A stretch of 64,000 nucleotides of DNA from Bryum argenteum (taxonomy: Eukaryota > Streptophyta > Bryopsida > Bryales > Bryaceae). Of this stretch, positions 1 to 64,000 are shown piece by piece (the first letter of the stretch is position 1; every line of letters begins with the position of its first letter). The DNA is taken from NCBI GenBank assembly GCA_037043015.1, contig CM073330.1, forward strand, positions 3,373,263 through 3,437,262, given 5' to 3'. Below the pieces are notes generated by a model that worked only from the letters and a program-made list of their open reading frames with translations, did no database searches and was not told the DNA's origin. The position numbers and the translations under genes were made by a program.

Positions 1-844
1 ATGGTCTGTACCTGGCTGACATGATTTCCCTCTCGTATCCTTGGCACACTTCTTCGGCAACTATGACGTTGGGGATTCCTGAAACGAGTTCCATGCCTTC
101 GAATCCATCTTCAGGTACAAAGTCAACCTCTCCATTAGCTCACTTCAGTGTAAGCTCCATGCTGAAGGTCTTGCTGCCACCATGGATTTGGAATTCCGTG
201 CCCAACTGAGGGATTGTGTTTCTGTACATAGCTGCGGACCTTCGTTGACCCGATTTCTGATGTGGCGCCATATTTCGATACTGTGGTCTCCCTATACGAC
301 ACATAAGCTTCTAAAAACCTTCTTTGCAAACATGAATCGAAAATACTCTCTACACAGATAATACACATTTCAAGAGAATGCCAGGTTCTGTATACTGCCA
401 ATTGTGAGAGCCATCAACAGTGATGAGATTTCTGAAGCCCATGAGACACTGACTTCGTCTGGTTCTCCCTGCGTTTCAGCGCATGAACGAGTAAACTGTG
501 AATGCGTGTGAAGCAAATAGTCCTATCCAGATGGTATCAGAAGCTTACCTTGAAATGTCAATTCTTACGTTGACGATACAGTTTCCAGCAATCCCACTGC
601 TCGCTTTGCAAACCTCTCCGCCGTACCTCAAATCGAAATCATGCGCCGTTTTCTTCATTGAAACAGCCATCACCGTCGTGAGGCTGTATAGCCACTCAAC
701 TACTTTCCTTGGTAACAAAACATTTACGTGATATGTTAAATTGACTAAAGGCACCATAGTTACGAAGTAAATATCCGGAATTGCTGTTTTAAGCTTACGA
801 CATCCTTCGTAGCATGATCTCCATTAAGGGATGCACCTTGCAGA
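1..844. other. no recognised gene; possible 3' continuation of the CACTA element
   Basis: Only short open frames are present on either strand. The minus strand around 135-20 could encode an acidic stretch, but no family is recognisable. The segment lies just downstream of the minus-strand CACTA transposase remains and may belong to that element; no terminal inverted repeat is visible to prove it. Confidence 0.3.
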
Positions 845-1900
845 TTACGTACCTGCCAGGCTTTTCGGCAACTTCACGAGGTTGCATTCACGGTGATTAG
901 CCACATCTACTCTATCGCGCCTTCGTTGCCGACAAACAGGCCCTTCCAAGGGATATTGCTGCCACCATAGCTGAAATATTCGGACTTTCAGCCGGTTAGT
1001 CCTCAATATTCGCACCCTTCCTGTACAGGACAATATGCACGTTAAATATTTCCCACACACTATTCGATTCTGCCAGAAGTTACTTTCTGGTTTACATCCT
1101 TCTACCCGACCGGAGGCATGATCTGCACTTCCAAGACGAGGCAGCGCTGTATCATTTTCCATTTCTCCATCACTTTCAATGTCCAGTAACTCATTTTCGC
1201 TGGCAAATTGCTCAAAGTCTCCCGGATCCTCCAACAAGGCTATAGGTGTATCGTCTGGATCGGAGTAATAGTCGTCCGCTATCAGGTCCAGAGGTACGTC
1301 ATTGTTGTCGTCAACATCTTCCTCGATTCCCACTCCTTCGCCGGCATCATCATCCGCCTCAACAGATAGTAATTCGGATAATGTTGCATTTCGAGCATTC
1401 AATTTGGCACCTCCTTCGCAAGTGATCTCTGGTCGTATACTGCCGTCAGTAGGCAAAGGGATTACGGGTTCGAGTTCTGATGCAGCAGCCTGAGTTTGTG
1501 GTCTTTTGTATACTACAAGATTTGCCCGAGGTTTCACCTTAATGGCTAATTTCCAGCCCTTATTCATAGGATCATCCACATAAAACAACTGACTGACATC
1601 CTTAGGAAAAATGAAGGGGTCATCCTCCACCCCTGATGCCCTTATAAATTCGCCTGCCTTAACGCGATTGAAACCACATTCATCCTCTAATACCGTGGCA
1701 TTTGAACCATGCTGCCTAATCACGGAATCCCAAAATTGACACCTGAACAGCACGGTTTCGAAGCTATCAAAATTCAACCTAACAATGTTGTCTATGTAGC
1801 CATAGAACTCTATTTTCTCTCCTCCTATTTCTTACAGTACTGAAATCCCACTGTCAAAAGTAGTTTTCTTGTTCAAATCCCTCGCCATAATGCGAAAGTG
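845..1900 (-). pseudogene. CACTA transposase C-terminal region, DUF4216-like
   Basis: The frame at 1777-845 (310 codons) contains the DUF4216 signature that follows the transposase in plant En/Spm (CACTA) proteins: a stretch like VLFRCQFWD, then DPFIFPKDVSQLFYVDDP and a K-P-R-x-N pair before an acidic tail. Homology appears to begin upstream, near 1890, in another frame (a run resembling N-K-K-T-F-D-S-G-I), so the reading frame is broken around 1780-1830. The acidic segment (residues about 140-210, many D/E) is typical of this region. It lies directly downstream of the DUF4218 part on the same strand, so both are remains of one element. Confident as family; not functional. Confidence 0.8.
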
Positions 1901-1924
1901 ACTTCCATACGCCCAGCACATACT

Positions 1925-3001
1925 TTAGAAATGGCCCTTGTCTCCTGGCCCAAGAATAATATCTAGGACCATTTGGGACACCACCTTCTTAGAAGATATG
2001 TCCTCTCGAACCTTTGCTTCAACCCAATCCTTGAAAAAAGGTTTATGTATCAATTCTGCACATTCTAAGTCATATCTCTCTCTCCAAGGTTCCATGCATG
2101 GCGCATTGAGTAACAAGAACCTATGGGCTTGTTCTCGGAAAATGGGATCCAAAGGCTTAGAAGAAGATAACTTTGGCAATACAATCCCCTTCGATTGTAT
2201 ATCCTCCTCAGTCGGTTTCTGTAGACGTGTGGCAAATCTATCTAACCTTTGAGTATATTCATTCACATAGAAAATTGATTCTGCACATATGTAGCCTTCG
2301 GCGATGGAACCTTCCGGTCTTGCTCGTTGTCTCACAAAATCTTTTAATACCTTGAGGTAGCGTTCAATGTGATACATCCACCGTATGGAAACTGGTCCTG
2401 CAAGTTCAACTTCTTCTACTAGATGCAATATATTGTGGACTTGAATGTCGAAAACAGAAATAGGTGAGTGTATTTCCATTTCACACAAAATCTCGGCCGC
2501 CTCCCTCTTCATCCTCGGACAATCGGAAATCTTAATCTCTTTTGAGCATAGCCATCGGAATAGTGCTGATAATCGGTATACAATATTACGAATACCAGGC
2601 GTAAGAGTACCTCGCACTGCAATAGGTAATAAATCATGAAGCAAATTATGGTAATCATGGGTTTTGAAACCTACGAGCTTACGATTGTTGAACTTGTGTC
2701 GGAAGCTTGATCCATAGCCAAAGGGAGTACGGGTAGATGATATCATCTGAATGATACTATCGTACTCCTCCGTTTTCCAAATCCAATCCGCCGGTGCATA
2801 TGTCCACCTTTGTAAGCCCTTATCATCCATTCAATCTTCAATTGGGTGAAATCTCCGTAGCACATTGAATTGTTGTAAAGATCTGCGCAGAGCAAGCGAA
2901 TCGGACTTTGTCCCTTTGCAATTTGAGAACGTCTTTAGTAATGAAGCAAACACATTCTTCTCCGTATACATCACGTCCAACAAATGAGGGACTAGCAGGT
3001 G
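1925..3001 (-). pseudogene. CACTA transposase (TNP2), DUF4218 part
   Basis: On the minus strand, a splice acceptor (ttgcag) at about 3002 opens an exon with the TNP2 signature LLDVMYTEKNVFASLL. It runs to an in-frame TGA at 2833-2831 and continues in the same frame to 1925. The second part carries the DUF4218 hallmarks: KTHDYHNLLHDLLPIAVRG, RWMYHIERYLKVLK and RARPEGSIAEGYICAESI. The family is a DDE transposase of En/Spm (CACTA) elements. The internal stop and breaks elsewhere make this a relic. Its intron, exon order and strand match the segments up to 6674. Confidence 0.9.
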
Positions 3002-3811
3002 CTGCAAGATCAAATTTACAATGAAAAGCATTATTAGTTTAGAACCTTACGTATTACTCGTAATGTTATACTAAAGGTACCTTAATGATCATGTGACAGT
3101 AGGAATGTAGGATTTATAGAGGTACAAAGGTGACAAGTTCATGTCCAAAACATAGTTCTGTAGAAGTACGCTACGCTTATCTTCCTAAAAGTCGGGAAAT
3201 GTTTGTAAGTCTTTCATGGATTTTATAGTTCCACCTTAACTTTCTATGTGTTGTACGTGTACTGTAAAATTTCTATAAATTCAACATAACAACAACATCG
3301 GCAGGCACTTCTTGCATTTCATTAATTCTAAATATTTCAATTCAATTATAAACACTACCGATGCTAAATAAAGTAACAAGTACGAAGAAAAGGCTCTTAA
3401 AGTACAAAATAACTCTAATAGAAATTTAAAAATGATACTAATGAACAAAAAGTATACAACATGAACTCCATATGTACAGGATAATTTAAAAGAGTGCGTA
3501 CTTATGGAATACTCATGGAGACTGGTTTCAAAGAACGTAAACTATTCTAACTAGTTTACCGTTTATGTTAATAATACGCATGTTTGTTCAGCTAACTTCA
3601 ACAACCATTACCTATGGTAACATTCTTTACTGTTTGGCACGGTCATCTTCCTAAACTACATGGTAAATTATTTTTTAACCTTTTGTACTATTTGATTACA
3701 AATTTTCTATCCTAATGAAAACCTACTTAAAACTAAATCATTCGATTTGAATCCATCATAACTTTAATTCAAGATTTATACGAATAAGTTGCTTAACATG
3801 AAATAACTTAC
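3002..3811 (-). other. intron of the CACTA transposase relic
   Basis: AT-rich sequence without coding signal, bounded on the minus strand by a donor (aag|gtaagt) near 3811 and an acceptor (ttgcag) near 3002. The flanking exons join in the order expected for TNP2, with a stretch ending LFRLPYYK followed by LLVPHLLDVMYTEKN. Nothing else is recognisable in it. Confidence 0.6.
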
Positions 3812-4857
3812 CTTGTAGTATGGAAGACGGAATAAAATTGACTTATCCTTCATGCCTGAGTCTTTGAGGAGTAGTCTTCCTTTCTGGACCTTCCTCCATT
3901 GTTTTTGCCAAAATTTTCCTGTTGTTCTCTCCGGCTTTGGAACTTTATTATATGAGGTACCATCAAATATGTTACGGTTTCTCAAAGCGCGTTACCTGCG
4001 CTTCATTGGAAGGTATTTTCTATGCCCTACATATACCACCTTCTTTAAGTATGTACAGTATTTTGCCTCTATCACATTAGGGCCACAAGGAGGGCAAGCT
4101 TTCAGACCCTGTGTTTGTAAAGACGAAAATACCCCATATCTAGGGAAGTCATGTAATGACCATAGCATCATTGCATATAGAGTAAAATTTTGTTTACTGT
4201 GGGCATCGTAGGCCTCAACTCCATCTACCCATAACCTTAAGAGCTCGTCAATGAGGGGTTCCATGTACGTGTTAAAATTTTTTACTTTTCTCTTGCCTGC
4301 ACATGGATAAAATTCAATGAGTGATGTTCGTAAATCAGTTCAGTTCTGTGTAAACGTTCAATCCTAATATGGGTGCCCTTATTATGTGGGCAATGCTTCA
4401 AGGGAAGCCCTATGATTGTAGTATTCAGTGATATTCAGTGTGACTTAACAATAGTCAAGAAAACTAATATTGAAAAAGCAATAAGATTGATGATGGACAA
4501 CATTGTACTGTAAGGAGTCATATCTGGTACAATAGTGGACAGTAGGATGTGTCCCTTATGCATTCCAAGTTTTGGGTTCAGATTGAGCAAAGTGCATGTA
4601 ATAGGCCATAGTGAATGACTAGCCGAATTCAACCCCGCTGGATTGATCCCGTCCGTACTAACTTGTAGCATAACACTACGGGCATCCTTCATTTTGTCAT
4701 ACTTATCCTATATACCCTTCCAAGCAGGACTATCAGCATGTATTCGCATTACATCATCCAAACTCCTATTATCACGATGCCATATCATGCGGGAAGACAA
4801 GCTTAAGCTCCGGTAATAAGCAAGAAGGCGTGGAATTATTGGAAAATACCACATTTT
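3812..4857 (-). pseudogene. CACTA transposase (TNP2) catalytic core, broken
   Basis: Minus-strand exons carry successive TNP2 core motifs. An acceptor at about 4858 is followed by a frame encoding MIWHRDNRSLDDVMRIHADS, then an in-frame TAG near 4710, then VSTDGINPAGLNSASHSLWP. After an intron (about 4500-4265) come EPLIDELLRLWVDGVEAYDA, NFTLYAMMLWSLHDFPRYG, ACPPCGPN and YVGHRKYLPMKRR, followed by the segment with NIFDG and LFRLPYYK at 3985-3812. These match the zinc-ribbon-bearing transposase core of plant CACTA elements. The stop and the broken joins make it non-functional. Confidence 0.88.
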
Positions 4858-5271
4858 CTGAAAAAAAAACAAAAAATTAGTACGTAGGATTCACGCTATC
4901 TGTGAACTGGAGGAAGGATTAATGTACTGTTATTGTTTTTCCTAAAAATTAATTGACGGGGGGGGTAGAAATCATCTGAAAAGTTTCTAAGATATCATAC
5001 GAATCAGTGTAGAATAACGTTTAAATTAATAGTATCAGCATCAATGTAAATTTAGTAACTGTTGTTTAGGATGAGGTTACAAGATGGGTTCCAACAACTT
5101 CTTTGTTATTTGTTACCATGTGATTACAAAAATATATATATATTAAAAACTTAAAAAACAGGTAATATGAGTACTTTTTGATCCTACGGTTGTAGAGTTA
5201 TATTAGGTAAGAGACCATGACAACAGAAACTGATAAAAAGATTATGTAAAAAAATTTAAAAATATAAAATA

Positions 5272-5276
<5 letters not shown>

Positions 5277-5332
<56 letters not shown>
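5277..5332. repeat. (TA)n microsatellite
   Basis: An uninterrupted TA/AT dinucleotide run of about 55 bases lies inside the CACTA relic, in the intron between its N-terminal and core exons. Confidence 0.95.
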
Positions 5333-5337
<5 letters not shown>

Positions 5338-6106
5338 ATGAATGCATAGTTATGAAACATAGTAATGTGTACTTCACAAATTACAATTTGACTTAAACTT
5401 ATAAATGAAACAGGAAAGAAATGTTGGGATGAACGTACCTTTCGAGGAACGGTTTTGCTTTGTGTTGTTTCACTATACCGGGAAAGTTTACGTTTGGGGC
5501 AAAATTTCCAATCTTTTTTTATAGGCCCATAGTAAAGGGTTAAGTCGCAAGGACATGCATGGTAGACAATATAGTCAAACCCCACATCACTCACTATCTT
5601 CCGAGCTCCGCTCTAGAAATAGGCATTTTGGAGTTCAAATTTGCCGGGATAACTTTCTCGGATATAGCTCTGAAAATGGCATCCATGGCAACATTGGATA
5701 TCAGTTTATCAGCTTGAATGCATAATAACAAAAAAATTATAGATAAACGGCTCGATGTTGCACCGTCAAAAATCATGGTAGAAGCTTCTTGCTCAAGATT
5801 CAATAGTTTAGCCTCCATGTTTTGGGGGACATTCCGCCCATCGTGAAATCCACCCTTATCGAACCCTTGGAGTAGATCCATGTATTCTTCTAAAACGAAT
5901 TCTTCGTCCCAAAAAATATTTTGGTCCTCAGAAGGTTCTTCAAATTCACCTTCATCTTCTCTACCATCAAAAGTAGGATCCACACCGGCTGGGTCAACAC
6001 TTAGTCGTTGAGCCTCATATAGTCTCTGTAGAAGTAAAATCTTTAGAAGTATAAAAACTGAAATGAAGAAATTAAAACTGAAATGAATTTTCTGCATTGC
6101 AATCAA
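5333..6106 (-). pseudogene. CACTA transposase N-terminal region
   Basis: Two adjoining minus-strand frames (6106-5594 and 5594 to about 5440) cover the acidic N-terminal region and the cysteine motif of TNP2. The first has a D/E-rich stretch and a tail resembling the start of the core. The second begins VGFDYIVYHACPCDLTLYYG and contains W-K-F-C-P-K, the conserved metal-binding-like segment of TNP2 proteins. A frame change occurs at about 5594. An intron donor (gtacgt) follows near 5440. Part of the same relic as the segments on either side. Confidence 0.8.
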
Positions 6107-6338
6107 CTTTATGATCCATGGAATAAGAAGCCAAACCTAGCTATAAAAAAACCAACATTACAATTTTGATCTGATTTAAGAATTTGTGAACCAACGAATA
6201 CTATCACAATTTAGTTGTCTCTAATATTGATATTAAAATATCACAACGTAAACATTGATTCCATAAGAAGAATCATCAATTAATTGACTACTTCTACGTA
6301 GTAATTTCTATAGGCCTAATGGAGTAAAAGACATATAA

Positions 6339-6674
6339 TTAAAGTAAAGAATGAGGAGGAATCACCTGATACTTATCAGATATCTTATAAACGGCAATAT
6401 GATTATCAACAATAGATAAATACCTCATACTTGGTTTCTCTGCATCTGCACATTTACGACACGGGCAATACACCTTGAACTCTGGTATCTCAACTGCATC
6501 TTCAATAGTTGTTTCATCACCTTTTCTCCTTTTTTTAGATTGTGAGATTCTTGGCGGCGGGGAAAGAGTAACGTCCGGAACCAAGTGGGTAGCGGTCGAA
6601 GTGCTAGGAGTAAATTGGGCAACTCCTACAACTTTGTGACGTCGAGGCATATTTGAGGTCCTACAAGACATCAC
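6339..6674 (-). pseudogene. CACTA transposase-associated N-terminal domain
   Basis: A 111-codon frame on the minus strand contains KVYCPCRKCAD, the C-P-C-x-K-C motif of the transposase-associated domain that precedes TNP2 in plant CACTA proteins. It is preceded by a basic patch (KKRRKG) that could be a nuclear signal. Position and strand fit the 5' end of the relic transposase. It may be an intact first exon, but the rest of the gene is broken. Confidence 0.65.
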
Positions 6675-7776
6675 GGATACAAATTAGGACTCCGCAATAA
6701 TCTTACTTTAAGTAGAATAGGAACACATGTGTAATGAAAGCAATTATAATGATTCACTGTATTTCAAGTTCATAACCACATTTATTTGTGTTTTTTGCAT
6801 ATTAGACAAAGTATAATACGCTATTAAACACATGCATACCTACATATTACATAGAATAACATACATAACTACCCCTATATCCAGGGTACATCCACTTTAC
6901 CACATCTTTCTAGCATACTAGAAAAAGTATAATATGTTCGTGCACACATATATATATACCTACTTATTATATAGAATTACATACATAACGGTTTGTCATT
7001 GTTGTTAATGCAGAAGATATGTAATAAGGAAATGAGTACGTACCTTTTAGTACATCGAATGATGAGACATCTGAGTGTGGCGAATGATGGCCGCGCCTTG
7101 AATGGAGTGATGATGACACCGTTGCCTACGCCGCCCATCTTCCGCGCAGGTTTTTTTTTTTCACTCTGCAGTTTTTTCGATCTCCACTTCGCGATTGTCG
7201 CTCACTTTGCCACGCCCACAGTTTGCTCGCTCTTTGTTGTGTTTTCCAGTGGAGTATCTCGCCTTTTCCGGTCGATGTGTCTGTGGCGATTCTTGCTTTC
7301 TTCTCGTGTGCAGCTGAGTTTTTGACTGCAAGGGTCGCCGGAGTTGGAAACTACAGTCGTCGGAGTAGCGAGGGTTGCGGAGTGGTGAGGGAAGCTGACT
7401 GCTGAGTGTGTAAGGAGTTGTTCTGGAGTCCTGCCGTGGTGAGGCTCGCGGAGTACTGAAGGTCGAAGGATAGTTCTGAGGGTCCCGCAGTTCTGAAGCT
7501 CGCTTACTACTCACGGTCCAAGGAGTTATTCTGAGGGTGCAAGGGTTGATCTCGGGGTGGCGACTAACTGTGACAACGCGTTGTGATTGCTGTTGTTACG
7601 TCGAAGTGTCGAACTTGTTTGGTCGATTCCGCTTTCTCTCCTGTTTGTTTTCCTCTCGGTTGTGTATCTTCTTCAAACTTGTTTCTGCTGCAGTGATTGG
7701 TGGTGGGAACTTCAGCGTAGTCGGCGTTTTAACCACCTAGGAAGTTGCTGTAGAAGCTTGCTTGAGTGAAGTAGAT
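6675..7776. other. intergenic region; probable 5' leader of the downstream gene
   Basis: 6675-7000 is AT-rich with no coding signal. From about 7080 base composition becomes richer in G and C with many short overlapping frames on both strands, none resembling a known protein. This is consistent with promoter and 5' untranslated sequence of the gene that starts at 7777. Confidence 0.4.
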
Positions 7777-8491
7777 ATGTCGGGGAGTGGCGGAGGGAGT
7801 GGGGATGCTCCTGCACGCAATTGCATGAGTGTTTATGACACAGGACTTAATAACAAGGACGATGAACGGTGTATTCTCAAGGTGAAGGAGGTTGATACTG
7901 TGTACAGGAAAACTGATGTCCAGGTGCCTGCGAAGCAACCTTATGCCACCAGGAGCCTCAAACCGACAAATCCTAGGATTGAAGCAGGGACGTCTGCAGG
8001 CTCGAAATAGAAGAAGAGGAAGAAGCAAGGAGCAGGGCAGCATCAAGTGTGGACAAGGAAGATTTTGCGAACGAAGAACGAGGTAGGGGAGGAGCAGGAG
8101 ACCATCTCGATGTACCTACGCAGCGCGGATACGGTTATCGATGTCTCCATCAAGTCTACTCCGAAGAGGAAAAAAACTTCAAGGCGCCAGTCGAGGGTGA
8201 GTGACTCCGCGACCTCAAGTGGACCTTCCAAAGTAGGACGACAACAAGGCACAGGCTCCTCCGAGACGCTGCAGAAGTTGCACAAGTTGGGAGAATCCAG
8301 GCTGACAGTTCAGGAGGGTAGCGGAAGGCAGGAAGAAAATGCGGAGAATTCCGCAAAGACGCATGTGCTGGACACAAGCGGCCACAAGCAGGGCACGGAA
8401 GTAGCCCGAAGAAGCTTAACGAAGATTATGGAAGCCGAGGAGCTGCCGCCTCTGTCACCAACAATTGCGACATGTTCAGCAGTTGCCGATG
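7777..8491 (+). CDS. split gene, exon 1 (Ser/Gly- and Lys-rich, unrecognised)
   Basis: The start ATG at 7777 opens a low-complexity frame (M-S-G-S-G-G-G-S-G). It meets an in-frame TAG at 8008-8010, then continues open to a donor at 8492 (gat g|gtaaga). The stop sits just before a basic KKRKK stretch and may be a nonsense mutation; a small intron could also remove it, or translation could start downstream. The exon joins in phase with exon 2 at 8584 (codon GGG across the junction). No domain is recognisable here; the basic and Ser-rich composition suggests a disordered nuclear N-terminus. First part of a gene interrupted by the hAT element at 9454. Confidence 0.5.
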
Positions 8492-8583
8492 GTAAGAATT
8501 TCTGAACATACAATCATTTATGAATTTCAACTTTTGAATTTCTTTTGTAAGTCATTGATTTCGTGCCTTGCCTCCAATTGCAG

Positions 8584-9453
8584 GGCTCAGATTCCAAGAT
8601 GTTCAAGCAGATACTGCAGTGGAGGATGTGCCGCCCATCCTACAGATAGCTGTCGGCAGCCATGCACCTTCGGTTGAGGACGGAGGAATTATTCATGCAG
8701 AGGACGTATCGGAGGTCGCACGAAGTGAACATCGTCTGGAAGTCCCGGCTGCACATGAAACGGGAGAAAATTTCTCAGTACCTGCAGATGTCCATATGGA
8801 TAGACCTCCACAATGCAAGAGCCCAACGGTGGAGGGAGACGGAGTGTCAGCAGCTGACCCCTCACTAAATGTTTACGCGGAGAATACAAACGCCGAGGCG
8901 GTGAAAAGAGCACCTCAAACGCAACGACAAGAAGAACAACTCCAGGGTGCACACCATGAAATTCAAATTCGCAAGGAAGCGGAAGCAATTACCCTGTCAA
9001 GCGAATATCGTTTGGAAGTTTCGATCACTCCCAATTTTGTCTTCACTAATGTGAATACGAATGTCGCAGGAGGCTCGCAGGTCGGATTGGTAGCAGTGGA
9101 GGAAGAAGCGCCGAATCCTGGTAGGATTGACTTCCCTCCCACGGAGGACGGAACCGACCCTATTGCACAACAACAGCCTTCGCCTTCTGCAGCGGGGATT
9201 GAATTCCCTCCAACGGATGCAGAGATGGCGAGCCCTCCGGTGCAGAGCAAACCCAAGGCGTGTCAGCTAACTGTAGCTGATTGCTTGGCAGAGTTTAGGA
9301 CAAGGTCGCGAAGCCCTTCGCCCATTCCGCCTTCCGCACAGCAGGTGACTCCTACCTCTTGCCCACCAAGACACGGTCGGAGTCGGGGGAATACGTCTCC
9401 TCCAGCGAGGGTGCTGGTGCCGACTGTGTCACCTATGACATCACCGTCGAAGG
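8584..9453 (+). CDS. split gene, exon 2 upstream of the hAT insertion
   Basis: After the acceptor (attgcag) at 8583 the frame stays open for 290 codons. Composition is Pro/Ser/Glu-rich and contains two related segments (DFPPTEDGTD and EFPPTDAEMA). The frame reaches TCG AAG G, which is part of the 8-bp target duplication GTCGAAGG (9446-9453), where a hAT element begins. Without the element, the frame continues directly into 12787-12881 (S-K-G-E-K-P-G-E-Q-K). With the insertion the protein would end at a TGA in the element (9504-9506). No domain recognised in this exon; a disordered linker is likely. Confidence 0.6.
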
Positions 9454-9642
9454 CAGGGATGTCACAGTGTTCGGACGTCCGCATGGGTTTATGGGAGCGT
9501 CCGTGACCTTGAGATTGTGGACTTTTTACCTAAGGTAAAAGTGGCGACCGGTCTTTGGGCGGGGCGACTGGCCCGCCCACCGGCCCAACCCGGGGCGACC
9601 GGTAGAGCAGTGGCCGTCTGATCGGTCGGCGGTCGGCTCGAC

Positions 9643-9644
9643 CG

Positions 9645-9682
<38 letters not shown>
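9643..9682. repeat. poly(A) tract
   Basis: About 38 consecutive A residues lie in the left GC-rich part of the hAT element. A second T-rich tract follows at about 9765-9799. The tract generates spurious poly-Phe reading frames on the minus strand. Confidence 0.95.
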
Positions 9683-9684
<2 letters not shown>

Positions 9685-9801
9685 AAGGTGATGGGCGTGG
9701 CCGGCCGTCCGAGGTCGCCCCAGTGGCGGCCGACCGTCGAGGCAATGCGACCGGATACCAATTTTTATTTTTATTTTTTTATTTTTTTTTTTTTTTTTAT
9801 G

Positions 9802-10285
9802 GCAGGCGTCCGGCCGCCTAGGTGGGGAGCTAAGGATGGCGGCCACTCCTCTTAGCCCTAACCCTATTCTAATTTATTTCAACAACCATTTTGAATTTCT
9901 TGAACTCCCCCCACCCCCCTAAAGTTTTTCAAGACCCAGATTACACTATTTGGGGTTCCCCCTCAAATAAGATTCTCCTTGCTTTGAGCATTACGATCTC
10001 ACTAATGGAAAAGAATCGACGGTTTAAATTTTACAAGTCACTAAAAATTCAAGTTAACTTTAAGATCCTACGGTTGGATCTTTCTAAACATTGCTTCAAA
10101 TGAGGCTTTACAAGCATGAAGAATTTAGGCAATTTCGCATCAAGGATATCTAGGGATTAAGATCTCTTTATTTTATCTAAAATTTAACCATACTTAAGTT
10201 ACTTTTGTGAATTGATTGATGATTCATTTAATCTTATTATCATGGTCCGGAAGATATTACCTACTTCGTATTACTTATGGTATGT
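9802..10285 (+). repeat. left arm of a ~485-bp inverted repeat inside the hAT element
   Basis: Read on the plus strand, this segment from the GGTGGGGAGCTAAGGATGGC stretch (about 9819) to the CATGGTCCGGAAGAT stretch (about 10241) and on to CTTATGG is matched in reverse complement by 11577-12066, with scattered differences. The two arms enclose about 1.3 kb. This suggests a foldback element nested in, or forming the core of, the hAT element. Confidence 0.85.
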
Positions 10286-11576
10286 ACCACCTAGTTTGGA
10301 ATCATGTATTTTTCACACCAACCCCTTTAATCACAAACATGACAAGGTTTGCTTAATATTGAATAACTTATTATAAAAGGAGACTAATAGTATCTTCATA
10401 GATAAGTATTGGCCTTTTTCATATAAGATAAAATTTAAGGAAACCATACAAATAAACAAGTACTAAGAAGAGAAATGAGAATTTTATTTTGCTATTGAAA
10501 GTGTCTTTAATCTATTACAAGAGAATTATTAACTATTATGAGGATTTAACCTACAACAATTTATTATAAGAATTAAGGTTTTTATATTGTCTTTGGGAAG
10601 AAAGTTTACAAGAGTTAGAAAACTCACATTTCTTAATACATTTATTTTTCCTTCAACCCCCCCCCCTAGCCTGTAGGGGTTAAATAAACAACCACCCATT
10701 TGGATTCAAATAAAATTTGCTTAGATACTTAGATCCGTAAATGGTTAGTAACTATAATATTTTTCATTATCATAAGTCAATGTGAATATATTGCAAATTC
10801 TATCAAAGCATGACATTATACCCCTAAAGAATTCCAAGTGATTCATGGATAGTTAAGATTCATATGAACAATGAGGGGTTATTTATAATAAGTTCTATTT
10901 TTCATGTGTGTCCAAGCCCATAAGATCTTTTGAGTAAAACATTCCCTTCTATGAAAAGAAGATCTTCCGGACATTCCCTTGACAAAATCGGCATGTGGAT
11001 CAATGCCCTGATTTAGGTTGTAGGTACAATGTCAGGTACCTAAAAATAGACAATTCTTAAATGCAAGCAAGAGGAGGAAGAAGAAGGGAGAAGTGGAGAG
11101 ATGAGGGAGTGTTGGTGAGTGAGAGAGGAAGAGAAGAGCGCAAGACACCGACCGGTCGCTTGGTCCATAGGTCGGTCGCTCGGTCGGTCGCTCGGTTGGT
11201 CAATCGGTCGGTCCCTCTGTCGATTTAGTTGATATTGACCCCATTTGATTTATATGGCAATAAAATTTGTATTGAAAAAAAATAATCTTTGTGGAAGCGT
11301 TTTCTTATCCTCAAGTAAAGATTTTTTATTTAATCTTATTTGACCCTTATGATGCTATGTGTTTTTGGCAAATGACACTAAGAACTTACACCCCCAAAAT
11401 ACCAAGTGCCCTTCACAGTGAATTTAGACATTAGGCTTGTTCCTAAAGTTTGCAATTTGGGAATTAAAGAAAAATACGTAATTTAAACTAAAAAACACAT
11501 GAACATCATCCTATTTTCTCTTAACTAAAAAACACATGAACATCATCCTATTTTCTCTTTTAAGTAGTTAAACATC
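10286..11576. other. spacer between the inverted arms; no gene
   Basis: AT-rich sequence with no coding frame or recognisable domain. It includes a short array of GGTCGGTCGCTC-type repeats at about 11145-11225, like those near the outer ends, and a perfect tandem duplication of about 38 bp at roughly 11485-11560 (unit containing AACACATGAACATCATCC). Confidence 0.6.
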
Positions 11577-12066
11577 AACATGCCATAAGTAGTACAAAGT
11601 AAGTAACATCTTCCGGACCATGATAATAAGATTAAATGAATCATCAATCAATTCGCAAAAGTAACTTAAGTATGGTTATAATTTATAGATAAAATAAAGA
11701 GATCTTAATCCCTAGATATCCTTGATGCAAAATTGCCTAAATTCTCCATGCTTATAAAGCCTCATTTGAAACAATCTTTAGAAGATCCAACCGTAGGATC
11801 TTAAAGTTCACTTGAGTTTTTAGTCACTTGTAAAATTTAAACCGTCGATTCTTTTCCATTAGTGAGATCGTAATGCTCAAAGCAAGGAGAATCTTATTTG
11901 GGCAGGAACCCCAAATAGTGTAATCTGGATCTTGAAAAACTTTAGGGAGGGAGTTGTTAAGAAATTCAAAATGGTTGTTGGAATAAATTAGAATAGGGTT
12001 AGGGTAAAGGGGAGTGGCCGCCATCCTTAGCTCCCCACCAAGGCGGCTTCGGACGCCCACACCGTC
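11577..12066 (-). repeat. right arm of the inverted repeat inside the hAT element
   Basis: Reverse complement of 9802-10285 with a moderate number of substitutions. It includes the same GGATGGCGGCCACTCC and CATGGTCCGGAAGAT landmarks in opposite orientation. Confidence 0.85.
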
Positions 12067-12108
12067 CGGGGAAATTTAATAAAATTTTAAAAAAATAAAA
12101 TAAAAATA

Positions 12109-12222
<114 letters not shown>

Positions 12223-12229
12223 AAATTTA

Positions 12230-12600
12230 GAATCTGTCGCTCCGTCCGATTGGTGGAAGGATGATCGATCGGTCACCGACCGATCGAGGCGAGCAAATGG
12301 ATTCTAAATTTAGATATATTTTATTTTATTTTATTTTTTCCTTAAATTCCGGTCGGGCCGTCCGACCGGTCGACCGCCGACCGATCGGTCAACCGCCGAC
12401 CGATCCGTCGACCTCCATTTGACCGGTGGACTGCCGACCGATCCGTCGACCTCCATTTGACCGGTGGACCGCCGACCGATCGGTCGACCGTTATCAATCT
12501 GACGGTTGTGGATCTCCGAATCAAATCTCATGGTCACCACGACCTTCGGTCGCCTCGACCAGGGGCCGGTCGGAGCGAATTTTCTCGGTCGCTCTAAAGA
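12230..12600. repeat. GC-rich CCGACCGATCGGTCGAC array
   Basis: Many short palindromic CCGACCGATC/GGTCGGTC units, including two near-identical copies of a ~44-bp unit (CCGTCGACCTCCATTTGACC at about 12404 and 12441). Similar GGTCGG motifs occur near the opposite end of the hAT element (9545-9640). Such subterminal arrays are often transposase binding regions in non-autonomous elements; here that is inference. Confidence 0.7.
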
Positions 12601-12786
12601 AGATCAGATTTAAACGGCTTAGATGCGAGCTCCAAGAAGATCTAATGGTTGAAATTTTTACTGTTGTCGTAGTAATTCCATTTTACCCCCCCCCCCGGAC
12701 GGACGTCCGTACGGTCCTGGACGGACGGACGTCTGTCCGACCAAAAAAACTCAAAAGACGTCCATATTGACATCCCTGGTCGAAGG

Positions 12787-12881
12787 GAGAGAAGCCAGGG
12801 GAGCAGAAATTGTATCTTGACGCTATTCTTAGCAAACTCTCCCCTCTTGAGCAAGCGAGGTACCTACGGGCCAAGGCAGAG
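12787..12881 (+). CDS. split gene, rest of exon 2 after the hAT insertion
   Basis: Directly after the second GTCGAAGG, the frame used at 9453 continues without a stop (G-E-K-P-G-E-Q-K-L-Y-L-D-A-I-L-S-K) to a donor at 12882 (gcagag|gtatga). The exact continuity of frame across the removed element is strong evidence that 8584-9453 and 12787-12881 were one exon. Charged, helical sequence; no family recognised in this piece alone. Confidence 0.65.
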
Positions 12882-13007
12882 GTATGAAACTTCTTCATAA
12901 TTAATTTCTGTTCAGACTGGCAGTCCCGAAAAGACACAGGTTTTAATTTTAGAATCTTCTATTTTTTTGCAATTGTTAGATCTCACATACTATTCTGGTA
13001 ACTGCAG

Positions 13008-13948
13008 ATGTTGGAGGAAAAATTGGGTGGAACGGGGGGCGACCAAGGGCAGACTACGAGTCCTCAGAAGACTGAGAGGTCAAAGTTTAAGAGGTCGGAC
13101 AAAATGCCGAAAGAGGCATCACCGGCTCACCGCAGGAGCCTACGAAGAAGGAGTTGAGGCGGCAGAGGAAGGCAGCCGAAAAACAGGCCGAGATGGAGAG
13201 CATAGAAAAAGCTATGCGAGACTTGGAGAGGAAGAAGGCTCTACTCCAGGGAGAGGGTACCAAGAAATCGAAATCTCAAGTGCCGTCTCCTCGAGAGAGC
13301 AACAAGGGCGAGCCATCCAAGCGCGCAGTCCAGACAAGGGAGGCATCGAAGGGCCTGCAGGTAAGCCCAACCACAGTGGGGAGGAAAAATCAGTCCAATT
13401 CCATAGATTCCTCTGCACTTAGTTTGCCTAGCGAGAGCAATGTTATCACAGATTTGCATTCGGTAGGCGTCTGGGATACTGTGAAAGATGTTCCTCCATG
13501 CGAGGTAAATGCCAAGGGGCATCCGTTTGGGAGGTTTTGGAAGCACATGGAGAGTTATACCCATAACCGAGCCCCCTGGATTTTCCCCTGGGACATCCCT
13601 TGGCCATCGCAAGACAAGGCATTGAAAAGAGCATTTGCAAATAGGGTAATGTCATTGTATCTGGGCAAATATGACATTGACTATGTATTAGAAGATGTAG
13701 CAACAAATATTAGACAAAGGAGGATTCAAACAAGAAATCATATGAAGAAACATAACTCAAAGAAGTTCACTCCCATCGCTCATGGTCTTACCGTCAAGGC
13801 CTGGAATAATATTAGGGCCTCCATTTCTAACCAGTCATACCAGGAAAAGTCTAACAAATGCAAAAAAGCGGCCAATGCAAGGACAAAGCGAATGGGATAC
13901 ACTCACCGACTCGGTTCGCTGGGAGCGGCAGGTTTTATAAAGAAATTT
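13008..13948 (+). CDS. split gene, exon 3: Transposase_24-like domain
   Basis: An acceptor (actgcag) at 13007 opens the exon. The frame carried from exon 2 runs into a TGA near 13153, while the long frame (13154-13948) is offset by one base, so a small indel lies between about 13090 and 13150. The long frame starts with a charged coiled-coil-like stretch (LRRQRKAAEKQAEMESIEKA), then a conserved block with W-I-F-P-W-D-I-P-W-P and a closing segment YQEKSNKCKKAANARTKRMG. That segment resembles the K/N-rich end of the plant Ptta/En/Spm (Transposase_24) domain. It ends at a donor (ttt|gtaagt). Function in a host gene is unknown; it may itself derive from a transposon. Confidence 0.55.
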
Positions 13949-14580
13949 GTAAGTTCTCTATTTATTTTGCATTTACACATTCAATTCGATCACATCTGTA
14001 GTATATTGATAAAGTTGCAAGATATTATGCTCTCATGACGATGATAGGAAGTATAGTGTTTGCAGAAGGATGGGTACTGTATTAATACGATATCTTATGG
14101 TGTCAAATAAGCTGATAGGTGTGCATAGTGTATACTTCGTGCTATTCCACAGGTAGGCAGGCTTTTGTCGAATTGATATTGCCGCTATTCCTATTTGCAG
14201 AACTGTAGGCTGACATGTGATTGAATTGTATGGAGCTTATATCGCATGGCATCTGTAAATTGGATATTGCCCGCTCTTTGTGAATGCACAGGTCTCATAT
14301 CTCGAAGTGATATTGCCGCTATTCCTATCTGACGTGTGATTCACTTTTGTGGAGCTTATATAGCATGGCATGTGTACATTCAATATTGCCCTTGTTTGTA
14401 TATGCACAGGTCTCATTTCTCGAAGGGATAGTAACGATATTCCTATCTGCAGAAGTGTGGGCTGACATGTGATTGACTTTTATGGAGCTGATATAGCATG
14501 GCATGTGTAAATTCGATATTGCTGCTGTGTCTGTATGCACGGGTCTGGCCTGAAATGTGACATGTCTGTTTTATGTGTAG
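13949..14580 (+). repeat. intron carrying three ~120-bp tandem repeats
   Basis: The intron is bounded by gtaagt at 13949 and tgtgtag at 14580, joining K-K-F to E-D-K-F-K in phase. Between about 14160 and 14550 it holds three degenerate tandem copies of a unit of 117-135 bp. Landmarks of each unit are GATATTGCCGCTATTCCTAT, TGACATGTGATTG and TATAGCATGGCATGTGTA. Confidence 0.8.
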
Positions 14581-15015
14581 GAGGACAAGTTTAAGAGGGT
14601 GCCAACGGAGGACGAAGTTACCATAGCAAAACGAGAGGAACTTTGTCCACTGTTTGACATGACACGGAAGAGATACCCACAGAAGGCAGAAGATATGGAG
14701 AACGTTCTGGCAATTTACAATGGAGAAGCATCCAAACCGCGCCACAAGAAGCGTCAGAGTCGGAATTTCATTGACACAGACGAGGACAGTGCGAAGACTT
14801 CTTCTGATGACGAAGAGGAGGGGGACAGCGTGAAAGCGGCAAGTTCAGGAGGTTCCGGTACTACGAAGTCACGTAGCAGCGAAGAGGATGGAGAAAACAA
14901 AGGAGAAGATGCCGAAGTTCAGTTGAAGGGCTCCGGATCGGAGCAGGAGGAAGATACTCAGAGAGAGGAGCCACAGTCTTCATCGGATGATGTTAGTGCG
15001 GACGATCGTGACTAA
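14581..15015 (+). CDS. split gene, last exon: acidic C-terminus
   Basis: The exon runs in phase from the acceptor at 14580 to a TAA-type stop at 15013-15015 (TGACTAA context). It begins with a charged helix (DKFKRVPTEDEVTIAKREEL), then MTRKRYPQKAEDMENVLAIY, and ends in a long Ser/Asp/Glu-rich tail of about 80 residues. The first part continues the transposase-like domain; the tail is disordered. With exons at 7777, 8584, 12787 and 13008 this makes a protein of roughly 860 residues if the stop at 8008 and the frame offset in exon 3 are disregarded. Confidence 0.55.
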   Translation, partial: EDKFKRVPTEDEVTIAKREELCPLFDMTRKRYPQKAEDMENVLAIYNGEASKPRHKKRQSRNFIDTDEDSAKTSSDDEEEGDSVKAASSGGSGTTKSRSSEEDGENKGEDAEVQLKGSGSEQEEDTQREEPQSSSDDVSADDRD

Positions 15016-16603
15016 CTCTGGTAGATAACATTTATCAGATTCCATTCTCTAAAATTTTGTAAATGTTTTGAATATACTAAACTTACAGGCAGGTTCATAG
15101 ACATTGGCGGTAGTATGCGGTACTTGCAAGTTTTTCCAGTATTAATATCGTATCTCGCAGTGCTCACGCTGTATTACTTTTAAAACACTACTTGCTTGCA
15201 ATATGTGCAATGTGTGTGCTCGTTTTTAACTCTTTCGGTCGTATATCACAAGCACCGTAGGTATGCAAGGGATATAATAGAACTACTGGGTCACGCTAAT
15301 TGATACCGCATTTTGAACTCAGGACTGAAACAGACCTTTTCAATTGGCAATAGAATTCATTATTCCACATCCATTTCAGCGAATCATGTATCAGCACATC
15401 TCAAAATCTGAGCCCTTCTTGTACTACTCGCCGTGAAAGGCTGAAATTGACACCGTCGACATGGACCAATCGGCAACAAGTAAAACTAAAAAAAATTTTA
15501 TACCATCCCGGTAATTCTCCAACATCCACTTGGCCAAATTATCCGAAATTCAGAATTTACTTTAATTAATATTGATTACCTATGTAAAACTGTTTTTCAC
15601 CATGCCAGTAAGCACATATTGTGTTTACATTTAACCAGCCTTAGTTCATAATTACCATCTTCGAGGTAGTTGTAAATACTTTTAGTAGTATTGGCCATGA
15701 GTGGGCCACCCCCCCTTACGTGTAATCTGACTGCATGGGAACCCCGAACGCTTGGGAGCGAGCAGTTCCCACGACAGTTTCATGCCGTAACGGAATCTAC
15801 ACCCCGTCGACGCAAAATTTAAAACTACGTATACCTGCACTACCAGCTACGATTTTCGGGGACGGATTTTCTGTCACTCTAGTGTATTTAGCTACGATAC
15901 TGCCGTAGTTCACAGTGTTGAAACCTAGTAGTGTACACGTTGAAGCCTTGTTCATACCTGTCTACCACCTTGTCCTCGCGGACTCAGAGGGCAAGTAGGT
16001 ATGAAAAAGGCTACAACCCCATAGCCTTCCTCTTCCATCACATTACCCAGTTCGCAACTCCTTTTTGGAGCGCTTCGTTTTGAGTCTGCCCAACAAAACT
16101 TCCATGTAATGTCAAGCGTGTCTGTACAATCTGGTGTTGATCTTGACTGAAGTTCGCCATGTATTGAAACACATCTCAGTATATATGCTTTCAAGTACTC
16201 AGATACAACATACAACTGGGGATCGATCGATAGGTCAAGCATGGAGATGGCCAGCTCGAGGTGGGATCGGCTGATTGTTCGATCCGTTGTGTTCATGGTA
16301 AGTTGTGCTCCCATAGAAATTTTTTCTTAGCTGATCCTCATCTAAGCCATAGTATCCATATTTAGCTTTCGTCAAATTCTCGATATTGCATGACTTGACT
16401 TGCAGTGAGATGAGCTCACTTTTGCCACAAGGTCCTCAGTCTCTTCAGTTGAGTTGAGAAGCCAAGGGGAGGATGATAGGAGAGCTCAAAATTTGTCGAC
16501 TGAACATGCTTTTCTCAACCCTAGGGTACTGAGGTCTTAGTTGTAAATCATCTGTGATAATTTTTCCTCACCCGCTACCTCCCTTATTTAGAATTAATCC
16601 CAC
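15016..16603. other. intergenic; no supported gene
   Basis: Only short frames are found. A 120-codon minus-strand frame at 16314-15952 has no recognisable family and no clear splice or codon signal. Composition is unremarkable apart from a C-run at about 15710. Confidence 0.5.
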
Positions 16604-16770
16604 CATTTTTTGTAGTACTTAACAAACTTGGGGTTTTGTGCTTCTTTCATCTCATTTGAAATGATTATGAGTTGTTACAATCCAACAGCTCGCAGTGCAT
16701 GCTAGAAATATTTCAATAACTTTGATCATGTTATGTTGTTTCGACATTTGTTAAGTACTACAAAAAAATG
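16604..16770. repeat. short inverted-repeat element (possible MITE)
   Basis: A 23-base arm at 16604-16626 (TTTTGTAGTACTTAACAAA core) is matched in reverse complement at 16747-16770 (TTTGTTAAGTACTACAAAA core) across a 120-bp spacer. No target duplication could be assigned. It lies just upstream of the first F-box pseudogene. Confidence 0.55.
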
Positions 16771-16799
16771 CCAACGCAAATTACATGAAGTTACTCACG

Positions 16800-17446
16800 T
16801 CTTTGCAGATGATAAGGCCATCCCAAGCATCTGGTGCATGTGTCTTAAATTACCGGTCCCTTTGAAGAGCAAAGGCGGACCAGAAAAAGCGAAGAAACCA
16901 CGAAACCTCGACGAACTGCCACCTAAACTCAAGAAATGTGTTCTACATCACCTTTCATACGAGAAAATATGCCAGCTGAAGTAACTTTCATAAGTCTGGA
17001 AACGATTTATTGAGAGTGACGAGTTCCGTCATGGGTCGACGAAGACACCCAATTTGACCGCGTGCTATTTCTACATCAAGAATGGAGTCTAGCAATGGGC
17101 AGCCTTCGACCCTTCAAGCGGTAATCAAACGACGAAAGTTACCTCCTCTCATATATTTCTTCCTGCCAATTGCGACCCCTATCCAGACTTGTTCAAACAG
17201 TTTCTCATTTGTGCCAAGACTGGACTCGTGTGCATGAATTTCTCGAAGTCACTACACAAGGAGCGATTGATCGTCTTCAATCCCTTGACTCGACGCTGGA
17301 AGGAGCTTCCACAGCTGCTGCATCGAATGAACCTTGTTCTCATGCACATTATAGTGGACGAAGCCACACATTCATATCAGATACTTGTAGCAGGACGCTC
17401 AGCGGCAAGCGACGAGCAAATGTTGAGAATCTGGGATCTAGTATGA
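16800..17446 (+). pseudogene. F-box/kelch protein pseudogene, copy 1
   Basis: The sequence encodes, in pieces, an F-box (LDELPPKLKKCVLHHLSYEK at about 16908-16970) followed after an in-frame TAA (16981) by a kelch-type segment (LICAKTGLVCMNF, then RLIVFNPLTRRWKELPQLLH, then DEATHSYQILVAG). Stops and frame changes break it, and the 3' half is missing. F-box/kelch proteins are substrate receptors of SCF ubiquitin ligases. A second, inverted copy begins about 80 bp downstream, so the two copies converge. Confidence 0.85.
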
Positions 17447-17499
17447 ACGCCGAGACTTTGGGCTCTAGTATGAAGGCCGAGACATATCACTTGCCACCA

Positions 17500-18330
17500 C
17501 AACCACCTCGGCAAAGGAAGGTTGGTCCATTTCGTCTACCATGCTCGTTTCACCATGTTGAATCCCAGAATGCCCTTCACAACTTGATCGTCAAGCTCCA
17601 TGAAGCCGATGCAAAAAATGTTGCCATCTTGGAACACCCCAGCTTGATAATCATTCAATGCAAATGCTGGTCCTGGGAAATCACCCGCTCTTGTCCATCG
17701 CACTGTTTGAGAATAATAAACCTCCGTGATTCTCGACAGGTGCTCATCACTTGCAGCGGAGCTTCCTGCTACAAGTATCTGGTATGAATGTGTGGCTTCG
17801 TCCACTATAATGTGCATGAGAACTGGGTTACTTCGATGCAGCACCAGTGGAAACTCCTTCCAGAGTCGAGACAAAGGAATGAAGACGATCAACCGCTCCT
17901 CGTGTGGTGACTTCGATAAATTCATGCACACGAGTCCGTTCTTGGCAGAAACGAGAACCTGTTTGAAGAGTTTCGGATCCGGGTCACAATTGGCTGGCAG
18001 GAATGGCAAGTGTGGCATTCGTCTCCACTTGCAAGACTTGAGGCCTGCCCATTGCCAGATGAGCGAAGAAGTAGCACGCTGTCAACTTGGGTGTTGTCAT
18101 CGACCCATGACTGAACTCGTCACACTCGAAGTCTCGATGAATCGTTTCCAGTCTTTTGAGAGTGACTTCAGCTGGCAGATGTTCTCCCTCGTATCCAAGC
18201 TGATGAAGAATACATTTCTTGAGTTCAGGTGGCAATTCGTCGAGATTGCGTGGTTTCTTCGCTTTCTGTGGCCTCGATTTGGTCCTCATAGAGACCAGCA
18301 ATCCAAGACACATGCCACATGCTCGGGATG
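17500..18330 (-). pseudogene. F-box/kelch protein pseudogene, copy 2 (inverted)
   Basis: Two overlapping minus-strand frames (18313-17984 and 18018-17536) give an F-box (LDELPPELKKCILHQLGYEG) and a kelch region with RLIVFIPLSRLWKEFP, DEATHSYQILVAGSSAASDE and VRWTRAGDFPGPAFALNDYQ. A frame change at about 18000 separates the two. It is closely related to copy 1 but on the opposite strand, so the shared part (roughly 640 bp) forms an inverted repeat with a short loop. Confidence 0.85.
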
Positions 18331-19860
18331 GCCTATTAATCTGCTAACATGTAACTTCATTTAGGTCAGAATTGGCACATTTCATTTTGTTAAAATTTCC
18401 GACAATTTATCGAAGCTAGATATTTGAACTTTCAAGCATTGGAATGTAATAGCTCGTAAGCATTCGAAGTGAGGATGCAATAAGCATAGAAACGTCCAAG
18501 GACCTCAATTACAGAAAATGGTTCGATGAAGTACAGATTTTAGAGCAGCAAGTGAGCTGAACATGAGAACATACTAAACTTCATACAACCTGAACCCTCT
18601 TTACTCTAGAGTTGACAATCTAGTAAGAGAATACTGTCAGTCAATTGATAAGAGAATACTGTCAGTCAATTGATAGGAGAGCTTAGAGTTGCATCAAATT
18701 CTAAGCTCTCCTCTTTAACAATTGAGGCTTCTCAAATTCAATGTAATTACGACATTACGACACATTCAAGTGCAACCCATGTCACTACACATGACTATAT
18801 CAAAAGGGCACACTCATTATCGACAAAGTAATTGCTCCGAAAAGAACGAAAGAATTTTTAAGGGAGCACAACGTACAATGATGATATTGATACTTTTTAT
18901 ATTGAGTTTTGATAGTCCCCGCTCCACCACGCCTAGCAGGCAAAGCATGCTGAACTCCTACTCAATCGCTGCAGTATCGTTTTCTAATGCAATTCCAACC
19001 CGCACACTTTCTTCAAATTGCACTCCTGCACCGGCGAGATCGCGATCTGGCTTGCCTGCACCTGCGAGTGCGCACAAAATTCCAAACCCTCAACTCCAAG
19101 CCTGAAGATTGCGTGGAAGATAATTGCGTTCTGTCATATGGCCGTAAACTAGCTCGTCGTGTACTCTGTCGCTGACGGCGCTTGTGTAGTCCACGTAGTT
19201 CCAAGCTGTGCATCCTTACAGCATTTCGATGCTTCGAGCGGGCAGTAGAAAGTCTGTGCAACTGCCGGATCAGTCCCTAAACAACTAATCCACAGCGTAA
19301 GTTAGGGTCATCCACCCCAGAGCCAGCGAAAATTGCCTGCTGCTACAGTGCCGGGTGACCAAGCGCGAGTATGGCTGGTATCCCTTTCTGCCAAATTGAA
19401 ATCAACAAACCCCGAAACCTCGTCATCCTCCCCACGCTTATGACTGAGGTTTTGCAGACTGAGGAGGAGAGTGTGACGCTGTTGGGCAAAGGGCGCACCA
19501 GGCACCCTCTGCTTCAAGCAGTATTTGTAGTCCTCTTCTTGTGGAGGTCAGCATCTCCAGTCGGTAAGGGAGTTTCGAGGGAGGGAGCTCGAAAGGCGCG
19601 GAGGCTGGGAGCACAGGAGCGAGGGGCGGAACTTCGAGGGCTTCTCGCGGGAAGGCTGTGGGCTAGTCTCAAGCAGCAGCAGGTGCTACAACGGGGACGC
19701 GCATGCGCCTCGATTGCCCTCCACAGACATTCCTCCTGTCCTAGCTACAGTGCCTACCCTTGCAAGGAAAAACCAGTGTTCCGCAAGAATACAGTAGTGT
19801 GAACCGACCAGTACACTAGATTTGAGATATTCTTACCCATTACTGTACCTGTGGCATTTT
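18331..19860. other. intergenic; no supported gene
   Basis: No family is recognised in the frames of 60-143 codons found here (for example 19371-19802). A direct repeat of 24 bases or more containing AGAGAATACTGTCAGTCAAT occurs at about 18626-18673. The GC-rich part at 19550-19750 has no coding signal I trust. Confidence 0.45.
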
Positions 19861-19979
19861 TAGATTATGTATCGAATTTAGCAAAATTCTGATATTCTTG
19901 GTTGATTCCTCCCAAAATCCGGCGAAGCTTCATTATTTTAATGTAAAACTTTCGGTGCATCTTACACAGGTGTACAGAC

Positions 19980-21330
19980 TTCCAGAGTACAGACTTCTCC
20001 GAAAAGTCAATGTGGGGTCCGCGTCAATGCCTCGAAAAGTTGTCCGATTGTTCGTGGCAGCCACCAAGGGGATAGAGGCGTCCTCCTTCTCATCCAGAAT
20101 CTGTCCTCTTTCTTCAGTTCAGTTAGTTGTACCAAGATCATACTTTATGGATGGTTCTCATCCGCTTAGTAGCTGCTGCAAACTGTTGCGACTATCCCTA
20201 TTTAAGATGGAACTCACCTCCACGCTGAAGCATTCCGGGCGTGGCAGCCAGTCAGTCAGGTCAATCGATCAGTTGATCCGATCAATTGCACTTTCTCTGC
20301 CTTATTTTTAGCACATTTATGGCGTTTTTAGCTGCGGATGATGCATCAGGACCTGGGCAGACGAGCAAGTCCTAATGCTGTCCGAAAAATGTCTTGTTGC
20401 TTGTAAGTTCCTCATGTGGAAACTTCGAGAAGTTCATGCACACCGCACACGAGTCCACATGCTGCATCGACGTAACCCTGTACTTATGCACATGATAGTG
20501 ATGAAGCCACACATTCGTACCAGGTTCTTGTAAGTTTCTGAGTTCTGCCAAGAGCGGACTGTGTGCATGGACTGTGTGCATGAACTTCTCGAAGTCACCA
20601 CACGAGGAGCGGTTGATCGTCTTCGTTGCTGCATCGACGGAACCCTGTGCTCATGCACATGATAGTGGATGAAGCCACACATTCATACCAGATACTTGTA
20701 GCAGGAAGCTCCGCTGCAAGTGATGAGCACCTGTCGAGAATCACGGAGGTTTATTATTCTCAAACAGTGCGATGGACAAGAGCGGGTGATTTCCCAGGAC
20801 CAGCATTTGCATTGAATGATTATCAAGCTGGGGTGTTCCAAGATGGCAACATTTTTTGCATCGGCTTCATGGAGCTTTGACGATCAAGTTGTGAAGGGCA
20901 TTCTGGGATTCAACATGGCGAAACGAACATGGTCGACAAAGTGGACCAATCTTCCCTTGCCGAGCTCCCCCAACTCGTGGAAAACTATGGAGATCTGTAC
21001 CTGATTTCAGAGCGAGAATTTGGACGCATTATTATATTGAGCATTGGGTTGATAGAGTTGAATGGAATCATGACGAAAATAATGAATCTTTTGAGCTTAT
21101 CAATGTCATTAAGAAGAAAAAGGATGGCGGTCGGAGTCTCGAAGTGTATACGGAATTTGCATTGGTTCCATCCACAGAAAGGCAATTGTGCATTTTTAAC
21201 ACCGTTAATCAGTCTGGAGACATTTATGAGCTTGAGAATTGCGACAAGTGTGAGGCTTTACCGACCGAGATTCTTCATTCAGAGATGCAATCGGTGCATT
21301 ATCGTGTTACAATTCTCTAGTCATCCTCAG
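19980..21330 (+). pseudogene. F-box/kelch pseudogene, copy 3
   Basis: The 5' flank at 19980-20300 is shared with copies 4 and 6 (CAGAGTACAGACTTCT, then TGTCCGATTGTTCGTGGCAG). A fragmentary first half carries short duplicated pieces at 20400-20640. From 20626 a frame encodes DEATHSYQILVAGSSAASDE, VRWTRAGDFPGPAFALNDYQ and FCIGFMEL, broken by an in-frame TGA at 20878-20880, with the remainder in other frames to about 21300. No F-box is left. Clearly a decayed paralogue of the gene at 28230. Confidence 0.85.
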
Positions 21331-21539
21331 AGCTCAATGTGCACTGCACATTCTTTCTCCTACTCACAGATACTCTCTAAAAGCAACAAACAAACTCACA
21401 TAAACAAAGCAGGAATATCAGACTAAATACTCGAAATCGAAGGTACAGATGATAGACGAAAACCCTACGTAGCATTTGGATGGATGTCATCCACCAGTAT
21501 TCCGCAAGACTAGTGTGAACGGACCAGTACACTAGATTT

Positions 21540-23030
21540 TGAGATATTCTTACCCATTACCTCTGGCATTTTTAGATTATGTCTTAAATCTAGCAAGATT
21601 TCTGATATTCTTGGTTGATTTCTCCCAAAAACTAGCCGGCGAAGCTTCACTATTTTAATGTAGAACTTTCGGTGCATATTTAAAAAGGTGTACAGACTTC
21701 CAGAGTACGGACCTCCAGAGTACAGACTTCTTCAATAAGTCAATCTGAGGGCCGCGTCACCACCAAAGCAATAGGGGCCTCGTCCTTCTCCTCCAGAACC
21801 TGTCCTCTTTCCTGTACCAAGATCATACCTCATGGATGGTTCTTCAACTCATTCGCCTGGTAGATGCTGCAAACAGATGCTACAATTACTGAAAGATGGA
21901 ACTCACTTCCACGCCTAAGCGGTCGATCGATCAGTTGATCCGATCAATTGCACTTTCTCTGCTTCATTTTCATCACATTCATGGCGTGTTTAGCTCCAGA
22001 TGATGCATCAGGACCTGGGCAGACGCGCAAGTCCAAATGCTGTTCCGATGAAATGTCTTCTGATGAAAGCTTTGTTGCTTGGTGTTATTTATTACTGGGA
22101 GCTGAGTCATCTCGGTCCTCATACTAGTCTATTTTTTGGAATCCATATGCTCCTCCTCTCACGTTGTGGCACCACCGAAGCAAGTCGTTCTGACTGAGCA
22201 AATCGATCAGGACGATGGTTGCCCATCTAAAATCAAGGGAGTTCTTCTAGAGCACCTAGAGTACGAGCAAGTGTTTCATTTGAAACTGCCCTCGAGGGGC
22301 TGAAAATCTTTGATCGAAAAGATTACTCCAACTCTGTCACTGAAGAAGCTACCTTCGTTGACAGCGTGCTACTTCTTCATCCAGAGTAACGTCTGGCAGT
22401 GGGCAGGATTCGATCCTTCAAGCGGCAAATGGCGAAGGTTACCTCCTCTCACGTTCCTGCAGCCAATTATGATCCTGATCCAAACTTGTTCAAAGAGATT
22501 CTCATTTGTGCCAAGGACGGACTCGTGTGCATGAATCTCTGGAAGTCACCATGTGCACGACGAGCGGTTGATCGTCTTCAATCCGTTAACTCGAAGCTGA
22601 AAGGAGCTTCCACCGCTGCTGTATCGACGTAACCCTGTTCTTATCCACATTAGCTGATGAAGCCACAGAGTCGTACCAGGTACTCGTAAGTTTCTGATTT
22701 CTCCCAAGAGCGGACTCGTGTGCATGAATTTCTCGAAGTCACCACACGAGGAGCCGATGATCGTAATGAATCCTTCAACTCGATGCTGAAAGATGCTTCC
22801 AGTGCTGCTGCACCGAGGTAACCCTGTTTTTGTGCAGATGATAGTAGATGAAGCCCCACATTCGTACCACGAACTTGTAAGTTTTTGATTTGTGCAAAGA
22901 GCGGACTCCTGTGCATGAACTTCTCGAAGTCACCAGACGAGGAGCGGTTGATCGTCTTCAATCCGTTAACCGACGCTGAAAGGAGCTTCCACCGCAGCTG
23001 CAAGGACTTAAACCCTATTCTTATGCACAT
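21540..23030 (+). pseudogene. F-box/kelch pseudogene, copy 4, with amplified internal segment
   Basis: The leader shared with copies 3 and 6 is followed by an ATG at 21981 (MACLAPDDASGPGQTRKS). An F-box-like helix region lies at about 22230-22300 (IKGVLLEHLEYEQVFHLKLP), then LTACYFFIQSNVWQWAGFDP. After that the segment with LICAKDGLVCMNLWKSP is present about three times in tandem (from 22498, 22690 and 22874), each ~160-190 bp and each diverged. Several stops break the frame. It retains the F-box-containing segment that is missing from the open copy at 28230. Confidence 0.85.
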
Positions 23031-23152
23031 GTGTTTTCTTCTCATGTGTAAGCAGATGAAGTAAGTAACAATTTCATGTCCCTTTTTTCTTCTTTTTTGC
23101 TTGGCAAGACACTGAGCTAACATCATTTTTCTTTTTGGCATGTATGTTGCAG

Positions 23153-23285
23153 CCAGCTTATGTCGAAAAATTTCTTCAATTCGAAGCAATTCCAGGGGGT
23201 AAAGAGATTTGTACGGAGCGATCTGTTTGAGAATATCGTCATTGGCATGCTTTTAGTCAACTTGGTTGCTGTTATCGAGACTACG
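23153..23285 (+). pseudogene. isolated exon resembling two-pore channel TPC1
   Basis: The 133-bp stretch is bounded by an intact acceptor (atgttgcag) and donor (acg|gttagt). It encodes FVRSDLFENIVIGMLLVNLV followed by AVIETT, with an upstream FFNSKQF. This resembles the first transmembrane helix of the second domain of plant TPC1 vacuolar cation channels (LLVNL-x-AV-x-ETT). No further channel exons are seen before or after, and F-box pseudogene sequence lies on both sides. It is probably a captured or duplicated exon rather than a gene. Family call from a short match. Confidence 0.5.
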
Positions 23286-24060
23286 GTTAGTCAACAAACT
23301 CTCTCACTTGCTTATTCTCCAGTGTTAGAAAAGTCTAAACCCGAAACCCTAACGGACGATTATGTGTGGGGTATGCAGCTGGATAATCAAAACTCTGCAT
23401 CTCAACATCTGAGCTCAAAAACTGTCATGGAACCCGTGACAGGCAAGCGGGCAAGCGAGTCCGGAAGGAAGTCATGTACACAGACGTTTTGAGCGACTCT
23501 CAATGGATGAAAGCAATTGTGGATGGCGAGGACGTTTCCATTCACAAGTCCTACGATTCGTAAGATCTTTGCTGTGACCCATCCTAGCTGAGTCCTATGA
23601 TTCGTAAGATCTTAGAAATTCTCATAAATCGCCAGAGCTTGTTGACGGCATTCTGATGTAGCCGACTAATCTTACGTGAGCTGTGGATGAGCAGAGTGCC
23701 GCTGAACTTGTTTTGAAAGAGTCGTGGAGTTACTCTCGAAGCGCTCTGGGTCAGCTTTGCAAGGGCCCCGCTTGAAAACAATAGAGGAGGCGAGTGAGTT
23801 GTATGCAGACCAAAGAACACAATTTCGAAGCAAAGGCAGATGAAGCTTCTGCACTGAGGAGATTTCTGAGCTTCTGCACTGTCTCTGATCAGTCTTTAGT
23901 CGAGACGAGCTTGAGATTTTCAATTGGTAGGACAAACATAGTTGAAGTAGAACTAGTCAATTGATAGATATAGACACACGTAGTAGAATTAGTATTTAGG
24001 TAGAGAGAATGAGTTGCCTCAATGTGCTCTATTTTTATGAAATGAAAATTTGAATCTTTT
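23286..24060. other. no supported gene
   Basis: After the channel-like exon there are short frames only (for example one encoding VMYTDVLSDSQWMKAIVDGE at about 23473-23530), with no recognised family. A short direct repeat (CCTACGATTCGTAAGATCTT and CCTATGATTCGTAAGATCTT) is seen at 23550 and 23594. Confidence 0.4.
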
Positions 24061-24446
24061 GTACTACAAAAAAACATGTGTTTTCTTCTCATCAAAGCTG
24101 GGTTGTTTCTACACATAAAAGTGCAAAATTTTCTTGTTGTGATAAAAATTCATGAGGAGAAATAAGACATTTTTCATGTGGAAACTCAATTTTTATGTCA
24201 ATAAATACTCACGTTTTAATGATTGCAAAAATTCATGAAGGGAAATTGCTCTTTTTTCATGGGGAACCACTTCCCCTATTCCCATTAAAATCTTGACTTT
24301 TCATGACGAGAAACTCCAAATATATGAGATATTCATGACATGAAGAGGTCATTTTTCATGAGGAGAAAATCCCATGAAAAATGGGGATTTTCATGTCATC
24401 TCCTCATGAAAATTCCCATTTTTCATGGGTCAGATTCTAGTTGTGA
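24061..24446. mobile_element. small repetitive element with 59-nt palindrome (possible CACTA-type MITE)
   Basis: The segment is built of many degenerate copies of a TTTTTCATG / TCATGAGGAGAAA motif in both orientations, like subterminal repeats of CACTA elements. Its ends (ACTACAAAAAAAC at the left; CACAACTAGAATC as reverse complement at the right) loosely resemble CACTA termini. A near-perfect palindrome occupies 24371-24429, with 25-nt arms (CCCATGAAAAATGGG outer part) and a 9-nt loop. No target duplication is certain. It interrupts F-box-derived sequence. Confidence 0.45.
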
Positions 24447-25330
24447 CATGATAGTGGATGAAGCCACACATTTGTGTGAGGTACTGGTAAGTTTCTAATT
24501 TCTGCCAAGAGCGGACTGTGTGCATGAACTTCTGGAAGTCACCATGTGCACGAGGAGCGGTTGATCGCCTTCACTCCGTTAACTCGACGCTGAAAGGAGC
24601 TTCCACCGGAGCTGCAATGACTTAACCCTATTCTTATGCACATGATAGTGGATGAAGCCACACATTTATACCAGATAGTTGTAGCAGGAAGCTCCGCGGC
24701 AAGTGATGAGCACCAGCATGCCGAGAATCACGGAGGCCCGCACGGACGTTTATGATTCCCGAATAGTGCGATGGACAAGAGCGGGTGATTTTCCAGGACT
24801 GGCGTTTGCATTGAATGATTATCAAGCTGGGGTGTTTCAAAATGGCAACATCTTCTGCACCGGCTTCATGGAGCTTGACGATCAAGTTGTGAAGGGCATT
24901 CTGGGGTTCAACATGGCGAAACGAGCATGGTTTGCCAAGCTCCCCCATTCTTCAATTTGTGGAAAACTATGGAGATCTGTACCTGTTTTCAGAGCGAGAA
25001 TTTGGACGCATTATTGAGCATTGGGTTGATAAAGTTAAGTGGAATCATAATGAAAACAATGAATCGTTCGAGCTTATCAATGTCATTAAGAAGAAAAAGG
25101 ATGGCGGTCGGAGTCTCGAAGTGTAACCGGAATTTGCATTGGTTCCATCCACAGAAAGGCAATTGTGCATTTTTAACACCGTTGATCATACTGGAGACAG
25201 TTATGAGCTTGAGAATTGCGACAAGTGTGAGGCTTTATCGACCGTACTAAGAAATCGGTTTCGTGGAGAGTTGAGATTTTTTAGTTTGAATCCTCTATAT
25301 CTTTTGATAGACCCTTTCTTTTGCGTCTAA
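24447..25330 (+). pseudogene. F-box/kelch pseudogene, copy 5
   Basis: Kelch-region remains of the same family. The amplified segment recurs at 24447-24650, then a frame from 24703 has VRWTRAGDFPGLAFALNDYQ and FMELDDQVVKGILGFNMAKR. The C-terminal part continues in other frames to the family end (LLIDPFFCV, stop at about 25328). An insertion of AATCACGGAGGCCCGCACGG context and missing bases near 24930 break the frame. No F-box is present. Confidence 0.85.
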
Positions 25331-26192
25331 GTATACTTAGTGTCAAGGGAAAACTTGTTGAAAGTATTCATTGTTTTTTATAATGGTTGTTCCAGAAACA
25401 ATAGTTATTGACTAGTTAGGAATGCTTAGTATTGTTTTAGGAAGTGACTTGAAGTATAGGAAGAGAAAATTTAGAGTATTGTTTAGAATGCGTGCTTCTT
25501 GTTACTTAATGAGTAGTTGTTCTAAGGGTGACCATAGTATTCACCTCGAGAGGAGCTAGTCGTCCCACGTCATTGTTGCTATGTTTCTTCGGCGTAGCAT
25601 CTTCAATAGTGGCTCAAACGGGCATTTTATTCATGCCAATACCACAAGGATTTAATATTCTTATTTATCTCCAAGGTTTATTTCTAGTTGTGCATGATTA
25701 TAAACATAAATGTTCATAGTTGATGTGTACTTAGTTATCTAGGGTTGTCGGTATGTACCTATTATGAAGAGAAGTTTGTTTGACCTCATTGAAAGAATAT
25801 GATGTGTTATATTCGTTCCTTGTACTCAAATTTTTGTATCATTTATATATTTTTTTTATTATTTATTTATTTATTTATTTATTTTGTTTTTTATTTTTAT
25901 TTTTTATTTATTTTTTTAATATATATATTTTTTAAGTCCACTTTATAGCTCTTAATAAAGTAGTAAAAATGTCTATGTTTGCTCAAGGGAAAGAGTTAAT
26001 ATGTTGTCTTCAAAACTAGGCAACTCTTTCGTCAAGAAAAAACCATAATTCTCAAACTTAGAGAATGTTGTTTCAATGAGGCCGTGGAATTATGAGGTTG
26101 GCTTGCCTTTAAGAACATAATTACTTATCATGAGAATGTTGTGCGGTTGTTTCTTCCTAATTTTTTTGTGTAAGGAATAAGGATGATACAAT
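25331..26192. other. AT-rich intergenic sequence
   Basis: No gene seen. Includes a TTTA/TTTATT low-complexity tract at about 25840-25930. Confidence 0.5.
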
Positions 26193-26345
26193 GAGTGTTG
26201 TCTTATCAGACAAATTTCCTATTCATTTGTCAAACAAAATTTAGATGAGATGTACATTTGATACATTGAAAACGTCTTAGATGTACACCTTATCTAAATT
26301 GTGTCTGACAAATGAATAGGAATTTTGTCTAATAAGACAACCCTA
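26193..26345. mobile_element. hAT-type MITE (153 bp), 8-bp TSD
   Basis: Two arms of about 60 bp are near-perfect reverse complements: GTTGTCTTATCAGACAAA at the left and TTTTGTCTAATAAGACAAC at the right. The element is flanked by the identical 8-mer GATACAAT at 26185-26192 and 26346-26353. The right terminus reads TAGGGTTGTC as reverse complement, in keeping with hAT ends. No coding capacity; RNA from it would form a hairpin. Confidence 0.85.
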
Positions 26346-26353
26346 GATACAAT

Positions 26354-27039
26354 CAATGTTTCAATGAGTTTGTTTTGTTGTCCTCTCCCACTTGAGGACA
26401 ACTTCTCAATAAACCATCGCATTGTGGAACCACAACACTGCACTCTACGATATATAACTTATATGCGGCTGCAGCTTAATGAGAGGTCTCAAGGCTAAAG
26501 TAAGCGGACTAAGTGCAAGGATTTGGCGGAAGGTCGGAGACAAGCGTGCAAGCTGCCAAGTATGAGTTATGAAGGCATATACAATACTAGAAGGTGCGGA
26601 GGTGGAGAGCGTGGAAGGGAGGCATCAAGGACAAAACGCATAGGGGCAAGAAGGGACTACAGACTAGATTGTTAAGCGGACATGAGCTCCAACTATGGGT
26701 GGGGACAGGCCGAAGCCTTCATCTCCATTTGTAAGTCCCCCAACTTGTGATTTTACAAACGTGTTGACTTCCCATTCGATAAGAGGACGAAGGCTACATT
26801 TCTAGCCTTCGCCATCTCCGTAATCTCCAACAGTTTAAGTCATAACTACCTACCTACTCAAGTGCTCAAGAACCCGAAGGGTAGAATTCATAATACTCTT
26901 TTACACTCGCAAGGAGAATGTCAAAAACCAATCAATCTAGAAATTGCTCTCAGAGTCTCAAAGTCTTTAGGAACTCTTGCGTAACCATTTGCTTAACCCT
27001 TAAAGGTCCTTGGGGTGTGAAACGGTCAGCTCAAAACTG
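26354..27039. other. no supported gene
   Basis: No open frame with a recognisable family. Ordinary composition. Confidence 0.45.
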
Positions 27040-27375
27040 AATCACAACATCTTTTGGACTTGGGCATCATGAATAGTGCATTTTTAAAACTTGTGCATCT
27101 TAAATGGGTCAATGGACCAATCAATGATGAGTTTGCAACCTTCTACAAGTTTATGTACAACCCAACCTACTTACCACAATCCTTTCAAAGCACAAAATCA
27201 CTCATACAAATTGTGCTTTGATTTGTAAAATTTCACTCTTTGAATGCATCACAAGAAAGTGACCAGTTTGACATCAAAATATAAGTGAAAAGTTGAGTAC
27301 AATGAGTCAGAGCTACAAGGCATATTCTGTTGGAAAAAAGCCCCTCGGGCTTGCAAGGACCTTTCAGGGTTAATA
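27040..27375 (+). repeat. dispersed repeat, left member of an inverted pair
   Basis: About 300 bp match the reverse complement of 31035-31345 at roughly 80-85% by eye. Shared landmarks are GAGTTTGCAACCTTCTACAA, TCAAAGCACAAAATCACTCA and GTGAAAAGTTGAGTACA. The pair brackets the open F-box gene. Confidence 0.8.
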
Positions 27376-27879
27376 GTCACGAAGGCCAGTTTAAATCCTA
27401 GTTTAAGTCGATGAATAATTACCACAATAATTATATTCATCGAATTCTATTTCAAAACTACAAAACAAAAGTTTAATCCTGTCCACATTGTATTAAACAA
27501 ATAAAAACTCATGATGTAAAATACGATGAGAATTGTAACCATGATCCGACTCTCTCTCTGTGCAACCTCTAATCTCATGTGTTTCCTTTGATTCAAAAAT
27601 CGACCATGAAATTAAACTTTGCTGAAAATCAGTTTAAACAGTCGACCAAGAGTACCGCGCAAACGTAAAGCAACATGACATGTACTGTACAAAGACAAAA
27701 ATGGGCCCTCCTTAATTCCAAACTGAAACACCCCCCGAAACATCCTAACCCGATAGAAGCATTGGAACCTGACGGACGAAACCATAATCCGATAGAGAAA
27801 ACCCAAATCCGATAGATGAAACCCAAATCCAATGGATACAACCAATATTAGCCTTCCGCTTCCAAACGTGTCTGTACAA

Positions 27880-28229
27880 AAGGTAATGCAGACTTCCAGA
27901 GTACAGACATCTCCGAAAAGTCGATGTGAGGTCCGCGTCAATGCCTCGAAAAGTTGTTCGATTGTTCGTGGCAGCCACCAACTGAAGGGGATAGGGGCGT
28001 CCTGCTTCTCATCCAGAGCCCTGTCCTCTTTCCTGTACCAAGATCATACTTTCATGGATGCTACTTCAACTCATCCGCTGAGAAGCTGCTTCAAACAGTT
28101 GCTACAATCACTATAAGATGGAACTCACTGCCACGGCTAAGCATTCCGGGCCTGGCAGCCAGTCACTCAGGTCGATCGATCAGTCTGTCCGATCAATTGC
28201 ACTTTCTCTGCTTCATTTTCATCACATCC
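27880..28229 (+). promoter_or_regulatory. conserved leader/promoter of the F-box family
   Basis: The sequence upstream of the ATG at 28230 is shared with copies 3 (19980-20330) and 4 (21690-21980). Shared landmarks are a CAGAGTACAGAC motif, TCCGCGTCAATGCCTCG, CTTTCCTGTACCAAGATCAT and GATCAATTGCACTTTCTCTG just before the ATG. It stays conserved between copies although the coding parts decay, consistent with duplication of whole transcription units. The promoter role is inferred. Confidence 0.5.
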
Positions 28230-29465
28230 ATGGCGTGTTTAGCTCCAGATGATGCATCAGGACCTGGGCAGACGCGCAAGTCCGAATGCTGTTCCGAAAA
28301 ATGTCTTCTGATGGAAGCTTTGTTGCTTACCAGTGTTATTTATTACTGGGAGCTGAGTCATCTCCTCATACTAGTCTATTTTTTGACATCCATTTGCTCC
28401 TCCTCTCACGTTGTGGCACCACCGAAGCAAGTCGTTCTGACTGAGCAAATCGATCAGGACGATGGTTGCCCGTCGTTGACAGCGTGCTACTTCTTCATCC
28501 AGAGTAACGTCTGGCAGTGGGCAGGATTCGATCCTTCAAGCGGCAAATGGCGAAGGCTACCTCCTCTCACGTTCCTGCCAGCCAATTGTGATCCTGATCC
28601 AGACTTGTTCAAGCAGTTTCTCATTTGTGCCAAGGACGGACTCGTGTGTATGAACTTCTCGAAGTCATCACACGAGGAGCGGTTGATCGTCTTCAATCCT
28701 TTGTCTCGACGCTGGAGGGAGCTTCCACCGCTGCTGCATAGACGGAACCCTGTTCTCATGCACATGATAGTGGATGAAGTCACACATTCATACCAGATAC
28801 TTGTAGCAGGAAGCTCCGCGGCAAGTGACGAGGAACTGTCGAGAATCACGGAGGTTTACAATTCTAAAACAGAGCAGTGGACAAGAGTAGGTGATTTGCC
28901 TGGACCAGCGTTTGCATTGAATGATTATCAAGCTGGGGTCTCCCAGAATGGCAACATCTTCTGCATCGGCTTCATGGAGCTTGACGATCAAGTCGTGAAG
29001 GGCATTCTGGGGTTCGACATGGTGAAACAAACATGGTCGACAAAGTGGACCAATCTTCCTTTGCCGAGCTCCCCCATCCTTCAACTGGTGGAAAACTATG
29101 GAGGTTTGTATCTCTTTTCGGAACATAAGAATGGCCAGTTCATTGAGCACAGGGTTGACAGAGTTGAGTGGACTGAAAAGGACGAAAGTATTACTCTTGA
29201 CTTAGTTAATGTTATTAAAGCACAAAAGATTGGTAGCTGGAGCTTAGAAGTTTTTCCAGAATTTGCATTAGTTCCATATAGCGAATCGCAATTGTGCATA
29301 TACAATACTGTCAATCATACTGGGGAGATTTACGACATTGAAGATCAAGAGAAGAGTGAAGTCTTAACGGCCTTACCTGAAGAAGGATTCAGTGGAGAAT
29401 TAAGTCTCTTCACATTGAATCCTATGTCATTTACTCTGGAGCCGAGATTTAGTACCGAGCCTTGA
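28230..29465 (+). CDS. kelch-repeat F-box-family protein, open copy lacking the F-box
   Basis: A 411-residue open frame from the ATG at 28230 (MACLAPDD, the start also used in copy 4) to TGA at 29463. From residue ~82 the kelch/beta-propeller region runs to the end: VWQWAGFDPSSGKWRRLPPL, RLIVFNPLSRRWRELPPLLH, YNSKTEQWTRVGDLPGPAFA and FMELDDQVVKGILGFDMVKQ. Family members act as substrate receptors of SCF ubiquitin ligases, the F-box binding SKP1. Here the ~110 bp that carry the F-box-like helices in copy 4 are missing between D-D-G-C-P and S-L-T-A-C-Y. Residues 28-57 form a hydrophobic stretch that arises because this part is read in a different frame from copy 4. It may be expressed but cannot act as a normal F-box protein, or it is a recent pseudogene. 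Confidence 0.75.
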   Translation: MACLAPDDASGPGQTRKSECCSEKCLLMEALLLTSVIYYWELSHLLILVYFLTSICSSSHVVAPPKQVVLTEQIDQDDGCPSLTACYFFIQSNVWQWAGFDPSSGKWRRLPPLTFLPANCDPDPDLFKQFLICAKDGLVCMNFSKSSHEERLIVFNPLSRRWRELPPLLHRRNPVLMHMIVDEVTHSYQILVAGSSAASDEELSRITEVYNSKTEQWTRVGDLPGPAFALNDYQAGVSQNGNIFCIGFMELDDQVVKGILGFDMVKQTWSTKWTNLPLPSSPILQLVENYGGLYLFSEHKNGQFIEHRVDRVEWTEKDESITLDLVNVIKAQKIGSWSLEVFPEFALVPYSESQLCIYNTVNHTGEIYDIEDQEKSEVLTALPEEGFSGELSLFTLNPMSFTLEPRFSTEP

Positions 29466-31034
29466 TTAGATAAACACCCTGTTTAAAATGTCAATAGAGT
29501 AAACTAATTGGCTCCAACATTTTAGAACACAATTCCTACTAGTGTTCTTGTCAAGGCCTCTCCCTATACTATCATTTTTAAATTCTGTGACATGACATGG
29601 TCTCAGGAACTTTCTCAGGAAAGTTCTCGCCCACCATCTTGACATAACGCTGCCATTTTTATAGAATTTTGTATGGAATAATAAACATCTTGAGCACTCA
29701 AACCACAATTTTGTAAACATGGCGGTATTTCAAGTCTATTTTGCCATATCAAACCTACATTTGCGTGCCTGCAAAAGGGCGACTAATCATAACACCACAC
29801 TATTTTAAGTATATTACCACCGCTCTGTCTGATATCACTCTTACGTAGTATCATTATTGTTTTCACCATCACCTTCTATGATAGTACCTCCAGTTCACAC
29901 CAGTTGTCTTAAAATACACATTTCTTCATACATATAGTCCCTTCGTTTTTTGTATTTCAACCACCGTAAACCCAAAATTTTCGTACAATTAAATTGAGCT
30001 TACTCACTTTTTCAAGTTAAAATCAACTCTACCTTCTGTCGATCTGTATTCCAGGCTTCAGTTCTAAGCTCGAGAGTCCAATCGCTGGTAGTTACACTTG
30101 CAACGGGGTAATTATGAGCAGAAAGATTCGAGTGTCTGATGCAAGCCCCACAACGTATACTTCGGCTGCTGAGTAGTTGTAATCTTTGTTCGATAATGGC
30201 TCATTCTAAATTTGTGAACTGCCTGGAAGTGTTTTACGGCACTATCAGTGAGGCCCTACATGGCCGGTGAGTTTTTCGAATCCTCTGAAATATCTCGTAG
30301 TTCAAACGCTACGTTGGCAACGACGAAGCCCCTTTTCAAGAGCCCTTCTTGGCATGAACAAAGCTCAATGTATACAAGCATTCACAATTCTGTTAAAATG
30401 AAAAATACCATGTGCCACTTTGTGTACAATAACGGCCAATGTACCATTTCGGTTGCATAGTTGGTCATGCTTCCACAGTGACACCTCGAAACACGCTTCT
30501 TTTGTAATACACCCCTCTTTCTAATCAATTTGAACCCCCGAAAAGTGTCATCTCTGCTGAATATTGCCATTAAGGTTTCAGTGCTGATTCTATTGCTCCT
30601 ATACGCATATATGTAATTGTATCATTCTTGAGGAATGTGTCACAAAATCAAATTATCTGCTTGCAGTGATAATCAGCCGAGATGCCTACTCGCGAAGAGT
30701 GAAAGAAGCAGACTGGATAGGTACGGTCCTAGATTCTCTCCGTACACATCCGACATTCGAGGTCCTGCTGTCGATCCAGCCACTCGTACGAAACCAAGAT
30801 TTTCGTCCGAATCTATCTCAAGCTACTCATGTTGTTGTCTGCAGTAGGGCTGTAGGGGTCTAAGGCTCCTGAGATCCATACTTTTAGTCCAGACATAGTG
30901 ATGGGGCTTGTAGAAGTTGTGAATTTGGAAGTTCACAATTTCGAAACATTGGTGATGCCAACAATTATAAACTAGTCCACAACTCTGAAAGCGTAAAAGC
31001 GTAGCCCACAGCCTCTCTGTTTTGTAAATTTTAA
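29466..31034. other. intergenic; no supported gene
   Basis: Only short frames. One at 30666-30863 follows an acceptor-like ttgcag and encodes SRDAYSRRVKEADWIGTVLD, which I do not recognise; it could be an exon fragment. The rest shows nothing. Confidence 0.45.
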
Positions 31035-31345
31035 CTCTTAAATGCCCAAGCAAGCCCTAGGGTTTTTTTCCCACAAGAATAGCTCTCACTGTACTCAACT
31101 TTTCACTTAGATTTTGATGTCAAACTGATCACCTTCTTGTGATGCATTCACAAAGTGAAATTTTACAATTCAAATCACAATTTGGATGAGTGATTTTGTG
31201 CTTTGAAAGATTGTGGTAGGTAGATTGGGGTTGTACATAACCTTGTAGAAGGTTGCAAACTCATTATTGATTGGTTCATTCATGATACCTAGGTTCAAAA
31301 AGTACACTATTCACGATGCCCAAGTCCAAAAATGTTGTGATCCAA
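31035..31345 (-). repeat. dispersed repeat, right member of an inverted pair
   Basis: Reverse-complement relative of 27040-27375. The two copies lie 3.7 kb apart in opposite orientation, on either side of the open F-box gene. Confidence 0.8.
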
Positions 31346-31698
31346 TTTATCACTCTCCTTTTCCTTTAGCAGACTCATCTTTTTATCATCTTTCAATGTG
31401 TGAATTTTAGTATTCATAAAGACGCATTAATCTCTTTTTACTTTCAACTTTTGGCCAACGGAATTATATGGCTAATATTCTGAATTTGTCTGGTTACAAC
31501 AATCACCATGGAGAAAGTAACAGCACCACTTGTAGTTCACAACGCCACTTGTTGATGTAAATATCAGCACACATTTTTATTATAGTAAACTTACAAATCT
31601 CGTTTTCGAGAGAACTCCGACTACGCTAAATTACTTTCACACATTCGAATTCTCAGTAAGACTTGCATAAGTTCAAGGCTGTGACACAGTACAGATTC

Positions 31699-33414
31699 CT
31701 ATTGCATTTCTATTTTGGGATCCTTCTCATGAGCAGGGAAGTCATCCTGAGGAATAATCCGCCTCCAGAACCAATGCTGTCTCCAGACATAGATCATCTC
31801 CTCAATCGGCACGCCTTTCGTCTCCGGCAAGAAGAGTGCCACAAACACAGTCATGATAAGCACCCACCCCGCGAAGAACAGGAAGATTCCATACTCGAAG
31901 TGACACAGAATAGTCAAAAACGCTTGCGCGATCACGAAAGTAAAGATCAAGTTGGTGGCAACGGTGATCGCTTGTCCTGCAGATCGAGTCTCCAGAGGAA
32001 AGATCTCACTAGGCACGAGCCATCCAAGGGGACCCCACGACCACGCGAACGCCGCAACGTAAATGCAGATGAGGATCACGATTCCGACCGCTTCGCCTTT
32101 CGAAAGCTCACGAGTACCGCCGAATCGGAGAGCCAGAATGATCGCGATTATGATTTGACTCATCAACATCTGCACTCCACCCTCCAGGAAGAGAATTCGG
32201 CGTCCCCACTTGTCGACCACTCCGAGGGAAACCAACGTCGCGAGCACGTTCACTGCACCGACTATCACCGCTGAGTATAGGGAAGCATCTTGTCCGAAGC
32301 CGATTGTGTTGAAGAGGACCGGAACGTAGAACATGATTGCGTTGATTCCCGTCACCTGTTGGAAGAATGGAATCGCTACAGCCATCACGAGCTGCGGCCG
32401 GTTCCGTTTCTGCAGAAAACCAATTGATCGTCAGTTCTATTCAATGATGATATACGAGTCATGGAATGTGAAGAGGAGATTGAACTTACCTGCAGGATGT
32501 TGCGGAATGGGTGTTTGATGCGCTGCGAGATTTCAGAGGCGACGATCATGTCATCATACTCCGCAGTAACATTATCAGTACCCCGGATTTTAGTAAGCAC
32601 TTTACGACCTTGCTCGCACTTCCCGCGTTCGATCAAGGAGTTCGGAGTCTCAGGACAGAAGAGGCCACCGAGGGTGAGAAGAAGAGCAGGGATGGCGGCG
32701 AGTCCAAGCGAGACTCGCCATCCATTGGGGTGCATCTTGTTGGTGCCGTAGTTGATGAGATTGGCGGCGAGGATTCCGATAGTCGTGGCCATTTGGAACA
32801 TGATGTTGAGTGCGCCGCGGAGGTGGGCGGGCGCCATCTCGCTCAGGTACAACGGGACCGACTGATTGGCAAATCCCACGCCCACACCGAGTAGTAGACG
32901 ACCGATAATGAGCATGGCGAGATTGGACGCGGCCGCATTCAGAATCGAGCCGAGGAGGAAAGCTAGACCCGCGATGAGCATACTCGCCTTGCGACCACCC
33001 AACCGCGTGGTGAACGACGCGAATAACGAAGCCACTAACCCCGCGAGGTAGAGCGACGACGTGAACAACTGCAATCCCTGATCGTCGTACTTGCAGTAGT
33101 GACTCTCATTCAACGTGCCTGAATGCTTCTTGTTGTACACGTGGGGGAAGAACTTCACCAGAAAATCGTCCATCGCAGTAACACCTCCTGCTCATCATCA
33201 TCCAAATCAGCTCCAAACACATTCTTACAGCAACAATTGTAGAAACTCTCATATGATACTGCAGTCATGACTTACCCGAGATACCGATGTCATAACCGAA
33301 AAGGAGACCACCGCTAGCAGCAACGATGCAAGCGAGAACCACGAACACCGTAATATGGCCTTCATACTGGGAAGCTTTCGACCCAGCATGGGACACAACG
33401 CCACCACCCGCCAT
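31699..33414 (-). CDS. STP-family monosaccharide/H+ symporter (MFS)
   Basis: Three exons on the minus strand: 33414-33276, 33184-32490 and 32409-31699, with GT-AG junctions in consistent phase (139+695+711 nt; 514 residues). The start ATG gives [20 protein letters not shown], the short cytosolic N-terminus typical of plant sugar transport proteins. Family marks are [15 protein letters not shown] in helix 1, a LGGRKAS loop after helix 2, [17 protein letters not shown] in helix 7, DKWGRR, and [11 protein letters not shown] after helix 12. STP proteins take up hexoses with protons across the plasma membrane through 12 helices. The length matches the family and no break is seen. Which sugar it carries cannot be told from sequence alone. 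Confidence 0.95.
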
Positions 33415-34342
33415 CGAGACAAAACTTCAAGCTTCAACTTTCAAATCCTGTGTTAAGACTGAAGCCTTAGCAGGTCATGAGATATGACTCCAAATTTGAC
33501 TGACTTCAGGTGACAGAAGCTTCTCTGCAAGCAGCGGAGTACGTGCTCAGACAAGAATATATCAAGCACCAAGGTGACTGTGATGCAGGTTAGGATTCTG
33601 GTAGACTCTTATAGTGAGGAATCTGGACTAGCAACTTGCCACTAGGGCGTAAATCCCCGAAACGTCGCGCGCGAGGTTTTTGTTCACACTGGGGAGCATG
33701 GGTAGCAATTCGCCGCAAAGGGAGCGCGACCGTCCGCACTGACCACATGTGCTCCGAGTAGCGATATTTGAGCGCGATGCTCGCGGCACAGTCCAGCTCA
33801 GTGGCCGCGCCCATGCTGCCCACCATCGCCCAGACCGATCGCGAGCTCATGCAATTTGGTGTCGATCAGCTACAGTATCAATCGATTGAGCTTTTGTAGG
33901 ACGAATTCATGGTCGACACCGTCGAACTAGCGAGTGGCGGTTTTGGAATCGGAACTGCAGTTGTGTGGCATTACCTGCTTGTGTACCTTTCCGTATGATT
34001 TCCGTATGAAATGACTGTCAGTTGGTATCTTATCCTTGTAGCGATAATTAGTCACTTCCTGGAATTGGTATATAGAACCTAAACCCTGGTACCTGAGTAT
34101 GAGAACGTATATCAAGTTTCATTTTATATCAAGAAAAAGAAAACCTCCGTACGGAGGAAGAATATTTTTCTGTCCTTACGAATACTTTCAATATTTTTCA
34201 GTAAGTACTTAATTTTTGAAATGTTTTATAAGACCAGTCACATACGGGAGCTCATAAGTGTTGTACATTCTCTTTACTTTGATAATCTTGCTCAATTTTA
34301 GTCTTTTGCTGCCATTGACACAGAATTCTAAAATATCAAGGA
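33415..34342. other. 5' region of the transporter gene and intergenic sequence
   Basis: Probable promoter and 5' UTR of the minus-strand transporter gene. An 86-codon minus-strand frame (33850-33590) lies about 180 bp upstream of its ATG. I recognise no family in it; it could be an upstream frame in the leader. 33870-34342 shows nothing further. Confidence 0.4.
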
Positions 34343-34349
34343 AAAAAAA

Positions 34350-34540
34350 AAAAACCTTATATCACAACTTTACGACGTATTAGTAAACCAGGTTTAAGAA
34401 TATATTCTAATCATAAAGAAATTCCAAAAGTTTTAGGTGGAATGGGAATTGTTATTCTTTCAACCTCTCAAGGGATTATGACAGATCGGGAAGCACGAGA
34501 AAAACAAATTGGAGGAGAAATTTTATGTTATGTATGGTAA
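34350..34540 (+). pseudogene. rps8: plastid rps8 fragment (C-terminal half)
   Basis: The frame ending at TAA 34538-34540 encodes the end of plastid ribosomal protein S8: [20 protein letters not shown], then [20 protein letters not shown] and [10 protein letters not shown]. The start and N-terminal half are missing because the plastid insertion begins here. S8 binds 16S rRNA in the small subunit. It cannot be functional in this place. Confidence 0.93.
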
Positions 34541-34656
34541 TTTATTTACAGTTTATTTAAATCTTTTATATAGGAAAATCTTTGTAAATAAAAAAAAGCT
34601 AGCTAGTATTATATTTTTCAGTGTTAGTTAAATTAAAAAAGGAGATTTTCCCTTTA

Positions 34657-34893
34657 ATGAAGAAACAAAATTTGATTGATATGGAAGGTATAGTTACGGA
34701 ATCACTTCCTAATGCAATGTTTCGAGTTTGCTTAGATAATGGGTGTGAAGTTTTAACTCATATTTCTGGAAAAATAAGACGAAATTATATAAGAATATTA
34801 CCAGGGGATCGAGTTAAAGTAGAACTAAGCCCATATGATTTAACTAAAGGACGTATTACTTACCGTCTGCGTAGTAAATCACAAAATAGTTAA
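34657..34893 (+). CDS. infA: plastid-derived translation initiation factor IF-1
   Basis: A 78-residue frame starting [20 protein letters not shown] and ending [11 protein letters not shown], the OB-fold IF-1 of plastids. A GGAG at 34641, 12 bases before the ATG, is a plausible plastid ribosome-binding site. The frame is intact although the gene sits in nuclear DNA and has plastid promoter and codon context, so expression in the nucleus is unlikely. The presence of infA between rps8 and rpl36 is the ancestral land-plant arrangement. Confidence 0.93.
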
Positions 34894-34999
34894 TTTTTTT
34901 GTTGAATTGAAAATATTAAAAATATAATTAATTAAAAAACTTAGTATAAAAATTTTTTATATTATATATTATAAATAGCATAAAATAAGGAATATAAAA

Positions 35000-35113
35000 A
35001 TGAAAGTTCGTGCTTCTGTTAGAAAAATATGTGATAATTGTCGATTAATTCGTAGACGAAAACGAATAATGGTAGTTTGTTCTAATCCAAAACATAAACA
35101 AAGACAAGGATAA
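35000..35113 (+). CDS. rpl36: plastid-derived ribosomal protein L36
   Basis: A 37-residue frame [20 protein letters not shown] to KHKQRQG, with the C-x2-C ... C ... H zinc-binding pattern of bacterial-type L36. An AAGG at 34987 precedes the ATG. Too short for usual gene calling, but the match to the family is end-to-end. It lies between infA and rps11, as in plastid genomes. Intact in sequence; presumed silent in nuclear DNA. Confidence 0.95.
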
Positions 35114-35265
35114 TTTTTTATTAAATAATTTTTAATAAAAATAAAAAAAAAAGGAATTTAATTTAAATAGTGTAGATCTTTCGCTTATTTAAAAGCAAAT
35201 ATATAAATATATATTAAAATATTAAAATACAATAAATTTTTGAAAATAAATAAAAAATAATAATT

Positions 35266-35658
35266 ATGCCAAAATTAGTAAAAAAAATAAGTTTGCGCAA
35301 AGGTAAACGTAAAATACCTAAAGGAGTTATTCATATTCAAGCAAGTTTTAATAATACAATTGTTACCGTAACAGACATAAGAGGACAAGCTGTCTCTTGG
35401 TCTTCTGCAGGTGCCTGCGGTTTTAAAGGTACAAAAAAAAGTACACCTTTTGCGGCTCAAACCGCTGCCGAAAATGCTATTCGCGTTTTGATTGATCAAG
35501 GTATGAAACAAGCCGAAGTTATGATTAGTGGTCCTGGTCCAGGACGAGATACAGCTTTACGAGCTATCCGTAGAACTGGTATAATTTTAAATTTCGTTCG
35601 TGATGTAACTCCTATGCCACATAATGGATGTAGACCTCCTAAAAAACGACGTGTATAA
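35266..35658 (+). CDS. rps11: plastid-derived ribosomal protein S11
   Basis: A 130-residue frame with the S11 signatures: [60 protein letters not shown] and the basic end [12 protein letters not shown]. Full length for the plastid protein. It is the last plastid gene in the insertion. The frame is intact, which points to recent transfer; nuclear expression is unlikely without a nuclear promoter and transit peptide. Confidence 0.95.
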
Positions 35659-35786
35659 AATAAATTTTTTTGTAAAAAAAAAAATTTATAAAATAAAATT
35701 TAGCTTTTTTTATTTTTTTAATTTTAAATAAGAAAAATAAAAAAATTTATTTTCTATAACTTATACAACACTAAACACAACATTAC

Positions 35787-36152
35787 AGATAGATAGATAG
35801 AAACTCCGGTCCCTTTCCAAGGGGCCGGCGTGAATGAAGTGTCCGTTCGTAGTGCTAATATCCTGATGGCCACCGGACAAGGGGAAATTGGAACAATACT
35901 ACTTCCCCCTCTCAAGGGTGGACACTATAACTACGCTAGTTTCTAACCTAGTTACTAATTATGCCTTGAAGATACTTGACATAGTATCCCCCCAAAGGGC
36001 TTTGAGGTACCCATACAACAAGGTCCAAAGACCCCTCACAATAATTGGGTGGACTATAGTGGTGAGCACCACGCCGGCATGGGGAATAGAACCCACGGCC
36101 TCCTCATTGGGGGCCTAAGCCCTGAGCACCAAGCCAAGGCTTGTGGTGCCTC
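35787..36152 (-). mobile_element. probable tRNA-derived SINE
   Basis: On the minus strand the sequence has an A-box-like TGGCTTGGTGCTCA (36136-36123) and a B-box-like GGGTTCTATTCCC (36094-36082) spaced as in RNA polymerase III promoters. About 300 bp of body follow, then a short tandem tail (CTAT)n at 35800-35787. This is the layout of tRNA-related SINEs. It abuts the right end of the plastid insertion. Target duplications were not found. Confidence 0.5.
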
Positions 36153-37124
36153 ATAATATCACACTAATTAATATAATTAGTGTAGTGGTTGGAATATGAC
36201 CCAATTCGCTTCATTTATACACCAAGTAATGAAATGAAAAAAAATTGTTGATACCTAATAAAAATACTTTTGTTTCCCAAACTAGTTAGTTTTGCAACAT
36301 TGGGCAGATCTTGCCTTGTTTATGTTCAGAAGAGTGGTTTAAAAACCCATGAATATAGTTAAAGTCTTTTGGACTCGATGTGAATCTTAACTTACCAAAT
36401 ATTCTGAATATAAATATAAAAGTTGAACATACTTTTCAGAGAAAGACATACTATTTTAAACCCCTAAAAATTCAGAATTAAAGGTCTAATAGGCTCTTAG
36501 GGGTGAATTTCATTTTTTATGTATTTGAGATTAGTTTTTATCATGGATTAAAATTACTTTAATTTATGAGAATAAAATTAAAGTGAAACCAAAAAAAATG
36601 ATTGTAAGTCCAATAAAAAGTAAGAAATCCATGATAAAAATTAGATTTCAAACACTCTATTATAAGTTTAGTGTGACCCAATATCATAGAACCTTCAACC
36701 ATCAAACCTTCCGAAAGTGCCACAATGTACAAACGTCTTAGATTTCAGCGGCAGAACGTACAACACTGCACCACCAGGCTTTGCTTTCATCAGTGAGCTC
36801 ACTTCTTGTTGATTCCTCTCGCAGTTCCGATTTAGGGTTTTGCGATCGAAAGCAGAGTGCCAAGATCTTTGAAACTGAACTACGAAGAGTGCTTTAACCT
36901 TGTTGCAGGATCATCCAAATAGAAAAGAGCAAAAAGGAGAGATCCACGCACTCAGGAGCGAATTAGCAGAGAATTCCTGTTGATGAGATTATAGATTCTC
37001 GCTTGTGATTGATTCAGGGTTTTAAGCAGCTCGCTTCTTTGAGATCCTACTTTTCAGGCTCTTTTAGCTGCTGCAGTTTCAGGGCGATCAAAAGCTACTC
37101 TGGAACTCTTGCATCAAACGCACC
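36153..37124. other. intergenic; upstream region of the membrane-protein gene
   Basis: A hairpin-forming near-palindrome (ACACTAATTA ... TAATTAGTGT) is at 36160-36182. From 36780 the sequence resembles a plant leader (GGGTTTTGCGATCG, splice-like AGGTTTTG). No coding frame. Confidence 0.4.
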
Positions 37125-37760
37125 TTCTCCAGGTTTTGTGGGCCAAATTCTGCACCTTTAGCTAATCAATCGAAGAAAATAGCTCATTTTTTTCATGGTT
37201 GGTAGAAGCAAAGTTTGTTCATGTTGGGTGATTTTGGGCAATATGATGAATTCGGTTTGTTCCATTATTTGCAGTAGAGGCTCTTACTCTCTAGTATTTT
37301 AGTGTACATTTTGCACATTCAGCTGACTTCTTGAAGAAAATAGCAGAAAGTAGCTTATTCTTATGGTCAGTAGAAGCCAAGTATGTCTATATGTGGTCAT
37401 TTTGCGGCTATACATGAGTTGAGTTTGTTGCAATACTTGCACTAGACGCTCTTACTCTGAAATTCCTGGCTCAACTCTGCACAATTAGGTCACTTCTTGA
37501 AGAAATTGAACAGTTTTGTTGCAGAAAGTAGCTCATTATCATGGTCGGTAGAAGTCAAGTTTGTCCATACTTGATCGATTTGCGGCAATGTAATGAGTTG
37601 AGTTTGTTGCAGTACTCTGGAAATACTTACAGTAGACGCTCTTACTCTGGAATCTCCTAATGAATCTCCTGGAAGCAAATTTAGTCAACTTCTTGAAGGA
37701 AATAGCAGTTTTGGCTCATTCTCGTGGTCAGTGGAAGCCAAGTATGTCGATATTGGGAGT
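37125..37760. repeat. four degenerate tandem repeats of ~160-190 bp
   Basis: Successive units share GAAAATAGC(AG), CTCATT.T.ATGGTCGGTAGAAG, GATTTTG(G/C)GGCAAT-type and CTCTTACTCT landmarks, for example CGCTCTTACTCTGGAATCTC in unit 3. They lie in the untranslated region or 5' intron of the gene starting at 37832. No function known. Confidence 0.7.
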
Positions 37761-37831
37761 TGCAGAATTTTAGGGTTTTAAGCTCTTGAAATTCTAACTA
37801 TGATTGTGATACTGATTCGTTTCAGGTATGA

Positions 37832-39172
37832 ATGAGTGAAGCTGTTGGAAACATGAGTACTTTACATCAAGATGGTGGTTCCATGGACGAAATGAAGGCC
37901 ATCGGTTTCATTTTGGGGATGTTCCTCGCTGCAATGTGTAAGTTTTGTCACATTTTATAAATCAGTAACATAGTGAATCAAACTAAGAATCATAAGATCA
38001 TCAATTAGACAACTCCTGCATGATCAAAAATTCATCGAATCTGATCATTTTTTGCTAATTACAAGGGTAACTTGTTTCGATTAAGATAATCATCCATGTA
38101 CGAAACTTGAGTCAAAAGTAGGGTAGATAAGTAAACCCTTGTTAGCAGAAGTTGCTGTTTCTTTTTACTTCATAGAAGAAGAAGGAATTGGCATGTCACT
38201 AATAGTGTGTGTGTGTGTGTGTATGGATGAGCAGCTCCTCTAGTGCTGCTGCCCTTGTTTCTAACAGACGCACAAGGCAGAAGGTGGGTGAGAGGCAGGA
38301 CGAGCCTGTGCATCTTCGGAGTAGGCGTATTAGCCATAGTCTCGGCTCTCGTAACAGTCAATTGGCATGAAGTAGCTCCGTATGCTGAGACATCTTCGGC
38401 TCTCTTCAAAGGTTCCTCACTCACATCTTGGAAAACTCACCACTGAAAAGATCCATATCATTGTACATGGTCTGTTTTCTCATGTGGTAACAATTGTTGT
38501 TGGCAGTGGCCAAGCAGTTCCCGGGAGACGTGGTGGACTGGTTTCAATCGGGCCAGGGGCTTTACTTGTTCCTCAAGATTTTCGCGGCGTTTGCTGTCAT
38601 TGCATTATTCTGTGCTCGCGTTCTGCCCTTCTTGCAGAAAGGCTTGGACACTTTCAAAGCCCAGATCAAAGGAAATGATGCCAGATCGGAGCCTCGAACT
38701 GTGGATGTAAGCTCCTAACTCGATTAGTTGCTAAGGACTCTGAAGTAATTGATCATTCTACACTTCGAATTGATTTTACTTTTATAACTTTTGGATCAAT
38801 TTCAATCTAACTTTGCTTTCATTACTATCAAATCAAACTTCAAGTTACCTTGAGAGTAAAGCTTATGAATTAAAGACCCAGTAATTGATGTTACATTGTT
38901 TTGTTTGCTGACTAAATGATATGGGGCAGAGGGAGGAGATAGCAGCCTCACGGGAAAGGCAACAACAAGAGTTACAAGAGAAAGCACGCCACAAGGACGA
39001 GTTGCTTCGACAACGACGACTGGCACGAGCTACTGAAGAGGAGAAGCGAAATTCAAGTAATGTCATCCCTTCCAAACAAATGCTATTGACTCTTCTTGTC
39101 TTTTTAACCATCATCATTGTTTTTTCATACAAACTCCATAACTATTGTGACTCTAATGTTACAACATCCTGA
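37832..39172 (+). CDS. multi-pass membrane protein, unrecognised
   Basis: Four exons are supported: 37832-37937, 38235-38411, 38507-38706 and 38930-39172, all with GT-AG borders and consistent phase; total 241 residues if the last exon runs to TGA at 39170. The start MSEAVGNMSTLHQDGGSMDE follows an acceptor at 37825. Hydrophobic segments: IGFILGMFLAAMSPLVLLPL (residues ~28-47), SLCIFGVGVLAIVSALVTVN, and LFLKIFAAFAVIALFCARVL. Then comes a charged coiled-coil stretch (REEIAASRERQQQELQEKAR) and a last hydrophobic segment (LLTLLVFLTIIIVFSY). A donor-like site (tca a|gtaatg) at about 39059 means the real last exon may end earlier and continue elsewhere. I do not recognise the family. Codon use and splice sites argue for a real gene. 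Confidence 0.65.
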
Positions 39173-40015
39173 CCACCACAACAAATAATTGGTCCTCCTT
39201 GTAAGGTCCTAGTTATCTAATTACTGCACTTCTAGCTGTATGGCCAGTTCGACACCTGACTGTTTGAATAATTCATTTATCATCGGAATTCTTTTTAATC
39301 AGAGAGAAGCATTTCCGTGTCCATTTTTATATTTTTTTAGTACCAAGTACCATTCTTCCCAAGAACTTTCAAACTCTTCGACGATGTGGAATTTAATATA
39401 ATTTCCGTCAAATTGTAGTCTCCTCTCGTGAATAGTCTCATATGATAAAGTAGTAGTACATGTACACAAAGGTATCAGTTTGGACACTCTTCGACACAGA
39501 AGGTACCGGTTTTTGTATAATAATGTAATGTTGGAGTTTGGTTTTTGATGATTGGTGTGATGTGGTACAGGATTTGGCCAGGGTGTTGGGCGATATGCAA
39601 GATGATCCAATGATCCAATGTAAAGTAGTGTATTTCTAAATAATACGTGTTCATCAACTATCAACACTTGTCTATGAATCAAGTGAAGTATCAATCAGAA
39701 CGAGGATTCTTCTGTAAAAAGCCTGTTTTCAGATATTATTCACTTTGCACCATGAGGCAGCACTTTGTAAGTATCCAAATACTCCTGATATATGAGTGAT
39801 TTATTAATACAGTTTACTCTAGTGCAAATTTGCTAATGTAGTGAAAGCATTCGAGAGCCTCACAAAGGGTAGGCAAAGAAAGGCAGTATATTGTTGTCAA
39901 GTTTTGTAACACCATTAAATATGAAATCTAACGCTATAAAGTATGGTAACTTTTTGACATTATGATCTTTTGAGATATGAGTATTTTGTGTTAGTAAAGA
40001 AATGAAGTTTGAGAT
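39173..40015. other. no supported gene
   Basis: Sequence between the membrane-protein gene and the Tc1 element; no family recognised on either strand. It could be an intron or 3' flank of the upstream gene. Confidence 0.4.
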
Positions 40016-40017
40016 TA

Positions 40018-41614
40018 CAGTGACCTTCAAAAGTGTCCCAATGTTTATAATTTGAAAGTTTGGTGAGTCACCACATAGTGATTGCATGCTAGACTGACAT
40101 GGCATCAATTTAGTTACATACTATCATTAGTAAGGTAATCAAGGAGCAAGGCTTACCACTTGTCTCTACATGTATGTGCATGAATTGAAGCTCTAGATAT
40201 TTTCTCTTCATTGGGACAGTTTTGAAAGTACATATGAGTGAATCTTGTATGCATAGCAAGTGAAGTGTACATGCATTGTGAATTGCTTGGTTTGTGTTCT
40301 GTTGTGTGTATTTGTTCTTCTTGTGTCATATATTTGTTTCTTTCGTGTTTAGCTTCACAAGTGAAAATGGTGAGACCATTGTCCTGGGGAAGCAACAAGG
40401 TATACTCTCTTTGCTTCAAAAGGTTGTAGTGTGAGAGAGATAGCAAATTCTTTGCATGTTGGTAAATCAAGTGTACAGAGGTCTCCGTAAGAAGCATTTT
40501 CCAGATGCAAAGCTTTTAGTTGGAGGTAGACCACGCAAGTTGACAAGTGCAATGGAGCGGTCTTGTGTAACTAGTATAACAAGAGGGAAGGTGTCTACTG
40601 CAAGAGAAGCTACTAAACATGTGCAAGAAGTTTTTGGAGTACAAGTCAGTGAAGTTACTGTACGCCGTGGACTTTGTAGAGCAGGTTTGCAATCGCATGT
40701 GAAAGAAAAGAAACCACAATTGTCACGCAGTAATATTAGGGCTCGCTTAGAATTTGCCAGAAAGTATTAGCACTATACTATTGATGACTGGAGTCACGTG
40801 ATATTCTCAGATGAGACTAAAATTCACAGATTTTCTTCAGATGGGAGAGTTTGGTGTTGGGTTCGTGATCCACAGGACCTTTCAGAGCGGACCGTTATTC
40901 CGACTGCTAAGCATGGTGGTGGTTCTGTGATGATATGGGGATGTATGTGTATACATGGACCTGGCATGATGTGTAGAATTGAAGGTCGCCTCAATCAGCA
41001 TGGTTATCAAAAAATCTTGGAGGAGCATCTCCATGGTACAATTCAAAAATATAATTTAGATCCATCGGGAGTCATATTTCAACAGGATAATGCACCTATA
41101 CATACCAAAGAATAGTATGAAACAATGGTTTTCTAGGCAACCTTTTGGTGTCTTATCTTGGCCTGCTCAGTCTCCAGATTTGAATCCTATAGAAAATCTA
41201 TGGGCAATTTTGAAAAGGAGATTGAATCGATATGACACACCACCAAAAGGGATACTTGAATTATGGTCTCGTGTGGAAGAAACCTTCCCTTCTATCACTA
41301 TTGATGATTGCAAGAGACTTATAGAATCAATGCCCAGACGAATAGCAGCTGTATTAAAATCCAGAGGAAAATGGACAAAGTGGTGAGGAATTTCCATGTT
41401 GGACGTTCAAAAGTGTACCAATGTACAGAGTAGCTTTAGGTTTTTTTCCTTTCTCATTGAGCGCTTCAATTTTGTTGGAATTTTTGTAATCAATTAGTAC
41501 ATTGTATGTACTATATCAATAAATTTACTACATTCCATTCCATGAGTTTCTCTTACCTACATTATTTTTTGAATGTAACATGTACAAACATTGGGACAGT
41601 TTTGAAGGTCACTG
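40018..41614 (+). mobile_element. Tc1-type (DD34E) transposon, complete with TIRs and TA duplication
   Basis: Inverted termini: CAGTGACCTTCAAAAGTGTC at 40018 and its near-complement ending TTTTGAAGGTCACTG at 41614, flanked by TA at 40016-40017 and 41615-41616. The size of 1597 bp is typical for Tc1. Each end also has a second, inner copy of the terminal motif in the opposite orientation (CATTGGGACAGTTTTGAAAG at 40212; GGACGTTCAAAAGTGTACCA at 41401), so each end could fold on itself. The transposase frame inside is broken. Confidence 0.93.
40367..41386 (+). pseudogene. Tc1-type transposase (DD34E), inactivated
   Basis: Starts near the ATG at 40367. Frame changes lie at about 40390 and 40475, a TAG at 40768-40770 stands where Tc1 proteins usually have Trp, and another frame change lies near 41108. 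Recognisable parts are an N-terminal paired-like helix-turn-helix (VREIANSLHVGKSSVQ; GGRPRKLTSAMERSCV), the first catalytic Asp in VIFSDETKI, the second in FQQDNAPIHT, and the catalytic Glu in SPDLNPIENLW. Reading past the frame break, 34 residues separate the second Asp from the Glu, the Tc1 (DD34E) spacing rather than the DD39D of usual plant mariner-like elements. Dead copy. Confidence 0.9.
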
Positions 41615-43158
41615 TAGGTGCAGATGGTTGGTGCAGAGAGAGGTGGCAATACATGCAGTCTCCAATACTTATTACCCACAACTTGACAAATAGTGTTGGA
41701 AAGGTAGTGGGAGTAAGCACATTGTTTATCATTTCACATTGAATACATTCTTTAGTGTAGTTGATTATCTTTGGATTACAAGGCTGAATAATTTTAGTAA
41801 AAAAAACTAGTGGAAGTTGTCGCTCACTATCTTATATGTATGCCACTTGTCTTTCTCTTGTATATTGCGACCACTCCAACTCATTTGAGAATATGGACCT
41901 ACTCCACATGATTCATAAGCAAACTCTTCAAAAAGGCTATGATTCTTAATTTTTCTTTGATGAGTTAAGAGTAGTTGAGAGTAATTCATGTGACAAACCT
42001 TTGTGACACTCTTTTAAAAAGGTTTGTCCATACATGCAAAGCAACAAAGAGAATATAGTGTCATGATAAAAAACCTCTTGTAGAGATTTCTTCCCAACAA
42101 CAATGCGGACATGACGCGCACTTAAAGGAAGTTTGTTGTAGGACTACAATATAAATGATTAAGTCATTGCTCACAAGTCATACTCAACAGTTTTTCTATA
42201 TATATAAAATCAATAGCTTGAATTAATCCCCAACCCCTAAGAGCCCAATCGACCATTTATGGTTGATTCCGAATTCTAAGGATCTGTAGCCAACTAATAA
42301 AAGAATCTTTTTGAAGCTTTTATATTTCCACAAGAGTTTGGTGAGTTGAGAACAAGATCCAATTTACATAGCCTCACTTGGATTCATACATTGTTCACAA
42401 TTAGCCTTCAAACAATTTTCTTAGTGTTAGAAAACTTGCTATTTTAGGAAACTGGTGGTGTTCCTATTAGGTCAATGATGGCATTTGTCTACATTATCAT
42501 ATAGTATGTGAATTTAGTCAACCATATCAATTTCCAATTACAAACTACATGATAGCTCCACTAAGGATGCCGTGCTTCATGTTTTAGCACTCTCCCTTGT
42601 GAATGGTAGAGTGAAAATCCTTGCTTAACCCCTGAAGGGCTCCATATATAGTTTGTATATAGCTTCACAATTTAACAATGTCATGTACTTATTTCAAACA
42701 TTATAACGGGTCAAATAAGGGCACCATCTTAGAAACACATGTCAGTCTACCTTCAAAAAATCATAGTAAATTGATGCACTAAAATTGCTCACTCTGTGCA
42801 AAGATTTCCTAATCTAAAATTTGAGCCATTATGGAGCACTTTACCTTACATGAGTATCCAGAGCAAAAGAACATACAAACGAACATTTTGACATACACGA
42901 AGATCACTTACCGTAAAAGAGGACATTTGCGTTAAGCGACAAACCATAAAGACATTGAGCATGAAGGACTTCCTCCATAATTACGGAAGAAAAGCAAGTG
43001 GAAACACAAATTGTCACAAATACTTTCTAATCTACTGCAGATTACGAAATAAGCCCGCCCTAACCCTGTTGATGGGAGCCTCCATTTTACCAAAAACACG
43101 GAAGCTCAAAGAAACCTAATCACATCACCTGAAAATAATCAAATCAACTGCACTAGCT

Positions 43159-44200
43159 CTACTTGAGAAGCGATCTTGCAAAATGCTCTTTCGCAGTTGC
43201 AAAAGCTTGCGATATCGTCTGCACACAAACGAAGTTATCAGCCATTGACAAGGAATGAAACAATCAACACTTTCAAGGCTCATGTATCTCCCCAACTATA
43301 CCTGTTCTGAAAGTGGAACATCGGCATCAGCACCTCGCATTGCTACCCTGCTCGCAACAACGTTCGCATCCGACTCCAAGATAATGCTACACATTTCACG
43401 ACACCGGTATCGTCAGAGTAAACATCAAAGCCTGGTGTCAATATTCATTCAACAACAGGATCATCAGAGTAAACACCAAAGCCTGATATTATCAATTATT
43501 CAACATCAGTAGTATCAGAGTAAACACCAAAGCTTGGTATTAAAATTCGTCCAAAAGGCACATACCCGCCATCTACTATCTCGTCCAAGCAAAGCAGAAC
43601 AAGGTCGAGATTCTCCAGCACGCTCGTCTTCTCCACATTGTCTCTGCACATCAATGAAATCCATCAGTCTATGCACACTCCAAACCTATTTAGCAAGAAT
43701 AAAAAGTTGAACACAAACCTCAAAAGCAAGGCAACGGCATCGAAGAACCCTTGCAAGACTGTTGCGAGAATGAGCTCGTTCTCGTCTTCACCGCCCGTGA
43801 CGTAGAAATGCAGGTCCGAAACAAACTTGTAGACCACGATGTATCCATCAAATAATCCTATCTCAGCTGCAAATTAAGGGCAACAGTTGTGTTAAGACAA
43901 GAATAATTCAACGTGAAACCCTAGGTCCGGACTGTGGACTGTACCTTCCGAACGAGCACTTGTGCGTTGCGTCTTGGTGAACACCGATTTCTCATACGCT
44001 AATTTCGCAGAGAGAGTGGGCCAATCATCGGAAAAGTACTTGACAGCGACACGCTTCCCCTCGGAATCTAAGAGTAAGACGTTCTTAATCAACGGCGTGG
44101 AAATCTGCAAGAATCAAAAGTGCGATCGATTGTCAAAGTGTAGCCACTAACACTCGATCCGCGCAGGAATGGAAACCCTAAGCACTTCACTTACATCCAT
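43159..44200 (-). CDS. coatomer subunit zeta (COPI coat), left copy
   Basis: Six exons on the minus strand with GT-AG borders: 44200-44195 (ATG GAT), 44104-43945, 43866-43719, 43643-43566, 43386-43302 and 43218-43159. They give a 178-residue protein, the usual length of plant zeta-COP. It begins [20 protein letters not shown] and includes [71 protein letters not shown], and ends [11 protein letters not shown]. Zeta is the small longin-fold subunit of the F-subcomplex of COPI, which coats Golgi-to-ER vesicles. No break is seen. The first coding exon of only six bases is notable. A second, apparently identical copy lies 14.7 kb downstream. Confidence 0.95.
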
Positions 44201-44444
44201 TGCAGATCGCGAAACAAATGAAGAAATCGCAAGTTCTTGTAGCAATGCGGATTTGCGAAGGATTAAAAACGCCGATGGCTGTTGCGAATGTAGAGATCCG
44301 ATTTACTCAATGCAGAATGAATTCTCTCTGTGTCTCTCTCTCAGAATGGATTCAGAAGATGTTGGCGACCGGTGGATTCCTTTACTGTCTAGCAGATGGT
44401 AGCGATGTTTTCTCCTTGTCCACTGGATGCGGAGGGTTCGTGAA

Positions 44445-44600
44445 GTGAACGAGCGTGGGATGGAGTGAACGAGCGTGGGATGGAGTGAACGAGCGTGGGA
44501 TGGAGTGAACGAACGGGAACGGACTGGACGAACGAGAACCAATGAAAACGAAAGAAACGAACGATGACTAACGAGAACGAACGATAACGAACGATAACGA
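44445..44600. repeat. 20-bp tandem repeats upstream of the coatomer-zeta gene
   Basis: Three perfect copies and a partial copy of GTGAACGAGCGTGGGATGGA (44445-44504 and following), then shorter AACGAACGAT-type repeats to about 44600. They lie 250-400 bp upstream of the minus-strand ATG, in the promoter or leader, and are present in both block copies. Confidence 0.9.
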
Positions 44601-44709
44601 AGCAGACAAAGAGGAGAATATTGGAGTAAATAAGATCGAGGTAAATAAATAAATGAGAACACCACTTCCCATTTTGAGATTTGGGATAATTAAATGCATG
44701 TTTGACTTA

Positions 44710-45726
44710 AGGTAGCGACACCCATAACCGTCTCAGTAAGCAAATATGGTTGGTTACAACCACCATGGAAGCTTGAAAAAAATATCTACAGATTAGCAAT
44801 TGGGAGTGGAAAATATTTGCTTTGAGAGATGAGGTTTTGTGACCAGCCTAAATTTTTAAGAATATTTCAAAGTACAAAATGAACATACTTATATGCTTAT
44901 CCATAGGTGGAGCTAAAAATGACAACCACTGAAGTGTTTGTTGTCCTGTAGCGGCTTAAAACCAAGAAAGATAGTTCCTATAAAAGTTAAACGGGCAATT
45001 GAAATATGTCCCACCGTGGTTCAAAATTCCAAGCTGTGGATAAGCAAGAACTACCAATAGAGGAAGAAAATGCCGGCCCCCGCAATCCCTTCACCAAGAC
45101 TACTAATGAATAAACCAACAAAGGCACACCTAACACCGCCCACCAAAGACAGAGAAGTGTGTCGTTTCTCCCCTTGGGATGCACCTTTAATCCCTAAACG
45201 ACCACAGCCAACGATTCGGTTTTTACTGTCAAGACAAAAAAATAAATTACAGTCAACTTCAAATGTTATGATCTCACATCTAGTGATGATCCAATGGTTA
45301 AAAATTTTCACACTACTACCCATGGTAGTCTACTTCAAGATTCTACGGTTAAATTTATCAAAAATTTCCAAAAATATTGGACGTACCCCCATTAGTACAT
45401 AGTGGACAATGTTGGGATTTCAAGCTCCCAAAACATCGTGGATCTTTAGGGGTTAAACCAGTCATTAGTCCCCTAAATTTGCCATGCAAATCACTCCAAA
45501 CCAACCGCTCAAACACCTCTCAATATTATTTCATTAAAACACTATGCACTTTACAACATGACATACAACATCCATTTCCAACCAATCGGCACTAAAGCAC
45601 GCTTTAATGTACACCCATTACCGTCCCTTTTTCACAACAATCAGCTATGGGTCTGAAAAGGTCAGCAATAGGTACAATTATAGGTCACGCCAATGGGGAC
45701 ACGGATGCTTATGGGTGTCGCTACCT
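44710..45726. mobile_element. 1017-bp MITE with TA target duplication, left copy
   Basis: Termini AGGTAGCGACACCCATAA at the left and TTATGGGTGTCGCTACCT at the right are perfect inverted repeats of 18 bp, flanked by TA at 44708-44709 and 45727-45728. No transposase frame. TA target and terminal repeats suggest the Tc1/mariner superfamily, but the ends do not match the Tc1 element at 40018. The same element is at 59416-60434. Confidence 0.8.
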
Positions 45727-45793
45727 TAGGGCCGGTATTTCGACACATGACATACACTTTCCAAATTTACCTATGTAACTTCACCTAGTTTAC

Positions 45794-46579
45794 TGTTATC
45801 CGCCTCGGTACCGCGGGTATTATTACCGAAGACCAACACCCCGGGGAAGACCAGGAATTAAACAGCCACGGGGCTCAAGTTCGAGGCATTGACGAGATGA
45901 CCAAGAGGATCGAGAGCAGGGGCGCAGGGAGTTAAGGCCGAAGAACAGCGCAAGAATTAGGTTTTATTATAAATAGAGGAGGATTTACACAAGAGGTAGC
46001 TCTCTGTAGTGCACGAATGTCGTGATAGCCACAACGCATGACTTCGATCTCTGTACCCTTGGGCATTCACAATTCAATGCAAACAGGACTCAGTCCAATT
46101 CCTCTCTACCTCTATCGTCATTCTCACTCCTCTCCCCTTCTTCCCTATTTCTAAACTCCTACCTCCTAAGTCTTGCAATCGCCCGTGGCACCGTGGAAAT
46201 CTGTGTTGGGACAGTTGTGTCTCGGCATACGCTACGTGGTCAAGGAGATCACCCCTCGTGGAGTTTCCCCTCCGGCGAACCTACATTGCAGAGAACACAC
46301 ACACACACACACGCCGCGGCCGTGGAGTCGCACTCAGAAGAGAACACCGAAAAGCTGTAACCCTGGGACTCGGGACCGACAGAGTACTCCCTGAGTTCCC
46401 TGGATCGACTTACCCCTGGCCTAATCACTTAATGATTACGGCCACCAGTCAACGACATACCCGGACCCGAGGCTAACTGTGGTAAAAACCCCGAGCCCCG
46501 GTTATTGCCCAGTCTGTGGACCCGTCCAGCCCCCGTTACTCATACCTCGGACACCTCCATCCTATAACCCCGGCTAACA
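45794..46579 (+). repeat. 5' LTR of Ty3/gypsy element A
   Basis: 786 bp with termini TGTTA...TAACA. It starts exactly where the left duplicated block ends (after GTTTAC). A TATA-like TTATAAATAG lies at 45968. A primer-binding-site-like TGGCGACCATGCTGGGG follows at 46583. No matching 3' LTR exists in the window, because the element is truncated at 56455. Confidence 0.8.
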
Positions 46580-46670
46580 TTTTGGCGACCATGCTGGGGA
46601 TGGAGTGCTGAGGTAGAAAAAGAAAAAGAGAGAAAGAGATCTCCGGCCACGAGCCTGTAGGGAGGAAAAG

Positions 46671-47284
46671 ATGCCCCCAAGAAGAAATGCCGCGGAAAGA
46701 GCCGTGAAAAATGTAGTTGCAGATATGGAAGAAATCGTGCAACAAGAAAACGAGACCAAAGAGTTGTTGCAATGGATGAAGCAACAGATGACGGATCTAG
46801 CTGCTCAAAACGAGGCCACGAATGCTAAGCTAGAATTGCTCAGCCTTAAATACCAGGACATCCAAGGCAATGTAGCCCCAGAGGTTATTGCTTCCACGCC
46901 CAGGAGTGTGGAAGAACCAGCCGAAGCAGCAAGGTCTGCAACCATACCCAGGGGGAACAATGCCGCGGCCAGTGCAAGCACATCGGGAATGCCCTCACCG
47001 GCACCAGTAGCGTTATCCACAGGGATACCTCCTGTGTCACACAACCCCGGAAGCCTTGACACCCAGGCCAAGTTACCCAAGATACCTTACCTCGTGTTTG
47101 ATGAGTCTGGGGACCCGGACTGGCACATCAGGAGGTTTAAAGTGATAGCACGTACGAACGGCATTTTTCATGCCACGGACCTACAAAACATCTTTGGTAC
47201 GACGCTCCAAGGGAATCATATTAACTGGTACATTGACTTCGAATCCGAACACAACAATGCCAGTTGGGAAGATATGGAGCGTAG
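46671..47284 (+). pseudogene. gag of element A, 5' part
   Basis: Starts MPPRRNAAERAVKNVVADME with a coiled-coil-like N-terminus, then a Pro/Ala/Ser linker. It enters the retrotransposon gag domain (IPYLVFDESGDPDWHIRRFK, then WYIDFESEHNNASWEDMERS). At 47285 retrotransposon B is inserted; the frame resumes at 53309 after the second copy of the 5-bp target CGTAG. Gag forms the particle core of the element. Confidence 0.85.
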
Positions 47285-47690
47285 TGTTAGGGACATAGGC
47301 TCTGGAACCTTCTAGAAGGAAGTCTTTAGAAGTCTCTGGAACCTTCTAGAAAGAAAGTCTCTAGAACCTTCTAGAAGGAAGTCTTTAGAACCTTCTAGAA
47401 GCTAGTCTCTGGAACCTTCTAGAATCTAGTCTCTGGAACCTTCTAGAAGCATCCTAGCTGGTAGAAGTTCTAGAAGCATCCTAGCTGGTAGAAGTTCTAG
47501 AAGCTTCTTGGATTCTAGAAGTATATATAGGAGTCGAGGGTGAAGAGTTCTTCAGTCTCGACAACGCATCTCTTGGAGCTCTAGCTCACCTCTCTTGGTG
47601 TTATTCGTGTACTCTTCTTGTTAATCCAAACTCTTGTCAGTTTTCGTTAGTTTCCAGATATTCTTGTCATCTGTTTTCGTGTCCCTGACA
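47285..47690 (+). repeat. 5' LTR of element B
   Basis: 406 bp. The U3 part contains a dense array of GGAACCTTCTAGAA units and further TTCTAGAA motifs. A TATA box (GTATATATAGG) is at 47521. Differs from the 3' LTR by G versus T near 47401 and C versus T near 47629. Confidence 0.95.
47305..47448 (+). promoter_or_regulatory. array of six perfect heat-shock elements in the LTR
   Basis: GAAccTTCtaGAA, a perfect three-unit heat-shock element (nGAAnnTTCnnGAAn), occurs at 47305-47317, 47339-47351, 47364-47376, 47388-47400, 47412-47424 and 47436-47448. Additional TTCtaGAA half arrays lie up to 47520, directly before the TATA box. In plants heat-shock factors bind this pattern, and the Arabidopsis Copia element ONSEN is heat-activated through LTR HSEs. 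The spacing and number here predict heat induction; this is inference from motif identity. Confidence 0.8.
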
Positions 47691-47880
47691 GTTTGTCGAG
47701 ACTACCTTATCACAGATATCAAAGCTAGTCCCTTCTTGTTGGAGAGAGTGGATTACCCCTCTTCTTGGAGTCTTGAGGCGTTTTAGAGGTTGCGGAGTAC
47801 CCTCCTTTAAACCAATGTTGTTCTCTTGTCAAATTTTTTTCTTTTCATTCGTAGATTTGGTCAAAGATCAAGACGTCAAT

Positions 47881-49040
47881 ATGGCTGAAAATTTGGAATC
47901 CAAATTGGACGCCATCATGAATGCTCTTGCTACGTTATCACAGAGACAAGCAGAGATAGAAGGAGCCATGGCAAGACTTCACAATGATGGAGCATCCGGG
48001 ATAACATCATCCAGGATTCACCAGTCTCAAGCTACTACAGCGGAGGAGGCGACTACACCTTTAGTTCAACAAAACCCAATGATTCAACAACGGAAGGAGC
48101 CTAGAGTTAGTCTTCCTGACAAGTTCGACGGAACGCGTTCCAAGTTTCGAGGTTTTGTCAACCAAATCAGGTTGATAACAGTTTTACAGCCTGAACGATA
48201 TCCGACGGAGGAAGCGCGTGTTGGACTTGTTGGAACTCGCTACGCGACAAGCTCTCTCATCGTGGTTTGCCCCCTTGTTCGAGAAACGATCGCCAATTCT
48301 GAGCAACTTTGAGACGTTCTTGGAAGCGTTTGAAGAAGCATTTGGCGAACATGACAAGGTTCGATGGGCTACAACAAAGATCCGATCACTACGACAAGGG
48401 ACGCGCTCTGCATCGCTCTCACGATCGGATTTCGCACAATCAAGCTAGTGACATCAATCAAGGCGAAGAAGCATTGGTGAGTCGGTTTTATTGGGGTTTG
48501 AGGATGATGTGAAGGACCTACTTTTATCCCTTCCCGATCCGCAAACGCTCAACGGCTTTCCATTAGCCAAGTTGTAAGTCGACAACCGTTTATTCCAAAT
48601 CGTCAAGACAAGTGACCAAAAAATACCAAACGAATCGCTACACCACGAGTATGTTGGCAAACAATTTGAGTTCTCATTCGGAGGCAGAAGCCATGCAAAT
48701 CGACGCGGCGAGTGTCAGAGCTCTTACTCCAGAAGAGAAAAAACGGCGTATGGAAGAAGGACTCTGTTTTTGTCTGCTGAGAGAAGAAGGCCACAAGGTT
48801 GGAACTTGCCCCAAGAAGCAGAACCGGAGCATTGTTAAGACTAGGAGTGCGGTGATCCCGGAAAACGACGATGCCCGTGCCACAAGAGGAACCGTGCGGG
48901 CCGATTCAATGCCGCGACAACAATCAGGTTCCTCTTTCTCTCCCCAACCCGCCAATTGTTTTACAATTCCCTTGTCTCTTGGTCCTCAAAAACACAAAAC
49001 TTTAGCGCTATTAGATTCGGGAGCATCTACTTGTTTTTAG
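47881..49040 (+). pseudogene. gag of element B, frame-broken
   Basis: The ATG at 47881 opens MAENLESKLDAIMNALATLS, a coiled-coil start, then KEPRVSLPDKFDGTRSKFRG, the usual entry to the gag domain. The frame is lost at about 48220 and shifts again by 48600. A zinc-knuckle remnant (REEGHKVGTCPKK) is at 48780-48830. The protease active-site motif LALLDSGAST is at about 49000, followed by a stop at 49038. The whole is recognisable as gag and the beginning of protease but cannot be translated as one protein. Confidence 0.85.
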
Positions 49041-52000
49041 ATGAAGAATTTGCTAGCGCCACGAGATTCGTCTAGTATGTAAATCCAAGCCTGTTCATGT
49101 AGAGGTGATAGATGGACGACCTTTATTGTCCTGGCAATGTCACCCATGAATCGATCGCACCTATAGAGGTGGCGTTTAAGGACCATAGTAGTTACGTTGT
49201 TTTTAATGTCATTAGAACCCCGTCAAACCCTGTCATCCTAGGTCTCTCCTGGTTAGAACAACATAACCCTACCATAGATTGGAAGTTGCGGAAAATAACT
49301 TTTTCCAAAGAACATTCCAAGAGCCAACCTAGTAGACATCCCAAGATAGGGAAACCATTGTTTATTGGAGCAAGGGCGTTCGTACGATCATCCAAAGAAG
49401 GAGCACCCTTCGTCATCTATGCAGCCCCAACTAGCACGGAGAAGAGTTCGACGGCAAGCATACCAGAGCAATACAAGGATTTTGAGGACGTGTTTGAGAA
49501 GAAGAACGCGGACATGCTACCGAGCATCGGCCATACGATGCCGCTAGACCACCTGCTAGAAGGAAAGACAACCGCCTTTTGGTCCAATCTACAATCTCTC
49601 TCAAACGGAGTTAGCGGAGCTGCGAAAATACATTGACGAGAATCTAGCGAAGAACTTCATTCGTCATTCAAAGTCGCCAGCTGGGGCACCGATCTTGTTC
49701 GTAAAGAAGAAGGATGGCTCCTTGCGAATGTGCGTGGACTATCGAGGCCTCAACAAGGTAACTAAGAAAAATCGTTCACAAGCTTCCCTCGATCTCTAGT
49801 CTCTTGGAGCGGCTCGGGCGTGCAAAGATCTTTACAAAATTGATCCGGGGAGCTTACAACCTCGTACGGATCAAGGAAGGAGATGAGTGGAAGACAGCGT
49901 TCCGTACAAGGTATGGCCATTTTTAATATAATGTCATGCCTTTTGGCCTTACCAATGCCCCGGCTGTTTTCCAACACATGATGAATGACATCTTTCGGGA
50001 GTACCTTGACGACTTTGTTGTCATCTATCTGGATGACATCCTGATATTTTCCAAAAACGAAGAGGAGCACAAGAAGCACGTTCGTTTAGTCCTCGAGAAA
50101 CTACGAGAACGAGGACTCTACGCCAAGATGGAGAAGTGCCTATTCCACCAAACCGAGATGGAGTTTCTAGGGTTCATTGCGACTACAGACGGCTTGAAGA
50201 TGGACCCCAAGAAGGTGGAAGCAATTGTATCGCAGGAGGTTCGAAGACGGTTAGAGACGTCTGATGTTTTCTTGGATTTGCTAACTTCTATCGGATCTTC
50301 ATCAAGAATTATTCTCGGTCATTTCTCTCCACTCACCCGATTGACGTGTAAGGACAAGCTAGAATGGGGACCTCAAGCCGAACGAGCATTTCAAGATCTC
50401 AAGACGGCGTTTACTACGGCTCCAAATCTCTGCTACACCCGACTTTGCAAAGGCCTTCTATTTGGAGACCGATGCTTGATTTTGCTTTGGAGGAGCCGTT
50501 TTCGAGATGGCCGCAGACGGAGGCTTCATCCAGTTGCGTTTTATTCTCGGAAGTTCTCTGCCGCGGAAATTAACTACGAAATGCACGATAAGGAACTCCT
50601 TGCCATAGTAGATTCCTTCCAAGAGTGGAGACACTTTCTCGGCGGCATCACAGATCCCGGTGACCGTTTACACGGATCACAAGAATTTGGAGTACTTCAT
50701 GTCGGCTCGAATCCTGAATCGACGTCTAGCTCGGTGGAATATGTCGTTGTCGCGATTTGATTTTGTTATCACCTATCGGCCTGGGAAGCAGCAAGGACTA
50801 TCGGATGCATTATCGAGGAGATCGTATCTCACACCTAAGACTGGAGAAGAAGCATTTGATCAACAATGCACCACATTGTTGAAACCGGAGCATTTTAAAT
50901 TTGCTTATTTCTTTGTCGTGTCAATTGATGCGGACTTCCTCGACTGCGACGCACCGTAAACAACCAAAGATTCAGTAGCTCTTGAGATCGAGAAGCGTGC
51001 CGATAATGACAAGTTGAGTGGAGGAGATCTTTTGTATTTTGAAGAGCGACTATATATTCCAAAGGGACCAACACGACTTCGAGTTCTCCAATCTCGCCAC
51101 GACTTTCCAGCAGCATGACATTTTGGATACAACAAGACATTGGAGCTTATTTCGCGAGATTTTTGGTGCCCTCAAATGTGGAAGGATGCGAAGGAGTTTG
51201 TCCTCTCTTGTGATATCTGTTCAAGGTCAAAGAACCCTCGGCATCGCCCCTATGGACTTCTGCAGCCATTGCCTATTCCGCATCGACCACGGTCTTGATT
51301 TCCATGGACTTCATTCTGGGACCCGCCTTCAAACTCGTTCGACAAAGATCTTTGTTGTGGTGGATCGGCTTACAAAGATGGCGCATTTTATTCCTTGCGA
51401 AGAAGACATCATCAAGCGAGGGACACAAAGAAGACTCTTTCGATAATGTATATCGTTATCATGGCTTGCCAGATGACATCGTGTCGGATCGAGGAACTCA
51501 GTTCGTCTCCAAATTCTGGAGATCTCTTTTCGAGATTTTGAAGGTGGATATCAAGCTTTCTTCAGCCTTTCATCCTCAAACTGATGGTCAGACGGAACGG
51601 GTAAATCAAGTCTTGGAGCAGTATCTACGCTGCACCATCAACTACCAGCAAGACGATTGGGCCGAATATCTACCGTTTGCCGAGTTTGCCTACAACAACA
51701 CCCTTCATGCGTCGTCTCAACAAACACCGTTTTTTGCCAATTATGGATACCATCCGAAACTTGATTTGTTAAATCCAGTGGCCAATAATAACCCGGCAGC
51801 AGAAGGCTTTGTGAGACAGCTATCGGAGCTTCAAGCTACGTTGCGACTTCAATTACAAACTGCCCAAGACTCTTACAAGGCGTCCGCAGATAAATTTCGG
51901 AATAAGGCACCCACTTTCAAGATTGGAGATAAGGTATGGCTGCTTCGACGAAACATCAAAACCAAGCGGCCATGTGACAAGTTGGACTATCGAAGATTGG

Positions 52001-52362
52001 GGCCGTTTGTCATCGAGAAGCAAATCAATCTAGTGGCGTACCGGCTAGAGCTACCAACTGCTATGAAGGTACATCCAGTCTTACACGTTTCTTTGTTGGA
52101 ACCTTATCGAGAGTCTACTTTTCCTGGAAGAGTGCAAAGTCCGCCACCTAGTGTCGAAATCGAGAACCATGAGGAATACGAGGTAGATAAGATACTAGAT
52201 TTACGGCGAAGATGGGGAAAATTAGAATACCTCGTGCATTGGAGCGGCTACGATATTAATGAACGAACATGGGAGGATGCCGAAAATCTCGCAAACGCGC
52301 CAGAGAAGGTACAGGAGTTTCATCAACGATATCCTCGTAAACCCAAGCCGGTTCGGCGATAG
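49041..52362 (+). pseudogene. pol of element B: protease end, RT, RNase H, integrase, chromodomain
   Basis: In several frames: protease end (VILGLSWLEQHNPTIDW), RT start ([20 protein letters not shown]), a TAA at about 49925 where the family has Glu in a G-H-F-x-Y-N-V stretch, RT core MPFGLTNAPAVFQHMMN and IYLDDILIFS, RNase H (HPVAFYSRKFSAAEINYEMH), the tail [19 protein letters not shown], integrase (zinc finger remnants at 51090-51230; GLPDDIVSDRGTQFVSKFW; FHPQTDGQTERVNQVLEQYL) and a chromodomain at about 52170-52290 (EYEVDKILDLRRRWGKLEYL, then VHWSGYDINERTWED). The last frame (51295-52362) is open for 355 codons. At least five frame changes inactivate the polyprotein. Confidence 0.92.
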
Positions 52363-52493
52363 CTTCTTTCTGACGCTTGACCACCCAGGAACATAAAAAG
52401 GAGGGAGTGCACCACAAAAATTCATATTCGATGTAGTTATTTTGTCTAAGATTGAGTAGAAATTTTCTAGTAGCGATAGTTTAGTCTTCTGAT

Positions 52494-52841
52494 ATGGATA
52501 ATCAAAAGATAGAAAGTATGCCAGTTATGTCATCTCAACCAGCAAACTCACGAAGACGACCTCGAGATGAAGAACCGCCTGTACCACGACAACGACGAAG
52601 GATACCAAGCAACCGATCGCTGGTGATTGTATTCGAAATGGAGCCTGCGTTCAATGGTGTGCCAGAAGGCGTGTTTGCAGGACAATTTCACAATGAAGAC
52701 ACGGAGGTTCATGCTTGGTCGGAAGTGGAAGGCGTGGGCCACTACCGTTGGCTTCAAGGACCAATGAACCACTTACCTCGTGAACAACAATTGGAGTTCA
52801 TTGCAGACGTGATGCGGCAGATCTTCATTTTTCTGCGTTAG
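52494..52841 (+). CDS. extra ORF of element B (115 aa, unknown)
   Basis: An uninterrupted frame from ATG 52494 to TAG 52839-52841, on the sense strand between pol and the polypurine tract. It starts MDNQKIESMPVMSSQPANSR, is followed by a basic patch (RQRRRIPSNR) that may be a nuclear signal, then an acidic, aromatic C-terminal half (EVHAWSEVEGVGHYRWLQGP). No family recognised. Chromoviruses normally end after integrase/chromodomain, so an additional ORF is uncommon. That it is open while gag-pol is broken may be chance or may mean it is maintained. Confidence 0.55.
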   Translation: MDNQKIESMPVMSSQPANSRRRPRDEEPPVPRQRRRIPSNRSLVIVFEMEPAFNGVPEGVFAGQFHNEDTEVHAWSEVEGVGHYRWLQGPMNHLPREQQLEFIADVMRQIFIFLR

Positions 52842-52897
52842 TATTAACTCACAACAACATTGCTTCTCGGAGACCTCGAAGCTAAAGGAGGGGGTGA

Positions 52898-53303
52898 TGT
52901 TAGGGACATAGGCTCTGGAACCTTCTAGAAGGAAGTCTTTAGAAGTCTCTGGAACCTTCTAGAAAGAAAGTCTCTAGAACCTTCTAGAAGGAAGTCTTTA
53001 GAACCTTCTAGAATCTAGTCTCTGGAACCTTCTAGAATCTAGTCTCTGGAACCTTCTAGAAGCATCCTAGCTGGTAGAAGTTCTAGAAGCATCCTAGCTG
53101 GTAGAAGTTCTAGAAGCTTCTTGGATTCTAGAAGTATATATAGGAGTCGAGGGTGAAGAGTTCTTCAGTCTCGACAACGCATCTCTTGGAGCTCTAGCTC
53201 ACCTCTCTTGGTGTTATTCGTGTACTCTTCTTGTTAATCTAAACTCTTGTCAGTTTTCGTTAGTTTCCAGATATTCTTGTCATCTGTTTTCGTGTCCCTG
53301 ACA
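52898..53303 (+). repeat. 3' LTR of element B
   Basis: 406 bp, nearly identical to 47285-47690, with the same six heat-shock elements at 52918-53061 and TATA box at 53134. It is preceded by the polypurine tract and followed by target duplication CGTAG (53304-53308). Confidence 0.95.
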
Positions 53304-54401
53304 CGTAGTTTTTTACATAAGTTTAGAAAACTCAAAACAAGTTCGGAAGTCCTCCGAGCGTTGGGATCGATTACGCAATCTACAAACGAGCCGGTGGATA
53401 AGTTTTATGACAAATTTAAGCAGTTGGCCGACAAACTTAGCCAACGACCCGAGGAGGAATACATGTGTGAATGGTTTAAAAAGGGCTTACTTCCATGGAT
53501 ACAGCAGGGTATTGTTATCCGTGGAGTAAAAACACTGCCAGACATCCTCTCCGCGGCAAATGACATCAGCCGGGAACTTATGGCGCTGAAACAAACGCAG
53601 ACACCCATACTACCCTTGCCCTCGGCACGACAAGATGCTCAGATGGCACCCCCGTTATGTGAGACATGCGGAAAAACACACCACGGGAGATGTTGGTACT
53701 CTGCCAATGCCACCCCGCCCCAGGATCACAGGCGACCTAGGAATACCACGGCCTCGGTATACCCCGAGGAGATTAACGTGGATGCGTTTCAACCTGGGCG
53801 CTCTGACGCATGCTGGGAATGCGGGGGTTTGGACCATCGGCGAAGCCAGTGTCCCATATTCAAACAGAAGTGGACCCAAGGTCGAAACAATAGTTCCCCG
53901 GGGCAGCCAAACACCAATCCCGCGGCCCATAGAAGAGGAGGGGTAACATTAACTGAAGTCCACGGGCCAGAAACAAATGTGTCCATGATCTCGGCCGCCG
54001 CGGTGACTACCCGGTCAAAAGCAGTTCCCTCAAACCACGTGGTAGAACACCGGAAGCTATTCCCGGAACATCACTGGGAACGACTACATAACATGAGGAC
54101 GGATCTCCAGAAGGACCTGGAAACCACACCTACAGATCAAAAGTGTGCCACGGATCACACCCGGCAGCAAATTCTAGACACTACCAACGTAACCATCACC
54201 CTAGCAAAACTGGTACAAATCAGCCCTGAGTTACAACAATACCTACAAAGGGCTGTGATAGCGGAAACAAAACCCGACCCCACGTTCGTGGAAGTTAACG
54301 CCGCCACGATAGACCCAAACGCTGCAGTAATCCACGTGCAATTAGGAGGACAGACACTGACCAACGTCCTCGTCGAGTTGTCGATGGGGGGTCCGGCGTG
54401 A
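53304..54401 (+). pseudogene. gag of element A, 3' part
   Basis: After the target duplication the gag frame of element A continues (FLHKFRKLKTSSEVLRALGS, DKFYDKFKQLADKLSQRPEE). It holds two zinc-knuckle-like motifs (CETCGKTHHGRC; CWECGGLDHRRSQC, the latter a clean C-x2-C-x4-H-x4-C) and enters the protease region. The frame ends at 54399-54401, where the protease motif D-G-G-S-G-V-N-V-M appears in the next frame. A GTCGAGTT/GTCGATGG near-repeat at 54373-54388 suggests an 8-base insertion caused the break. Confidence 0.85.
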
Positions 54402-56455
54402 ATGTAATGAGTAACCACGTTCGACAGGCACTAGGACTACCACAACCCAGGAGTGCCCGCTTTATTTTACGCATGGCTAACGACGCCCCCGTCACACCCC
54501 TGGGAATTCTCACCATGGTGGGGATTACGATACACGGGGTATCAACACCAGCGACGCTCGTGGTAATCGAGATGCCTCAAAACAGCGGGTTTCCGGTAAT
54601 CCTGGGAAGACCTTGGTTACGAGACATGCAGGCAATACACAACTGGACCAAAAATCAGATTCACATTCAACGCCACAGGAGAACCGTGGTAATACCCGTG
54701 GATAGTTGCCTAACTCGTGCCAAGATAAGTCAGATCCGGACTTCCACAGGGACCGATTGGCCAAAAGAATTCACAAACGAACAAGAGGCTCTAATACTCC
54801 ACGTTCACCCCAGCTTAATACCCGTGGCCGAGATCCACTTAGCTAGTTTAATACAAGAAGAAAAAATAGATATTCCCGAACACTTCACTCAAGAGATAGC
54901 CGGGGACGTGGTGGTAAATGCTATCCCTGCAAAGGAAGCACTATGTCATGAGACCATCACAGGATGGACGCACGGGGCCAAGGAAAGGGTGCAGCTGGTC
55001 AACCTCGGAATGACAAAAGAACCCAAATACATCAAAATCAACACAGATGCGCCCCCAGCCATCAAGCTGGCGGCCATCGCCTTGTTCCACGAATACAAAG
55101 ACATATTCGCCTGGAACCACGAGGACCTGAAAGGTATTCCCAATGCCCTAGCCGAACATACCATTGACCTCGTCCCCGGAGCAACCCCAGTGCAGCAACG
55201 ACGATACAGAATGAACCCGAATTACGCCGCTCGGGTCAAAGCTGAATTGGACAAACTTCTCCACGCCAAGTTCATTTCCCCCGTGGATGCAGCGCCTTGG
55301 CTCTCTCCCATGGTTATTATCCCCAAGAAAAACGGCACGTTGCGCATCTGCGTAGATTTCCGAAAACTCAACGCAGCAACAAAAAAGGATCACTATCCAT
55401 TACCGTACATGGAGGAGATCATCGATGAGGTTGCCGGACATGAGATGTACTCGTTCCTCGATTGTTTCTCGGGGTATTACCAAGTAGCCATGGCCGAGCA
55501 AGATAAAGGAAAGACAGCTTTTTCCACGGAATGGGGACCTTATCAATTCGAGAGAATGCCATTTGGGGCCAAAAACGCACCCATGACATTCCAACGCGTT
55601 ATGGAATTAATTTTCAGACCGTACCTCAAACAATTTTTCCGAATTTACCTGGACGATGGAACCGTTTACGGCAAAATGAAGGACCACGTCTCACACCGCA
55701 GGCAAATTTTCCACGCATGCAGAACCAACGGGGTGAGTCTCAACGCTGACAAATGCATGTTCCTGTACTTCGCCGGGGTCATCTTGGGGTACATTGTTTG
55801 CAAGCACAGCAAACTCCCCGACCCCGAGAAAATCAAGGACATCATGGACATGACACCACCACTGAATCAAAAGGGCGTACAACGGCTCCTGGGCTTAGCA
55901 CAGTTCAACCGAATCTACATCGAAAAATTGGCACACATCACCGCCCCGATCACCGCACTGAACCATGCCAAGTATACGTACCCACGGGACCTGACGCCTT
56001 AGGCACAAGCAGCCCTGGAGAAGATAAAAAATGCGTATTCAAACGCACCTATTCTCATTGCTCCAGACTGGTCTAAGCCGTTCCACGTCCACACAGATGC
56101 ATCCAACATTGCCGTGGGGGTAATGTTAGCACAGAACATAAATGGCAAACACGATCAACCCGTGGCGAACGCTAGCCGACTACTCAACCAAGCCGAGCGA
56201 AATTACTCCACCACAGAACGCGAGGCCCTGGCAATGATTTACGCTGTTAAAAAATTTAGACATTACCTCCTCGAAAAGAAATTCAGTTTCATGGTCGATC
56301 ACCACAGCTTGTCCTACCTTGTTAACCAAACCTTGGTCACGGGGAGGGTGGCCCGGTGGATCATGATACTACTCGAATACGACTTCGAGGTGGTATACGT
56401 CCCTGGGAAAAGGCACATCATGGCCGACTACCTGTCCAGGGATACCTTTAGTGTA
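54398..56455 (+). pseudogene. pol of element A: protease, RT, RNase H; truncated before integrase
   Basis: Protease continues with FPVILGRPWLRDMQAIHNW. RT has ISPVDAAPWLSPMVIIPKKN, GTLRICVDFRKLNAATKKDH, MPFGAKNAPMTFQRVME and the catalytic IYLDDGTVYG. RNase H has FHVHTDASNIAVGVMLAQ and NYSTTEREALAMIYAVKKFR. A TAG at 56000-56002 replaces an expected Trp. The frame ends YVPGKRHIMADYLSRDTF at about 56450 and runs straight into the right copy of the duplicated block, so integrase, 3' LTR and target duplication are missing. No chromodomain is seen, so it belongs to a different gypsy clade from element B. Confidence 0.92.
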
Positions 56456-57864
56456 TCTTTAGTGTAGTTGATTATCTTTGGATTACAAGGCTGAATAATT
56501 TTAGTAAAAAAAACTAGTGGAAGTTGTCGCTCACTATCTTATATGTATGCCACTTGTCTTTCTCTTGTATATTGCGACCACTCCAACTCATTTGAGAATA
56601 TGGACCTACTCCACATGATTCATAAGCAAACTCTTCAAAAAGGCTATGATTCTTAATTTTTCTTTGATGAGTTAAGAGTAGTTGAGAGTAATTCATGTGA
56701 CAAACCTTTGTGACACTCTTTTAAAAAGGTTTGTCCATACATGCAAAGCAACAAAGAGAATATAGTGTCATGATAAAAAACCTCTTGTAGAGATTTCTTC
56801 CCAACAACAATGCGGACATGACGCGCACTTAAAGGAAGTTTGTTGTAGGACTACAATATAAATGATTAAGTCATTGCTCACAAGTCATACTCAACAGTTT
56901 TTCTATATATATAAAATCAATAGCTTGAATTAATCCCCAACCCCTAAGAGCCCAATCGACCATTTATGGTTGATTCCGAATTCTAAGGATCTGTAGCCAA
57001 CTAATAAAAGAATCTTTTGAAGCTTTTATATTTCCACAAGAGTTTGGTGAGTTGAGAACAAGATCCAATTTACATAGCCTCACTTGGATTCATACATTGT
57101 TCACAATTAGCCTTCAAACAATTTTCTTAGTGTTAGAAAACTTGCTATTTTAGGAAACTGGTGGTGTTCCTATTAGGTCAATGATGGCATTTGTCTACAT
57201 TATCATATAGTATGTGAATTTAGTCAACCATATCAATTTCCAATTACAAACTACATGATAGCTCCACTAAGGATGCCGTGCTTCATGTTTTAGCACTCTC
57301 CCTTGTGAATGGTAGAGTGAAAATCCTTGCTTAACCCCTGAAGGGCTCCATATATAGTTTGTATATAGCTTCACAATTTAACAATGTCATGTACTTATTT
57401 CAAACATTATAACGGGTCAAATAAGGGCACCATCTTAGAAACACATGTCAGTCTACCTTCAAAAAATCATAGTAAATTGATGCACTAAAATTGCTCACTC
57501 TGTGCAAAGATTTCCTAATCTAAAATTTGAGCCATTATGGAGCACTTTACCTTACATGAGTATCCAGAGCAAAAGAACATACAAACGAACATTTTGACAT
57601 ACACGAAGATCACTTACCGTAAAAGAGGACATTTGCGTTAAGCGACAAACCATAAAGACATTGAGCATGAAGGACTTCCTCCATAATTACGGAAGAAAAG
57701 CAAGTGGAAACACAAATTGTCACAAATACTTTCTAATCTACTGCAGATTACGAAATAAGCCCGCCCTAACCCTGTTGATGGGAGCCTCCATTTTACCAAA
57801 AACACGGAAGCTCAAAGAAACCTAATCACATCACCTGAAAATAATCAAATCAACTGCACTAGCT

Positions 57865-58906
57865 CTACTTGAGAAGCGATCTTGCAAAATGCTCTTTCGC
57901 AGTTGCAAAAGCTTGCGATATCGTCTGCACACAAACGAAGTTATCAGCCATTGACAAGGAATGAAACAATCAACACTTTCAAGGCTCATGTATCTCCCCA
58001 ACTATACCTGTTCTGAAAGTGGAACATCGGCATCAGCACCTCGCATTGCTACCCTGCTCGCAACAACGTTCGCATCCGACTCCAAGATAATGCTACACAT
58101 TTCACGACACCGGTATCGTCAGAGTAAACATCAAAGCCTGGTGTCAATATTCATTCAACAACAGGATCATCAGAGTAAACACCAAAGCCTGATATTATCA
58201 ATTATTCAACATCAGTAGTATCAGAGTAAACACCAAAGCTTGGTATTAAAATTCGTCCAAAAGGCACATACCCGCCATCTACTATCTCGTCCAAGCAAAG
58301 CAGAACAAGGTCGAGATTCTCCAGCACGCTCGTCTTCTCCACATTGTCTCTGCACATCAATGAAATCCATCAGTCTATGCACACTCCAAACCTATTTAGC
58401 AAGAATAAAAAGTTGAACACAAACCTCAAAAGCAAGGCAACGGCATCGAAGAACCCTTGCAAGACTGTTGCGAGAATGAGCTCGTTCTCGTCTTCACCGC
58501 CCGTGACGTAGAAATGCAGGTCCGAAACAAACTTGTAGACCACGATGTATCCATCAAATAATCCTATCTCAGCTGCAAATTAAGGGCAACAGTTGTGTTA
58601 AGACAAGAATAATTCAACGTGAAACCCTAGGTCCGGACTGTGGACTGTACCTTCCGAACGAGCACTTGTGCGTTGCGTCTTGGTGAACACCGATTTCTCA
58701 TACGCTAATTTCGCAGAGAGAGTGGGCCAATCATCGGAAAAGTACTTGACAGCGACACGCTTCCCCTCGGAATCTAAGAGTAAGACGTTCTTAATCAACG
58801 GCGTGGAAATCTGCAAGAATCAAAAGTGCGATCGATTGTCAAAGTGTAGCCACTAACACTCGATCCGCGCAGGAATGGAAACCCTAAGCACTTCACTTAC
58901 ATCCAT
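57865..58906 (-). CDS. coatomer subunit zeta (COPI coat), right copy
   Basis: Same six-exon structure as the left copy, shifted by 14706 bp: 58906-58901, 58810-58651, 58572-58425, 58349-58272, 58092-58008 and 57924-57865. The 178-residue product is the same by reading. Both splice sites and frame are intact. If the duplication is real, the genome has two intact genes for this COPI subunit; if it is an assembly artefact, there is one. Confidence 0.93.
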
Positions 58907-59415
58907 TGCAGATCGCGAAACAAATGAAGAAATCGCAAGTTCTTGTAGCAATGCGGATTTGCGAAGGATTAAAAACGCCGATGGCTGTTGCGAATGTAGA
59001 GATCCGATTTACTCAATGCAGAATGAATTCTCTCTGTGTCTCTCTCTCAGAATGGATTCAGAAGATGTTGGCGACCGGTGGATTCCTTTACTGTCTAGCA
59101 GATGGTAGCGATGTTTTCTCCTTGTCCACTGGATGCGGAGGGTTCGTGAAGTGAACGAGCGTGGGATGGAGTGAACGAGCGTGGGATGGAGTGAACGAGC
59201 GTGGGATGGAGTGAACGAACGGGAACGGACTGGACGAACGAGAACCAATGAAAACGAAAGAAACGAACGATGACTAACGAGAACGAACGATAACGAACGA
59301 TAACGAAGCAGACAAAGAGGAGAATATTGGAGTAAATAAGATCGAGGTAAATAAATAAATGAGAACACCACTTCCCATTTTGAGATTTGGGATAATTAAA
59401 TGCATGTTTGACTTA

Positions 59416-60434
59416 AGGTAGCGACACCCATAACCGTCTCAGTAAGCAAATATGGTTGGTTACAACCACCATGGAAGCTTGAAAAAAATATCTACAGATT
59501 AGCAATTGGGAGTGGAAAATATTTGCTTTGAGAGATGAGGTTTTGTGACCAGCCTAAATTTTTAAGAATATTTCAAAGTACAAAATGAACATACTTATAT
59601 GCTTATCCATAGGTGGAGCTAAAAATGACAACCACTGAAGTGTTTGTTGTCCTGTAGCGGCTTAAAACCAAGAAAGATAGTTCCTATAAAAGTTAAACGG
59701 GCAATTGAAATATGTCCCACCGTGGTTCAAAATTCCAAGCTGTGGATAAGCAAGAACTACCAATAGAGGAAGAAAATGCTGGCCCCTGCAATCCCTTCAC
59801 CAAGCACTACTAATGAATAAACCAACAGTCAAGGCACCTAACACCGCCCACCAAAGACAGAGAAGTGTGTCGTTTCTCCCCTTGGGATGCACCTTTAATC
59901 CCTAAACGACCACAGCCAACGATTCGGTTTTTACTGTCAAGACAAAAAAATAAATTACAGTCAACTTCAAATGTTATGATCTCACATCTAGTGATGATCC
60001 AATGGTTAAAAATTTTCACACTACTACCCATGGTAGTCTACTTCAAGATTCTACGGTTAAATTTATCAAAAATTTCCAAAAATATTGGACGTACCCCCAT
60101 TAGTACATAGTGGACAATGTTGGGATTTCAAGCTCCCAAAACATCGTGGATCTTTAGGGGTTAAACCAGTCATTAGTCCCCTAAATTTGCCATGCAAATC
60201 ACTCCAAACCAACCGCTCAAACACCTCTCAATATTATTTCATTAAAACACTATGCACTTTACAACATGACATACAACATCCATTTCCAACCAATCGGCAC
60301 TAAAGCACGCTTTAATGTACACCCATTACCGTCCCTTTTTCACAACAATCAGCTATGGGTCTGAAAAGGTCAGCAATAGGTACAATTATAGGTCACGCCA
60401 ATGGGGACACGGATGCTTATGGGTGTCGCTACCT
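59416..60434. mobile_element. 1019-bp MITE with TA target duplication, right copy
   Basis: Same terminal repeats (AGGTAGCGACACCCATAA) and TA duplication as 44710-45726. It contains the small patch of differences between the two blocks (around 59780-59843). Confidence 0.8.
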
Positions 60435-60501
60435 TAGGGCCGGTATTTCGACACATGACATACACTTTCCAAATTTACCTATGTAACTTCACCTAGTTTA
60501 C

Positions 60502-63500
60502 CTCGGCACATCGCAAACGGTTCGCAAAGTGCTAGTCACATGGAGAACATTGCAAAAGTTCACTTTGTACACATCAACTTTAATCACACTTTAATTACAT
60601 GGAGCACATCACAACAGTCCCCCATTTCTAGTAGTGACTATCCCCATTGCGTACAGATTTGCCATTTAGTAAGTTATAACCAAAGTCATAAAAAGAAAAT
60701 ATGAATTCTAAAATTACCCATAATCCAAGTGTAATAGCCCACATGCAAGAGGTGGTGCCAGTAGTTAGGACCTTTTCACCTCTAGTCCCAAAAGCCGTCA
60801 TTTTGAACATCAAAATGACATTCCGTAATTTAAGACACAACTCGTGTTACAAACGTTGTCATTATGGACATCAAAGTGACATCTTGTCATTTGAGACACT
60901 TCTCATAAATTCTTTTTAGGCCAATTCCTACTAGTTGGTTTTAACCCCTAAATGGTTTGACTCATTTGTAGTAAAATGAACACATCCTCAAAAGCATTGT
61001 CATAGGTGGAGGTAAAAGTGTGTTATCCAAATCTCAACCGTACAATCTTGTCGTAGACATATTGAACATCATGTGGGTCAAATTTTGAGTCATGAGGCTT
61101 CATAGATTGCGAGATCATAATGTATTAATACTCAAAAATGATCACATAATTTCATCATTTTCACTTTAAAGTGAAAATGCTACCATTAGACTTATTGCAA
61201 TGAAAAAGTCACCAATTAGAATGTTGTTCACCTTCATCTCAGTAGCATCCTTGAACCAAAAGAAACCATGAGAAAAATTTCTTTGTGCAAATTATGGCCC
61301 TGCAATGGTGAAAACTGCCCTAAATTTTACAAAGGAAAAAATGTCTAAAACTAGGCTGCTGTCACTGAAATGCATGCCATTAATTCATACTTCATTGTAT
61401 GGGTCTGAGATTTTCATTACATAAACTAGACTTGATTTGGGACCCAACCCAAGTGATTTCGTCCAAAACGGAGTCCGGATGAAGAAGTTATGGCTCTCCA
61501 AAGTTGGTGTCATCCAAAATGTCGTTTTTCGACATTCGGCCCGCTTAAGGGTTAATTTGTAGGTACAAATGTAGGAGTCATTGTGTTGCTTCCTTTTCAG
61601 TCATGATGGTGCGACTTGTAGTAATTCCAGATCGTTGTGCAGGCTTCTAAAAACGTGTTATATGTCATGCAAGACTTAAGGTTGGTGTGGCGTACTCTTC
61701 TTTGCATGAGTGTGCTAGTGTGATAGCTATTTTTGGACGATGGGGTTTTCCATTCGACTTGGCAGTTCTTTGTGTGGATCATGTGTTGACCTGATTGAAA
61801 CTTAGTCTATTTAAAGCAATGGGTTCCATCTATTTTTGTAAAGCACAAGTGCAAGTGTATTGAACAACAGATGTGAGGATTTAGATGGGTATGGAATCAT
61901 TATTAATTTCAGGTTTATGAGTGGCGGTCATGTCTTATGGAGAATTCAAATAGTGAGGTCTTCAAGAGAGATGATAGGGTAGAAGTGTTGGCACATATTC
62001 ATCCATAGTATTTGTAGTCTTTTCGACAATGTTTTCTAATTTAAATGTTACTCATGTTGAGGTTTGATGGTTTGAAACTTCAAAGAGTTATACCTTCTTT
62101 ATCCAATGTTTAATTTTAACAGGATTCTTATGGTTGGATTCCAATTAAATATCATATTTGAGATCATTTATTATTTAATAAATATAAGATCATTTGAAAT
62201 AATGGCACACATTATTGTACAAGGAGCAGTATCTTTTAATTCGTACACCATGCAAACATAAAGTATTGTCCATTTTATAATCTCATGAAAAATTTAAAAT
62301 CTATTTGTCATTTTAAGATGACACATTGTAGTGAAAGGTTTTATGATCGGACAATTTCGGTACTCGATTTCCATTGATTTGGAAAATTTGAAGGACACAT
62401 GTTTGTGAGGAGTCCCTTCACTCACCATTGGATTTCAACACTAATTATTATTGGTTAATTTTTGGGTTAAATTTTAGTGGCTTTGTTTGTGAGGTTTTCA
62501 TTCTAAAGTGAAAACGGTGGCATCGTATGATTTTTCTTGACTACTAGTACATTATGAACTCCAAATGTGATCAAAATTATCCACAATACTTCTAACATAA
62601 GATTGTAGCCATGCTTAAATTCTAAATAGCTCACAATTTCATTGCATATGTGATTTATTTACTTCAAATGATGTTTACAAACAAAGTTATTCTCAAGACA
62701 TCTATGGGTTAGAGTATAATCATGAACTTTATACATATGGTGTATGAGAATAAATAAAGTTAAGGTATCATATATGCCTCACGCTCTTCACAAGGTCAAG
62801 TTGGTGTCAAACAAAAGAAAATGGGGGAATATTGCATTCTCCAATGTATACTATTAGGGTACCCAAATGAAGTTTCTAAACACACTTCTCAAACAATATA
62901 TCACTCAAACTTCAAACATTTTGAATACCTTTAAATAAGACATCAAAATGGTATACATTGCATGTATACCACAAATTGTCCGTCCACACATCAACCTCAT
63001 ATTCTCTTCTTTTTCATGGTAGATTTGCTCAAGTTGAGCCACATTCTCTTCTTTTTCAAGAGGGATCGACTCAACTTGAGCCATGATCACAGTACCGTAA
63101 TCTCAAAATGTACAAAATTGTGTTGACTAGTGACGAGAGGATGTTCATCTTTATTTTGCTATTAACTTCCCAAGGTGATTTTAGAGGTGTTTCTTACAAC
63201 TACAGTACAGCGTACATTTAAAGATAAGCATGAAGGTTAGAATCTTCCAAGGTAGCGTTACTCCAAGGTGATGCTACATGTGTTTTTAATATCAGGTATA
63301 TTGTCCATTTGAATATGGACTTGAAGGGTAGAATCTTCCTCACAAGCAAGCAAGGTGGTGCTCAAAAGTGCAAACCAGTAAAATCTTAAAAGGGTGGAGA
63401 AGGAAACAAGTACCTAAGCATGCACAGTAATCAAAACCCTAAAGAACAGGGCTTCTCTTTCCAAACCATGGGGGTACTACAAAACTTGCAAACTTTCCAC

Positions 63501-63650
63501 CAGCAAACAGATGACTAACGACTCAAATGCCAATGACAATGACCGTGGAAATTGTCAGAGCAAGAACAATGAATTCATATTTATGAGTGAGAAGAATATT
63601 ACAGGAGGTTGCAGTGGTGTAGAAAGAGAAGGGAACCTGGGAGTGAAAAA
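60502..63650. other. intergenic; no supported gene
   Basis: About 3.1 kb of AT-rich sequence with frames below 75 codons. A diverged local duplication (ACATCAAAATGACATTCCGT and ACATCAAAGTGACATCTTGT) is at about 60806-60890. A short repeat with ATTCTCTTCTTTTTCA occurs twice at 63000-63060. No RNA gene or transposon end recognised. Confidence 0.45.
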
Positions 63651-63651
63651 T

Positions 63652-64000
63652 TTACACGAGTCTGTCAAGCCTAGGCTCGAAAGGGAAAGCGGAGCTGGGG
63701 CCACACTTGGGAAGATGGCCATAATCAGGGAAGTTGCTGATCCGAGTCCAAGAGTTTTCGCATCGGTTGTACAGAAGCACACGCGGGCAACGAGTGGAAG
63801 TGACACAGATCAAGCTGGAGTCGATGTGGCCCATAGCTCGCACTGCACCGGGATACTCTCCGAACAACGGCGGCACTCTGGAAACAGGAGACCACTTGCA
63901 CTGATCGAACTCCAGGATGATCAAGCTAAGCACCCGGGCATTTCCACATCTCTCTTCTCTGCCCACCAAGCAGCACAATCGACCCTGCGAGACGAACAAC
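63652..64000 (-). CDS. F-box/kelch protein, C-terminal part (runs off the window)
   Basis: An open minus-strand frame from the window edge to a stop at 63654-63652. It encodes CLVGREERCGNARVLSLIIL, then SPVSRVPPLFGEYPGAVRAM, SSLICVTSTRCPRVLLYNRC and NSWTRISNFPDYG. This is the layout of the last kelch blades of plant F-box/kelch proteins, where V-L-L-Y-N-x-x-x-x-x-W is a blade signature. It is not closely related to the family at 16.8-29.5 kb. The F-box would lie upstream, outside the window. No break seen in the visible part. Confidence 0.65.
   Translation of the reverse strand, partial: LFVSQGRLCCLVGREERCGNARVLSLIILEFDQCKWSPVSRVPPLFGEYPGAVRAMGHIDSSLICVTSTRCPRVLLYNRCENSWTRISNFPDYGHLPKCGPSSAFPFEPRLDRLV

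Follow-up and report, generated by a model that had tools for sequence, protein, structure and literature searches.

We identified a dense array of perfect heat-shock elements (HSEs) ahead of the TATA box in both LTRs of a chromodomain-bearing Ty3/gypsy retrotransposon from the moss Bryum argenteum. The U3 array and TATA box together are predicted to form a promoter that is switched on by heat-shock factors (HSFs) under heat or another HSF-activating stress, a reading to which we give a probability of about 0.65. The element lies in a 64,000-nucleotide stretch of contig CM073330.1 (positions 3,373,263 to 3,437,262 of assembly GCA_037043015.1), which we refer to as the window and to which coordinates refer unless another contig is named.

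The heat-shock element array

The 5' LTR (47285..47690, plus strand) is 406 bp long and runs from TGTTAGGGACA to TGTCCCTGACA. It contains six perfect three-unit HSEs, GAAccTTCtaGAA, in repeat units of 24-34 bp at 47305..47448 on the plus strand, and the 3' LTR contains six more at 52918..53061, also on the plus strand. A preliminary description of this DNA had reported both sets, and a pattern count agrees with it: GAACCTTCTAGAA has 12 matches in the window, six in each of these intervals, where 0.01 are expected. The motif type is that of the standard heat-shock element (PMC5059998). Matches to GAANNTTCNNGAA number 15 in the window against 1.21 expected, and none of 100 shuffles (0/100) reached 15 or more, but these window figures overstate the surprise because the six HSEs are head-to-tail copies of one amplified site and are not independent. 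Duplication of one unit has thus at least partly kept the six alike.

The preliminary description had further noted TTCtaGAA motifs continuing up to a TATA box at 47521. The motifs are there, but those that remain before the TATA box are two-unit sites, mostly within 27-bp repeat units that each carry one (47441..47504, plus strand), and a seventh perfect three-unit HSE in each LTR had been missed. It was found as a minus-strand pattern match at 47495..47507 in the 5' LTR and at 53108..53120 in the 3' LTR, in each case immediately upstream of the TATA box TATATATA. The TATA box, as read from the sequence, is at 47522..47529 on the plus strand, one position later than had been given, and its distance from the array is plausible for a promoter.

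Structure and classification of the element

The element is flanked by 5-bp target site duplications, CGTAG, at 47280..47284 and 53304..53308. The 3' LTR (52898..53303, plus strand, 406 bp) differs from the 5' LTR by two substitutions, one of which exchanges one spacer variant for another, each of them common in these arrays, and is abutted by a purine-rich tract at 52884..52897 (plus strand), a putative PPT read from the sequence. The coding region is broken across reading frames. Its plus-strand pieces include RT and RNase H (49927..50757) and an integrase piece (51214-52359) with a chromodomain at its end (52177..52329). Domain matches identified RT, RNase H, a Tf2-1-type SH3 (PF24626, E 5.4e-18) and the chromodomain (PF00385, E 4.7e-16), so the HSE pattern and the domains together show, as had been proposed, that a gypsy element with a chromodomain carries perfect HSEs in its LTR. 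With a gypsy-type RT/RNase H and a chromodomain, the element does not belong to Ty1/copia, the group of the ONSEN family (COPIA78). In an alignment, the chromodomain has Y, W and Y at what we take to be the aromatic-cage positions.

The chromodomain, aromatic cage, self-priming (see below) and moss host are traits described for Tcn1-type elements, and by these traits we classify the element as a probable Tcn1-type chromovirus. An aromatic cage is found in the chromodomain of 95% of the Tcn1 clade (PMC6317226). Tcn1-clade chromoviruses of mosses and clubmosses (PMC6317226, PMC2864245) have in common with our element an aromatic-cage-like chromodomain, self-priming, a non-seed plant host and a similar LTR length, whereas the available text of these two papers contains no HSE or heat term ("heat" has 0 occurrences) to set beside the HSE arrays described here. 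In a scan of IMG/VR, the primer-site pattern was unmatched and the RT piece had no confirmed relative.

Predicted self-priming and RNA start

The predicted RNA start and self-primer, AGTCTCGACAA, is at 47554..47564 on the plus strand, 32 nt past the start of the TATA box. Its exact 11-nt complement, the predicted self-primer binding site, is at 47693..47703 (plus strand) and starts 2 nt past the end of the 5' LTR. An LTR with GTTT behind it is taken as a 5' LTR; in the 18 such copies of this family, the complement is 11/11 in 14 and 9-10/11 in the other four. We call the window's family lineage A, and two related lineages, B and C, are described below. The complement is 12-13 nt long in two elements of lineage B, while in two elements of lineage C each of its sides has three changes relative to lineage A (ACTCTCTTCAA), yet pairing is kept over 13 nt; in all four of these elements it lies 30-31 nt from the TATA box. 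Because the two sides covary between lineages, self-priming is supported, and the predicted RNA start is thereby fixed downstream of the HSE array.

We also considered priming by tRNA-Met. A word in the leader, recognized by eye and presumably tRNA-Met-like, is inside the leader and away from the LTR edge, and the self-complement fits better. Self-priming is known from most elements of the Tcn1 clade, which has been found only in mosses and clubmosses (Neumann et al., PMC6317226), and for SM-Tcn1 no primer site was found (Novikova et al., PMC2864245).

A recent insertion of a broken copy

The near-identical LTRs had been taken to fit recent mobilisation. This is correct for the insertion, judging from the two substitutions in 406 bp, the target duplications and the insertion junction, but the copy itself is coding-dead. 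It is inserted in the gag gene, which it splits, of a larger LTR element at 41749-60501. The LTRs of this outer element (41749-45793 and 56456-60501) are ~4.05 kb long and 99.8% identical, their alignment of 4,049 columns having 2 mismatches and 4 gap openings, and an RT piece is located just before its 3' LTR. When 40 matches to a 161-bp junction sequence were scored (of 267 candidates), the window alone spanned the junction, and the other 39 ended at query positions 117-124, the insertion point being 120. The inner insertion is therefore younger than the outer element. Composite transposition of the two together, which was considered since the inner LTRs (2/406) look older than the outer ones, is not supported, as 39/40 scored matches end at or within a few bases of the insertion point.

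Scored over 4,539 positions against 46 loci, some of which belong to one element, the window copy shows 78 substitutions and 27 indels that are private to it. These changes can hardly all postdate the insertion, and the simplest reading is that the copy was probably already broken and was mobilised in trans; assembly error in coding repeats is an alternative to real decay of the indel-rich coding regions. The same contrast is seen in 5 of 14 paired copies, which have 0-5 substitutions between their LTRs versus 37-46 private substitutions and 6-12 private indels in ~980 nt of RT. The RT pieces at L077, L079, L081, L083 and L084 combine near-identical LTRs with an RT full of private changes and may represent either dead copies mobilised recently or assembly errors. 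Long open frames are kept in several relatives.

HSEs within the family and between paired LTRs

A search of the genome (258.8 Mb in 25 contigs) with the window LTR returned at least 44 LTR matches among the best 40 of 410 candidates scored. We examined 40 LTR copies, comprising 38 further loci and the two LTRs of the window, and each of them (40/40) has between 3 and 12 perfect three-unit HSEs when both phases are counted. Recency and duplication explain part of this retention. These copies provided 253 units with at most two mismatches, 205 of them perfect, and we compared mutations in the GAA/TTC cores (28 events, 3.1 per site) with those in the linkers (16 events, 4.0 per site). The cores are not protected relative to the linkers (P = 0.42), which counts against selection. 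The result speaks against a strong within-family signal and is what would be expected if most copies are dead.

Fifteen LTR pairs were available, with 5-bp target duplications that are exact in 12 and have one mismatch in 3, so each pair is very likely one insertion; the LTRs of one pair, L039/L026, are ~12.7 kb apart. Within a pair, LTR length is unequal in 11/15 elements, by 27-96 bp, and HSE count is unequal in 8/15 (for example 8 and 12, 4 and 8, or 6 and 3). Over the TATA-R-U5 part (168-171 bp), the same 15 pairs have 0-7 substitutions, and 13/15 are gap-free. One lineage-B pair has zero substitutions, yet one 10-bp gap. The change in array length probably arose by slippage or template switching as the LTRs were copied, and later slippage or conversion could have produced it instead. 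We infer that it is mostly during LTR copying that an array gains or loses complete HSE units, which would make HSE dose an evolvable setting, and elements with unequal HSE numbers in their two LTRs constitute a natural dose series.

Related lineages and an HSE-free clade

From 113 matches we picked relatives at 59-87% identity and took 20 slices of the sequence that follows their chromodomains. At least one perfect three-unit HSE is present in 15/20 of these slices, with other linkers than in the window's family; the remaining 5/20 have none, and in these no complete LTR was recognised. Lineage B has mixed linkers (ta, tg and cg) and 5-9 contiguous alternating units, and lineage C has mostly TTCcgGAA, in runs of 3-5 units. 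We tested 18 U3s, namely 5 of the 40 lineage-A copies, 9 of 11 lineage-B slices (two were dropped for lack of a U3 edge, and for two of the nine the other LTR of the element is also in the set) and 4 lineage-C slices. In each of the 18, none of 300 dinucleotide shuffles matched the observed number of runs of at least three units. Between lineages the U3s align in patches only, mostly at 66-75% identity. When pairs of trimers with gaps of 0-8 were ranked for what A, B and C U3s have in common, TTC-2-GAA came first in one trio and GAA-2-TTC in three others, in which TTC-2-GAA ranked third, sixth and sixth. The preliminary description had named relatives with repeats that are not kept at HSE spacing as one observation that would count against it; we looked for this and it did not occur, GAA and TTC being kept at HSE spacing in the relatives.

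The next clade, at 46-48% identity, was represented by six elements, two of them close copies, with open frames of 644-1380 aa, one of which has an internal stop. The three-unit HSE is absent from the slices of these elements, which span the inferred 3' LTR and the region beyond. Separately, at L117 (G000:C6:11280744-11281744) a lineage-C LTR follows the chromodomain of one element, and downstream of this LTR come a primer site and the RT of another element, an arrangement resembling tandem LTRs.

HSE patterns across the genome

Across the genome, GAACCTTCTAGAA has 437 + 383 matches versus 17 + 10 for the reversed pattern. Among the first 100 matches listed, many are in pairs ~2.1 kb apart, and four such paired places (L138-L141) belong to a second LTR family, with LTRs of ~96-211 bp that run from TGTTGTGA to CACAACA and an element length of ~2.1-2.4 kb. 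Each LTR of this family has one perfect HSE, and one copy has five contiguous units. There is no self-priming complement (the longest is 5-6 nt), and in a BLAST comparison with the window element just one of the four places matches, through an 18-nt stretch at the HSE. Two of its translated pieces gave matches to the copia gag-pre-integrase domain that fall under the curated cut-off, and by this resemblance the family is probably copia-derived. A 22-mer marker for it occurs at 109 places in the genome (control 0). Triplets of TTCTAGAA are also common, with 533 per strand against 8 for the control, but counting TTCTAGAA alone misleads because it is also contained in an unrelated 32-bp minisatellite that has no three-unit HSE (G000:C1:7078994-7079544, C1:20295479-20295614 and C2:1375387-1375522).

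Comparison with known heat-responsive elements

The most familiar heat-responsive LTRs are those of copia elements, and seed-plant copia elements are also the main source of what is known about stress-driven retrotransposition in plants. In Brassicaceae copia elements, heat-responsive elements with three (3P) or four (4P) units are associated with heat induction of up to ~100-fold and ~1000-fold, respectively (PMC5059998). ONSEN/COPIA78, COPIA37, TERESTRA and ROMANIAT5 are like our element in having LTR HSEs of at least three units; their HSEs have been gained and lost by duplication and mutation, and their heat induction tracks HSE strength (PMC5059998). These are Ty1/copia elements of seed plants with a measured heat response, whereas the element described here is a Ty3/gypsy element with a chromodomain from a moss, has tandem arrays with as many as 12 perfect HSEs in an LTR and is known from its sequence.

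The array had been described as apparently new. Heat-responsive gypsy elements are already in print, as are putative HSEs in fungal LTRs, so the novelty is narrower than had been suggested; in the open-access literature searched we came across no HSE array described for a chromovirus from a moss or any other plant. PHRE1 and PHRE2 of moso bamboo are Ty3/gypsy elements with a 5' LTR that acts as a promoter more active in heat, and the words heat shock element, HSE and HSF are absent from the available text (PMC8656106). RLG1 and RLG2 of Physcomitrium patens are moss gypsy elements, as ours is; RLG2 is induced by heat and ABA, while RLG1, which has a chromodomain, is reported to be repressed by heat shock (PMC7466625). 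In Cryptococcus, TCN3 (Ty3/gypsy) and TCN12 are mobilised at 37 C and have putative LTR HSEs, two in TCN3 and one in TCN12 (PMC12810828). They differ from the present case in being fungal and in having one or two putative sites and no tandem array, and "chromodomain" is absent from the available text of that paper. Cer1 of C. elegans is temperature-dependent, and its repression at 25 C did not require HSF-1 (PMC3315495). For mosses, "heat shock element" is absent from the available text of a paper on the heat response of Niphotrichum (PMC10619864). We conclude that the strategy of a heat-responsive LTR is known and that what is new is its HSE-array variant in a self-priming moss chromovirus, with differently built arrays in related lineages.

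Predicted function of the array and alternative explanations

In the mechanism that we propose, HSF trimers would bind the three-unit HSEs and recruit transcription at the TATA box at 47522. The RNA would start near 47554, and its first 11 nt would anneal to the binding site that begins 2 nt past the LTR, priming reverse transcription without a tRNA. The chromodomain would then steer insertion towards heterochromatin. HSF binding, heat induction and selection behind HSE retention are each what we would predict from the motifs and their distribution. HSEs far beyond chance, their presence in all 40 LTR copies, the differently built arrays, the HSE-free next clade and the unrelated HSE family all favour an HSF-driven element, and the unprotected cores, the tandem copies, the 5/20 slices without an HSE, the heat repression of RLG1 and the TTCTAGAA minisatellite count against one. 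On balance, HSF-driven and probably heat-induced transcription is the function best supported by these sequence comparisons.

HSFs may bind the array but respond to a signal other than heat; in this often dried and rewetted moss, the element would then be driven by desiccation, rehydration, ABA or a developmental HSF. We regard this as rather unlikely, although motifs alone do not tell which HSF or stress acts, and in P. patens the gypsy element RLG2 responds to both heat and ABA, and RLG1 has developmental expression and is repressed by heat (PMC7466625). An argument against this explanation, though a weak one, is that the motif is a standard heat-shock element (PMC5059998).

It is improbable that the arrays are neutral minisatellites, in which an HSE-like unit that arose in U3 by chance was multiplied by slippage and is alike through recent amplification, with no binding by HSFs. 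The units are indeed tandem, LTR lengths are unequal in 11/15 elements, mutations within the family hit cores and linkers alike, and a TTCTAGAA minisatellite without an HSE exists elsewhere in the genome. However, the differently built arrays have just the GAA/TTC core and the 5-bp spacing in common, the next clade has no HSE, and an unrelated LTR family has the same site. A role of the repeats in RNA (U3 being at the RNA 3' end) or as DNA hairpins, for example in dimerisation or 3' end formation rather than protein binding, seems very improbable, since although the U3 RNA fold beats shuffles (z = -2.81, with 1/200 shuffles as good), tandem palindromes fold anyway, and the linkers of GAAccTTC and TTCtgGAA, both frequent, are not self-complementary.

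Taking HSF-driven transcription as the preferred reading, we tentatively suggest a broader picture, in which this clade of moss chromoviruses uses the host HSF as a standing driver, with arrays built from different units in at least three lineages, HSF dose acting as a fast-evolving dial and a copia-derived family having converged on the same site. One genome with dense and varied HSE arrays, an HSE-free next clade and a second HSE family would allow testing whether HSE dose sets activity, and the same moss system would allow testing whether episodes of heat or drying drive genome change in mosses.

Other features of the window

At ~17000-29500, the window contains repeated and partly inverted F-box/kelch-like gene copies, pairs of which are 60-98% alike. 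The named matches of the neighbouring F-box/kelch gene are from mosses: Ceratodon purpureus, with up to 62% identity over 65% of the query, and also Physcomitrium and Sphagnum. On the minus strand at 845-2830 there are ORFs with DUF4216 and DUF4218, which we take to be those of plant CACTA-type transposons.
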